Source of the DNA: Cytospora piceicola
Taxonomy: Eukaryota; Ascomycota; Sordariomycetes; Diaporthales; Cytosporaceae
Length of the DNA stretch: 64,000 nt
Assembly: GCA_023375675.1 (NCBI GenBank)
Contig: JALQBC010000031.1
Location: 452,114 to 516,113 of the forward strand
Direction: 5' to 3'
Both the position numbers and the translations under genes were made by a program. Shown one piece after another: positions 1 through 64,000 of this stretch; position 1 is the stretch's first letter; each line of letters begins with the position of its first letter. A model generated the notes under the pieces. It ran no database searches, was not told the DNA's origin, and saw only the letters and a list, made by a program, of their open reading frames with translations.

Positions 1-1053
1 ATCGTGCTCGTTGTGGCTATTCCTGCTGTCTCCTTCTGGCCACACCGGAGCCAAATCGTGCGTATGGTCATCCTTATGGTCATGGTTATGCCCGCCTTGA
101 ATCTGAATTTCGCCGTCGACCATGGGGAATGAGAGACCTAAGGAACATCATACCAGTCAGCAACCATTCAAATGAGCAGGTAAAAGCACAGTCATTATGC
201 GGCTTACCGAGTTGCGGATGCACCAGTGTCTTTTGGTCAAATATGGAGAACGACCGCTTCGATGCCCATTCGTCAAGTGCATCCCAGTTCACGCACGTCT
301 GGTCAGTATGGAAATTTGGCATTGGTGCGCGCATTTCCGGATGCCAATAGAACGTCACAACCGACAGGTCTGCGTGGCACATGAGAGATTCTCGGATATC
401 GTTTATGCAGTGGTCTGCGTGGCCGCGAAGGTCGGGGATGCTGACATTGTACTTGTCATGCCACAGGACCTGTCTCAGCATACTTAGGCAATGAAGATGG
501 TGGTATGCGCTGATCTGGCCGAAAAACCCGCCCCCGTTTCTCAGCTCGATGGGTTCGGGATCTTGAGTTCGGTTTAACTTCCGCAACTCCTCTGCGGTGA
601 AGCGAAGGTTGTAGTGTTTGAAGAGATGGGTCCATGCCTCTTCTACCTCGGGGCGCGGCTCGCCAGTATATTTGGTGCTCAGGCCGAGACTCCCATCGAA
701 CGAGTGTCTGTGGTACTCTTTGATGGCTTCCTTTGCCGGTGCTGTGATAGACAGGCATTAGTTACACGGCCAATGGATCACATGTGTCTGAGACATTGCA
801 ACATACTGTACGTGAGAAATGGATCGAGACTCGAAGAGCTCCAGGAGCGAGGCACCGTGAGTAGAACCAGGCTGTAGACGACGAGGAGGAAGACAGAGAA
901 ACCCCGGTGCTGCCACCACCGATAACGCTGCTTCTTGCCGTATGAGGGCGTATGAAACATTGTTGGCAATCCGTCCATCGAGTCTTTCTCACACTCATCA
1001 AGGAGCGGTGCCGCAGAGGTGCTGGACCTATCTGGCGACTCCATAATGAACAA
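1..1053 (-). CDS. UstYa-family (DUF3328) oxidase, 3' end cut by window edge
   Basis: Proposed exons on the minus strand are 1053-807, 741-208 and 137 to beyond position 1, with introns of 65 nt (GTATGT...CTAATG...CACAG) and 70 nt (GTAAGC...TTAG). The start is the ATG at 1053 or the one at 1044. The N-terminus carries one membrane helix (about residues 50-66, GFSVFLLVVYSLVLLTV), as in type II membrane UstYa proteins. The lumenal part has the two family-defining HxxHC motifs, YHHLHC near residue 162 and HADHC near residue 190, which bind metal. Family members carry out oxidative cyclisation, dehydrogenation or hydroxylation of fungal RiPP peptides and some other metabolites. The reading after intron 2 (GLSFPMVDGEIQ) fits the usual C-terminal end of the domain. 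It then continues into an unusual His/Asp-rich tail with no stop before the edge. It is divergent from the repeat precursor at 2190, its likely substrate. The family call is firm; the substrate is inferred. Confidence 0.88.
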
Positions 1054-2189
1054 TAATGATTCGAGTGAAAGACCTTCCTAACGAAAGGGAATGAATAGAG
1101 GTTTTGATGAGAAAGAAGGAGGTGGGAAACCCATGAGACAAGCAAAGAGAAACACAGAAGCATTGTCACTTTCTCAGATATACTTTCACTGCCCCCCCTT
1201 GAGCCGACTTGTCTCTACCCTCTATCGCCCATTGATTTATGCAGGACCTGACGTGATTCTCTGGAGTGCGGGGTGATACGGATGTCGACATGATCAATTC
1301 CTTGGAAATTGCCAACATTGCCACACCGCTATGCACAAACAATGCGACAGTAACCCTTGCGTTCAGCTGAAGTGAGCAATACCCCGGGGCTTCGGAGATC
1401 CTTAGATCAAGTTCCTATGATAGGGCTTGCATCTAACGTGGGACATCCTTTCCATGATCCGATATTGTTCTACTTCGATATCGAAGATGAATGTCTTCCA
1501 ATTTGAGTTGCATTAGGAAGTACAATCGCTTGGCCATTCACATGAAATCTGATATCTAATTTGGGAAAATTATTTGATGCTGAAGTCTAGAACTATCGAT
1601 GTCCTTCCTTCCGCTCAGTGATGCATTTCGATACCTCGTTGCGAGTACATATAGCCCCAGTACCATTTGGGAGTAGTAGTCTCACCGGCTTATCGGTTGC
1701 CCAGGATCCATGCATGAAGACACCGCTCTGCACTGCAACCTAGTGTATGGTTATCAACTGACACCATCGCGCACTTACTCTCTCGGAGGCATCGCCAGTG
1801 CAGATCCATCAGCATCTTGAGGAATCGTTGGACTACAGCCTATAAGTGGTTAGAGATAAGCTGCAAGGGAGTAACAATAGTCCAGGGAAAGAACTATACG
1901 TTACCTGCATACTTGGTGTCGTTTGGTTGGCGGCAGGTTGCTGTCCGAGAATGGATGTGAAGATCAATGTGCAATTTGCAAAGACGAATCAGGCGTGGGG
2001 CAAACTGGATATCTTGTTGCTCCAACAGCGGTGTCTTGTAAATCGGCCAAATATAAGATGGGAGACAATTCCCGTCTAAAGAAGCAGAGTATGAATCAAC
2101 CCATTCTCGACATCACTTCTTCATCAGCCGGCGTCTAGCAAATAGTCCGTCTCCAAAATCATCGATATTTCTTGCCCCCATTCTCCACC
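1054..2189. other. Divergent intergenic region between UstYa gene and precursor gene
   Basis: No convincing gene lies here. Short open frames near 1090-1276 and 1846-2138 have no family signature and no splice structure. The two flanking genes point away from each other, so this 1.1 kb is presumably a shared promoter region. I could not identify a specific binding site. Confidence 0.5.
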
Positions 2190-2613
2190 ATGAAGCTCAC
2201 CCCCCTTATCATTGCTCTTTTGCCGTTCCTGGCTGCGGCGATCGCGGCGCCCACAGGCGGTAAGTCTGATCTACTCGCCACCGCTACCAATCCATCAAGG
2301 TTACTAATAACTGCCTACAGCCAGAGAGGGTGCTACTCAGCTCTACGACAAGCGTGCCGACTCTGAGGATGCTGTCCAGAAGGGCTACAAGCGTGCCGAC
2401 TCTGAGGATGCTGTCCAGAAGGGCTACAAGCGTTTCGACTCTGAGGATGCTGTCCAGAAGGGCTACAAGCGTTCCGACTCTGAGGATGCTGTCCAGAAGG
2501 GCTACAAGCGTTCCGACTCTGAGGATGCTGTCCAGAAGGGCTACAAGCGTTCCGACTCTGAGGATGCTGTCCAGAAGGGCTACAAGCGTGCCGACTCTGA
2601 GGATGCTACTTAG
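2190..2613 (+). CDS. Repeat-containing RiPP precursor (dikaritin/UstA type)
   Basis: Exons 2190-2259 and 2321-2613 are joined across a 61-nt intron (GTAAGT, branch TACTAAT, CTACAG) and encode 120 residues. Residues 1-20 are a signal peptide (MKLTPLIIALLPFLAAAIAA). After a short spacer ending in KR come six tandem 13-residue units of the form X-DSEDAVQKGY-KR (residues 36-113), with X = A, A, F, S, S, S. A partial seventh unit (ADSEDAT) precedes a TAG stop. Each Lys-Arg is a Kex2-type processing site, so the secretory route would release several copies of an 11-residue peptide with a C-terminal Tyr. Known UstA, PhomA, AprA and VicA precursors share this plan: signal peptide, KR-bounded repeats and a UstYa gene next door. 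The core here is different. The spacer GATQLYDKR looks like a degenerate repeat. An alpha-pheromone precursor was considered, but the repeats lack the Trp/Cys/Gly-Gln pattern of fungal alpha-pheromones. No product is known. Confidence 0.88.
2356..2589 (+). repeat. Six tandem 39-bp units encoding the RiPP core
   Basis: Six consecutive 39-bp units differ only in their first codon (GCC, GCC, TTC, TCC, TCC, TCC). Every other base, including silent positions, is the same in all six. That homogeneity suggests recent unequal crossing-over or gene conversion together with selection on the encoded peptide. A truncated seventh unit follows at 2590-2610. Confidence 0.97.
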
Positions 2614-2673
2614 AACTACAAGAGTCACAACTCTGAGGATTTGAGTCAGGACTACAGTCAGAAATACGACTAA
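2614..2673 (+). other. Untranslated degenerate repeat remnant after precursor stop
   Basis: The precursor frame continues past the TAG at 2611 for 19 sense codons to a TAA at 2671. The stretch is repeat-like: it keeps a Ser-Glu-Asp triplet and Tyr-Lys and Gln-Lys-Tyr steps, but has no Lys-Arg site. The TAG sits where full units carry the CAG codon for Gln, so it could be a C-to-T nonsense change that removed a decayed end of the array. The six functional-looking units upstream are unaffected. Confidence 0.55.
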
Positions 2674-3120
2674 GTGTCAAGCGTGGGGTCTGTTTCAGGG
2701 GGAGCTGTGGTGTTGGACTGTGGTGTGGGAACTATGTTCAGCACGAGCAAAGACGGACTGTAGACAGTGGGCAGTGAGCAGTTGGCAGGTCATCAAATAG
2801 ACATAATTCAGAGGGTTCTGGGCTTTGTCTCTCAGTTGAATACTCTTTTGTTGGTTTCCTGGACGTAGTGTTTCCCTGCGAAAAGCACACAAATAACGTC
2901 CCTCAAGCAGTCAACCCTCAAGCAGTCAACTCTCAAGCTGACAGCCCGAGGTGTAATCTGGTAGCCCCTCAAGGATGACTGTTCAAGTGGTAATAGTAGA
3001 TTCAAAATTAGATTGCCCATACGAGCGCCGGATCAACTGCTGCAACCACTCTTCGAAGTGGAGGACGTTTTGGGTAGTGGGACTCGGTAACCAACAAAAC
3101 TGATTGGAACATGCCGTCGT

Positions 3121-3143
3121 GGCCCTCAGACCCACTGAGGGCC
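3121..3143. repeat. Short perfect inverted repeat (hairpin)
   Basis: The arms GGCCCTCAG and CTGAGGGCC flank the loop ACCCA, between the precursor gene and the transporter. A role in 3' end formation or as a binding palindrome is possible but unproven. Confidence 0.7.
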
Positions 3144-3183
3144 CACTTACATGTGCATAAGCTTACATGTACCTAAGCGACAT

Positions 3184-3206
3184 GCCAGCCAGCCAGCCAG
3201 CCAGCC
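3184..3206. repeat. GCCA tetranucleotide microsatellite
   Basis: Nearly six uninterrupted GCCA units occur in the leader region of the MFS gene. This is a simple repeat with no sign of coding function. Confidence 0.9.
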
Positions 3207-3774
3207 TTGAAGTCGATAAGAGATAGAGGATCCAGTTTTGTGTGAATTCTGTATCCACTCTAGCTGCTTGTACCTTTTCACCTGAAGGATACCTAGCTAG
3301 GTACGTAACTCCTGGTTGGCATAACAGGGACGGGCTGTGTTACACGGAGTAGGACCTGATTATATCTACTGTTTCGTATCTGAAGGTATTAGTAGAGAAA
3401 AACTCCTGCTACTACAAATCGGTCTAATCAGATGATACGGAATAACTACTATTCGATATACCGACTAATTTATGGGATTTAACAATATATTAGTTATCTA
3501 CCTAACCACGTAGGATTAGTACTTTTCGAGTTAATCCATGGCACGTTTCCTAGCCCCTTGTCACCCCGCGGCACACAGCGGCCGGTTTTCTTTCCCGCCC
3601 CCAAGGTCATGTCTTCTCAACTCACCTCACCACACCAGCCCCGGGAATGAACCCGACTCTCTCTTCTTTCTCTATCTCTCTTCAAAAGATACGCCCCTGA
3701 CTACCACCCAAATCAAAACAGGCGCCACAGTCGATTCTGGTCTACTGTTTGATAAGCGTCTTAGATGCATTACA

Positions 3775-5292
3775 ATGTCGACTGCGAGACACGAAGAGAG
3801 GCCTCTGCTGGGCCCCAAGGGCGATAGCCATGAGCAGAAGCTCCGCCGGCGTGTTGTTGTTGTGAGCTTCACCCTGGTCCTGCTCAACGACTTCGCTGGA
3901 TTCTTTTTGGACGCTCCCCAGACGAGCATCCTTGAAGGAAACATTTGCAGCCGTTATTACCAATCCACGCCCAGCCCGGCCGGCAGAGACTGTACAGCTG
4001 GCCCAGTCCAGGCTGAGCTTGCGATCGTCAACCAGATGCTCAACACTTTCAACCGTCTGCCAGGCCTCTTCGCAGCCATACCCTTCGGCATCATAGCCGA
4101 CCGCTACGGCCGTCGCCCCGTGTTCGTCTTGACTATCCTCGGTGCACTCCTGCAGGATGTCATTTCCAAGATCATTCTCTGGCGACCTGACGTCTTCGCA
4201 CCGCGTCTTATCTGGTTATCGTCTCTTGCCACCTTTGTGGGCGGCGGGGATGCCGTCGCCACTTCCATGGTCTTCCTGGTCGTCGCTGACGTCGCCCAGC
4301 CACACCAGCGAGCAGAGCTGTTCTTCCTCCTGACCGCCTGCGAACGCGTCGGTGAGATCGTGGGTACACCATTGAGTGCCCTGCTTATGTCTATCTGGAA
4401 CCCCTGGATACCGTACCTCATGTACAGCATTTTGACCCTGCTCGCTGGTATGGTCCCGGTGCTCTTTCTGCCAGAGACTTTGCGGAGGTCCAGACCGCCG
4501 CCTGATACGGGAATAGAACCAGACACCCCTTTGTGCGAGTCCAACTCAAGGGCTGACGAAGGGTTGCCAGCCTCAGCGAACGGGACGCCGTCCACACCTA
4601 CACACTCCACCATCATATCAAAGTTCCGACCTCTTATCAAGCACAACGTTGTTGCTGTTCTGTTGGCCTTTTTCGTCTCAGCATTGGGTCGTCAGTCAAC
4701 GGGTTTTCTGTTACAGTACACCCGACAACGATTCAATTGGACTTACGAAAAGGTACTTACTGACATTGGCCATCCTTACCCGCTGAACACGGGCCAGATT
4801 TACTAACCACCGCGTCGACTCCAGGCTAGTGTGTTACTCACAATTCGGGCTGCTGTAGACCTTGTTCTGCTACTGGTTGTGCTCCCAGCCCTGCACAAAG
4901 TTCTCGTCAAACGCGATTCAGGTTCCCAGGGCAAGGATCTCCTGATCAGTCGTCTTTCTGTCGCATTATTCGGCATTGGCTCACTAGTTATCTCGTTGGC
5001 TCCGGTTGTGCCTGTACTCGCTCTAGGCATCGTCGTCTTCGCATTTGGCTCTGGCTTTTCGCCTGCCGCCCGCAGTCTGGCGACCACCTTCGTCCACCAA
5101 GATGAAGCAGGGCTGCTCTATACTGCCCTTTCCATAACGCAAACGGTTGGGGGGCTCATAGCAGGCCCTTTGCTAGCTTTGTCCTTCCGTTGGGGACTCA
5201 GCCTTGGGCCTCAGTGGACTGGCATTCCATTCACTCTGGTGGCTGGCTTGTTTGCCTGTGGATTCATTGCAATCTGTTGTATACGGCTGTAG
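3775..5292 (+). CDS. MFS transporter, probable cluster exporter
   Basis: Exons 3775-4752 and 4825-5292 flank a 72-nt intron (donor GTACTT after codons YEK, branch TACTAAC, acceptor CTCCAG) and give about 481 residues. The start MSTARHEERPLLG is preferred over an upstream in-frame ATG at 3538 because homologues begin with this short polar segment. The protein shows the MFS motif A (GIIADRYGRRPV) between helices 2 and 3, a long hydrophilic central loop (about residues 243-285) and helices on both sides. Its N-terminal extracellular loop (EGNICSRYY, then a Cys-Thr-Ala-Gly-Pro-Val-Gln-Ala-Glu-Leu run) is typical of the fungal SLC46-like MFS group. Ustiloxin and phomopsin clusters also contain an MFS gene (UstT, PhomT), so export of the cyclised peptide is a reasonable guess. 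It could instead be an unrelated drug or solute transporter. Confidence 0.88.
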
Positions 5293-5722
5293 TGTATAGA
5301 AGTGTTTGATAAAGCAAAGGTGCTTGGAGTTGTTTGCGAGTAAAGTGTATTAGAAAAAGAGGTGACTATACAACATAACCAGGTAGTTTTGGTGTTTAAG
5401 GTGGAGACGGGGCTTAAGTGGTTGTAAACAATCGAAACATCAGTTGTCGGTATTAATGACCGACTGTCCCATGAAATATTTTTCTTTAACCCATGTTGTT
5501 CCATTCTTACTACCGTTGACACGTCTAAGTATGTAGAGAAGTTAAGACATGCTACTCTCCTCCGTCACAGGCCAACCACGAAATTACTGAACAACTACCA
5601 GAACGAGAATCAACGTCATTTCAATGCTAGAGTCAATTAATCACTCTTCATTGTGCAACCGATTAACTACATATATATATACCTTCTCATGATCTGTGTT
5701 ATATTCCACCACCAAGCATCAT
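5293..5722. other. Intergenic region between convergent genes
   Basis: This is the 3' region shared by the MFS gene (plus) and the carboxylesterase (minus). It holds only a short TATA-rich run near 5670-5681. No gene is seen. Confidence 0.6.
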
Positions 5723-7789
5723 TCATGCCGGAATGTAGGCTCCCAACTCAGCCCAGAGATCACACCTCGCCCCCCTACCTCCCTCCCAGAGCATCCCATC
5801 CGCAACCCTGAAGCTGGCCGCATTAGCTGCAGTCACATTCAGGTCCAGCAACGCATACTTCCCATCGCCCGCGCCGTCAACGGGCCCGGTACCCTGGCCC
5901 CAAGGCTGCCAGTACTCGCTCTGCGCAGCCGTGATATTGTCCGCGGTAATATACGAGACCTTGACCTTGTCCAGATACCCCGAGGCGAGCGTGGGGTCGC
6001 CCCTGACGATCATGGACCCCCATATCCCCTGGAACGCCGCCCGGAAGGCGGCGTCCTCGCTCGAGCCCACCACGTACACCGGCGGCTTCTGCAGGGGCCC
6101 GAGGTCCACCGCGTGGAACGCGTTGGGCGGGGAGAACTGGTACCGCCAGGCCTTCTTGCCCTCTGCGTTGGGGTTGATGGCGGGCGAGTAGGCCGCGGCG
6201 AGCCAGTACGCTGGGCAGACCATGGTGACTTCCGCGTAGAGGTTGTCGGTTGCTTGTTGCCAGCCGCCGGCGGCCTTGCTCATATTCGTTGCGTATGGCG
6301 GGCTTAGGCCGTTGCTGTCGAACATGCCCGAAAATGGTCCAGATAGCCCCAGTGGGTATGTGACTGACCAGTTGGAGTCGAGACTATAGACATCCATGAT
6401 TGCTGCCAAGTTTGATTCCGAAAGTAGAGGATAATTGTAGCTGAGGTAGTTGGTGAGGTTCGCCTTACTAGAGATGTTCTGGTGAACGAACTCGTAGCCT
6501 TCATTCGCGTTTTGCCCAATGACTAAAGACTGTCCGTTTACTTTCCCGCTCAGCAGCTGGACAGTCGGACGCTCCTGGACGAAGGTGCCGTCGGTGACGG
6601 GGACGAATGCCCATTGTCCAAATAACGCCCGCGCGCTGACCTGGGCACTTGCATTCTGTAGTGTGTCTGAGTCCACGGTCGAGAGACATTGGAAGGTTTC
6701 TTCAGAGCTTGAGACGTCTTCACCATCGGCGCAGCCTGCAAAGTCCGCAAGCAAGTTGTAATACTTTGTTGGCCATGCACCGTCATAGTCCCTAGCCAGG
6801 GGGTAGTGTTAGTGATCTAATTGTCCATAAGTGCACATAATCCAGTCCGACTCACCATTGTTGCGGGATATAAGGACTACTGACAACACCATTCTGCCAT
6901 AGTCTTGTCCCGTCGGTGCCACCGTAGGCCATAGCTTGCAGTGCTACCGAGCCGCCTCCTGCTGACTCCCCAGCAATTGTTACATTGTTAGGGTCGCCAC
7001 CAAAGGACGAGATGTATTTCTGGACCCATTCCAAGGCATGATACTGGTCATATAATCCAGCGTTCGCGATGCCATGTTGCGATATAGATGTCGAAGAGGC
7101 GAATCCAAAGGCGCCTAGGCGATACTGAAGAACCACGAACATGAATCCATCGTCCATGAGCTCTGACATGAATGTGAAGTCGTAGGAAGAAGCTGAGCCT
7201 GTCCCGTAGCCGCCACCATCTAGAGTGCTCCAGTTAGTGATTGTCCCCCTTGAGCAAGGCCGAATAACCTACGGATGTAAAACATGACAGGTAGCAAGTC
7301 ATCGGCGCTGGACGGGGTGTATATGTTGAGAAAAAGGCAGTCTTCGTCCCCTGAATATCGAGCGCTGGTGATCGTCGGGACACTGATCCCATGTAAGTGC
7401 CATGTTTAGAATAACGTACAAGGCTTCTTCAAGCATACTAAGGGCCAATAGACAGCATAGATTGTGGACACTGGGGAGGGTCCGTGGTAGCTGTGAAGAT
7501 GTCCGTGGAATTACCAGAGGGCCACTTTGGAGCTTGCCATCTCGTCGGAGGGGCGGCGTAGCGAACGCTGGAAATTTGATTAGTTATCTACAGTATTGTG
7601 TTTTATAGAACGAGAAGCCCCTCGTTCAATAGTAGGAAGATTGACCGACCTCTTCCAGACATTGAATCCAGATGTATTGTTCGTATAGCCTACATAAGTA
7701 CCGTAGTCAAGTGTGACTTTGAGATTGTTTCCTAGACAGGCAGCCCCTGAGGCGGATAAGAGTAGACTCCAGAGAAATTTTGGTGACAT
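5723..7789 (-). CDS. Secreted type-B carboxylesterase/lipase
   Basis: Five exons are proposed on the minus strand: 7789-7650, 7567-7439, 7382-7273, 7219-6856 and 6791-5723. The introns are 53-82 nt with GT-AG ends, and frame is maintained throughout, giving about 603 residues. The N-terminus is a signal peptide (MSPKFLWSLLLSASGAACLG). Family landmarks appear in order: RYAAPP near the N-terminus, CLFLNIY, the oxyanion-hole motif HGGGYG (formed across the third splice), the nucleophile elbow GESAGG, the acidic-residue segment NEGYEF and the His segment FHAVDLG. The catalytic triad is therefore complete, and many N-glycosylation sequons suggest an extracellular or vacuolar enzyme that hydrolyses carboxylic esters. 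The first donor (GTCGGT) is weak, so the exon 1/2 boundary is least certain. A role in the adjacent RiPP locus is possible but not shown. Confidence 0.9.
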
Positions 7790-9730
7790 TGTCGATCATG
7801 AACAGTCCAAAGAGATGTGAATATCAGCGACAATTTAGTAAGATACCATCGCTTCTTCGCCAGCTTTAGGACGGCTTATATATAAGCATATACATGTTGA
7901 TGCTGAAGCTTGTGTCGGCGGCGATGTCAGGTAACGTGCCCGGCAAGAAATAAAAAACAAAGACCGACAAGCATCACGATCTTGGGTCCGTATTGCCCAC
8001 TTGATTTTCCATGTTACGGTGAGAGTCACGAATCGGAAAGCATCGCCGCTGAAAGAAGCTGTGACCATGAGCACGACATGCATATAGTCCATACCATTAG
8101 GGCCGCTCCAGTTACCCTCACGGCGGGTATAGCCTCCCGAGTCTGCTTCAGGGTGTGTAAGCCCTAGGCGCTTCTACCGATACAGAGACTGAGTTTGTAC
8201 GACTGTCGGTGAAATAATGTCTTTCCTTCCGCCGGAACGGCCTGTCACTTCCCTGATGACCACCTAATTTGCAGCAGGACTCTGATATACAGTCTTCGAA
8301 ATTTGTCAATATCATAGAGGGGGTTGTCCTATAAGAACGTGCCAAGCAAATACTACATGTGCGGTTTCAGGACGCACATCTAGAGGCTCTGAGGCTAAGA
8401 TAAACGGGCCGTCCGTCACCCTGCGGCCTGAGTATGTCAGCCTTCGACCACGTCATTTTTTACTCAGAATATCTCTTGAGTATGATGTCATTCAAACAAA
8501 TAGGCACACGTCTATGTGCCTGCTTGACGGTCGTCGTCTGGGAGATGATGGTGATAGAGAGGGGGCAACTAGGGGGGATAAGGGGTTCCCGCCGGAGTCT
8601 CACCACCCAACCATATTTGGAGCTTAATGCCTCCCGAAAAGACACCCTCCGTACTTAATCCACGAAGAGACAAAGAGATATTGGTAAAGATTGCGCCGGT
8701 GCGGGTAGCGGCATCAAGTCGCTGATGCAAGGGGAAGCCTCGGCTGCAACGACGGACGTGTCGTTCTTGTCGGAGCACACAATAATGCCGCGGAGCCGCC
8801 AGAGATTCGAGGCAGCCCGGCCGAGAGCCTCCTGACCACTGACAGCTCTGTAGGTCGGAGGTTATGCGTCGTTTTCGCCGACTTGGGAGGTTAGACGTGA
8901 AGATAAGGTTGTATCACGGCATCTGTGGCGTCGCTTGATGGCTTAATATTGGACTTTGACGTTGCCCTTATGCGGGTCGCTAACTCTGCATGGCATAATA
9001 TTTGGAAATCTCTTCGAACTGACTGTCAAGTGCTATATCGGAGTGACTGGCAAGGATTTAGTAGGACCCGTTGACACGTCCCGTGCATACATACCACCTT
9101 CCGTTTAGAGGTGGACGCGAATATCACTGCTTTTTAAGCACTTCCCACATCATGCATGGCACCATGTGTATATGAATATGGAATTGTCTAGATCTTCAAT
9201 CATTTGGGCCAAGTCCGCCATATCTTTATAACGTGGCAGTGCTAAGGCCATGGGTCCAGGAACTCGGCACCTCGGTTGGTAGTCCTGTCCTCAGTTATAG
9301 ACACATGACGATGGTATCAGCGGGATGAAAGTGATGCGATTTTGCACAAGGGATAAATGTGATTGGTAATTGTTCAGTTACGAGGTCTTTTTCCCATGAC
9401 TTGGCTCAACTTCGCTGTGCAATCGACCCCCTCCCTGGGGTCTACCTTACCCAGGTAAGCCCCGTTTCGGCTGCAAGTAGGGTCTCCCCGACGCTGCGGA
9501 ATGGTTTCCCTTTGTGAACCACGCTACAACGTTCCCACATGGACTTCTGCGAGATAACAATGCGCGTGATAATGATCCAGATCTTATATTTGAAGTGAAA
9601 TCATCCGAGGACCCAGAGGGAGTGCGTCAAGCTGCTCACTGGCCGTTTAACCTATGCCGAGGTTACCAGCAGGTAAGTAATTGAGTACTGAAGTTGGTTC
9701 TCCCGGATTCCAGTGTAATTATTCAACTTG

Positions 9731-9761
<31 letters not shown>

Positions 9762-9965
9762 AAGCCGGTGAGTATGACTGAAGACCGGTCCTGTTCTCAA
9801 ACTCCCATATTGAATATGTTCACGGCTCGGGATAGAGCCTGCACTTAGTTCTCAAATCGGTATTATTTAATCTGACACAGTCCACGGGTCACCGAGGGAA
9901 CATTCACTACTTTACACCAACTTCGGCCATTTTTGCAAAGATTCATGTGGTATTTAGCCCTATAT
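7790..9965. other. 2.2-kb region without a recognisable gene
   Basis: Several short open frames on both strands (for example 7910-8167, 8148-8345 and 8434-8658) overlap each other and lack signatures, so I treat them as chance. A 27-nt T homopolymer lies at 9731-9757. I see nothing else I can support. Confidence 0.5.
9731..9757. repeat. Poly(T) homopolymer
   Basis: There are 27 consecutive T residues about 210 bp downstream of the Amadoriase stop. It could be a retroposon poly(A) tail on the minus strand, but no target duplication was recognised. Confidence 0.95.
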
Positions 9966-11628
9966 CTAGGCATCTTCATCGTGGTTCCAACCCGGCATCT
10001 CGCTGAGATCCTTGGCCGGCGCTGCCCGTGTGGACTTTCTCGCATCACCAGACCCGGGCCGCCATTTCCACGCTTCGGCCAGTTCCGGGGCCAACGTCCC
10101 CTCCATAAGAGCGACAATGTGCTTGCCTATATTCGGCAGATTTTTGAAAGAGTGCCTGCAGATGTGTGAGTGAGGGTTGGATATTGGTTGATTGAGGACA
10201 ACTTACCCGCTGTCACCTGTTGCAAGTATGAAGTTCTTCCACTTCGGATGCTCACATATCAGCAACGCCGAGTTTGCTGTGTCTGTACACCAGCAAAGCG
10301 ATCGGTTAAAGAGCTCCTTGCCCTCGCAGCGTGGGAGGTATGTCGAGATGGCCTTGCGGATAGTCACCTCCGATGCATCTGGGTACGTGTCGGTGGGGTG
10401 TTTGGCGTGTGACCGGGGAACAGAAATCTGCGAGGATTTCTCGGCGCCGTAGGGTTGATGTAGCTTATACCGGGTGAAGCCTGGGAACTCGTCGCAGACC
10501 TTGATAACTCCATGATCATCTGGCTCGAAGAAGAAACCGATGTCACCGTGGTAAACCACGGGGACCCCTTTGTACTCTTCGACCTCCTCCGGTGTAAGTT
10601 GCATGTGTGCGTACACCCAGGCCTACTCATGGCAGTCAGCTTCTAGGACACCTGGCTTAGATTCTTGTCTCATCGACTTACCTTAGAGCAGCATTGATCT
10701 TCCAGGTCTACCAATACTGGGCTCCATGCTCCTGCGGCGAGGACAACCTTGTCACCGAGGTATTTTGTCCCATCTTCTGTCTCGACACCGACGCAGGTCG
10801 TTCCATCGTCGCCAAAGAGAGGGGCTTTGAAAGATCCCGCACTGCTCGAAAAAATAGGGTCAGCGGTACCATTCCTCTTGGCAAGGACAGGACTCCGTTC
10901 AGGAATCTGCCGTGTAGGGTCTGCCTTACCCTCCGAAACCAAACTTTACACCTTGCTCTTGGCAATATTCACCTATTGCGTTGATCGCCTTTCCAGCAGC
11001 TAACCAGCCCCCATCAGCACTGTAGATAGCTTTCCAACCCTAAGGTGAACGCACATTAGCGACCGCGGCCTTTCGACTCATGGATTGTCGAGTCTGGTTC
11101 TAGATACGGCGATCTCACCTTGATATTTTCTCGTGGCAGTAGCGGTACTTTTGCCAGTATCTCATCTTCATTCTCCAGCCACTCGTGGGTCTCGCCCACC
11201 CCTGCCTCTATGAGGGTCTGGTATTCGCGTTTAAGTGAGGCCACGCCCGCCTCGGACACTTCACAGTCCAACTGAACATGATGTGCTTGTCAGCTCCCAT
11301 AGAAAGATTCGTGCTTGAGAAGTGAAGATTCAAGACCTTGGCTTACCCTGCCAGTGTTGTGAAAGAATGGCTTGAACAGCTCATCGTTCCTCCACATATC
11401 TCGGGCCTCCATGCTCAGCTGTATCGTGGCTTTATCCCGCACCCGTATCCCCATGATCTTGTTCAGATCGTTTCCAGCGGATTGGGCCGACGGAAACTGG
11501 TAGGTGTCCAGGACCGTGATGTTTGAAGGCGTATACCCGGATCGTAGGAGGTGCAGGGCTGTCGAGGAGCCGAACGTGCCCCCTCCTCCGATGACAATAA
11601 CCTTGGTCGTTGTGCGAGAACTGGCCAT
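9966..11628 (-). CDS. Fructosyl amino-acid oxidase (Amadoriase-type FAD oxidase)
   Basis: Six exons on the minus strand (11628-11347, 11271-11119, 11039-10930, 10841-10682, 10622-10207, 10155-9966), with introns of 51-88 nt, give 436 residues. That matches the usual Amadoriase length of about 440. The N-terminus is an FAD Rossmann motif (VIVIGGGGTFGSSTALHL), typical of the DAO fold. Later segments closely follow fungal Amadoriases: GAWSPVLVDLEDQC, then SKAWVYAHMQLTPEE, the Cys-containing SLCWCTDTAN (the Cys region that covalently holds FAD in this family) and a C-terminal ATGDSGHSFKNLPNIGKH. Such enzymes oxidise N-glycated amino acids to glucosone, a free amine and H2O2, usually in peroxisomes. 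The C-terminus here (NHDEDA) shows no SKL-type signal, so localisation is open. A related sarcosine or saccharopine oxidase is the main alternative. Confidence 0.9.
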
Positions 11629-12422
11629 GTTGCTTGAGGTTTTTGGGTTGTCAGTAAACACCTATTGTTCTTCCGATAGAATATGTTGTTTATTTGGCTG
11701 TTGTTTTTGTTACTTATTAGCCAGGCAGCGATCGACGTTTTTGCATTGATTATCACCCACTCACGTGTTCGTGGTGTGGACGCGGATCAAACCCCCGCGT
11801 GTGTGTTTCCTCGCTTCGACCTTCCCAGTCCCACAATCCCGGGTTCGGTGGTCGGTCCGGTCCGGAGATAGACCTGCCAAGCAGCCGGAAACATGGGGTC
11901 TTGCCGACGTCTTATCAAAATCAAATACACATCCAAACTGCCCCGATTTGCTAGGTCTACTGTTGCCTGGTAAGCCACCAGTCAGGTTTCTATCATGGAA
12001 CCTAGTTCAGTGGTCGCTTTTACCCTGCGCTGATGCCAAGATGCAACACCAACAAGTCCGTCCCTTCACCCTGGCTCGTATCACAGTCCCCCAGCACTCC
12101 TGATTCTAGCACTGGTTGAGGTGCTCAAGTTGTACTACATCGTGCATACCATGATCCATGATCGACGAGGCCAGGATCCATAGATAAGCACGTGTATGTA
12201 ACCACCAATGTCTGGGCTAGTCTCTCCGGGGGAAACCACAATCATTCAAATACCAAGGCTGGTCAGGCCACCTGTATTCAGAACAGAGAAATCAGTTCCC
12301 GAAAATACTTCTCTATAGCCGTATGAGCAGGGCAGGAGAATTCTATTGGCTTCAGTTGACTACCTCATGTGATAAAATCAAAGCCAGCACTCATCCAATT
12401 ACCACGCGGAACTTGAATCGCC
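11629..12422. other. Divergent promoter region between Amadoriase and UNC93-like genes
   Basis: About 0.8 kb separates two divergently transcribed genes. No gene or clear operator was found; overlapping short open frames around 11765-12103 look like chance. Coordinated expression of the neighbours is possible. Confidence 0.5.
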
Positions 12423-14652
12423 ATGTCCGGAGCCGACACCGCTTCTCATATAGTCAAAGATGAAACCTCTGAGAAGAGGTCGTCCCCGGTTGTCCTCGGT
12501 GGGACCGTGATTGAAAATGCTGCTCTGGTTGACATGGAAGCGTACAGGCACCAAGTCCCACTGTGGAAGAGAGTCTGGCAGCACAGTCTTACGCAGATGT
12601 TGCTCTTGAGTGTCCAGGCATTCTGTGGTCCGGCTATGGATGATGCCATCTCAGGTGAGCAGTCAACCCCTCAAAGGTCCTCAGGTTCATCTTTGCAAAT
12701 TGTTAATCTTGTTGTCCAGGGCTGGGCGGTGGTGGTCTTGCAACGCCGCAGACATCCAACATTGCGTATGTCCATTCATATCACTGTTACGCTGTGAATC
12801 TGCAACAACGCACCATAGCCTGGGGAAGGGAGGATCATAGTTTTGCTAATAATGTGTCGTATTCTACAGTACCGCGATCAGTTATACTATGCTTGCCGTC
12901 ATCTGCGCTTTTGGCGGGCCTCTGGTAAACAAAATTGGCGTCAAATGGTCTTTGATCATTGGAGCCGCGACCTTCCCCATCCGTGGAGCTTCATACTACA
13001 CCAACAGCAAGTATGGAAACCAGTGGGTGAGTCTCGTTGCATTCCGGGGAGACCTTATGACACTGTCTACATCTTCTAACGGGTACGGCCTTCTAGTTCC
13101 TGATCTTTGGCAGCTTCCTCAGCGGCACTGGTACGGGCTTCTGGTATGTTGCCGAGGCTGGTTCCATCCTGTCTCTGGCACCTTCAGGAGTTCGTGGGAA
13201 GTACCTGGCCCTTTGGATTGTGTCTCGTAACCTTGGGCAGCTCGTTGGCGGTGGCATCAAGTGAGTGATCTACATATGGCCAACAGTTCCTACCCTCACG
13301 GGGGGAGAATACAGGTGCTCGTGCTGATTATATTCCTCCACAAAAGCCTAGCAAAAAACCATGTCAAGGGCGTTGACGGCGGAGTCGCCCCAAACACGTA
13401 CATTGCCTTTGTCATTATCGAGTGCCTTGCGTAAGTACAGATCGTTGTACACATAGTAGTTCTGGTATATGGCAACTAGTGATGCTGAAATACACTCTGG
13501 ACAGACTTCCCTTTGCCTTTCTCATCACACCCTTGGAAAGGGTTGTCCGGTCTGATGGTACACGTATTGTCATGTCGGATTCTCTCAGCACAAAGCAAGA
13601 GCTCAAGAAAATCCGTTTCACCATGACCTCGAAGCTTATATTACTTTCCGGCCTCTGGGCGTTCTGGTCTTTCTTCTACAGGTAAATTATCGGTCCATGG
13701 CAGGACTCGCTCTGATACTGACTACTGACGATTGCTGTAGTGGTACTTGGTCTACATATCTGGCCGACTACTTCTCCGTCCGGGCCCGGGCGCTTTCATC
13801 CTTAGTTTCGCCTTTCTTCTGCATGTCAGTTATTACCCCATACCTTTCCTATTTGATATTTATCCACAGAATTTTCACGGGCGCTCTGTTGACCATTACG
13901 CTTAGTGTGGGCTGTTTTGGTCTTGGATTCATCCTAGACATTAAGGGCCTGAGCCAGCGAAGGAGGGCCCAGCTTGGTCTTTACACCGTAGTTCTCTTGA
14001 ACCTCGGTGTTTATATCTGGTCCATCGTCATGCAAGTCAGATTTGACTCCAATACTCCAGGCGCAATTGACTGGGATGACTCGCTGTTCCCAACGGCTTT
14101 CCTTCCCTACTTCTTCGTCCAGACCACCGGCCCTCTTTCCCAGTCTTATATGTACTGGCTGATCTCTTCCTTTGCCACGGATGCTCAATGTGAGTACATC
14201 CGATTCCCGGTTACAGGAGTTCGGGAGCCACAGGTGCTGACTACGAAATATAGCCAACGTTCGCAATGGAGCTGCGTTTCGGTATGCATAATCAGACTTA
14301 TTATGATATGGGGCAGTGGACAAACGACTGACTGCGTGATACAGATGCATCGAAGCAGTTGGTCAAGCAGTCTCCTACGGAGTCAATACTAATGCCAATA
14401 CGAGCACCCTCGTCGGATTGTACGTTCATCTCTTCCTTCCGATGCGGCAAGTGTCACTTGTTGGTACTGGATCCTAATAAGCTTTATTCTAGCTGCATTA
14501 CCTTTGCCCTCATGGCAGCAGCGCTTGGCCCGATGATAATCCTAACCAACGACACTCCGGACCGCATTCCAGCTGATTTAATTGCGGAGGAGCAGGAAGA
14601 TGTCATCGAGGGCAAGACAATAGTCGATGGGAAAATTACCAGTGGTGTCTAG
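12423..14652 (+). CDS. UNC93-like MFS membrane protein (DUF895 type)
   Basis: I reconstruct eleven exons: 12423-12654, 12720-12765, 12870-13026, 13097-13260, 13347-13430, 13505-13681, 13741-13824, 13870-14189, 14255-14282, 14345-14419 and 14493-14652. These keep frame to the stop and give 508 residues. The fourth acceptor (CACAAAAG at 13346) was chosen because only it restores the conserved run GGGINLAKNHVKGVDGGV; the nearer ACAG would create an immediate stop. Conserved features include a glycine-rich loop (ISGLGGGGLATPQ), FLSGTGTGFWYVAEAG, a central loop with PLERVVRSDG and a VGCFGLGFILD helix. The protein is polytopic with about 11-12 helices. Fungal members of this group are uncharacterised membrane proteins or putative transporters, and the substrate is unknown. 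The gene is divergent from the FAD oxidase. Confidence 0.88.
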
Positions 14653-16440
14653 TTCTACTTTGTATGGCTCTTGGGAAATGACTGACCACGAAGTCGCCGC
14701 TGCTGCCCAGGTGGTATAGTTGCGCACTGGGCCTCCGCACAAAAAACATTCTTAGGACCCCCAGCTGTAGTTCCATACCGACGTGGAGCTCTCTGAAAGT
14801 AAACAAATGTTATTTTCCAACCGAAACAGCGCGGGGTAACCTCACACGGGCTGACTCCTTGAATCCACCCGAACCATCCGTGTACTACCTAGTTAGGCTT
14901 GGTAGCATCTGAAGGCTGATCAATGATCAAAACGGTAGCTGTAGCCTAGATAATGACACCAGGAAGCCATCCCAGTCCCGTTTGGTCCCCTTCTGCCATA
15001 TTTATTTTTCATACTGAGATATAGATGCTGTGAATGGTAACCGAACCTGTACATCTGTTTCTCGGACTGAACCGTGAAGTTAGTGAAGTACCAATTTTGT
15101 AAGACGTCGTTTGGCCGTGCAATTCTAGAAGTGTTCAAGTGTTGTGTAATGCCCATGTGTAAAAGTGGCTGCTGCGGGACTTGGCCAATGCCATCGCAAA
15201 AGACAGTATAGTGTTGTTTGGAAACCTCGGTCGACAGTCTGGATTTACCTTTGCTGCACTGGAAGGTGGGTGGGCGGGCGTGTCTTCTACTGCTGCGTCA
15301 GTGCTGAAGTATTGAGAGGGGGCGCGTGGATTGTTGTGTGACCTGGTGATGAATACTCAATGCTACATTGGCAGCTCACCCATTTCTTGGGCAATTTCTC
15401 ACACCAAACTACAGCTTTGCCTCGGTGCAACCAGCTGAAGAGCGATTCTGAGGAAGGACTCCCAAGTCTTCCTTGGCTGAAGGCTCACCTTGTCACACAC
15501 CATGAGTGGCTTGAAGAGTGACTAATCTGATCGGTTGACCGTAGCACCTATTTAATCATCAATGCCGGTCGTCGCCTTTTCTCGATAGTACCCAAGCCGT
15601 CTCGGTAGATGTGGCAGACTCTTGTATCTTTGGATCCCCCAATAATGGCATTGATAATGAAGTCCTTATCTTCGGTTTTGTAACTGGGCTGGTAAACCGA
15701 GTTTCTTTTCCTTGACCTGCTACCGCTTAGTTCTATAACTACCTAGGTACCGATCGGAGGATTAATTTGAACAAGGAGTTCCACTCAAGGTGTATTGAAA
15801 CTCAAGACATTCATACTTTTTGTTCATTCATATAGTATAGTACTTTATCAACTGGACAAAGCCAACACGACTTTCCCCAATGCAACTATGTAAGTCTAAA
15901 TCCTTTCCTATCTAAGATCTAGAGCAACATATTAGCAGCAGCAGCATCGTTAAGTAGGCTTCCTACTAGCACTTTCTTCATTGTTATATTTATAGTAGTT
16001 CAACTTTTGATAGTAGTTGTCATTATCGGATTATAGCAGCTAATTAGATACTGAACATAACTTACTGTGGTTACAGGCCTATTCATCACCTTTAGGAGTG
16101 TACGGGCCAGATATATCATAGGGCGGTTTTATTTACCTAGGTACCCTTATAGCCACAGTATGTGTTTAGATATGTAGCTGCCTACTTAAGTAGGTATATG
16201 TCAGGTATTATTGTCGGCCCGTGCCCGTGGCGCTTATAGATCCAGCAGCCACTAATAATCAATTCTAGCTCTTGTCACCTTTGCTGGCAAACACACCTGG
16301 CACATACAAATAAACATACGACGTGTTAAGCACGCGGGCACGACTCTTCACAACATGTTTTACCTGCGCCTGGTCGATCCATTATTTAACATCCTCAGAC
16401 TTCTATCCTCTCCTCATTCCTTTCGCTCCTCTCAAACAAC
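14653..16440. other. Intergenic region, no gene recognised
   Basis: About 1.8 kb contains no convincing coding sequence. AT-rich short patches with CCTAGGTA-type motifs occur near 15735-16200. The last hundred bases form the leader of the kinase locus. Confidence 0.5.
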
Positions 16441-16596
16441 ATGGGCTCTATCCTCAAGTGGGCGAAGAATTCGGTGCGCAGAGCGCCGTTGGCTCCACTA
16501 TAGTTTCCCACATCCGGTTGCCAGGTCGTTGAGGATTCAGTCTTGTTGGATGAGGAGCACCTCGACGTGTTCAAAAGTCGGTAGTATCCTGTTAAC
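16441..16596 (+). pseudogene. Decayed 5' end of SRPK-like kinase (two in-frame TAG codons)
   Basis: An ATG at 16441 opens a frame that reads like the N-terminus of fungal SR-protein kinases: MGSILKWAKNSVRRAPLAPL, then VVEDSVLLDEEHLDVF, then YPVN just before the kinase domain. It is interrupted by TAG at 16501-16503 and again at 16582-16584, both in the same frame as the kinase. A 44-nt GT-AG interval would remove the second stop but shifts the frame, so splicing does not easily rescue it. The N-terminal extension is probably lost, unless the start has moved to the ATG at 16597. Confidence 0.6.
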
Positions 16597-17918
16597 ATGT
16601 GCGTTATTCTTGCTTCTAAGTACCAGGTCATTGGAAAACTGGGCTTTGGCACCACTTCGACTGTATGGCTGATTAGCTCGAAAACTCGTGCAAGTACCTC
16701 AAGTATGCCTTCATGACTTTTGACTTCCAAGCCTAACAACCAGCGGATAGGAGCCATGGACACGTCGCACTGAAAGTGTATACCCAGAACCGAGGGGACC
16801 GAGAAGGGTTTCGAATCCTGGAAACCATTGCCAAGACGAATCCATCACATCTTGGTCACAGTTATGTCCGAACGGCACTGGAAATATTCGAGATTCAACG
16901 GCCGGGAGGCAATCATTACTGCCTTGTCCAACAGCCAATGTGGGAGAGCTTCAAGGAACTGCTTGGTCGAAATGAAAGCGGTCGCTTTTCAGAGCCTCTT
17001 CTCAAGGCAGGGCTGAAGCATATATTCGCTGCCCTGGACTATCTTCATTCCGAGTGCAAGCTGGTACATACCGGCAAGTATTCCTGTTCATGACCCTTAC
17101 CCAGGACCCGGCCTCTAACATGGTTAATGCAGACATCAAGGCAGACAACATTCTTCAGAACATCGAAGACCAGGGCATATTGGAAGCCTTTACAAACGCA
17201 GAGCTCACAACTCCTTCCCCCCAAAAGTCCGTCGGTGGTGTAACAATTTACGCGTCTCGGGCATTCGACCTGCCACGAATCTTTGGTGACCCGGTGTTGA
17301 GTGACTTCGGTTCGGCTGTTTGGGGACACTTAAAGCGAAATCATGATGCGCAACCAGAAATATATCGGTCTCCAGAGGTTATGCTCCGGACCGAGTGGAC
17401 TTATCCGATGGACATCTGGAATGTTGGTGCCATGGTACGTAATGATCAGTCGTCTCTTTTCCCGCGCTGACGTACATGGAAAATGGCTAATCTCAAGGAT
17501 TAGATATGGGATATATTCCAAGGTCGACACCTTTTCTACAGCAATGATCCCGACAGCAAGGGCTACTCAACGCGCGCCCACCTGGCCGAGGTGATTGGAT
17601 TACTAGGCCCGCCGCCCCTGGAATTGTTGAGCAGAGGTCAGCGGAGTCATAAGTACTTTGCGGAGAATGGTAAGCTTGCATGTACTTCTGATACCCTCAT
17701 GGGATAATGCTGAATGTTTATGGACAGGAAAATGGATTGCGGAAGTGATGATAACGACGGACATGAGCCTCGAAAGCTGTGAAAGGTTTCTTGAGGGTGA
17801 GAACAAAAAAGGCTTTTTAAATCTGGTGAGGGGCATGCTGCAGTGGCGCCCAGAGGACAGAAAGACGGCGAAGGAACTCCTCCAAGATCCATGGATCTGT
17901 TCATGTAAAGATATATGA
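16597..17918 (+). CDS. SRPK-like Ser/Thr protein kinase, N-terminally truncated
   Basis: Exons 16597-16702, 16744-17073, 17133-17434, 17504-17669 and 17728-17918 keep one frame to the stop (about 364 residues). The kinase domain looks catalytically complete: Gly loop [14 protein letters not shown]-type lysine in HVALKV, catalytic loop HTDIKADN, DFG in [13 protein letters not shown]-like YRSPEVML and DIWNVGAM. These are hallmarks of the fungal SRPK family that phosphorylates SR-type proteins. The second intron starts with GC (GCAAGT), a rare GC-AG intron. The linker between the Gly loop and the VAIK lysine is about eight residues longer than usual, so the first splice may be misassigned. The start ATG at 16597 is chosen because the frame upstream has two stops. 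The locus may be a pseudogene or a shortened active copy. Confidence 0.62.
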
Positions 17919-18923
17919 CCCTAATTCTGATTTACACAACTGGCAAATGGTATGAAGACAGCGCTTTCTTCTCCTTTCTTTTTTTCTACTTTCTTTTCTG
18001 CTACCTAGAATTTTAGGGAAGTCTATTAAACCCTATTCTCCACGCTCGGTACATTTCCCTCCCGAGTTCGTGCCTTTGAGCAGGCTCTATGCTAGCAAAG
18101 GTGGTGCGGAGAGGGGTCAACAGCTTTCAGCATGCCGGATGGGCAACATTTTGGTCTAAGGTGGCAGAGATGGCTTAAAATACCTATTGAAATGCAGGAC
18201 GTACTGTACCAAGCCACAAAAACCTAGAATTACTGTCCAAGCCGGGCTTTACTCCCCCAGACACCCATTGACGTATGAAAGCTTTGTACAATGTACTAAG
18301 TGATTGTGCTCATTGCTACCTACTTAGGCAGTGCAGACCTTTCCAAATTATTTCTCCATGAATTCCTTATCCGCAACAATCTTACAGTGCTTTCCGACAC
18401 GATCCGAAGCCGTTGCAGTCAATGGAGACACTATCAGTTCCTTGCATATGTGGCGTCTAATAGATGCAATGACTAAAGATCTAGTAAGCACAAGCACACC
18501 CTCAGCAACGCATTAGGACTAGAACAATGATTATCATTCCATTTGGGTCAAGCCTCCTGCTGTGATACTCAATTCTCATGCACGTTGGGATGGATATGGT
18601 AGGTCAATAGCCCAGGGCCAGGTGGGAATGCAGCTGAGTTTCCCTCCTAGCAGATAATATCGATTCTGTAATTGGAAATGTGGAAATGAGGCGGGTGGGA
18701 CGGTGCACTGTGGTGTGCGCATTTCGCTAATTACTCTCCCAGCCTGATTTGAACCGAACGATATATATTACATGTATGACCAAAGCCGTGGTGTATTGAG
18801 GCCTGGCCTCACTTACCTGTCGAACATTAGCTTCGATTCACCCTGCTCAATGCATGTATCTGCTTGCGGAATCTTCTTCGTCTATAACCAACACGAGTCC
18901 TCCGTGACAACTTCACCGAAGAC
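17919..18923. other. Intergenic region upstream of HET gene
   Basis: About 1 kb separates the kinase stop from the HET-domain start. A short open frame at 18331-18516 has no signature. No gene is supported. Confidence 0.5.
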
Positions 18924-21900
18924 ATGGCCCACGCGCGGAGAATCCTGAAGTTGGAAGACAACGATTATGAACTCGTACCGGTCCAGTACAAACAGACTAA
19001 GACTTCGGAACTCCGGAAATTCGATGACCCGCAATTGAAGGACATTGAAGAATATCGCTATAGGCCACTGAGCGGTGCAAAGAAGAAGATTCGGCTTCTG
19101 CAGCTTAAAAGTGGAGCAATTGACGGTCCCGATATATATTGTGAGCTGGTTGAAGCTGATTATGACAATATTTTCCACATTCCAACGGTGCCTGAGACAC
19201 CAGAGAATCCCACCGAATCGTCTGATGGCGTAGACAAGTCACTTGAAATCACGACCGATGACAAGGAATTGAAGAACAAATTGGATGAATACAAGAGGTT
19301 GAGCAAAAGGGAGATCAAGTACGAAGCACTATCCTGGTGCTGGGGCACAGATGAACCAGAATACGTTGTGATGATTACCGAGAAGATCGGCTGGAGAGAG
19401 AAGACCTATAAGAAGAACGTGAGGAAGCAACTTGCGCTGGCACTGAAATATTTGCGTCATCCTGATAAGGGGAGGACTCTCTGGATAGATGCTATCTGTA
19501 TAGACCAGGACGATCCTAGCGAGCGGAACCACCAGGTGCAGATGATGTCAAGGATATATACCCGGGCGAAGGAAGTCTGCATTTGGCTAGGCGACGGTGA
19601 CCTCTCCAGCAAACGAGCAATCGACTTCATACGGGACGAAATCATGGAGTTGCGGAATTTCGATGCACTGTGCAACGACAGGAAATACACCGACCAATGG
19701 AAAGCATTAATGATGCTCATGCAACGAGACTGGTTCTCTCGTCGCTGGGTTGTCCAGGAAATTGCTCTCGCCAGCAAAGCGACAATTCACTGTGGGCCGG
19801 ATTCGATTTCATGGAAAGAATTCGCAGTGGCAGTGGAACTTTTCGTGGAGGTTGAAACAGCCACCCATCGTCTCTCGGAGATCATGCAGAAGGACGAAAA
19901 GTTCCGGCACGTACCAGGTTGGTTCGAGTACGTCTCGGAACTCGGCGCCAGTCTTCTAGTTCAAGCAACCGGCAAAGTTTTCCGTGCGCAAAGATCACCA
20001 CTGGAGGACAATGGGACCCCCACAGAGTCGAAGAAGACTGAGGAAGGGTCGAAGAAGAATGAGGAAGAGTCGAAAAAGACTGAGGAAGAATCAAAAAAGA
20101 TCGAAGAAGATAATGTCAGGAACAGATTGAGCAGGTACCAGACCATCGACCCATTGGACAGAAGAAGCCTCCTCAGCCTGGAATATCTAGTGTCGACTAT
20201 GTTCATCTTCAAAGCATCAGAGCCTCGGGACACCATCTACGCTATGCTTGCCATCTCAAGAGACGCCGCCCCTTTCGCAAGCTCCGGTGAAACTATCAGA
20301 GACCACCACGATGATGACACTCGTCTTATAATGACGGCTTGTGAGTCTTTTCTTGAGGAAAAACCGTTCACCGTGGACTACAGCCGGCCATATGCAGATG
20401 TCTGCAAGGACTTCGTACAATTTGCCATTCAGCGCAAAGCCAAGTTGGATCCGGCACAAGCGCTAGACATCTTGTGCCGTCCATGGGCCCTGGGTTTCAA
20501 ACCAGGCAAGTCGATACGGGAGACAGACGCTTCACAGAAGAAGCGAAAGTTAGAAGAAAAGCATCCTGGACCCGAATCCGAGGATCCATTGCAGAACCCC
20601 AAAGAAAGGAAACGGCGCAAACGAGATCCAGACAGCCATGTTGACAACAAAGACGACCCAGAGAGCTTTCAAAGATACCTCAAAGACAGCGAGGGTGGAG
20701 ATGTTTGGTATCCGGAGCCGGATTCACGGTCAACTGAAGATTATTGGGAAAACGTTGAAGAAAATGAAAAGGGGGGTTCTGAGAGGTGGAAACGTATGAA
20801 ATACCGCTATTTCCCCAGTCGCCATGGCCAAAGAGGAGGCGGGAACACCACCAACAATTCCGCGGCAGACAACAGGACTGTGAAGAATGACAAGGAGTAT
20901 ACAAAGCTTGAACGGAGGAATGAGCAGGAACTTCCTCTTCCGTCTTGGATTGCACGCGTATCTCAAGCACCAATAAGTCTTGATTATAGTCCCGGCATCG
21001 ACATTCAAAAAACCGGTCGAGCAAATGCAGATCCTTTGGTTGGACACCCTCTGGATGGCCACCGGAACTACAGCGCTGCGCAAACACAGAGGGTAAGACC
21101 TTTCCAATTCAAAAGGAGACCTCAAATGGGACACTATAGTCTGTATGTGAAAGGTTTCATTCTGGATGAGGTAGACGAAGTGATGGACGCCTCACAGGGG
21201 GGAAACATTCCTAAGTCTTGGCTCAACATGGCAGGCTGGACAAATTATAATCAAGATCCACCGGGCGAGTTTTGGAGGACTTTGGTGGCAGATAGAGGTC
21301 GGGACAACCGAAACCCTCCGTACTATTACGCCAGGGCCTGCAGGGAGTCGGTCAACAAAGGTGGCATTGCAAGCGGCAGAGTCGACACAGCGGCGCTTAT
21401 CAACAACGAACGGAACTCCATCGTCGCCGAGTTCTGCAGACGAGTCCATGCAGTCATTTGGAACCGCCGTCTCTTCAAAACGAAGGGCGGCAGGCTGGGT
21501 CTCGCAAGCAATGTCGACAGGGGTGATAAGGTTTGCATCCTCTATGGGTGTACGGTGCCTGTTATTTTACAACAGCAACCTGACAAGCTTGATCATATCT
21601 GCGCGTTAGAAATAGAAGAAGACCAAGTCGAGGCATTGAAACGATTGATTCGGGAATGCGAGAGGATTCGCGAGCGTAAGGAAAGGTATATGGAGAGGTT
21701 GGATAGGAAAGACAGCAAAAGGTGGACGGATGCTGATATTGAGGAAATGAAGGTAGCGAGGCAAAAAGTCAATGAAATGCTAAAGGCTGAATCCAAGTCG
21801 AACCAGGACGAAAATGTGGCACGTGTTGACAGGGAGTCAGAGGGGGACGGGGACACAGGAGATAGGACATCAAAAGGCTCAACTCCACCTGGACTTTCCC

Positions 21901-22073
21901 TCAAAAGACAAAAGACACTGGGCAAGAAGAACGAAGAAGAGGCTAAGGAGAATGACCCAAAACTCTGGTATGATTTCAGGGGAGATTGCTACATCCACGG
22001 TATGATGGATGGAGAGGCGATACGAGAGCGGCTGTACAAGGAGGTTGCGGATCGAACATTCGAGTTAAGGTAA
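18924..22073 (+). CDS. HET-domain protein (heterokaryon incompatibility type)
   Basis: A single uninterrupted frame of 1049 codons starts at MAHARRILKLEDND. The HET domain (PF06985 family) occupies roughly residues 130-290. Its motifs appear in order: YEALSWCWG, the LWIDAICIDQ block near residue 185, RIYTRAKEVCIWLGDGD, and WFSRRWVVQEIALA near residue 270. HET-domain proteins trigger cell death when incompatible hyphae fuse and act as fungal NLR-like or allorecognition effectors. A charged four-fold repeat (variants of EESKKTEE) spans about residues 367-396. A basic stretch (PKERKRRKRDP) near residue 560 could be a nuclear signal. The C-terminal region from about residue 900 is rich in Arg/Glu and likely forms a coiled coil. 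No NACHT, WD or ankyrin part is seen, so this is a stand-alone HET architecture of unusual length. Confidence 0.92.
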   Translation: MAHARRILKLEDNDYELVPVQYKQTKTSELRKFDDPQLKDIEEYRYRPLSGAKKKIRLLQLKSGAIDGPDIYCELVEADYDNIFHIPTVPETPENPTESSDGVDKSLEITTDDKELKNKLDEYKRLSKREIKYEALSWCWGTDEPEYVVMITEKIGWREKTYKKNVRKQLALALKYLRHPDKGRTLWIDAICIDQDDPSERNHQVQMMSRIYTRAKEVCIWLGDGDLSSKRAIDFIRDEIMELRNFDALCNDRKYTDQWKALMMLMQRDWFSRRWVVQEIALASKATIHCGPDSISWKEFAVAVELFVEVETATHRLSEIMQKDEKFRHVPGWFEYVSELGASLLVQATGKVFRAQRSPLEDNGTPTESKKTEEGSKKNEEESKKTEEESKKIEEDNVRNRLSRYQTIDPLDRRSLLSLEYLVSTMFIFKASEPRDTIYAMLAISRDAAPFASSGETIRDHHDDDTRLIMTACESFLEEKPFTVDYSRPYADVCKDFVQFAIQRKAKLDPAQALDILCRPWALGFKPGKSIRETDASQKKRKLEEKHPGPESEDPLQNPKERKRRKRDPDSHVDNKDDPESFQRYLKDSEGGDVWYPEPDSRSTEDYWENVEENEKGGSERWKRMKYRYFPSRHGQRGGGNTTNNSAADNRTVKNDKEYTKLERRNEQELPLPSWIARVSQAPISLDYSPGIDIQKTGRANADPLVGHPLDGHRNYSAAQTQRVRPFQFKRRPQMGHYSLYVKGFILDEVDEVMDASQGGNIPKSWLNMAGWTNYNQDPPGEFWRTLVADRGRDNRNPPYYYARACRESVNKGGIASGRVDTAALINNERNSIVAEFCRRVHAVIWNRRLFKTKGGRLGLASNVDRGDKVCILYGCTVPVILQQQPDKLDHICALEIEEDQVEALKRLIRECERIRERKERYMERLDRKDSKRWTDADIEEMKVARQKVNEMLKAESKSNQDENVARVDRESEGDGDTGDRTSKGSTPPGLSLKRQKTLGKKNEEEAKENDPKLWYDFRGDCYIHGMMDGEAIRERLYKEVADRTFELR
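20024..20110 (+). repeat. In-frame Lys/Glu repeat inside HET gene
   Basis: Four imperfect tandem units of about 21-24 bp encode variants of the E-[ES]-S-K-K-x-E-E pattern. It is a low-complexity charged linker between the HET domain and the central region and probably varies in length between strains. Confidence 0.8.
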
Positions 22074-23412
22074 CGTACATACAGCGTACAGGTACAATCA
22101 ACATTTTTTACATGGACTTTCGCGTCCCCTGCCCTTCCCCCCTGGAGTTACTGAGTTCATTGGTGGAGTTCTTTCATAATCATACAGAAACATGTGTCCC
22201 AAGCCTTCCACATCGAGATAAGTTGAAGTCGCATTCTTACCCGGCGTCGGTGGCTCATAACCTGACTTAGCGCTGATCATCCACATTCTTCGTATTGTAT
22301 GTAACGTGTCATGGTGTTGCTTCGTTATGTTCCGTGTGACCATTCTCGTATGAGTCCGAAAGCATCTATCTTCGACGCAGCGAGAAACACTCCATATTGA
22401 GTCACTCTCGGGTCGCTCGCCTTCTCTTTCGAGATCCAGGTTTACAGCTCTCTCGGTTCTATATGCCGGCTCACTATGACTTGTTCTTTCCGTTTTTTAC
22501 AGACCGGTGTGTCTGATAGTAGATCGGCCTTCGAGATCCAATTGTTGGTTCCGATAGCTTTGAACTGGCGCGACAGTCGTAACAGTCGTGCGTAGACAAG
22601 TTTGCGAGTCTCTACTGTTGCCGTGTTCTTCGGCCCTTTCCAGACGCTGAAGCCCTTGGAGGCAAAACTTTGTGCTAAACCAGTAGCCTAGAAGGACATT
22701 GATTTGGCCAAGGATGATCGACACGATGCAAAGCAGATGGTCTATTGTTGACCCATTTGGAATCGAAACGGATTTCAATATTACATACTTACTCGGAGAC
22801 AAGTTGCATTGTACGGAATTGGAGAGGAGGCATATACATGATTCCATGTACCGCCTGATTCTTCACATCGGTCATATCTTGGTGTTGCCTGTTGGCTCCG
22901 CCGTCGATATCGTGATTGAGTACGGGTAATAGTAGTACATGGTGACCAAGTTTTCAAATATAAGCGAGCTTCTCACTCGTCCTTGCCGAGATGTGTTATA
23001 CTCCCTGGAAATATGAGTGCCATCGGCTGTATACAGACTTGTGGTACTTTCTTGCGGTTCTTTATTGGACCCTTTCCCTTGAGGTTTCTCACCTGGATGT
23101 TTGCTTGGACTCTGCGACGCGAGCTGTTCATATGTGGCACTGGTGACCGGCAAGATGGAGCCTCGAGACTCGAAAGCAATCCGGTGTCTGGATTTTACTC
23201 GGTCCTTTGGAATCAACTGCGTAAATCTTCCCTCGTCTCGATTTGATTCTCGTGAACCAGTTTCATATATCAGATTTTCTTCCTTCGCAGTCATTTTCAC
23301 GCAGCTTCTTTGCTGGGGCCCCTCCCTACTTCTTAATTTCATCGCTCAACCCCATCACCCTAGAAATACTGAAGTACTGTTTCTACATCATCTCACAACC
23401 CACTTCATAATC
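22074..23412. other. Intergenic region, no gene recognised
   Basis: Short overlapping frames only. An open frame upstream of 23413 is in frame with the next gene, but it has no membrane or domain signature, so it is treated as leader. Confidence 0.5.
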
Positions 23413-24159
23413 ATGGACCACGAGGACACCACAGAGGTGGGTTCCTGGAAGTCCCGAAACTGCCTCAGCCCGGGCGAGTACGCCAAGTTCTGGTCGCTCA
23501 CCAGGACCGCCAACGCGCAAGTTCTCTTCCGCCGTATCTTTATGTGGATCATCATCCTCTTGCGGGTGGTCCAGACAATTCTCATTATCTCGTATAACAC
23601 CTTCGTCTCGAGAGTCTCGAGCATAGTGTTCGGCATCTTATTCGGCATCTTGTCCTTTCTGTTTGTCTTTTGGTGTCTTACTATGATCGACCGAGCGCAA
23701 GGACGACGCAAGCTCTGCGGACTAGCAATTGTAGGTGACTTCCTGATTAGCCCTTTTCTGTTCCTTCGTGCGCTTGCTTTAGGACTATACACAGAAGGAA
23801 TGGCGCTGCCCATGGGAGATGGAATGATTCCTTGGAGACAACAAGAGAGCCCACCTCCGTTCTCTTTTCAATCTTTCGAAAGTTCATATCCACCATATCA
23901 TCATTATCTCCAGCTAAGGACGTCAAGTTTTACCCCCTATGATTCCCACAGCTTGACTAATAAAACCTTCTATCGGAATGAATAGTCACGCCTCCATCTG
24001 GACCTGTTCGTCGCGTGTTGCGCTGCCCTTCACTTGATTCTCCTGGTCGGCTTTTGGACATTTCTCGGTTATATCAGCTTCAACGCGGCCTGGTTCAGTC
24101 TCTGGGCTTCTATCGTCTTGTACGGTTTTATCTGCACCAAATCACCAAGAGGAGCATAG
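23413..24159 (+). CDS. Small four-helix membrane protein (MARVEL-like topology)
   Basis: The preferred model joins exon 23413-23730 to exon 23986-24159 by a 255-nt intron. The donor is GTAGGT, a good branch site TGACTAAT lies at about 23954-23961, and the acceptor is GAATAG. It encodes 163 residues with four hydrophobic helices: IFMWIIILLRVVQTILII, the SSIVFGILFGILSFLFVFW region, LFVACCAALHLILLVGFW and AAWFSLWASIVLYGFI. This resembles fungal MARVEL-like four-helix proteins of unknown function. An unspliced reading to a stop at 23985 gives 190 residues, but it ends in a Ser/Pro/Tyr-rich tail and loses helices 3 and 4. The presence of two clean downstream helices in frame, exactly after a branch site and AG, favours the spliced form. 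Confidence 0.65.
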
Positions 24160-25652
24160 GTCTTGTCAACCAGGGGCACCCTGGGGCGGTGGAAAGGGCA
24201 GGGGTGGGATCGGTTGGTTACAATGGGGGGGGGGGGTACACTAGGACGTGAAAGAGTCATTTTTTCATATGCTGGGAATGGTAATGGCTGTTAATGAGAT
24301 GTCTCTCTCTCTCTCGTGAATCTAGCGGCTACTGCTGTGTACTCGTTGAATACGCACATCAGTCGCTCCGAACGCCACCACTTTGTTGCCCTCCCGCACC
24401 TTTTTGAGCTCTGCGGCGACCCTGTGTGTTTTCCACGTTGTGTCCGACGTGCGCACCACTGATTATGTTGTTTTCGCCTGTGCAGAAGACTACCTCGCCT
24501 GCGGAGAGGCCATATTCAAACATGGAAGAGATGTACCTGGGATACATCACACGCTAATTTCGGTTTCTGGAGAGTCTAGACTGGCCTAGACGGTGGAAGA
24601 GGTCAACAAGGATTGGAACATAGATGCCCAGATATTCCTGGGGTATGTGTCACCGCAAGTGGGGATAGAATGGATGGGCCACATGTGCACCTTGTTACGG
24701 GACGACCAAGGAAATCCCAGGCATACAGGCGTCGTGATGCTTAATTGGTTGAAGTATACAAGGTTTTACCCCATACTGCACAGCTATTGAACGCCCCGCA
24801 AAGTAAAACTTCATTGTCCGGGGCTGTCAGCTGCAGCCACGAGTCTAGACCTCTTCCACCATTATTTCTCCTTTTTGAGACCAGGGACGTCCCAAGCCCG
24901 TGTGGACCAACTTCATCAAATAAGGGTCAATGACCGTCCTGGTCACTCGAAGAACAATAAGCCACGAATGGCTGTATGCGTCGTGTGGTGGCTTATTGTT
25001 CTAAGTTCTCCACCACACCCACTTGTCAAATAATTAGTGTTTACCACTTTGAATTGGCTAAACTCTTTCGAAAACGGTACAGTAAGCATTTGTCCCAATA
25101 CAGGAAGTATACTCGACTGCATACCCAAATGGGTTCGCCCCGATATCGTCCATTCACTAGCCTCGAGTCGCGTCTATTCTAGAGTCTACAAAATGGACAT
25201 GCTGGGGACTCATGAAGACCCTCAGAATCTCCACTATAGTACGATTCTCCATCTAGTGCACTGGCACGGCTGAAAATTATATTCAGCTTTGCAGCTAGAG
25301 GGTATTCCCAAGACTCAGCTCCTCGGCGCCGCCGGGCCTAGAATCAGTCCCAATGGGTCCAGACAACGAGAGGATTAGTTGCGATCATCCATATTGGGGT
25401 ATCGAGTTGTCGTCGCGATGTTTTCCAGTGGATTGGTCCTCATCGTGATTATTCGTGGCTGGCTGATGCCATTTTAGGAATGTCTTGCGCTGGCATGGCA
25501 AGCGGGTTGACTGATTTCTAGAATATGCCGCCATGTATTATCTAGAAGTACTTAAAGACCATGCAGTCCTTGCAGAAATTTGACTCTCACAACTCAGCAG
25601 CAAGCAGAACTTTGATTTGTTTCCGTACAACACTCAAGTGCTATCAACCAAG
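24160..25652. other. Intergenic region with inverted repeats
   Basis: About 1.5 kb has no recognised gene. It holds a G homopolymer near 24227, a CT run near 24303, a 15-bp perfect inverted repeat at 24951-25002, and a 13-bp inverted pair (GGTGGAAGAGGTC at 24592, with its complement near 24848). A small open frame at 24383-24589 has no signature. Confidence 0.5.
24951..25002. repeat. 15-bp perfect inverted repeat
   Basis: AGAACAATAAGCCAC at 24951-24965 is matched by its exact complement at 24988-25002, with a 22-nt spacer. It could be a small foldback element or the trace of a transposon; no target duplication was recognised. Confidence 0.85.
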
Positions 25653-27061
25653 ATGCGTTCCGTGGTCGCCTCCGCTCTCCTGAGCATCCCTCTTGCTGCA
25701 GCCCTGCCTGGAGCAAAGTCAGAGCTCGATGAGAGGACTTTCCCTGGTGCTCTAACCCCCAAATGTCTCGTCGTTGATGCCGTTGTCACTGCCTTGCATG
25801 CTTCGGCCGAGGCAACACCATTTTGCTCCAGCTTCCTAGGGATTCAGACCTCGACCGTCTTCACAACCTCCACAAGCACCAGCTTCATCACCGATATCGT
25901 CACGGCTACCACTGGTACTGACACCATCACGGCTCCAACTACGACTCTCGCGACCATTACACTCGATGCGGTCACGGCTGAAACCACGACGTACACGGAG
26001 ACGGCGGATGCTGTAACAGTGACTACTTGCGTCAGCACGGATGCTATTGCAAAACGAAACAGACCGGCCACTACGACCAGCTCTTCCTCCATCAAAACAA
26101 CATCCCCATTCGGCAGTAAGCCTACTCCGGCATGTTTGGCCGGCCTGGCCAACACTGCTGTCTCCTTGGCTTGCTCTTGTCTCCAAGTTCCCACACCTAT
26201 CAGCACGATCGTCGTCGTTTCTACCGTCAATCCTACTACTGTCTTGACTTCCGATGTGGCAGCTCTTGCGACAGTCACGCCTGTGGAGACTCCATACTTC
26301 ACACCTACCGTTACACCTGTTAGTCAACCCGGTATTTGAATCTGTCAAAATACATCCCACTAACAGTTGTTGATTAGAGTACCACTGTTACCGTGACCCC
26401 TACTGCCACGGACATCTTCTGCCCCAGCCCCACTCCTGACCTGTCCTGCTCCAACCAAGGTGTCCAGTTCGGGTACTACTCCTCGCCCTTCGGAGTCAAC
26501 AGCGACGGTGGCTACTCCCAATTTGATCCCACCTACTTCAAGTCTGTGAAGCCAACCGTCTCGGGCGTAGCTGGGTCCGCTGGTGGCATCGGCGGCTCGT
26601 GCCCAAGCTCCTCTTCGACTTTCAGCTTCTACGGAAACACCGAACATTGCGACTACGTCGCTCTCAACTACCGGGGCTACCTGTACGCGGGACAGTCTGG
26701 CGCCTTCACCTTCGACGTCACCGCAGCCGACGACATCGTGCTCGTCTGGGTTGGGTCGACGGCCTATTCTGGGTGGACCCGCGCCAACTCCCTGCTGGAC
26801 GTGACTTACCCTGAGCTTGGCGCAGGTACTGGTGGCGGCGGTACCATCACTGGGACATACGTCGCGACTGCTGGCGAGTACATTCCGCTGCGCATTCTGT
26901 TCAGCCAGGGTGATGGTCCCTTCGGGTTCGGTATCGACATTACGGCGCCCGATGGCACGGTCGTGCTCAGCGCTGACACGACTACGAGTGACTTCCTTGT
27001 CACCCAGTCGTGTGATGGTGTATCAGCTCCTGCTTATGCTTCTTATGGAGCAGAGCCTTGA
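25653..27061 (+). CDS. Secreted Thr-rich GLEYA-domain adhesin
   Basis: Exons 25653-26318 and 26378-27061 are separated by a 59-nt intron (GTTAGT, branch CACTAAC, GATTAG). They encode 449 residues, starting with signal peptide MRSVVASALLSIPLAAALPG. The first half is Thr/Val/Ala-rich with TTT and TxT runs, typical of O-glycosylated cell-wall stalks, and includes a Cys-containing segment (CLAGLANTAVSLACSCL). The second half (about residues 240-430) is a GLEYA/PA14-like lectin fold: YFKSVKPTVSG, HCDYVALNYRGYLYAGQSG, the DDIVLVWVG strand with the characteristic acidic pair, and GEYIPLRILFSQGDG. GLEYA domains bind sugars and serve fungal adhesion or flocculation. No obvious GPI signal is present at the C-terminus, so it is probably secreted or held by other means. 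Confidence 0.88.
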
Positions 27062-27449
27062 AGTTGGCCACTGGTTTAATTGTACCAAATGTCTATAGAG
27101 AGGCCATTTGATAGCTATGTAGACATTGGTATTCCCAGCCAGCTTGGAGTGGTTACTTCTTTCAACTCTTTCATATTCTTTTTAGATTAGACAGAAAGGC
27201 TAGGGTCAACTGGTCTTAACCGACAGCTTCCACTTAGCACGGTCGGTAGATTAATATACACACACGAATTGATGATCTCAAGAAGTCGAGAAGCCTGATA
27301 TTGATCGTTCCGGCTGTGACTCTAAATGACGTATTCCGATTAGGATGGATTCCTTGGTCTTTGGGATACTGGGCTTTGCTAAACCCGCTGCGCCACCAAT
27401 CGTGATACCGTGTCAACCTTCCCAAGTCGTTCCAACCCCCCGTAGAACC
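27062..27449. other. Intergenic region between convergent genes
   Basis: This is the 3' region between the adhesin (plus) and the FAD monooxygenase (minus). No gene or repeat was recognised. Confidence 0.6.
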
Positions 27450-28832
27450 CTAAAGGGCCTTCATTTTCTCCAGTGCTTCCTCATTGTAAGCCTCCAAATC
27501 GATGCCGGCAATGAAGCCCCACCTGGGAGCCAAGACGCCCCTGATTTTATCTGGATCCAAGCCAGCGTCTGGGTTTTGTCCACAGAAAATCAGCCCCGTC
27601 CCCCTACTAGAGTCGATAACCCGCTGGCATCTGTCTCTCCTGACGGCATCGTAGGCCTGGAGAGCGCGGGCAAGCTCAGACGGCACCTTAATCTCGCCGA
27701 GTAGTGTACCGAGGATCATGGCATCCTCAAAAGCCTGACCGGTTCCAGCGCCTTGCCACGGGGTACTAGCATGGGCCGCATCGCCGGCGATACATACTCG
27801 ACCATTCGAATAAGTCCTGGTAGATTTGTGTTCCCACTGAGAGTACGCATGAGGCTCATCTTGATCAAGTATAAGCTGGCTCGCCAAATTTGTTAGTCTT
27901 TCAAGATCATGACAAGTGGGTAGGGGAGAATCTCACATCTATCATGCCTTTCCCAATAGGCCCATCCAACCATTCGTGCATAGTCTCCTCCAGGAAATCT
28001 CGCGTCAAGGGCCGCTTACGGTCTTTTGGTGGGTTCTTCTCGATGGCTGATATCACACACTGAACTTTCGTCCTGTCTTCAAGGACATCGTGCATGATAA
28101 AAGCCCCGTTTCCTGCCCATCCGTATTGTCGGTCTTGTTCGAAGTATTGAGCACCAAGCGTCTCTTTCGCCTTGTCAAATGGAACGACATTCCTGCAATC
28201 CCAGAAGCCGGCAGGAGACGCCCCATCAGCATCCGCGGATTCTTGCAAAACATAGCGTCGCACTGCACCGAATATCCCGTCCGCGCCGATTACCGCGTGG
28301 AAAGTCTCATTCTGTCCATCACTAAAGGTGACCTGAACATCACCGGCGGCAGTAGTTGTGATATCGGATAGCGTCTTGCTTGCGTGAAGCCGCTCGACTG
28401 GAAGGGGAGCGAGCAGTTCGCGAAGAAGCGAAGCCCGATGCACAACTTTAGTGCCGCTTTCTGGGTCACTTCCCATGTCCATAATGATAGCTCCCGCGTG
28501 TGCGCCTGAGCCCTGTTGCATCATTAGAATGGTGACGTGTCAAATCAATACTTTGGAACCTGGCTTACGATGCAGGTTCGCGTCGATGCTTGAAGTACCG
28601 CACCCGCCCTCTGAAGCATCGCACTGGCTTCTGGCACCCCGACGACCTGCTGCAGCGCCCCCCGTGCATAGCTAGGGAGTCCAATGGCTGCACCGCGCTC
28701 GGAGAACACGGGTGCCGACTCGTAGACATGGACTTCGAGGTGGGCATGTCGAAGGAGAGCATTCGCGATGGTGGCACCAGCCAGTCCCCCGCCAATCACG
28801 GCAATCTTGATAACTGAAGATGATTCGGCCAT
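27450..28832 (-). CDS. FAD-dependent monooxygenase (salicylate hydroxylase-like)
   Basis: Exons on the minus strand are 28832-28569, 28512-27937 and 27875-27450, with introns of 56 and 61 nt, giving 421 residues. The N-terminus is a dinucleotide-binding motif (IAVIGGGLAGATIANALL). The family's middle DG motif is visible as AVIGADGIFGAVRRYV, and the second FAD contact as GRVCIAGDAAHASTPWQGAGTGQAFEDA. These define class A flavoprotein monooxygenases (PF01494 group), which hydroxylate aromatic rings using NAD(P)H and O2. The closest fungal relatives are usually annotated salicylate hydroxylase or are found in secondary-metabolite clusters. The acceptor of intron 2 was placed to give GMIDLILDQDEPHAYSQW, the usual spacing in this family. 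The substrate is unknown. Confidence 0.9.
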
Positions 28833-29490
28833 GTAGAATCAGTCGATGTAGGTAGAAATAATAAGGAAGAGTGGTGAGAGAACAGCTCGGTGTTACGGAC
28901 AGATATAAAGGACGAGCATTGCATTTATGAGTCGCTGCACATGTGGTGGAGAATTCTGAATTTGGAATATCAATTACAGCGCCTTTCGTAACCCCTGTGG
29001 TTACAAGGTTTTGATAAGGCATGGCGACAAATGGTTGGACGAAATCAGTAGATTTATGCGCCCGTTGGTTGCTTTAAAGCCAACATGAAAGCAACATGTG
29101 AGTTTGATCCCTGGATTCTCGCTTGCGTTGGCTTTGACGCAAGGTCGGCCGATAAGAAGCCGGCTTTAAAAGAGGATTCCCAACACATCTTCATTGAGAA
29201 TAGGGTACCTACTAAGTAAGTACGCTGCCTTCGAAGTCTTTCCTTGCAACATCGCAGTATGTTGTCGTCGGAAAAGAAAACTGGTCGGAGCGAGGGGGTC
29301 TTATAACCGGAAGAGATACCAGTTGACTATACATTTGAAGATTTAAGATTGATCCGATATGCAGCCAGTTTACCACATTGTCCCTTTGATTGACCCGCTG
29401 TCGCCGGCTAGTAAGGATTTGGAAACCCGAGTGGGTATGGTGCGTAGTACTTCTCGAAATCTCTACTAACACCTTTCTACGTAATCTATA
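28833..29490. other. Left flank of the retrotransposon, no gene
   Basis: This holds the monooxygenase promoter region and a diverged repeat at 29110-29153 that has a partner at 36891-36935. Base composition is normal up to the LTR. Confidence 0.6.
29110..29153 (+). repeat. Diverged dispersed repeat, copy 1
   Basis: The stretch containing CCTGGATTCTCGC followed by TTGCGT, ACGCAAGGT and GGCCGA closely matches 36891-36935 in direct orientation. Both copies contain a small stem (TGCGT paired with ACGCA). Weaker similarity extends upstream (AACATGT and the CGTTGG block). Confidence 0.7.
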
Positions 29491-29640
29491 TGTCACGTAT
29501 CTAGGCATATCTAAGCCTACTCTATTATAGAGCTCGCTACTAATATAGTCTATATAAAAGAGCTTTTTACGCCTATTATAAATAGTATATAATAGCAGTT
29601 AAGTTACTTTATTCGATATACCTTACTTTAAATCGTTTTA
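29491..29640 (+). repeat. Left LTR (150 bp)
   Basis: It aligns over its whole length without gaps to 35978-36127. Eighteen positions differ and every one is a C/T or G/A transition. Confidence 0.92.
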
Positions 29641-32600
29641 GTTATAAGCCTGGCTTTTTAAACCTTTTTAGTAAAAATCTATTAAACACTCTTCTCTTAT
29701 CGTTTAAACGCTTTTTTCTTATAAAATAATTACTTTAATTATATCTTTTAACAGCTTAGAATCTATTTTTACAGGTTCGATACTCTTATATAATCGTAAA
29801 AGCTACTTAACCTAATTTCTTTAACTTAAATTCTATTATATACTTTATAATATCTAAAAGTAAATCGATTCTAAAAAGCTTAATTAGCTAAACTCTTTAA
29901 CTAATATCTTTATATAACCTATATTTAAAAACGTACTTAATTTTAAAAAAGCAGCTACTTAAATAAACTATATTAAACAGCTTAAGAACTAAAACTAAAG
30001 CGATTAAGCTATTCGCGGTATAGTTTTAGTTAAGCCGGAAGAACTTAATTACGATAAAGCCGTTTTAAAGCTTAATTAGCTTTAAAAGTAGTAGAATATA
30101 AGTAATATAATTACTTCGATTGTTTCGAACTACTACCTTACGGTTTAAAACTAAGTAAACCGTATAGTAAACGTTAATTTACTCGTTTTTACTTAAGTTA
30201 AAATCGTTATATAAAGTATTATTACGTTTTAAAAAGTTATCCGAATATTAAAAGATTATTTAGCCCTTTTTCCTTCGAATATAAGAATAACCGCCGTAGA
30301 AAAATACCGGGCGACGTTTAAAATAACGAAAGTAAAAAGGAAAAACCTTTTTAAATAATACGTTTAGTAATACCGAGTATTTCTTTATATTTAAGTATAC
30401 GATTTAACAGATATAAATAATATACTTATTATTAAAGATTTTATTAACGTAATTAGTAAACGTATAACTTTAAATTAAGCTAGTTGTATTATATAAAACT
30501 TCGTTAAAAATAATAAGCTAAATAGCCTTATACTTACTTTAAAGTAGCTCGGTATATAGTTTATTACTTTTAGCTACGAAAAAGCTAACCGCTTTTTTAA
30601 AAAACCTGCTATATTTATTACGTTTTTAAATTAAATATTTTAAAAAGGATTTTATAACGATAAGCCGAAAGTTTTTTGTTTATATAGTTAGATATATTTA
30701 TAATAACCTAAAAATTACGTTAAGCTCGAAATAGTAATAAAAGGCTTTTTAAAGCTTATTTAAAGGCTCGGAAAAAGCTTACTTACGCTTTTATAAATAA
30801 GCGAGATACGTAAACGCCTTAAAAAAGTAAGCTAGTCTACTCTTAAAAAATAGCTTTCTAATAAAGGGTAGATTAAAAGTAAAAGTAAAACTAAGTAAAA
30901 TTAGTTTATATATCCCGAGGAAATTAATACCTTTTTCCGAGAATACTCCGCTTTTATTAAGTAAGGTATTTATTTAACTATTTATACTTTTTTTTACTAG
31001 CTTTTATATAATACTTTAATCGATAACTATAAAGCTTTTTACTTAGTTAATACTATAAATCTACTTACTTCCGACTCGGTTTAAAAAGCTAAGCCTAAGG
31101 ATATAGTAAAGGCTAATACTATAGCCTTTCCGATTACTATTAAAAAAACTTAAGTAATTAAAAATATCTTTAATAAAGCTCGAAAACTTAATATAGAAAA
31201 CCTAGTCTTTAAAAACGTTATATATATAAAAGGCTTTTATATTAATATTATTTCGGAAGCTTATTTAAAACAGGCTAATATATAGTATATAAAACTAAAC
31301 TATATCCTTCGGTATAAAGTACTCGATAAAAACGTAGTAGTTAAACAGTTAATACGTTATTATAATTTAGTTTTCTTTAAATATAAACCTCTTTCTACCT
31401 ATATAAATAACTAAATAGTAATTCCGATAAGCGACGTTAATATCGTTATATATATAATACTTATAGTAATTTAAAAAAAAAATATAGCCTTTACTAACTA
31501 AAGAAGATTTAAAGTATCTTTAATACTTATAATTAAAGTATTTAAGGCTAAAAGTTTTAAAGGTAATAGTTTAAGCTATATAAAGAATAAAGATTAATAG
31601 TATATAACGTATAAAGTATAAGTATTACGTAATAACGTATACTTTATATATAATATTAAAATAAGTTTTTAAAAACCGCTTATTACGTCTATTTTAACGT
31701 ATTAATTAAAATCTGTTTAATTTCTTATATAAGTTAAACGGCTTATTTTAGTTATTAGTAATTAAAAACGAGTTTTCGAAGGTATTTTATATAAAAACAT
31801 TTTTATTAAAAAGTAAAAGAGATATATTTCTTATATTTAAAGAGTTTTAAAATATAGTAAAAACTAAATATAAGCTTACGGTTTATAAAGTTTATTAAAA
31901 TAACGAAAAAGTAGTAATCTTAAAATATAGTAGTACTAACTATATAAAGTAGTATATATATAAAAGAATCGAACTCAAGCTTATATTAACTTATATTTAT
32001 AAGCTAAATAAAAGTAGTAAACGTATAGAAAAAAAGGTTATTACTAAATCGATTAAAATATATACTATAGCTAACTTACTTAAAAAGCTATAGCTATAAA
32101 TAAGTACGGTAGTTATATATCTTTATAACTAATCTTCGCGTTAAAGAAGAGTATAAGCGTCTTTAAACTAAATACTCGAAATATAGTTCGTTTAGTATTT
32201 CCGTTAATATACTTTCTACCGAGTTTATAAGCTTACGATAAACCTACGCTTTAATTAAAAGAATATATATATATATAAATACCGAATATATCTTTTAATT
32301 AAAAACCGAAAAGTAAAACGTAGTAAACGTTTATTTAAAGTACGACTAAAGGCGTATATCGGCTATTTAATAAGTTATAAAACGTTTAATATTTACTTAA
32401 TTTAAGTCTTTATAATCGACTAAGTAATTACTATACGTAACGTCGTTTTCGATAAAGAGCTCTTTTATAAACTAAAGAAAAAAGCTAATAGTCTAACTAT
32501 ACTTAAATATATAGATATACTATTTAAAATTACAGATAATAAGGTAATAAATATAACTCTAGTTATTAAAGCGCTTAAAATCCTTAACGGTTTTAAAGAA

Positions 32601-35600
32601 TAGGCCGTTATAATACGTTTACTAGAAACTAAGCTTTTAAATAAGCCGTTCGAAAGCTTAAAAGTAAAAAATAAGTAATTATTAATAAAACTACCGAGCT
32701 TTAAAAATATACTTAATCTACCGCTTAAAATAATAAAAGGTAGTAAACTACTTACTTTAAATAAAAAAGACTAGTAAAACCTAGCTTACGATAAATAAGG
32801 TATATAAAACCTTTAATACGAAAGTAACGAAATCTTAAACGTAAATATACAACTCTTTTTATTAGATAAAAGAATAACCGGTAATACTATCGTAATATAT
32901 ATTAATAATTTATTATAAATAGTATTTTTTCGGCTTAAGCGCTTTTAATAAATAAAGCGAAAACCGAGAATAAAAGTAAGCCGGCGCTAATAAAGGCTTC
33001 CGCTAAAAAATAGTAAAGCTTTTATAATAATACTTTTCGAAAATAAACTAATTAATATCCCGAAAAAACGTAAATAGTTAACCTTTTTTAATACCTTTAT
33101 ACTTAATTAGTAAAAAGCTTTAAATAAAAGTAACCGAGTATATAAAATGTTATATATAGTCTTATTTATAACGGTATAATAATACTTAGCTGTTTATAAA
33201 AGTATAAGACTTACTTATTCTCTTTTATACCGAAATAAGCTTATTAAATTACTACCAGATAATTAAAAAGAGCTTTAAAATTATCCGGTAGCCGAGTTTT
33301 TTATAAAAGTTATATACTTAAAACTTTAAACTTTAATTATAAAAAGAACGTAATAAAAGATAAATAGAAACGTAGTCGATAGCCGGCTACTTCTTTTTAA
33401 ATAGGTTTTTACGTATAAATAAAATAAAGACGGTTTTTTAAAGTATAAAAAAGTACAGATATATATATATAGCGATTTTTAGCCGGTTAATATACTTTAA
33501 AGTACTTATATAGCTATACTTATTATATAGTTGTTTCGAATCGTTATTACTATAGCTGTTTAGTTTAATTTTAAAATTAAGTAGTTTAATATAGTAAACG
33601 CTTTTTTAAACGTTTTACTCGAAAGCGAGCCGGTTTACTATAAGCTTCCGGATAGCTTTAAAAAGCTTAAAAAATACGTATAGTTATTAAACGTATTATA
33701 TAAACTATAGGACGTTTTATTACTATAGTATAAAGAATTTACGTCTATATTTAAAAAGCTTAGTTTAAAACCTAATAAAAAAGAATAGTATCTTTTCTAA
33801 AACGAGTATAAGACTATTATTATAGTATTTTATATAAATAATTACCTTATAATCTATTATAAATATAACTAATAAAAAGCTTATAAAGTAATCGATAAAC
33901 TTATATAAACGTATAAAGTAAAAGCTTAAAAAGTAACGGAATAATACCTCGGAGTTTATATTATTAAAAATAAAGTAGTAGAATATATCTACCTTACTTA
34001 TAATTCTTATATCGAGAAAATCGTTAAACGTTTTAGGTTAATAGAACGGAAATCCTTAAGTATTTTTTTATTATTTATACCGTTTAAGAAATATAAGAAA
34101 GTAACAATAAAGAAGTAGATTAAAATATATTAAAAATAAGTTAAATTACTTTTATACTTAGTAATAATAATCCGAGTAAACGTAACCTTCTTTTTTACTT
34201 AGCTTTTTTACTTTTTAATAAATCCCGGCTTAAAGTATTTAAATACTATTAAATAAAATATTTTATATTTCTATAGCTTATATATACTTTCGATTCGGTA
34301 TAAAAATAATTAAAAAAAAGTTTTTATTTTTATAGTAAATACTTCTTTTATAAATAATAAAGAATTTAAATAATCGTTTTATAAGTATATTATAATACTT
34401 TATAAAAAGCTTATTTATTAATAAGCTACCCGGTAAAATACTATAATTATATTAATTATTAAAATAAAGGTTTTAAGTATAGTATATATAGTAAAAAAGC
34501 TTATAGTAATTAAAAAGCTATTTTAAAATCTAATATTTAATATCGGAAGCTTATAGAACTTTTATAATAATAACTAATAAACTATTAAACTAATTATTAA
34601 AAATAATAAAAAAGTAATTATAAAGCTCTATTACGTTAATATTTATAATATATAGCTTAAATAAAAGTACGTTAAAGGCTTATTTTACGTATAATATATA
34701 CTTACCGAGTTTATACCGGTAAATAAGCTTATAAAAAACTTATTAAAAATATAATTTAAATACTTTAAAATACTATTAAATTTTTATAACGTTATATAGT
34801 TACTTAAAATAAGTATAGAAAAAAACTTTTAATTTTAAAGGGATTACCTTTTACTAATACTAAAAAGCTTAAAATATAAACTTTTATTTAAAAAAGCAGG
34901 TTAACTAAAGTATATAAGCCTTTCTTTACCTTACGCTTAAACGTAGTATACTTTTTATTTTTATTCTTATCTTACTTTTTTTCTTTATTTTCTTTCTCTT
35001 TTTACTTACTATAAATAAAAAAGCTACTTTTATCTTACTTATTCTCTTTATTTTCGACCTTACCGAACAGTACTTTTATATAAAGGTAAATAGTAAACAC
35101 GGCTTTAAAAATCGCGCCGTTCTTTTCGAAAAGCTCGATAAGCTTAGCGATAACGTAAGTAGTAAGCTCGGAAACCGGCTTATATTTATACTTTAAAATA
35201 TACCGAATATAATAAGTAAAATAACCGGGGTTAGCTTAATCGAAATAAGTACCGGTCGAGTAGCCGGTAAAGGTAAAGCGAAAATAGCTAACGTAAAAGA
35301 CATTTCGATAAACGCTAAAGCCGTTATCGTTATCGTCCGACTAAGTAATAAGCTACTTAAAGTAATTAACGAAAGATACTTAAAGACTTAAAATAAATAA
35401 TATATATATAAGTAGTTAGCTTACGTTAAGCTTACTATTTTTCCGGGAAACGCTTATAAAAGAGACTACCGAGGTAAGAAATCTTTTTAATAGGCTTATC
35501 TTACTTTTAAAGTTAGTTTTAAATTAGAAAAAAGTTCGGAAAAAGCCTACTTACCTTTCTCGTAGCTAACGTAAGTATTTTAATAAAAGCAGAAGGCGGT

Positions 35601-35608
35601 ATTTTATA

Positions 35609-35680
35609 TATATACGTATATATTTATATATATACGTATATATTTATATATATACGTATATATTTATATATATACGTATA

Positions 35681-35722
<42 letters not shown>
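35609..35722. repeat. TA-rich tandem repeat inside the retrotransposon
   Basis: Four roughly 20-bp units (TATATATATACGTATATATT) are followed by a pure TA run and then TACGCGTATG. It lies in the 3' untranslated part of the element, near its right LTR. Confidence 0.85.
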
Positions 35723-35723
<1 letters not shown>

Positions 35724-35977
35724 GCGTATGTATAGGTTTATTAGCTCGAAAAATATAGAAAAGCGTAGTATAGAAAGAAGGGGAGCTTTTATAAGTTTAA
35801 AAGAAACATTTAAAAAGTACGTAATAAGCGTTATTTTATTATATTATATCTATTTAAAAGCGCTATTATAGCTATTAAAGCCTTTTATAGCTATATTTCT
35901 TTTATTATTATTTAAAATATTATAATAGTAAGCTTATAATATATATAACAGACGATTCGAGTATCGTCTAAAGGGTA

Positions 35978-36127
35978 TATTACGTATCTAAGCATATCTA
36001 GGCCTACTCTATTATAAAGCTCGCTACTAATATAGTCTATATAAGGGAGCTTCTTACGCCTATTGTAAATAGTATATAATAGCAGTCAAGTTGCTCTATT
36101 CGATGTACCCTGCTCTAGATCGTCTTA
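35978..36127 (+). repeat. Right LTR (150 bp)
   Basis: This is the same length as the left LTR. Most differing sites keep the unmutated C or G here, while the first few bases are the more mutated copy, so both LTRs were hit independently. Confidence 0.92.
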
Positions 36128-36250
36128 CTATATATATATCCTAGCTGTTTAAGTCATATCTGACATAGAACCCAAAATCCAACAATGGCACCGACTACAT
36201 GTATTTGTCCATCCATCGAGAGTACCCTAGGGTACCATCCCCACAAGCCA

Positions 36251-36502
36251 TCAATGATGCCTTCCCATACTGTTCAGCTGCAGCACTGCAATCATATCGA
36301 AGTACCCAGGCCAGCAGTCTGAAAGACAGTCTTCAATGGGTGTATCAAGTCGTGAAGTTTCCTGTATACTAGTTAGCGACTCAATCAGATAGGCGCAGAA
36401 GATGGACGGCCTTCTCGACTAACCCACAGGAGGAACCGCAGCAGCAAGTGTGTGTGCAACAAGCAGGCACAGGATGGTGACGGTTCGATTGAAGAGCTGC
36501 AT
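36251..36502 (-). CDS. Candidate small secreted protein (61 residues)
   Basis: Exon 36502-36428 encodes MQLFNRTVTILCLLVAHTLA plus AAVPP, a clear signal peptide. It would splice by a 66-nt intron (GTGGGT, branch GCTAAC, acceptor TATACAG) to exon 36361-36251, giving a short mature chain with two cysteines (DCLSDCW) and a stop at 36251. No family was recognised. Without splicing the frame ends two codons after the signal peptide. It lies about 120 bp from the retrotransposon, a position typical of effector-like genes, but transcription is unproven. It may also be a remnant. Confidence 0.38.
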
Positions 36503-36890
36503 GTTGGAATTTTGATTCCTGACTTGCCCGGTGGCAAGTTTTTTTTTAAAAATTTGTTGAACAAAGGAGATGGCAAATTGGAAAATTGTAGTGGACGAAC
36601 TGCGATGAAGCCCCGGACAGAACTCCTTGAAGATGGACGGCCGGCATCCCATTGCCTTCCATACTAAATATGCTGCTTGGATGGGAGAGCCCAGATGCCT
36701 GATCTGAAATAGTGAGAGCCTCCTCGGGCCTCTGAAACGCGGGTAGATACTATGCCGTTCGAACTCTCTAAGGTTTGTGATGAGACATTGCGTGGCGGCA
36801 CACGGTCGGACCAAGTCAATAGGTGATCATGCCCACGTTGGCCTTTGGGGCTGCTTGATGCCAAAATCAAACGAACATGTACGTTGGATA

Positions 36891-36935
36891 CCTGGATTCT
36901 CGCATGCGTGGGCTTGAAACGCAAGGTGGGCCGAC
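36891..36935 (+). repeat. Diverged dispersed repeat, copy 2
   Basis: This is the partner of 29110-29153, sharing CCTGGATTCTCGC, the TGCGT/ACGCA stem and the CAAGGT-GGGCCGA end. The two copies flank the LTR element in the same orientation about 7.8 kb apart. Confidence 0.7.
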
Positions 36936-38499
36936 ATAGGCTGTCTTGAGGAGAAGGGCTCGCGACAACGCGTCTCTCGAAATTCCCGGCTAGATTGCCC
37001 TCCTCATCAGTGCACAACCAGTCCCCTAATAGCCAGAAACGACCTTGACGTCGGGAATTTTCCAGGCGCTCACTTCTTCCTGAGACTCACCTCGCGCACC
37101 CAGCGTTATGACGAGCTCTAGTCGCGCCTTGATTTCAACGTCTACTACGGTATTACGCTGCACATGTGCTTCCCTTCTTAATAGCCTCGATCCCCCTCCG
37201 TGATCTTAACGATATTCCCATATTGCCCTTGATACCGAGGAGAACTTGCAGCGATATATAACCAGGTCGAACATGCCTTCGGATCAGCAGACCGGGGCTT
37301 GGACCGTCTATTTCCAGTCGCCCACCTCGAAAACTCGGCATTACCTACTCAAAGTACTGCTTTCGTGATCTACAAGACCTTTGAATGCAATTGGAAGATG
37401 CAGTGATACACGATATTACGCGCACCTTTAGCTATGAAGCGACCCCCGGCCTCGCATTCACTTCCGTGAAGTTGGGGGGGGGGGCGGTTCTAGGCCTACG
37501 CTGATTGCCTCCGTTATTACTAACGTTTATGCCGATCTCGAGTTTTCTGGCCCTTTTCAAGGTTTCTTTAATTCTCCCCCTAACATACCATTTGACACAG
37601 ATATCGAGCAAAGCGTACTTGTTCTATCCAACCGGTGTTGCTGGAAAGCACTTACACTAGAATTAAATAATCCGTAAACTTACCGATATGGAACTTGATA
37701 CAGTGATGTTTCCCACGGGCAGTCAGATTGTTCGCATACACCTTGATAGTTAGGAGTTGCAAAGACCTCTCGTATATATTCCAAGTTTGTTCACATCATC
37801 CACTCCTCGAACATAAACCTGCTCGCGCGAGTTACGCCCGATTTTAGTCCGAGATTGCTCGTCTAATTTTAACGTGCTATATGCGCCAGTCGAGGTATAT
37901 GTACTGACGGATATTGAGACCATGATTGTTAAATCTTGCTACGGCGCACTCTAGCGTCAATGACAAATTCATACTTGTACCGGAAGATGCCTTCGCATAA
38001 AAACTAGATCTAAGACTATGTAAATATCATCGAGACGTTTTCAATTCAGAATAATTCAAAGTGCTAGTCTCTTAAGCACAGGGAGCTCTTCCGTAAAAAT
38101 TAGCCTTGCCACCCACAGATAGATGATAGACCTAATTATGAACTACTCAACTAGTATCCATGGGTCGACCTATCCAAGAGCTAAAGGTACGCGCCAACAA
38201 GGAGACGGGACAAGGCGCAAAAACTGTTGCTGTACACCATGTACGAGTCCAGACAGAGATAGAAGAGTCCACACCGTATTCAAGGTTGTCTACCACTACC
38301 GGGGATACCCCTAAGTTCCATGCACTATGTATTTGTAGATGCTATATAAACCTTCCCCGACTTCCGGTTTCTCGTCAACTGTTCCGGTATGAAATGGCAC
38401 CGCTCCGAGCCCCGAAACCAGCCTTTGTCATGGGGCCTGGTCTTCCTGACACTAGGACGTCTATCTCAATCGATCGGTAATCGGTGCCTCCTAATGCCC

Positions 38500-38936
38500 A
38501 ACACCTTCACAGTCGACATAAGATTCTTGATACCCTCGACGATCTCACTACTAAGGCCAAGGAAGCTGGTCTTATAGCATTGAAACAAAGCCTCCGGTAC
38601 CAGAATCGCAAAGTAGTTTACTGACTTCAAAGGTGGGCCCTCAGGACGCGGCGGAGCGGACACTTTTTCCGTCCTACCACGCGTGATAAGTAACCTTTAC
38701 AACCACATCTATCCCGAAGCAGATATTGATGTGCTTGTTGACCACCTGGCCTTCTGTCAGCTGCTGAGGCGAAAGGACAATCGGACTCTAGAGTATACGA
38801 TACGCCGACTCAGGCTCCGTGAGAACCGTAAGATCCGTAGCATCCTGATCGCACTCGGCCGTGCTCTGTTTTCAGCGAGATCAGGTCACTTTCTGCCTTC
38901 ATGGCCTCCAGCAGTGGCCAAGCAACAGTGAGGCAG
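38500..38936 (+). pseudogene. Possible gene fragment spread over two frames
   Basis: One frame reads a charged helical-looking stretch (HKILDTLDDLTTKAKEAG and onward to a stop at about 38622). A neighbouring frame then continues, from about 38625 to 38931, with YPEADIDVLVDHLAFCQ and a basic region rich in Arg. The two could be parts of one frameshifted protein. I do not recognise a family, and the composition could still be chance. Confidence 0.25.
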
Positions 38937-40713
38937 CTGTACAGCCCTCGGTGCGACCTGGGAGTACTTGCTCAGATCAGGACCGGAGGCGTGAATGTGT
39001 GTCCGAGCCTTTGAGATGCAGCTAGTCCTGTCCAGAATTCATGGATAGCCTAAACATGCAATAGCCGATGTGTGAGGCAGCGGACGATTCGATTTATGTA
39101 TTCATCCTTTGTCGGTTGCTCCGAGTCCCATCCTCCAAGCGCAGAGCGGCAATGGTCTGCTAAGTTCTCATTTTGGTTCATGAAAGTCTTGCTCATAGTG
39201 CTGGATGACATCTAGGAGAAAAGATATCAATCCGCAGGCCTTGGACAGTTGAATAGCGTGGTCCCGAGGCCGCCTTACCGGTGTTTTGCATAAACCTCGG
39301 AAGATATCTGCATGGGAGCGAGGAACGCGACATATTGGGGGCCTCTGGGTGTTACACCGTTGCCAAGTGCGGTGAAGCCTTTTCTACTTCTTCTTCGACC
39401 AGCTGTGACCTGCAGGCTGGTCGGGCGGGTGTGGTCCCACATGACAGTCCAGGAGGTGTGGTATATGAAGGGCCCTTCCAATCGGTTGATGCCAGTCAGA
39501 AAAAGGATTAAGTACACAGGTAGCCTCACTGCCTAATAGTACTTCGGTCCGTGCTATCCAGCAGTTCAGGCTGATAAGCAGTGAGACTAGGCCCATGGTT
39601 ACAACGCAACTTCGCGGCTCACTTGTCACCGTGCTGTGATCAAAGGCCACAGTAACACATATCTTGGTGAACATGCCAGCTGGTCGCCTTCTAACACCAC
39701 CGCAGAAGTAGATGACTGAGACGAAAAGCACTATGCCGAATCTCATGCAGCACAGGATACTTGTGCAGGCCATGATAGCGGATAGTTACCTTTCTCTGAA
39801 TGGCTTCCCATCACTTGATGAAGCCAAGCCTTCCGAAGGTAGAACGAAGTGCTGATCGACAGAACGGTTGCCTGCATGGCGCCTGAGCTCGTCCTGCAGA
39901 CTGCAGTAGGGGGCGAGAAGATCCCGTGTTTGCGAGCTCCGGCACATCAGGTTTATTGCCCCGGAAGACAGAATACCAGAGAAAGGGAATGGCCCCTTTC
40001 CAATTTTCTGCATGCGAAGCTCTTGTCGGAGCATCCTGTCCCCAAAGCGCCCCCTCCCTCATTACGCGACCAAAGATCGTTGAACCGTCCCTACTACCCC
40101 CGCAGACTTCGTGACACAAACTACTCGTGCGATATCCGACCAATTCATGCTTACTTTTGAAACGACGTACACGGGCGGATGAGACGTGTGATGCAAGTTG
40201 TTCCAGTGTGTAGCTTCTAAGGGGCGAGGAACCGGCCGCCCGTACCGAACTAACACCGGACATTATTGTCTGAAGCTGGCGAAATCCATGCGGTTCAGTT
40301 CAGAACGGATGGTAGTGGGTGAAGATCCCGCCGTAGCCCGAAGTTTGGAGGCAAAGTCGGCGAATGACACGATGTGGACGATCTCATGTGCTGACCGGTG
40401 TGCTCGTTACTGGATGCCCTGCAGAAGAAAGATGCAAGTTGAAATGTTGGGGCGTCTGTCCTGGTGTCCTGCTGTTTTATGCATCCAGGCCTCCGAACTC
40501 TCTGGAAGGCTGCCATGGAGGGGCTGAGAACGCACTAGGGTCTCAGAAGACATAGCTTGGGGTGTTTGGGGGCCCTTCCGGCTCTTTTGTACACCGCAGT
40601 AGAGCCGTGATCCACCTGCCGGATACTTGAAACCCCTGTGGTGCGTTGCATATGCACTGTATGTACAATCAGTGGCCCTCAGCCCATTTTGTGACGCGTA
40701 TTCAGTCGCTCAA

Positions 40714-41055
40714 ATGAAAATCAGGGCCCTGATCGCCTTGATCGTCTGCGTATGTGCAACGTATCGAGAGATGCAAGATGTCGCACACGATCGACATAGG
40801 TTTTGCGGGCCGGAGGGCCAGAGCATTCGACCGGGGTCAACGTGTTTACATCTTATTGATAATCGGCAGAATGTGTGCACATTCATGGTCAACTTGGAGA
40901 GCAGGTGCTCTAATGCCGTGTTGATGTTCCGAGACGGTCAAGATCCGAGGGTCGAGGGCATCTGTAGATTTCCCAGAATTGAATTTATTTCCCAGACAGT
41001 CGAGGTCGAGACGATGTCGCCAGTTGGTTCTTGGGTCGCTTGCTTAAACAAGTAA
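40714..41055 (+). CDS. Candidate small cysteine-rich secreted protein (113 residues)
   Basis: The ATG at 40714 starts MKIRALIALIVCVCATY, a plausible signal peptide. The rest of the chain has six cysteines (in RFCGP, STCLH, NVCTF, SRCSN, GICRF and VACLN) spread evenly, which suits three disulphides. No intron is needed and no family was recognised. The frame extends upstream without an ATG-led alternative that preserves the signal peptide. An effector-like or hypothetical protein is possible, but a chance frame is not excluded. Confidence 0.4.
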   Translation: MKIRALIALIVCVCATYREMQDVAHDRHRFCGPEGQSIRPGSTCLHLIDNRQNVCTFMVNLESRCSNAVLMFRDGQDPRVEGICRFPRIEFISQTVEVETMSPVGSWVACLNK

Positions 41056-43075
41056 CTGGCCGACCTTTCTTTTCTGTTTTGAAATTCTTCAGCATGTGAA
41101 AGCCCGTGAAGTGGGGCGCCCTTCTGGCCTCGGCGACATACCGGTGAGCATCTGAGCAATCATAGTAACAAGATGAGTTTTCCTCTGCAGCTGCGCATGC
41201 GCAACATCACATCACGATACCTGCCGTTATAGGTAGAAAGCTAGAATAAGATTCAACCTTCTGCCGGTCGCATGTGAAAGGAGCACAGAGCTCGGAGGTA
41301 TCTTGCCGACAGGTGCAGATGCTACCACACACACCCACCGTCTTGTCAGTCGTGAGTTTGTTGTCAGGTCAGTCGAACCAGTCAAGCCACCTCTGACTGA
41401 TGATGGGCGCTGCTGCAAAGGTGGCGTGGTGTTGCACAGCATTTATTAGGTTGGAATGAATGTTCTCGGTCAGGAAAACACGGCAACAGCAGCGACAGTG
41501 ACATGATACGACCAACCAACGAGAACAAGAAGGGAAGGGCTGCTTCCGTCTTCCGTCTTTCGTGATGCTTCTTGCGTCTGGCGTCTGGCGTCTGGCTGTG
41601 AGTGGCAGACACAATCATGTCGTCATCATCCCCCATATGAGCAGATGCAGAAGGCGCCATATTCCATCCACTCAGTGACTTTGCATTATAACAACATTGA
41701 ACCTCCAGCACAGAACTGACAGGAGAACCTAGGTATAGCGTGCCAGCGTGCCGGAGTGTCTACACCGATCACATCCCTACCAAGCCTACCTACTAAGCAT
41801 CCCTAGTACCTAGGTAGGTACAGTATTTAGATGAGCGTGGTCGTACAACGTTCCAAGGTTCCAAGGTTATTAGAGCCGACCTGGGCAGATACCTGGTCGA
41901 TCATGGTAGAAGCACACAGGAGCGAGAAGAAGAAAAATGATTTATCATTCCGTCGAAGTGATATTTCAACGATTGGCATCACTGGCATCGGAAGCATCGC
42001 AAGCTCCCAGGTCGATCTGATCTCTCTCGTCAATCTTTGGGGCCGCTTTCATCTCATAGGCTTTCACATGCTTTTTGACAGGGCACTGATAACAGGGTTT
42101 CTACTGTGGTAGGCAGGGGGTTGCCCCTGCACTCTGCCGTCAGGGCTCCACCATTACTGTAAGCCACACCAAACGCCCCGGGAATGCGCATGTACATATT
42201 CAGTACCTACGACAGCTCCAACAATCAGGCTTCCTCTACGTCCGCACTGCATGTAGGTGAATCAAATCAACCATAGACAGCAGGTTTGAAAGTCAGTTTC
42301 GGTCCCAATTCAACCCTATATCAATTGGCTAGAAGGTATCTGTTCATTGTAAGAGGAAAGCAGAAACTGCATCGATACATAAGAAACAAATTACATGAGG
42401 TGGGTGGTAATAGGTACCGGGTAGAGCTATGAGGAGGCGGGTATACCTAGATAGGTACCTGGATAGGTACCAGGATAGTTACCTGGGTAGCTACGCACGT
42501 ACGGTATCCATCAATTGGCGCCTTCCACACATCTTTCTTCTGGCATCACATGCCAAATGATGGCTTTTCCTTATCAGACAGCAGCCCACCTTTTCATCTT
42601 TTCCCACAAAGCTGCCAGCGCGTGGCGTCAGTCCCGTCCACTTGTCGTCAGTCCACTCGATAACAGCAACTACGTAGGCCTGAGAGGCTACTGGCTACGT
42701 AGGCACAGTAGGGCAGGTAGATAGCCAGGTACAACTGCTACCAGTAATATTATGCATGTCGACCACCTACAGTTGTCTCTTTTTTAGCTTTTGACCCCTC
42801 CTCCAGTTCCCACGAATTTCTCTCTTCCTCCTCCTACTCCTCCTCCTCCTCCTTTCCGCATCTTAATTCCACCTGTCTCCAAGTTTCAGACTCCCAGTCT
42901 CGGTCTCAGTCTCACATCCTCTCCCAATACCTTTCCCACCGCATCAAACCACTTCATATCCACATCCACATCCACTTTACTTTTTCTTCAAGTCGAGTCA
43001 GCATCAGCATCAGCTCTGCTCCTCTACATTCCACAAGCCACCATACCATAAACAAGAGATTCGACTAACACCGCG
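41056..43075. other. Promoter and intergenic region upstream of the perilipin gene
   Basis: No gene is recognised. CCTAGGTA-type short repeats cluster at 41795-41825 and 42450-42500. The last 300 bp are pyrimidine-rich, as expected of a strong fungal core promoter. Confidence 0.5.
42820..42857 (+). promoter_or_regulatory. CT-rich tract of the perilipin promoter
   Basis: A run of CTC/CTT triplets lies about 220-255 bp before the ATG at 43076. CT-rich boxes just upstream of transcription starts are common in highly expressed filamentous-fungal genes; the role here is inferred. Confidence 0.45.
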
Positions 43076-43784
43076 ATGTCGGGTCCTCAAGTCAACGGCA
43101 ACGTGCCAAAGTCTTCATTCCTGAAGGTAAGCTCGTCTTTGCCTCGCTCATACCATTGACCCTTGGCCTTTTGAATATGACCATCCCCAGTGTCGCGCCC
43201 CAACCCGGAATTCGTTGCTGTCGTGTAACCGCAGCAGTGGCATCTAATTCGACTACCCATACTAATTGCCATCCCAGCACCTCACCGACTACCCCGTTGT
43301 ACACGATGGTGTTGAGACCTTCAAGTCGAACCCATATGGCGCAAGGTCAATCCAACTCGGCGACTCTGCATACCAGACCTTTGCCGCACCCGTCCTCCCT
43401 TACCTCTACAGGCCCTACCAATACGTCGAGCCTTACGTGAAGAAGGCCGATGACCTCGGCAACAAGGCACTGGCCAAGGTGGACGAGCGCTTCCCCGTCG
43501 TCAAGAAGCCCACGAACGAGATCTACACCAACGCCAAGGGGCTCGTTCTGTTCCCACTTCACAAGGGCTTCGAGGGCAAGGACCACCTCCTGGATGTCTA
43601 CTCCAGCGAGTACAAGAAGGCCAACGGCGACAATGGAAACGGCTTCGGGCTGATCCCCACCGGCAAGGCCGCAGTTGCCACTGCTCTGGTCATCACGGGA
43701 GAGACTGTCAGGTTCATTGGCGACTTCCTGAGTGCGAAGAAAGTTCAGACACAGAATGCCGTGGACAACAAGGTAAACAACTAG
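43076..43784 (+). CDS. cap20: CAP20-like perilipin (lipid-droplet protein)
   Basis: Exon 43076-43126 (MSGPQVNGNVPKSSFLK) joins exon 43278-43784 over a 151-nt intron, giving 185 residues. The second exon follows the fungal perilipin/CAP20 pattern: HLTDYPVVHDGVETFKSNPY, then QTFAAPVLPYLYRPY, EPYVKKADDLGNKALAKVDE and FPVVKKPTNEIY. These proteins coat lipid droplets and control lipid storage. Colletotrichum CAP20 and Metarhizium MPL1 of this family influence appressorium turgor and virulence. The length is normal for the family. The promoter has a clear CT-rich tract. It is the only well-supported gene between the two repeat-rich blocks and looks intact. Confidence 0.9.
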
Positions 43785-46700
43785 AGAGAGTTGACCTACT
43801 CCACAGTTGATAGTCAAAAGAGAGGTGGCTCTTTATCCTACTGCCCAGAACCGAAAGTCCTACTACCGGTTATCTCGGATTCGACGGTCGATGGGAGCTG
43901 CGGGCCCAATGTCCAAGGTCCAGCCCACGACCGAGTCGCTACGAAAAGAGAAGAGCAACGAATTCAACAGGAAGAAATTCCAAAATATTTCCGACGCTGA
44001 TATTGGCATCCGGTTCCGCCGAGGATGCGGGGTCACGAGCTGCCAACGGAGTTGGGCATGATGATATCCTGGTTTTGTGTTTGGCATTGTATTTCTGTTT
44101 CCGCTACTGTTGTGTTCTGTTTTCTCTGCTGCTGTTTGTCAAGTAGCTACAAGACCACAGCAATCTTGTATCCTCGTTTTGTAATGACACGGCCGCAATT
44201 TTCACTTGAGATCAGTTTCTTGGGCGCGGAAAATGCTACGAAGCAATTGATTGTCAATTTTTGGTCTTCATGAGCGATGTTATCTCGGAGGTATGGCGGT
44301 AATGGAAAGATGTTGAGCTTCGTATAAGAATAATAGCGAATAGATTCTTTTATTGCGTGTTGCACAATCTCACTCTGCAAGTGTATCGAACGGTCGGTCC
44401 CTCTGTGCTGGTTCACCTCATGGCTTCCACTAGCCACATAAGCCACAACATAACCATGATGGAGAGTTCCCAGGAGAAACATCGTTGAACAGGTAGGGTG
44501 TGGAAGACGAGGTGCTGCGAATAGCTGGAAGGCGACTACAAGGGCTACAGTGGGTAGCCCTGACAACACATGTGCGTGAACACTGGCACTATATCACAGA
44601 GAGCTGCAATGGGAAATATGTCTGACGGGAGATCTCTCCATTGGCCAACCCACGACATGCCTTGATATGCCTTCGTCCTCGTTCCCCGGCATTCTTGTCA
44701 GTCTGCGGGTGTGCCTCTACTCTCACTTGTCAATACATAAGGTCGCAAGAATAGCACACACACCAAGGGAAGCTGACGTCCATCTTGGCCATTCTCGATA
44801 TTCTGTACAACACAGTCACTTTAGTATCCAATCCAGTGCAAGCTTTACCGGCAACCACTTGGTTGCGGAGGTTGCTTTTCCGTGGTGTCAAGTTGGAGTA
44901 GGCATTGGCGTTCGATCCAATACAATGACAAGCTGGGTGCTCCCTACTAGGCCTTGGTGAGCATCTCGAGTCTCCTTTGGCTCCTAAGTGTTAGTGACCA
45001 CGACGAAGAATTCGTTCCTGAGGATGGTCGGGAAGCCCATGGGAATGGCACCAGGGCTAATGAGATGCCCATGTAGGGGCTTCACAATCTACAATCCTCC
45101 AAGTCGCTAAGTATATCGACCATGTTGGCATCTATTATTCCTGCGGAACCCTCCTGGTTAAGCGACAAGGCTCTCACCCCTTTTCGAGGTTGGCACTCTC
45201 CCCAAACCCCGCGTTATGGCAGGGGCTGCACGAGATATGATGTCTTGTCACTAAAAGGAATGTTACAGAAACCAAATCGAATCGATCCAGTGTGCATACC
45301 TCATAGTCCCTTCGTGTATATATCCCTAAGCACACATAGGTGTGCCTAGAATGGACCCCTGGCTGGGGGGGGGGGGAGCGATGTGCTGCTTATTGCTGAC
45401 CACCATGACTTTGGAGTCGCTCGACGATACCTGATACCACCCACCTAAGAGCCTCGATGATCACCAGGACTCTTAGTATCGCCAATTATTCTTGTCATGG
45501 CTAGGGACTTTGGCGGGCGGCGTCTACTATCGACGAAGACCCGGTTGAGAACCCTGGGAAACCACCGGCCGTAGGAGCGTCTCTGCCTTTCCACTGCTGG
45601 GAAATCATACCTCGCTCTACCCACCTTCTACCTGACACCTCTGCCATGCCATGCCCACTCATCAGTCGTCGACGAGGGCATCAACGATACGCCGCGGAGG
45701 CAGACCTTTCCGTGCCACGCCTATGCTCGTCGCACACCCATGCGATTCCTGACCTCCCCACGATGTTAGTAGAGAGGTAGATGAGGGTCGAGCTATCATC
45801 GCCAACTCCAAGCGTCAGTGTCGCCCGAGAAGAACCCCGAGCTTGGAACGGGCCGGACCGTAATAGTCCAAGCCACTGGCCGGACCGCATGGGGTCCCCA
45901 AACGGCCTCGAGAGTTTCACCGACGGAGCAACGAGCCTCACAGGGCAGATGGGTGGCCCGTTGTAAGCCCACGGCCGTCGCTCGTGAGAACCGAGAAGGA
46001 GGGGCGATGAGCTCTGCTGACTGAGGAAATCGTCCACATCGCTGTGGTGGTATTGCCAATCTGCATCCCAACGCCTACACACATAGGAACGAACGACTAG
46101 CAAGACTAGTCCCGGGCGCTCTCAAGACACATATCTGTGCAGACCGGTGCCCCTCCACTGTGGTTCTGCGGGCACCTGCAGCATCTTATCTCATGCCAAT
46201 CCCGAGCATCTTCACGGAGGATTAAACTTGACAGGGCAGCAGTCCTGCAGATCACCAGAAACCTTGGAACCCACTTCGGCGTCCACTCTCCCCCAGCATC
46301 GTGACAAACCTTGCAGCCCATCCTTCGGCCGCTGCCACCAGTGTGATCGTCAGGAGAAATGCGACACCTTGATCTAAATCCGATCAGGCCGATGTCTGCA
46401 CCCCGTTCCGGCAGTGGTCGCCAGACCGCATGAGGGGAAAGATAATAGATGGGCCCCCACGTGATCTTCTTCGAGATATCAATGATAGCCACCGTCTTAT
46501 CTGCATCGCCTCTTCCTGCTGTTTGACCCCGGTATTTTGTTGGCCGAGACGTGCAAAGATTGCCGAATCGGAGAGCTGCCATATTACAGGGACGAGGACA
46601 AGGGGACAAGGGGTCAATCTCCGCCGGTCGGGAGGCCGCATGGCCTGGCCCAGCTGGGCAGGATTGGGAAGTCATGTCCGTTTTCGTGTGATGAGAGGAG

Positions 46701-47340
46701 GGGTCAGTGTGTTTGCCTCCAGTTGAGTGCGCTGCGTGAATGGAGGGGGGTGCGTTAGCTGGTCCGTCCGCACTACGGGCCCGTACGTGAATACGACTCT
46801 CGTCGTCACGATGGCCCATGGAATGGTCCTCCCAGGTCCGTTTGTTTACATGAGAAGAAGGTCATGGTGAGGACCTGCCCAGCAGCCCTGCCCGTCGATA
46901 GCGCGGCAAATCTCTGTAAGCTCGGGCGGAGCCTTAATCTCGCTGTGTAAGTGCTCGCTTGGCGGCCCCAGTGTCCTGTGTGTTGACACATTCATGGGAG
47001 GCCAGACCAAGAAAGCCTTTTGTTTAGCACTGCCAATAGTCAGTGGGCGTGCCCCCGGAAGGCGGCGGCGGCGCCGGGGAGCTGGGCGGGGATAGACGGT
47101 CTGGGAGGCAAGGTGAGGACTCGTATCCCAAGGTGAGGTTTTTCTTTTTGTCCTCTTTTTTTTTCTTCTTGCAAACGGAGCAGTAAGATATTCGATTGAT
47201 TAAAGGCCGCCCTACCGTTTCCCGGTTCCGTACCGTACGGACAGCCGAGGTTGGATTACGGTACCTGCACGGATCCGTAGTGTACAATGGATATTAATAT
47301 GCAGCTGTGGCTTTCCGGGGGCATATCGGTATATGAGAAA
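43785..47340. other. 3.5-kb region without an intact gene
   Basis: Overlapping frames on both strands at 45680-46820 are GC-rich and lack any domain. A likely monooxygenase scrap lies at 46894-46959, and G homopolymers near 45366. Composition is normal until about 47340, where the next AT-rich island begins. Confidence 0.45.
46894..46959 (-). pseudogene. Fragment resembling FAD monooxygenase C-terminal segment
   Basis: The minus-strand reading EHLHSEIKAPPELTEICRAID resembles the LLGEIKVPSELARALQAYD segment of the monooxygenase at 27450-28832, at the same spacing. No neighbouring part of the enzyme is readable. It may be a gene relic or a chance match over about 20 residues. Confidence 0.3.
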
Positions 47341-50300
47341 GTGTAAAGGGTGTGAGAACCGGGGGCCGAGGGCCGAGCGTAGCGCTACCTAATTTAGCGT
47401 GTGATAGCGTTCGATTAGCGGGGCGTCGGCTCGTTTACGGCCTTCGAGGCTAAGACACCCCCCTTTTTAGCGGCGTTACTAGGGTCGTAATATCGCGAGA
47501 GGAATATAAATAGTCGCGTTAATCTGTGTTACTATAGGTCGCGTTATTTTTAACGCGATAAGCTTACTTTATTACTATAGATATATAAGCGGCCGAGCAG
47601 GCGTAGTTACTAGCGACCTACTTATTATTATTGCTTTACCGTTTAATTATTACGATTATAACTTATAGTGTTTTATTTATTTGTTAGTATAGCTATTTAA
47701 TATACGGAGCTGTATTTTACTTAATTTAGCTAGTATTTACTTTATAACGCCGACGCCGTACTTAAATAGCGATAATAGTACGCCGGCTTCGAGTTTAAAG
47801 ATAACGACGTCGTAAAGGTTATTTCGGCCGACTACTTATTTTTATAGGACTTTTTTATTAACGTTTAGTTAAAGAAAGGAGTTAGTAATACGTATAATAA
47901 ATCGCTTAAGGTTATTACCGCTAATAGCTTATTTATTATTAAATATTACTTTTATAAATATTATTAATAGTATATAAAATCGAGAGGTAAGGGTATTAAA
48001 TATAAGATAGGTAATAGCTATACTATATACCTTATGCGTATAGTAGTAATAAAAACGTTTAAAGTAGCCGGGTAAAAGTTAATAAACGACTTAAACTTTA
48101 TAAATAGGTGTAAACTGCTATAAAATAAAGAGTGCTAACCGGTAAAAAGGTTTTATTTAGGTATTACGGTTTTTATAATAATAACTACGACTTAACGTAC
48201 TGTAATAGCGTTTACTACTTTCGCGGCTTAGCTAACGTTATTAAAAGATATTTCGAATACAGCTACGGCTTCGAGAAAGGTTAAGTAAATAGTATATAGA
48301 AGAAGGACGTCGAGTTATAGCGTAAGGTAAAATTATATAAGGTTTACGACGCGTAGCTTATTAACTTAGCCGTTTTTTGTAACTAAGAGAAATCGATTCG
48401 AGTAAAGAGGGTAGTAAAAAAGGCGACGATTAGCGATAGCTTTATACGGTAGCGATAGGTAAAACGTTACATTAAGTAGTAGTATTAATAAGTTTCTTTT
48501 TTAGTAAGTTTAGAAGACTAAGACTTATTATAATTAAACGTAACGATATCTTTACGTAGTTATAAAACAAGAAACTACTTTATATAGCTATTAACTTATA
48601 TAATCGTACGGTAAGGGAGGAGAAAAAGGTATTTTACGGTCTAATATTTATACCGCTTAAGTTAAATGTTTTTATAGGCGGTACTTTTTAAAGCTACGGT
48701 TGTTTTATACTATTTAATAGCTTATATAAAACTAACTGTTTAAGCTAGTATCTTTTTACTATTTAGGTTCGTAATAACTACGGCTATTAAAGGTAAGGCG
48801 CTTTTTTTCTAACGTAAAGCTAGTACGTATAGGTAATCGAAGATTGTTTAGCTGTTATTAAGTAGCTAGTATTAAGCTAGGAGTTAGAATAGGTAATAAA
48901 CGACGATTTTAGTGTTAAATAGTAAGGCTTTTATAATTTTTTACGTTATAGTTAGGGTAGATAGGTTATTTTGTTGTTTTATTAAAAGTATTAGACGAAG
49001 GTAGTAGAAAAGCGTATACTTAAAAGGGCTTTTAACGTTGCCTGTAAATAGTATTAAAAAGTAGTGTATAATACGGTTAACGAGGAGGAATATAGGCTGT
49101 TTTATTAAAAGGCTGTTAACGTTATACTTAAAGCGTGTAAGGTATAGAAGGTATACTTTTAAAAAAAGCTGTTAAATAGTAAAAACTTTAAGTAGGTATC
49201 GTAGGCGAGATAAGTTTTGTTTTTAATATTTTACTTAGGCCTTTATTATATAACCTTTTTTACTAATATGTGAGTTTCGTGTTAGATTTTATATATCGAT
49301 TTTTTTTTAAGTATTTACGATATCGCTGTTAGAAGGCTTTTATAGCTATTTAAAAAGGGATAAGGTAAAGGGAGAGATAAATAAGTATACTCTGTTAAAA
49401 ACCGTTTAATATATATTTAACGTATATACGTAGTAGTATAAAAAAGCTTAGAGCGTAACAGCTAAGGAGTTTATTAAAAAGATATTAAACCTTACTGCCT
49501 ATTTTAGCTATTTTATTACTATCCTTATTACCTTATAATAGCGTTAAATAAAATAAATATAAAAGGTTAAAAGCGATAACGAAAATAACAATACTTTTTT
49601 TTATAAAGTTAACGTCTATAAGCTTAAATGCTTTTATCGATTTTAGCAGCGGTAGTAGCTATTTTATATTTATATATAGCGGAAGTATTTATATAAAGGT
49701 AAGAAGATTACCGAAGTATAGTTTAAGTAAGTTTATATACTTTTTATATAAAGCGGCTAGCTTATTTACTACTAGACTTTTAACGACTTTTTCGTCGATT
49801 ACGTTTAAGGTAAAATAGAGCTAATATATAAGGAACAGAAGTAAGTAATACTACGATTTCTATATTATTAAAGTAGCTATAGACTAACGATACTTTTAGA
49901 CGTTATTAAGCTTTCACGCGTAAGTTATAAACTAACTACGTTAAAGCGAAAGAGATCTAGTTTAAGTAGGTAGAATAGCTATAAGCTATATAGTATAGTT
50001 TAATAGAACTATTATAGGTTATTAGCGATTAAGGCAAGTTTTTACTATAAATTATAAGAAGTCTAGATAGCTGTTCTATATAGGAAGCTACGAATATATA
50101 AGGCTTTTTCTCGGTAGTAGTAACGATAGCGAGGTTTACGATAGTGTTTAAAGTAGTATAGTTAGGCGTGTTTATCGTGTTTACGTAGGTAAGTATAACT
50201 AGGTATAACTTTAAAGCTGTTTATATAGTATTTACTAATAAATATATTTAATAGGCGATAACTTCGTTTCCCTTTATAGGCCTTATACGATAACTTACGA

Positions 50301-50990
50301 AACCTTTTACGCGATAACTCTTTTTTACAAGTATACTTACCGCGATGCCTTTACTTACGATACCTTTTCCGTTAGCGACTTTCTAGCGGCTAGCGGTATT
50401 TATAATATATAACTAGTTATAGCTAGGTATACCTGTTTTTTTTATAGGAAGTTTATATATAATATTAAGCGGCGGGTTTTTATAGGCAAGCTTTATAGTT
50501 TACGTTAAACGGGCGTTATATACCGCTATAGTAGTGTTTATAATATTAAAAAGAGTACGGCTAAGGGTTATAACAGCGTTTATAATAGCTTTATTTACTA
50601 CGTCGTAAAAGGTTAACATTATATTATAGTAGTATATATAGGAAGTCCTTAATGCTTTTAATAAGTTTACTACGTGCTATTTTACTAGCTAATAGTTTTA
50701 TAGCTATTATAGTATTTCCTTTAGCCTGCCTGTCTTAAGTAGGTATAGCGGCAGTAGCTTAGCTAGTATTCTATTAAGAGGAACGATTTTAGGGCTAATA
50801 TATAAACTTTATATATAGAACGTACTTATAGGCGATAATACTGTATACGGTATTTCTACCGAAATAGAGATAGCAATAAGGGGCTTACTTTAGTAGCTAT
50901 TATTATAACTAAGCGTGTCTAGGTGTAACGGAAATGTAGGCCGTAAGTACGGTTATATATAAGTCTTAGTGGCATTCTGTTAGTCTGAGA
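47341..50990. mobile_element. RIP-mutated repeat element of unknown class
   Basis: About 3.6 kb is rich in TA with almost no CA or TG but many CG dinucleotides (TACGA, GCGATA), the signature of heavy RIP. The edges are fairly sharp: normal sequence before 47340 and after about 50960. No open frame of length survives. I found neither LTRs nor convincing terminal inverted repeats; short blocks (TTACGGCCT near 47437 and its complement near 50940) are only suggestive. Confidence 0.7.
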
Positions 50991-52658
50991 CTTAGCTGAC
51001 ACGATTCTAGATTAGGTTAGTAGTTGATACTTTCTTAAATACCGGCATATCCACGTTAGTCTCGGGCGTATGCCCGGAAAGGAGTATCGTTGATGAAATG
51101 GGATGATAAGAGGTTGCTGTTTGTTTGTGTGGTATAGGCGTAGCGTGGCTGGAAAACGTGGCCTGTGGAACCTGTTCTTTTGTATGTACGAGGTCGTAAC
51201 AATACTCGGCAAGTTGGCCAAGTAGTAGATAAGTTGTCAAGGCAGGCCTGGCAGGCCGGAGATGATGGGGGGTGTTTTTTCTTCTTTTCTCGAGAGCCGG
51301 GACCACAGCAGTGTTGGTTGAGCTTGACTGGACAACACCCCTGCAACTGGCGCCTGTCATATTCCCTTCCCCGCTGGCTGACAGTTTCTGCTGCTGCAGC
51401 GTGATCCATGAGATAGATGTTCGGGTGCGGAGATCAAATGCGTCGCCGGCCGCTCGGTGTATCGCAGTGTGCCACCAACTGGACTGCCCGCTTCCCGAAG
51501 GTTCACAGGAGGACTTCACAACTGAAGTTTTGACAAACGAAAGGTTTGCAAGAAGCAATGATATAGACCACCTATCGCATTATCGCATTGCAGTGCGTCT
51601 GTAGCACTGCATGGTCACGAGGCCGACGATTCCGAGCCTCTGACTGTAATAAGCTGGGGTCCTTGCTGAAGAGACGGTCGGCTGCAGCATTGCATATACC
51701 GTAGATATACAGTATGTACGATCTACCGGCCGAGTCATCCACAAAGGTTTGAAGCGATGATACTCACGTGTCCCCGCCTCTTCGCATCCGGAACGGTCGT
51801 CTCTGCAGGTCAACTCCTGCGCGGGGCCATCTTAGACCAGGATATGGATCCCTTGCTGCTGCACTTCGGAGATGTGGTGACAGAAGTTATGTATGACCCA
51901 CCGACGTCAAAGCAGAGGCGGGCGTACCCAGGTTCAACACAAGCACGCGTCCACAGGACCACAGCAGGCGGTTGTTTGTCGAGGAGGGCCAGGCCGAGAT
52001 TGTCTGTGTCTGGTTTAGACGACGACATACCGGTAGTTCTCAGCCACGTTGCTTGCGTGTAGTGCAAAGTGGAACACACTGCTAAGTGTCTCCAGGCGGA
52101 TACAGATATACAGATACAAGTGATGAAATGTGCCTAAGCGCCAACCAGAAACCAGTGACCAACACCTACCTACCTAGGTAAATACTCACGAGCGATCACC
52201 GCCGTGGATTACGCCGGCGGTATGAGCGCCAGGGATCAGATAGATTGAATGTTGTTTTTCTCTTGTTTTTCTCTCAGCCGGTCATGATGGCGTCAAGACA
52301 AAATGTCAAAGCGGACACAGCCTCGGCAAGCAATGCGGCCATGACCCCGGCGAACACCGGCGCTGCGTGGAGCCAACGAGCTCCGACGGCACGGCTGCTC
52401 GGTTCCTCTTTGGACCTGGCTTTCCGTATATCTAACCCGGGATGGGGAAAGAAAGAGAAGAAATGAAATTGAGAAAGTTGACAATGAAATGGGCAGAAGA
52501 GGCAGTCGGAACGTGAGAGGGTCATAACCAGCATTGCATGCCTGAAGCGAGAGCCGAGTGTCGTGTAGATTGGGTTGTCTCCGCCATGATCCTCCTCCCG
52601 AGGCCTCAATCATACCAGACAAGCTGACAGATCAGATTCGCAGGTTGTCTTCGATCGG

Positions 52659-52798
52659 TATGCAGCTCAGCAGCTCAGCAGCTATGCAGCTCAGCAGCTA
52701 TGCAGCTCAGCAGCTATGCAGCTCAGCAGCTATGCAGCTCAGCAGCTATGCAGCTCAGCAGCTATGCAGCTCAGCAGCTATGCAGCTCAGCAGCTCAG
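52659..52798 (+). repeat. 16-bp minisatellite (ATGCAGCTCAGCAGCT)n
   Basis: Seven to eight near-perfect copies of a 16-bp unit lie in tandem, with a shortened CAGCTCAG variant at each end. Since 16 is not a multiple of three, any coding frame would cycle through three different peptides. The open frame across it is therefore probably not a gene. Confidence 0.93.
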
Positions 52799-53432
52799 TC
52801 AGCTTGAACAGTGCACAACAGCGTTGACCCTGGGTTCGAGAGCAGCAGTGTTATCTTGGAGATGATGATGTCCAGACCATTTGCCCAGATCAGAGACACT
52901 AGCCACCCAGCTACTACCGTACGGTACCGAATTTTGAAACACGTCGTCGCCGTTGCATCTTGACAGAAGAGCCTAGACTGATGTCGACAATCGGGGCGTT
53001 TCAGCTCGTTTAAGCTTACCATATGTAGTGTGTGAGTATACTTAGTCCATATACGGTGCTACCACGATGCGCCATACCAGATGACGTTGCTCGTGATGCT
53101 TCTGGCGGTTCTCGAAGGTCCAAAGTCAGTCATCTCGAACCGTCACTTCGGAAGAGGTTTGTCTGAGACGATCAGCCGATTATTGAAATGACGGGTCGTC
53201 GGAGGCGACGAGACACGAGAGGAGACAGATTCGAGAATTCAGGGGAGGCGCATTCAGACGTTTCCAGAAGATTGATGATCAATCGAGCCTGGCGAACTCT
53301 CTTGTCTAATTTCAATCTCGCTCGACAGAACACGAAACGGTGCCACAACAGCCTCTCTGCCACTTGCAGGACCAACCAACAGACGGACGCCATTCATTCA
53401 TCATTCAATGTCGGGTCGTTGACTCGTTGTTG

Positions 53433-53531
53433 ATGGCGGGATTGGAGGAAGCGGTGGGGCCCGCTGGGCCCGCTGGGGCCACGGGGGCCACTGGGGCCAT
53501 TGCAAAAGAAAAATTAGAGAAGCTGCAGTAG
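53433..53531 (+). other. 32-codon frame with collagen-like Gly-X-Y repeat
   Basis: From ATG at 53433 the frame encodes MAGLEEAV, then GPAGPAGATGATGA and a charged end (KEKLEKL). The G-rich DNA is a degenerate 9-bp repeat (GGGCCCGCT/GGGGCCACG). It may be a tiny gene, or just a GC-rich minisatellite that happens to be open. Confidence 0.2.
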
Positions 53532-54040
53532 GCACCTGTAGGCGAGCAGTGAGTACAGTAGGTACCCAGGTATTTTAAAGTAGGTGAGACATGGGAGCTC
53601 CCCCTTGCATTAATGCCACGGCCAGACCACCTGGGCACATTTGGGGAACGCACCTTGCAGCACAATCCAGGGGTAACGGTGGTGAAGAGTGAAGGAACCC
53701 CTGCCGCTTGCCTCCTCTTGGTGTGGTCCAAATTAGTACGTATCAGTAGCGTACGGAGAGAGAGTCTTGACTTCGACCTCCTTCGTCTCAAATCATCAAC
53801 AAACGGCCCTGATGGCTGCAGCACATGGCTGACGGCCTGACCCGGTGCACGTTTCTCACCTTCGGTTGTGATGAATTGAACCTTCTACCAGCTCATTGGA
53901 AGGCCCCGTCATGGTTTGCCTAGTTGCCCAGGTGCCCAGGTGGGTTCAAGGGAGCACCGAGGTACTCTGTACCCCGCCGCGTCCTTGAAGCCACCGTTGT
54001 CCACTCTTGCACCCAAGTACCTACTGGACTGGGGTCCTAT

Positions 54041-54135
54041 AGGGGAAAATAACCGTTAGAGGGGGGTGTAACACCTTACTCAGAATTAACCGTTAATATA
54101 AAAGAATAATTAGCTAAGAGCATCTGTTGCCGCGA
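54041..54135 (+). repeat. Left terminal inverted repeat region
   Basis: It contains GGGGAAAATAACCGTTA, ACTCAGAATTAACCGTTA and GAGCATCTGTTGCC, in the same order as the reverse complement of the right end. Confidence 0.55.
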
Positions 54136-57100
54136 AGTATCTGTTACTAGATAGTAACTGTTACTAACCCCTAAATAGTATCGTATAATTAGCCTAAATC
54201 TCCTTAGATAGTGTTATATAATTAGTCTAGATTCTTTAAATAGTTAATTAAGGTCCTTTGTAAATACCTTGTATTTTAAGCAGCTATATATTATAGTTTA
54301 CTAATATACTACTAAAAACATTATAGTTATTAATATATATTAGTTTTTATAATAGGCCGGAATTCCCGATATAAAAATAACTAAAATCTTTATATATAGC
54401 CTACCTCGATAGCCGAAATCTAGCCTTTAAACCCTTTTTTATACAGCTAAAACCGACCGAAATTTAACTTTCGAGCCTTTTAACGCAACTAAATCTATAT
54501 AGCTAAAGTCACTTTAATATAGCCGGTCTGTATTTATATAGCAGATCGTACTATACGCTTTACTTATTTATATCGCGTTAGAAAGCCGCCGCTATAAACG
54601 TTAAAGGGAATTAAACTTACTAATATAGCTATATATAATAGATATTTTAAGTAACTTAAACGATACTTATATCGTCGACAGGAATTATATAGATCTTAAT
54701 AAAGTCGATAATAGTAATTCCGATAATAACGAGACTACCTTCCCGAAAAACCTTAAGGTTAAAAAAGGGGTTACGATTACTAATACGCTTTAGCTCGATA
54801 AAAACGATAAAAATATATCGGTAGATACTTATATAGTTAAAGACTATAATATAGTTAATATAGCTAAAGCGGTAACCGTAAAATTAAATATAGTCGTTAG
54901 TTAAAAAGATATACTTAGTTTAATACTTATCGGTTTTACTATAAAGTAAATAGTTAATACTATTTCGTTTATAGTAAGCTCGGTAAGTAGTTTTAATAAA
55001 AGTTTTATCTGTATAATATCCGGCAGAGATATCGAGGTTAAGTATACCGTTTAATATCCCTTCGAACTTTTAAACCTCTGTCCGAGTACTTATCGCTTAA
55101 TACTATTTAAATACTATCTAATTATAAAAGCTTACCGGACTAATTAAATAAGTACCTATAATAATAATTATATAAGGATAGTAAGTATATACCTATCGAA
55201 GAAAGTAAACTTACGTAACTATTAGACCGGCGTATTACTAAAGACGATAAGATAACCGGCGTTAAAGCTATAGTCGTCTTTATATACCGCTTATAGTAAG
55301 GTTTAAAAAGTATTAGTCGTTTAGCTTACTCGGAAAGGTAACAGCGTATACTTATTAGCGGGATAGAAAACGGCTTTAGTTACTTTAACAGGAATCTTAT
55401 TAATAACAGAAAGGTAAAGATACGAGTTATTAATAAAAGTATCGATATTAAGTTTAAAATCGTCGTTATCGAGGTTATTAAGCTTTATATAATCGGTTTT
55501 AAATAATATTTTATAGAATAAGCTTAAAGTATCTTAGTAAAGCTCGACTAAATTAGTAGTAAGGTTAGTATCGTCCGCCGTACTATTACAGAAGACTAAG
55601 CGCGTAGTCTTAGTAATATTAATCTTCTTTAGAAATACCTTTTTAATATTAAAGAAGTTAGTCTCGAGAACTCGCGCTTTTATAATCTTTTAAAAATATC
55701 GTTATTAGTACTACTTTTTAATAAAATCGTCGATAATTTCGACTAAAAAATAGTAGCTAGCTAAATTAATAATAGACGGAAAAAGGAGTAAAATAATAAA
55801 GTAAATAGTAGGCGGGATTTAGTATACTTAATATATAAGCTATAATAGTACCGAGATTTACCTAACTCTAACGTTATAGTAAGTCTTAAACGGATAACTC
55901 GAATAAAAACTAACTAATAGATAATAAAGATATAAAAATAGATAATAATAATTTACTTATAAAACCCCTTTCCTTTAAAGGTATTAATATTCCTTACTAA
56001 GCTATACTCCTTCGTAATATTAAGATAATAAATACCGATATAAACGTTAAGGCGTATCGTATCGTTAAAGTACTACTTTATACGCTTAATAAAAGATCTT
56101 TTATCGGTAAAGCTTATTATCGCTTACTTAATAGCTATATCGGCTTAAGATATAACAGAACTAGCTCGAAATCTTATAGACTAAAAGGCGTAAATATTAA
56201 GCTAGTTAAATATAAAATAGACGTTCCGAATAATTATATCTATATTATCGCGGTCTAATTAAAAGATCTTCCGACCTATAAATACGCTATTATTCTTCGC
56301 GATAGTAGTAATAGTCTTTATAATAAGTACGATAAAGTTAGCGTTTAGCTAGTACTAATAAACCTAGTTAATAAACTTAAGTATTATATACTTCTCCTCG
56401 AGCTAGTCGTGTAATAAAGCTAAAACGATAATCGACTATTTTATATATTTAAATATACTATAACTAAATAAGTAGTAAACTAATGATTATAAACGTTTAG
56501 TATTTAAAGGGAATAGCTATAAATATAAGACAGCGGTATACTTTACTCGCGTAGTTTTTATAAAGATACTGTTATATAAAAGGAAGTATATAAGGTTAAA
56601 GATACTCTTATATTTAAAGTAAGCTACGTTTAAAAGTCGAAATAAAATTAGATTAAAAGCTAGTAAAATAGCCTTAAAAGGAAGATTTATATTATTTATA
56701 CTTTATTAAACGTCGAAGAAGTTCCGATTAGTCTTAGTTAGTAACTATCGGTTTATTATATTATATATTTACTTAATCTAAATATAATATTAACTATAAG
56801 TTACGGTATCGATATTTATAATCGTAGTTAAGGCGTTATCCTTTACTAGCTTAGCCTCGATAAAATAAAAACGGTAAAATCTATAAGCTCGAAGACCTTT
56901 AAAACCGGTATTCTCGGCTTACTATAGTATATCTCCGGTATAGTATATAGTAAAGGTATATATCTAGACCTTCTTATTTCGAATTATTACCTCGATACCC
57001 TCGTCGAAATACTATATAAATCGGAGGGCTTTAATAATATCTCCGAAGTCTAATCTATAAAGTCTTAAAGCAATCGGGAAAATATTAGCCTTATAGTATT

Positions 57101-60100
57101 TATCGTCCTTGTATAATAAGGCAAAAATAACGTAAAAGCCTATAAAAGAACGGTAAGAGTTATAATAAACGCTAAAACTATCGATAAAGCTAAGTAAGGA
57201 TAAAAATAACGTCGGCAGGATATTAGCCTAAGCCCGATCCTAATAAACCTCGAAAAGCTTATAGCTATACTCCTTTATCTTTAACTCGGCTTAAAAGGTA
57301 TAGACATAATAAAAAGAGATAACTTTATTACTAGCGATATTAAATATATAACGAATAACTAGCTCTTACTTCTTAATATTACGTTCGGATATAATAGTAG
57401 CTATATAGTATTTAAAGTAGGACTTAAATACCTTAAAACTCTTAAACTCGCTTTCCTTACTAACGGCCTCTTATTTCTAACAAGCCTCTTTATAATTATT
57501 CTTAAACTTCTCTACCTTTTTAGCCTAAGTAGCTAAAAGCTAGAGATCTTTATAGCTCTCGCTAAAGACACGATCGATATAAACCTCGATAGTACTTTAA
57601 GCACGTCCCTTAAGGATATATATAAACTCCGAGGTAAAAAAAACCTTATTATAATCTTAAGCGGGAATACTATCCTATATAGAGAATAAAAAGTAGAGAT
57701 TATCGCTATAAAATACCTGTTAAACTTAAAGTATAAGCTTATTCTTATTTATAATATAAGGCGTCGAACGTCGGTTAAATCCGAAACCGTATATATAGCC
57801 GATATAAAAGTTAAAACTACTATCGTTAAAGGCTTAATAAGTATAAGTACTATTATAATAACGGTAAAAGATAAAGTCTAAAAAAAAGATAACACTTTTA
57901 ATCTAATTATTATTAAGTCGAAGATAAGAGTAGTAGCTATTAAATACGTAGACAGAAAAGGCTTAAACACGCGAATAAAAAAGCTTAATAAGTATATTAA
58001 TAAACTACGTAAGTTTAATATATATATCTTCGTAAAAATCTAATAAAAAGATACTTATAAAGATAAAAGTAAGATCGAAGAAATAAAGGTCTATTATATA
58101 AGGCTTATTTTCTTTAGCTTTATAGTCTTACTTTTTAATTACTATATCGGTCAGTAACTTATCGACTTTAAAAAAAATAAAAGCTTTCTGTATATCTATA
58201 AAAGGGAGACGAAATCGAATACAGCTTTTTAATATAATAAGTTAAACTAACAGCTTTATAATATCTATAAAAAGCTTTCCGTTTTTATTTTTAAAGAGCT
58301 ATAATAGCTTTCGTAAAGCTTTTTACTTAATATAACTTATACCTATAAGGTCGACGAAGAGAGTAAGCCCTTTTTTAAACTTAAATATATCGAGAAAGCG
58401 GTTCTAATAATACTTAAAAAGTATAGAAGAATTAAAAAGGTCGACCTTCTTTTAAAGCCGGAGTTTTATTAAAACGAAGGGAAAGCTATAAGTAGGCGAA
58501 GCGAGGCGCTTTTTAAGCTAATCGATATTAGCTATAAGCTTATTATCGCTACTAATCTCGATATTAAAGGCTATCGAAGTTAGCTTCTCTTACTCGAAGG
58601 CTTTCTCTTTATAGTCGGCAGTAACGTTAAAGTCGAGCGCGTTTACTATCGTAAGTATAACGCGATCTTTATTAGTTCTATTAATAATACCGGCGCTATA
58701 GCGGTAAGCGTTAAAGTTTAGTATACCTATAACTTAAAGTTAGCTTATAATAAAAAAAGATATAAGGATAAAAAAAGAACTTAAAAAGGCTTAGCTTATT
58801 ACTAACAGTAAGAGCGTTATCTCGGTTATTATCGACTTTATCGATAGTAACAATAATTATATTAGCTATCTTATTATTATTATAAGACTCGATTAATTAT
58901 AAAACAACGCTATTATTATAAAAAGAGCTACTATAGTAGATATATAATTATTAAAAAAACTACTAAAAAAACTACTAAAAAGAAGGTTAAGAAGGTTCTT
59001 ACTACTTAAGCTAACGAGAAGATAAGGCTTCTCCTTCGCCCTCGGTTAAATGCTAAGGCTTATACGCTAGCTTCTTCTTATTAGCTCTTTTTTTAAAAGG
59101 TATCTTAAGGCTTTGTAATATAAAACTCGGTATAGGAAAGGTAAAGTTTAAGTAAGGTTAAGTTTAAGGTAGTAGCTATTATAGCTATAAAGGTTTTATT
59201 ATAAAGGGTGTATATAGTTAAGTTTATAAGTAGAAATCTGCGAGGTAGAAATTATACTAAAGGGAAACTTTTTAAAGTATAAATAGTAAAATATAACTTT
59301 TTATCTAAACTCGCTTATTTATTTTTTTATTTAAGCTATTTAGCTTATTAATATAGTTAAGTTAGAGCTTATAATAAAGGCTAAAAGTATAGCTATTTAA
59401 AGGGTATATAAAATCGTAGACTTAGCCGTCTTAAAGCTTAACTCTCCTCTTTTTATCTTTAACTATAATAATAATAACTAACACTTCTTACTATAACTAA
59501 TTATAGTATTTTATAGCCTTAAACATTAGCTTTCTTTAGGTATTAAAAGATATTAGCAGGTAAGTAAAATATTCTCTTTATCTTAGTCGTTAATAATACC
59601 TTTAATATTACTACCTTATTTCCTTTATTTCCTCCCTTCGCTATTACTATACGTCTTACCTATTTAGCTATAAAGCCTCTTAAACACGCCTTTTAAATAT
59701 ATAAAACTTCTTTAAAGTTTAATTATAGTCTTTATTTACCTTTATATCGATAAAACCTAATATTTCTTAGAAATCTTTATTATATCTAGCCGTAGTAATA
59801 ATAAGGGCTAAGGCCGCGGTTATCTTCTTCGACTTACTTTTTCCTGCCTTAACCTTACGCTAGCCTCTACTAGCTTTAACGTTCGCCCTATCTTTAACGT
59901 TATAAGTTCCCCGTTTCCCGTTATATAAATTCTTATTATAATCTAATACTTCTTAATATAGTTAATAAGAAACTAATAGTTCTTTACGTTAGTTTACTCT
60001 TTTTAACGAGTTATCCTACTAAGGTATATCTAACTTAAACCTTCTTTACTATACGTAGCCGATTAATACCTTAATTTAATAATCCCTTTTTAAATTTAAT

Positions 60101-61419
60101 AAATAGTTTAGCCGATAGTAGTATATCTCTCTTATTTTATAAAAGATAACTATTAAGTAAAAATATAATATACTCTTTTATAATAATAAACGCTAGACTA
60201 TTATTAATTACTATAATAAGTATAATAAAAAGATCTACTTTAACTAGTAAAGCTTCGAAGTTTAACTTATCCCCGACTTTAAGTCTTTTTACCTTACTTT
60301 TAAAAAGCTAGTTACTTTAAAGGTAAAAATTAAATACTTCTTAAACATCGAAGCCTATAAAACGGCTATAGTCTATATAAACGATATCGCGGCTTACTAT
60401 ATTATCTTTTAAGTTAAGCTTTAAATCCTTACTAATAGCGATATAATATAAGCCTTCCGTAACTATATTAAATATATTATAAGAATAATTAAGTATAAGT
60501 TCTTTTATAAAGACTTTTACGTATATACCTTCTACCTCTTCCCCTTTTAAGAAATATTAACTAACTAGCTATTACTTATAAAGCTAAGTCTATACTCTTT
60601 ATAAAGAATTCCCTTAAAAGATAAACACTAATATAATTACCTTTACCGGTAAAAAAGAGCTAACTATATTCTTCGTCTTTAAGATCGATAAAACCTCTTT
60701 TACTAAAATCTATCGCTTTGTTTATAAATATATCGACTACTAAGTAATATTTAATAGCTACGATATAAGGCTTACTAACGGTATTACTACTTCCCCTTAG
60801 TTTTTCTTCTGTTAGGTTATCGCTATATTCGGTATAATACTTTGTAACCTTACTCGGAAAGAATCCGCGATTAATTAAGGTAAAAAATTTAAAGATCGTA
60901 AGTCTATAAACGACTAACGTAAAAATAATAACTTTAAAGCTACTATCGACCGTATATACTTTTAAATAGATGCTAATTAGTAATTTAAAAGCTTAAAATC
61001 CTATTACTTTATCTAAAAGCCTATAAACTACTTCGAAAGTAAAAGAAAAGGAAAGGCTAAAAACTAAGGTATTTTAAAATAAAAGTCTAATATAAATATA
61101 ATAAACTAGTATCTTATACTTAAAGCCGACTTCGATATTAGTCCTTTTACACCTAAGTCCTTACAGACCTTAAATAGCTATACCCTTAACCCCTCTATCG
61201 ACTTTACTCTCTATAAAGCTAATCTACCTAGTATAAGAAAATTATTTAACATTTCTTACTATAGTAGTAACCTTTCTTTTAGCTAGCATTTTCGCTAAGG
61301 CTTTAAGTAGCCTTTCTTCGGTCCGACCGGAAAAGGATATAAATCTTAACCCTCCTTTTATTAGCCGTTTAAATAGCTTCGCTAAGCCTTAAGTAGCTTT
61401 AGCCTAGGCTCTTATTAGC

Positions 61420-61625
61420 TATCTAGTTTTAGTCCCGGCTTTCGTTAGCCTTTTAGTTTTAGCTTAAGCTTTCGTTAGCCTTCTAATTCTAGTCCCGGCT
61501 TTTATTAACTGTTTAATAATATACCTTAGTCTAGCAATAGCCCTTTCCCTTAGTCTAATAGTAGCCCTTTAGCTTAGTCTAATAATAGTCCTTTCCCTCG
61601 GTTTACTAGTAGCCCCGTAGGCTAT
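61420..61625 (+). repeat. Degenerate tandem repeats in relict coding region
   Basis: Two short repeat families follow one another: a roughly 30-bp unit around CCCGGCTTTCGTTAGCC and a roughly 30-bp unit around TAGTCTAATAGTAGCCC. In one plus-strand frame they give Ser/Pro/Phe-rich units with TAG where CAG (Gln) would be expected after RIP. Confidence 0.6.
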
Positions 61626-62345
61626 ATATACCCCGGAACCTTTACCCCTTAAAGGGCTAGCGATACTAGCGATGCTCTTTATTACAGCACTCGCTCCTCT
61701 AGCCGTAGTCGTAGCTCTAGTAAACCTTCTAGCTCCGGACAGCCTTCTAGCTTTAAACAGCCTTTTAAACAGCCTTTTAAACAGCCTTCTAGCTCTAGCT
61801 ATAGCACTCGATCTAAGCGTGAAGGTAGTAGTTAAGGCTCCCCTCCTAAAAAAGGTAGTAGCAGAGGCGGACGTAGCTGTAGTAAACGTAGCCGTAGTAG
61901 ACGTAATAGACGTAACAGCCTTAAAGCTGTCTACCGTTATAAGGATTTTAGCGTTAGCTCTTTTAATAGCGTTTTTAATAGCGCTTTTAATAGCGCTTTT
62001 AATATCGCTCTCGATAATAATAGCGACTATAAGACGGTTATATCTAACGAGTTTGTTCGCGAGGCCTCTAATAAAGACCTCTTTAGACCTATTAACGATA
62101 CGGCCGAAGATGTCTCTCGCTATAAGGCTAGCTACTTCTAAGCAGCCTTATCGCCTCGGAAACTCTTTGTTTATATATAAAGATACATACCTTTCTTCTT
62201 ATAGTCTATAGCAGCTACTAATACTGATAATTAAGGCTTATAAAAATCAAGGGGTGAGGTATATTCCGTGTAAGTAGATCTAAGTGATTTTATTAGCTAA
62301 ACATAGGTGATATATTAACCCTACTAAATTTAGTATAGGGGGTAT

Positions 62346-62446
62346 ATAAAGTAAATGGTAACAGATGCTGCTACGGTAACAGTTACTTCTGAGGCATTGA
62401 TTGGTTAAACCCAACGGTTAAAAACCCCTACCATTTTCCGCTACGG
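62346..62446 (-). repeat. Right terminal inverted repeat region
   Basis: Its reverse complement carries CGGAAAATGG, CTCAGAAGTAACTGTTA and CAGCATCTGTTACC, matching the left end in order with a few mismatches and small length differences. Confidence 0.55.
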
Positions 62447-62561
62447 TAGGTACCTCTATTTGATTATCAACTAGGGAACGGCGGTAGGACCGCCTGTCGA
62501 GAAGGCCTTCCGTTAAGAAGGATCGGAAACTTAATAGCTAGTTAGTTAAATAGTTAAATAT

Positions 62562-62641
62562 GCCGCTTAGGCTGCTCCGGATCCGATAGAATAACGCCCT
62601 TTAGGCGTTACTCTATCGTCTCCTCCGCAGCCTTAAGCGGC
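62562..62641. repeat. 80-bp near-perfect inverted repeat (strong hairpin)
   Basis: GCCGCTTAGGCTGC at the left pairs with GCAGCCTTAAGCGGC at the right (one base indel). The inner arms CGATAGAATAACGCC and GGCGTTACTCTATCG match at 14 of 15 bases around a short loop. The AT-rich flanks (TAGTTAGTTAA and TTAACTAACTAA) are also inverted. It could be a foldback element or a MITE. Confidence 0.85.
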
Positions 62642-62775
62642 GAGATAATTAACTAACTAACTAACTTACTAGCTACTTTACTAACTAACCTATTAGCTAA
62701 CTTACTTATATACTTACCTATTTACTTACTTACTTAATAACTAAATAACTAACTTATTAGTTAACTTACTTATTA

Positions 62776-62855
<80 letters not shown>
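62776..62855. repeat. TTAC tetranucleotide microsatellite
   Basis: About 20 nearly uninterrupted TTAC units occur within a wider field of TTAC/TAAC/TTAG variants that spans about 62690-63170. Confidence 0.95.
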
Positions 62856-62856
<1 letters not shown>

Positions 62857-63460
62857 TTTACTAACTAACTTACTTACTAACTTACTTAATAATTAACTAG
62901 CTAACTTACTAACTACTTTACTAGTTAACCTACTAGCTAACCTACTTACCTACTTACTTACTTACTTATTTATTAGCTAACGTATTTATTAATAAACTTA
63001 ATTACTAGCTTATTAGCTTACTTTACTTACTTACTTATTTACTAGCTTATTTACTAACTAAGTAGTTTATTTATTTACTTATTTACATACTTACTTACTT
63101 TTAATTTACTTACTTATTTACTTATTTATTAACTAACCTACTTAGTTACTTACTTACTTACTTAATACTTAAATAACTAAATTACTAGCTATAATATAAT
63201 AGCGTAAGCTTAAGGGTTACTTAACTTAACGCGCTTATATATAAATTAAGTAACCTTTTAAGCCTTATTATACCTTAGTATTTAAACTTTCGATTAAAAG
63301 GGCTTAACTATACTTAAGCCTTCTTTTTCTTTTTAAGTAAAATAGTTATATTATATTAGAATTATAGCTTTACCTTTATTATTTTAATATATTATAATAC
63401 TAGCTACTTTAATAACTACTTTACTAGCTACTTTATTAGCTAACCTACTAGCTAACTTAT

Positions 63461-63485
63461 TTACTTACTTACTTACTTACCTACC

Positions 63486-63560
<75 letters not shown>
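63461..63560. repeat. TTAC tetranucleotide microsatellite
   Basis: About 25 units occur with a few C-for-T variants at the start (ACCTACC). Confidence 0.95.
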
Positions 63561-63563
<3 letters not shown>

Positions 63564-63883
63564 TTTACCTACTTACTTACTAACGCGGTAGCTAGTAGTA
63601 CTAGACCTACTAACCTTATATCGATGTCTTTTAAAAGGTATCTCGAGTGCTTGTTTTAATCACTCTTTTTACTTAGATAAGAATAATATATAACAAAGTT
63701 TTACTACCTATACTTATCCCGACGTGATTAGACTTAAACATTATCCCTTTTATCTCTCTATCTTTATTTCTATAGCCGACGGTTGTTCGAGAGTGTAGGC
63801 CTTCGGGCTTACTCTTAATCAACCTTAACGTAGCGAGGCCGGTAGCTTTTAGTCCTTTATAAGGGTTACTCGCCTCTGCGACA

Positions 63884-64000
<117 letters not shown>

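What the first reader, a model, noticed from the sequence alone, without database searches (positions are those of the whole stretch)
2190..2613. Apparently undescribed fungal RiPP precursor with an X-DSEDAVQKGY core
The sequence shows a signal peptide followed by six 13-residue units separated by Lys-Arg sites and differing only at the residue right after each KR (A, A, F, S, S, S). Fungal dikaritins such as ustiloxin, phomopsin, asperipin-2a, epichloecyclins and victorin come from precursors built this way. The core here is acidic at the front (DSED) and ends in Gln-Lys-Gly-Tyr, which matches no core I know. I infer secretion, Kex2 cleavage, and oxidative crosslinking through the C-terminal Tyr by a UstYa enzyme.
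Basis: partly seen in the sequence, partly recalled or inferred. Interest (0 to 1): 0.93.

Follow-up and report, generated by a model that had tools for sequence, protein, structure and literature searches.

The report
Fungal repeat-peptide precursor beside UstYa oxidase
A fungus carries a small gene for a secreted protein made of six near-identical 11-residue peptides, next to the kind of enzyme that ring-closes such peptides into dikaritin natural products; the peptide sequence looks new, but the type of system is known.

Summary
Window 2190-2613 encodes, through one 61-nt intron, a 120-residue protein with a signal-like N-terminus and six KR-separated units XDSEDAVQKGY (X = A,A,F,S,S,S), identical in DNA outside the X codon. 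This resembles the asperipin-2a cluster. A second precursor/UstYa/MFS-like locus with a different core lies elsewhere in the genome. The pheromone rival is unlikely: a typical alpha-pheromone precursor lies on another contig. A methyltransferase-like gene beside the cluster is broken by a hAT-like insertion, and an open, repeat-like frame follows the precursor's stop, so the pathway may be simplified or decaying. Tyr crosslinking is inferred. The core was not in the open-access text searched, but no fungal protein search was possible and supplementary KEP tables could not be read. Verdict: a probable new member of a known kind.

The parts
2190..2259 (+). precursor (KEP) exon 1: signal-like N-terminus MKLTPLIIALLPFLAAAIAAPTG
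   Evidence: most hydrophobic 15-mer LIIALLPFLAAAIAA, mean Kyte-Doolittle 2.71
2260..2320 (+). 61-nt intron, GTAAGT...TACAG
   Evidence: no RNA data
2321..2613 (+). precursor exon 2: AREGATQLYD-KR, six XDSEDAVQKGY-KR units, ADSEDAT, TAG
   Evidence: 39-nt tandem array, score 492
2356..2589 (+). the six full 39-nt units (X = A,A,F,S,S,S)
2614..2673 (+). open frame behind the TAG, still repeat-like (NYKSHNSEDLSQDYSQKYD, then TAA); remnant or divergent edge units
   Evidence: TRF row 2576-2656
807..1044 (-). UstYa exon 1 (N-terminus and hydrophobic stretch)
   Evidence: spliced model of 319 aa, introns with GT..AG ends; splice sites chosen by eye
208..741 (-). UstYa exon 2, PF11807 domain with two HXXHC motifs
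   Evidence: PF11807 E=1.5e-47 on the open frame 86-757; invariant H/H/C columns
1..137 (-). UstYa exon 3 (runs 51 bases beyond the window start); His-rich acidic tail
3775..5292 (+). MFS transporter, intron 4753-4824, 481 aa
   Evidence: PF07690 E=8.6e-20 on the first exon, 17.7 bits (below the cut-off of 33.4) on the second; spliced model has one stop, at its end

Best explanation
The gene encodes a Kex2-processed repeat protein (KEP) that serves as the precursor of a dikaritin-type (UstYa-dependent) peptide in a small cluster: precursor, UstYa oxidase, MFS exporter. The protein enters the secretory pathway, the kexin-type protease cuts after each Lys-Arg, and a carboxypeptidase trims the Lys-Arg. 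That would release three versions of an acidic undecapeptide (A/F/S-DSEDAVQKGY; neutral monoisotopic masses 1181.52, 1257.55, 1197.51). The membrane-anchored UstYa then links the single Tyr oxidatively to a neighbouring residue (expected -2.016 Da per link), and the MFS protein exports the product. I would place the ring in the C-terminal QKGY part and read DSED as spacer or recognition segment. Shown: the coding structure, the repeats, the KR sites, an unbroken UstYa frame with its motifs, an unbroken MFS frame, the linkage, one kexin-type match in the genome. Inferred: expression, cleavage, cyclisation, which residues are linked, export, and activity.
For: Signal-like N-terminus, phase-correct intron and KR-separated array. 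UstYa is head-to-head with the precursor, ATG to ATG 1.15 kb; it is the best-scoring of 36 UstYa matches in the genome (35 over the cut-off; six-frame search, lower bound), and its spliced model has 319 aa, no inner stop, a hydrophobic stretch at residues 48-66 and both HXXHC motifs. MFS lies directly downstream. A second locus in the same genome (L049) has a 13-unit KEP beginning with a hydrophobic stretch, head-to-head with a UstYa (E=2.4e-43), with MFS-like exons beyond it. Umemura 2020 (PMC7329392, abstract and passages) reports that 22% of KEP genes have a DUF3328 gene within 15 genes, most often in the next position, that 65.6% of repeat sequences in such KEPs contain Tyr against 38.2% in the others, and that pheromone KEPs almost never have one. 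The asperipin-2a cluster has precursor, one UstYa homologue, transporter and reductase, with core FYYTGY (PMC6514808, passages). In Venturia inaequalis, dikaritin precursors were picked by a DUF3328 gene close to a gene for a signal peptide plus tandem repeats of at least 10 residues between kexin sites (PMC9632046, passages); this gene would pass. One P_proprotein match in the genome (the same family also rings in 1 of 14 control genomes, an archaeon).
Against: No transcript, peptide or product data. No tyrosinase match on the contig (5 PF00264 matches, all elsewhere), although none is listed for asperipin-2a either. The neighbouring methyltransferase-like gene is broken and the precursor ends in a cut-short unit, so the locus may be losing function. 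No fungal orthologue could be sought.
Confidence: 0.7

Rival explanations
1. Decaying cluster: a former dikaritin locus that no longer makes its finished product in this strain, the remaining frames being recent leftovers.
For: Methyltransferase-like pieces 1.0-2.9 kb upstream of the window are separated by a 776-bp element with 19-nt terminal inverted repeats and an exact 8-bp target duplication, and by my reading the frame also changes within a coding stretch. The precursor's stop is followed by an open repeat-like frame. The locus adjoins a block of at least about 17 kb at 22-30% G+C.
Against: UstYa, MFS and precursor frames are unbroken with plausible splice sites, and the six units are base-for-base identical outside the X codon. 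No methyltransferase is listed for asperipin-2a, so the loss need not end the pathway.
Confidence: 0.2
2. Unmodified KEP: the gene yields linear secreted peptides (signal or effector-like) and the UstYa acts on something else.
For: About 78% of KEPs in the Umemura survey have no DUF3328 gene within 15 genes, so linear KEP peptides are probably common (PMC7329392). Three KEPs annotated as pheromones do have one in that range, one of them at two genes' distance (same passages).
Against: Adjacent divergent UstYa with the motif pair; Tyr in every unit; the same pairing repeated at a second locus.
Confidence: 0.12
3. Mating pheromone precursor.
For: Same general architecture: signal peptide and repeats between KR sites.
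Against: The genome has a typical alpha-pheromone precursor on another contig with five WCLLKGQGCW copies and KR sites. Pheromone KEPs almost never have a DUF3328 neighbour (3 of 216 fungal pheromones, 0 of 227 yeast mating factors; PMC7329392). The core has no Trp or Cys.
Confidence: 0.02
4. Structural wall or adhesin repeat protein, repellent-like, cut by kexin.
For: Kexin-processed repeat proteins whose peptides regulate wall structure are known (abstract of PMC6339444).
Against: Acidic, Tyr-ended 11-mers beside UstYa and a transporter; only 120 residues.
Confidence: 0.03

Closest known systems
asperipin-2a cluster (Aspergillus flavus aprA, aprY, aprT, aprR)
   Same: Precursor with KR repeats, a single UstYa homologue, one transporter, no tyrosinase listed; core ends in Gly-Tyr (FYYTGY, PMC6514808). 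Its 8-residue repeat (PMC7329392) would be this core plus KR, which I infer
   Different: 11-mer acidic core with one Tyr instead of a 6-mer with three; no reductase like aprR showed up among the ORFs I gave to Pfam, but that family was not searched for; a broken methyltransferase-like gene is present
ustiloxin B / phomopsin clusters
   Same: 13-residue repeat unit as in the ustiloxin precursor (PMC7329392), UstYa proteins, a methyltransferase gene in the ustiloxin cluster
   Different: No YxI core, no tyrosinase match on this contig, one UstYa instead of two or five; here the methyltransferase-like gene is broken
epichloecyclins (Epichloe gigA)
   Same: Signal sequence, KR repeats, Tyr cyclisation and Lys methylation reported (PMC6514808); this core has one Lys and one Tyr
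   Different: Core sequences could not be compared here; no unbroken methyltransferase seen at this locus
[quoted passage not shown]
   Same: Meets the definition: secreted, repeated motifs between kexin sites (PMC6339444, PMC7329392)
   Different: Core not found in the open full texts searched; the supplementary KEP tables could not be read

Membership tests
KEX2-processed repeat protein (KEP) | N-terminal signal peptide | tested here: met
   Hydrophobic stretch LIIALLPFLAAAIAA (mean Kyte-Doolittle 2.71) then PTG; no trained signal-peptide predictor was available
KEX2-processed repeat protein (KEP) | three or more near-identical repeats separated by KR/RR | tested here: met
   Six units
KEX2-processed repeat protein (KEP) | cleavage by the kexin protease | not testable with these tools
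   Sites present, and one P_proprotein match in the genome; cleavage itself not shown
dikaritin (UstYa-dependent RiPP) | DUF3328/UstYa gene close to the precursor | tested here: met
   PF11807 E=1.5e-47, adjacent and divergent
dikaritin (UstYa-dependent RiPP) | two HXXHC motifs in the UstYa protein | tested here: met
   H86xxH89C90 and H113xxH116C117, invariant in the 6 UstYa sequences of this genome that I aligned, of 36 matches
dikaritin (UstYa-dependent RiPP) | oxidatively crosslinked (cyclic) product | not testable with these tools
   No mass data; each unit has one Tyr
ustiloxin/phomopsin subtype | tyrosinase gene in the cluster | tested here: not met
   5 PF00264 matches in the genome, none on contig C27
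ustiloxin/phomopsin subtype | core YxI-type peptide | tested here: not met
   Core is XDSEDAVQKGY
ascomycete alpha-pheromone precursor | W-C-x3-G-Q-x-C type peptide (motif recalled) | tested here: not met
   Absent here; five such copies in one ORF at C79

The most novel reading that the evidence does not exclude
The locus makes a new UstYa product scaffold: an acidic undecapeptide family varying only at its first residue, ring-closed through a C-terminal Gln-Lys-Gly-Tyr segment by a single UstYa with no tyrosinase. A hAT-derived insertion has removed its methyltransferase in this strain, so it releases an unmethylated version. The first-residue variants would come out together as a small natural library.
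Probability: 0.25. Interest if true: 0.5.

Novelty: new member of a known kind. Interest (0 to 1): 0.36.

Why it matters
UstYa enzymes form unusual side-chain links, and their selectivity is hard to predict (recalled). Two head-to-head precursor/UstYa pairs with different cores in one genome give matched substrate and enzyme sets for testing how a UstYa reads its substrate. If the product is real, it also shows a cluster caught after the loss of a tailoring enzyme to a transposon. If not, it is one more KEP among the thousands already catalogued (7878 in 1345 of 1461 strains, PMC7329392).

Tried and rejected
Shared recognition motif: the window core, the flanking unit AREGATQLYD and the second KEP's units (EAAKQY...) can be lined up as E-x-A-x-Q, but shuffles give p = 0.24, 0.28, 0.11, 0.40 and 0.03 for five comparisons, and 0.29 for a DNA comparison of the flanking unit with the core unit. 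I do not claim homology or a shared motif.

Hypervariable X: only three codons (GCC, TTC, TCC), and no change elsewhere in the six units. All variation falls in one codon, but the array is homogenised, so this is weak evidence for diversifying selection.

KEPs at other UstYa loci: of 36 UstYa matches 30 were held with 1.5 kb flanks. Thirteen 10-kb stretches were also held, three of them upstream of this cluster and ten around other UstYa matches. The scan of the 49 sequences then held (50% unit identity) found only this gene, in the window and in two loci that overlap it. The scan of L049-L053 (40%) found one more, in L049, plus one out-of-frame by-product on its other strand. Most UstYa loci were not seen beyond 1.5 kb, so the number of pairs in the genome is unknown.

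SNAP/SPO22/DEPDC5 domain matches of the second KEP and a weak Sigma70_r2 match of the first are treated as chance matches of repetitive sequence, although the SNAP match is above Pfam's cut-off. No solved structure matches the UstYa exon by sequence at E up to 1. Plasmid records hold nothing similar to the precursor. I did not determine the species.

Full report
What was claimed. A fungal RiPP precursor at 2190-2613 with six KR-separated 11-mers, inferred to be secreted, cut by Kex2 and crosslinked by a UstYa enzyme.

Splicing 2260-2320 (GTAAGT...TACAG) gives a 120-residue protein that begins with a hydrophobic signal-like sequence and carries six units XDSEDAVQKGY-KR. Without splicing the ATG frame leaves the repeat frame. 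TRF scores the 39-nt array at 492 with 98% matches. Outside the X codon all six units are identical in every base, so the array has been homogenised and its protein-level identity is not in itself evidence of selection. The seventh unit is cut short by TAG; behind it 19 codons stay open and still look like the repeat. The genome search found no second copy of the protein (2 of 2 matches are its own exons).

The surroundings decide the reading. Directly upstream and divergent is a UstYa gene: exons 807-1044 and 208-741, and from 137 to 51 bases beyond the window start; 319 residues without an inner stop; a hydrophobic stretch at residues 48-66. PF11807 matches at E=1.5e-47, and it is the strongest of 36 UstYa matches, 35 of them over the cut-off, in this 43.6-Mb genome. 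Both HXXHC motifs are present, and their His and Cys are invariant across the six UstYa sequences of the genome that I aligned. Double HXXHC is the mark used for RiPP-type DUF3328 proteins (PMC12048977, passages). Downstream lies an MFS transporter, 481 residues in two exons. Beyond it come a carboxylesterase, an FAD-dependent oxidoreductase and, further on, HET and GLEYA proteins, which I do not count in the cluster. There is no tyrosinase match on the contig.

A second pair. At L049 (contig C1) a 292-residue KEP with 13 units such as DPEAAKQYFHVAGDVLD lies head-to-head with another UstYa (E=2.4e-43), followed by MFS-like exons. Those exons match MFS_1 only below Pfam's cut-off (23.5 and 18.7 bits against 33.4), but one shares 34% identity over 100 columns with the window's MFS. 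The two UstYa proteins share 27% identity over 176 columns. The arrangement is shared, the cores are not; an apparent common motif did not survive shuffling.

Signs of wear. Upstream of UstYa, in L031, lie pieces of a SAM-dependent methyltransferase-like gene. The N-terminal piece matches a solved SAM-dependent methyltransferase, 3bkx, at E=1.2e-7, while its Pfam and NCBIfam matches are all below the cut-offs. That the other pieces belong to the same gene is my reading of their order, strand and sequence; they have no convincing family match of their own. They are separated by a 776-bp insert, L031 7414-8189, with 19-nt terminal inverted repeats and an exact 8-bp target duplication, and by the same reading the frame also changes within one coding stretch. 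The ends of the insert recur elsewhere at 69-89% identity (7 further matches); at C2, C66 and C28 hAT dimerisation-domain matches overlap those end matches (3 of 10 PF05699 matches). So the insert is best read as an internally deleted hAT relative. The C-terminal piece has one match in the genome, itself. Beyond it lies sequence of 22-30% G+C.

Mechanism. The most likely course is secretion, kexin cleavage at KR, trimming, UstYa oxidation at the Tyr, and export. A ring within QKGY is my inference from the C-terminal Tyr and from asperipin-2a, whose FYYTGY core also ends in Gly-Tyr and whose cluster is precursor, one UstYa homologue, transporter and reductase (PMC6514808, passages). Epichloecyclins, reported with Tyr cyclisation and Lys methylation (same source), are a parallel for a Lys- and Tyr-containing core beside a methyltransferase gene.

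Rivals. The pheromone reading is unlikely: a typical alpha-pheromone precursor with five WCLLKGQGCW copies is on contig C79 (motif recalled; the pattern's other 11 of 16 matches lie elsewhere, and its backward control gave 5), and in the Umemura survey pheromone KEPs almost never have a DUF3328 neighbour (PMC7329392, abstract and passages). A linear KEP and a decaying cluster remain open.

Novelty. The strings DSEDAVQKGY, SEDAVQKGY and DSEDAVQ occur in none of the 5.39 million open-access papers held. That search does not cover supplements or subscription papers, and the protein database was off. With 7878 KEPs already listed in one survey, this is most likely a new member of a known kind.

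Papers: PMC7329392 (abstract, outline, passages), PMC6339444 (abstract, outline, part 1 of 2 of Results), PMC6514808, PMC12048977 and PMC9632046 (passages); all others only as search listings.

Noticed in passing
L049 (C1:228000-237999), 2229-3107 minus; UstYa 4313-5353 plus; MFS-like exons 6839-8317 minus: A second KEP of 292 residues with 13 units (DPEAAKQYFHVAGDVLD and variants) head-to-head with a UstYa gene, MFS-like exons beyond: another probable dikaritin-type cluster. Three strings of its core were not found in open-access full text.
   Followed up: partly
L031 7414-8189: 776-bp hAT-like insert with 19-nt inverted ends and an 8-bp target duplication inside a methyltransferase-like gene; it contains about two dozen tandem copies (counted by eye) of a decamer gctgttatat.
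   Followed up: yes
L065 (C79:746100-747500), minus strand: Alpha-pheromone precursor with five WCLLKGQGCW copies; the string WCLLKGQGC was not found in open-access text.
   Followed up: partly
window 1-137 minus and L049 near 5353: Both UstYa proteins end in a His-rich tail (GGHNHDH... and HGGHAHDH...; 11 His in the last 50 residues of the window's), possibly metal-binding.
   Followed up: no
window 18888-22073 plus: Long open frame of 1061 residues with a HET (heterokaryon incompatibility) domain (PF06985, E=1.1e-30).
   Followed up: no
window about 30000-36000, 48000-50000 and 54000-64000: AT-rich blocks (22-32% G+C) between gene blocks of 42-53% G+C; the window end is the contig end.
   Followed up: no
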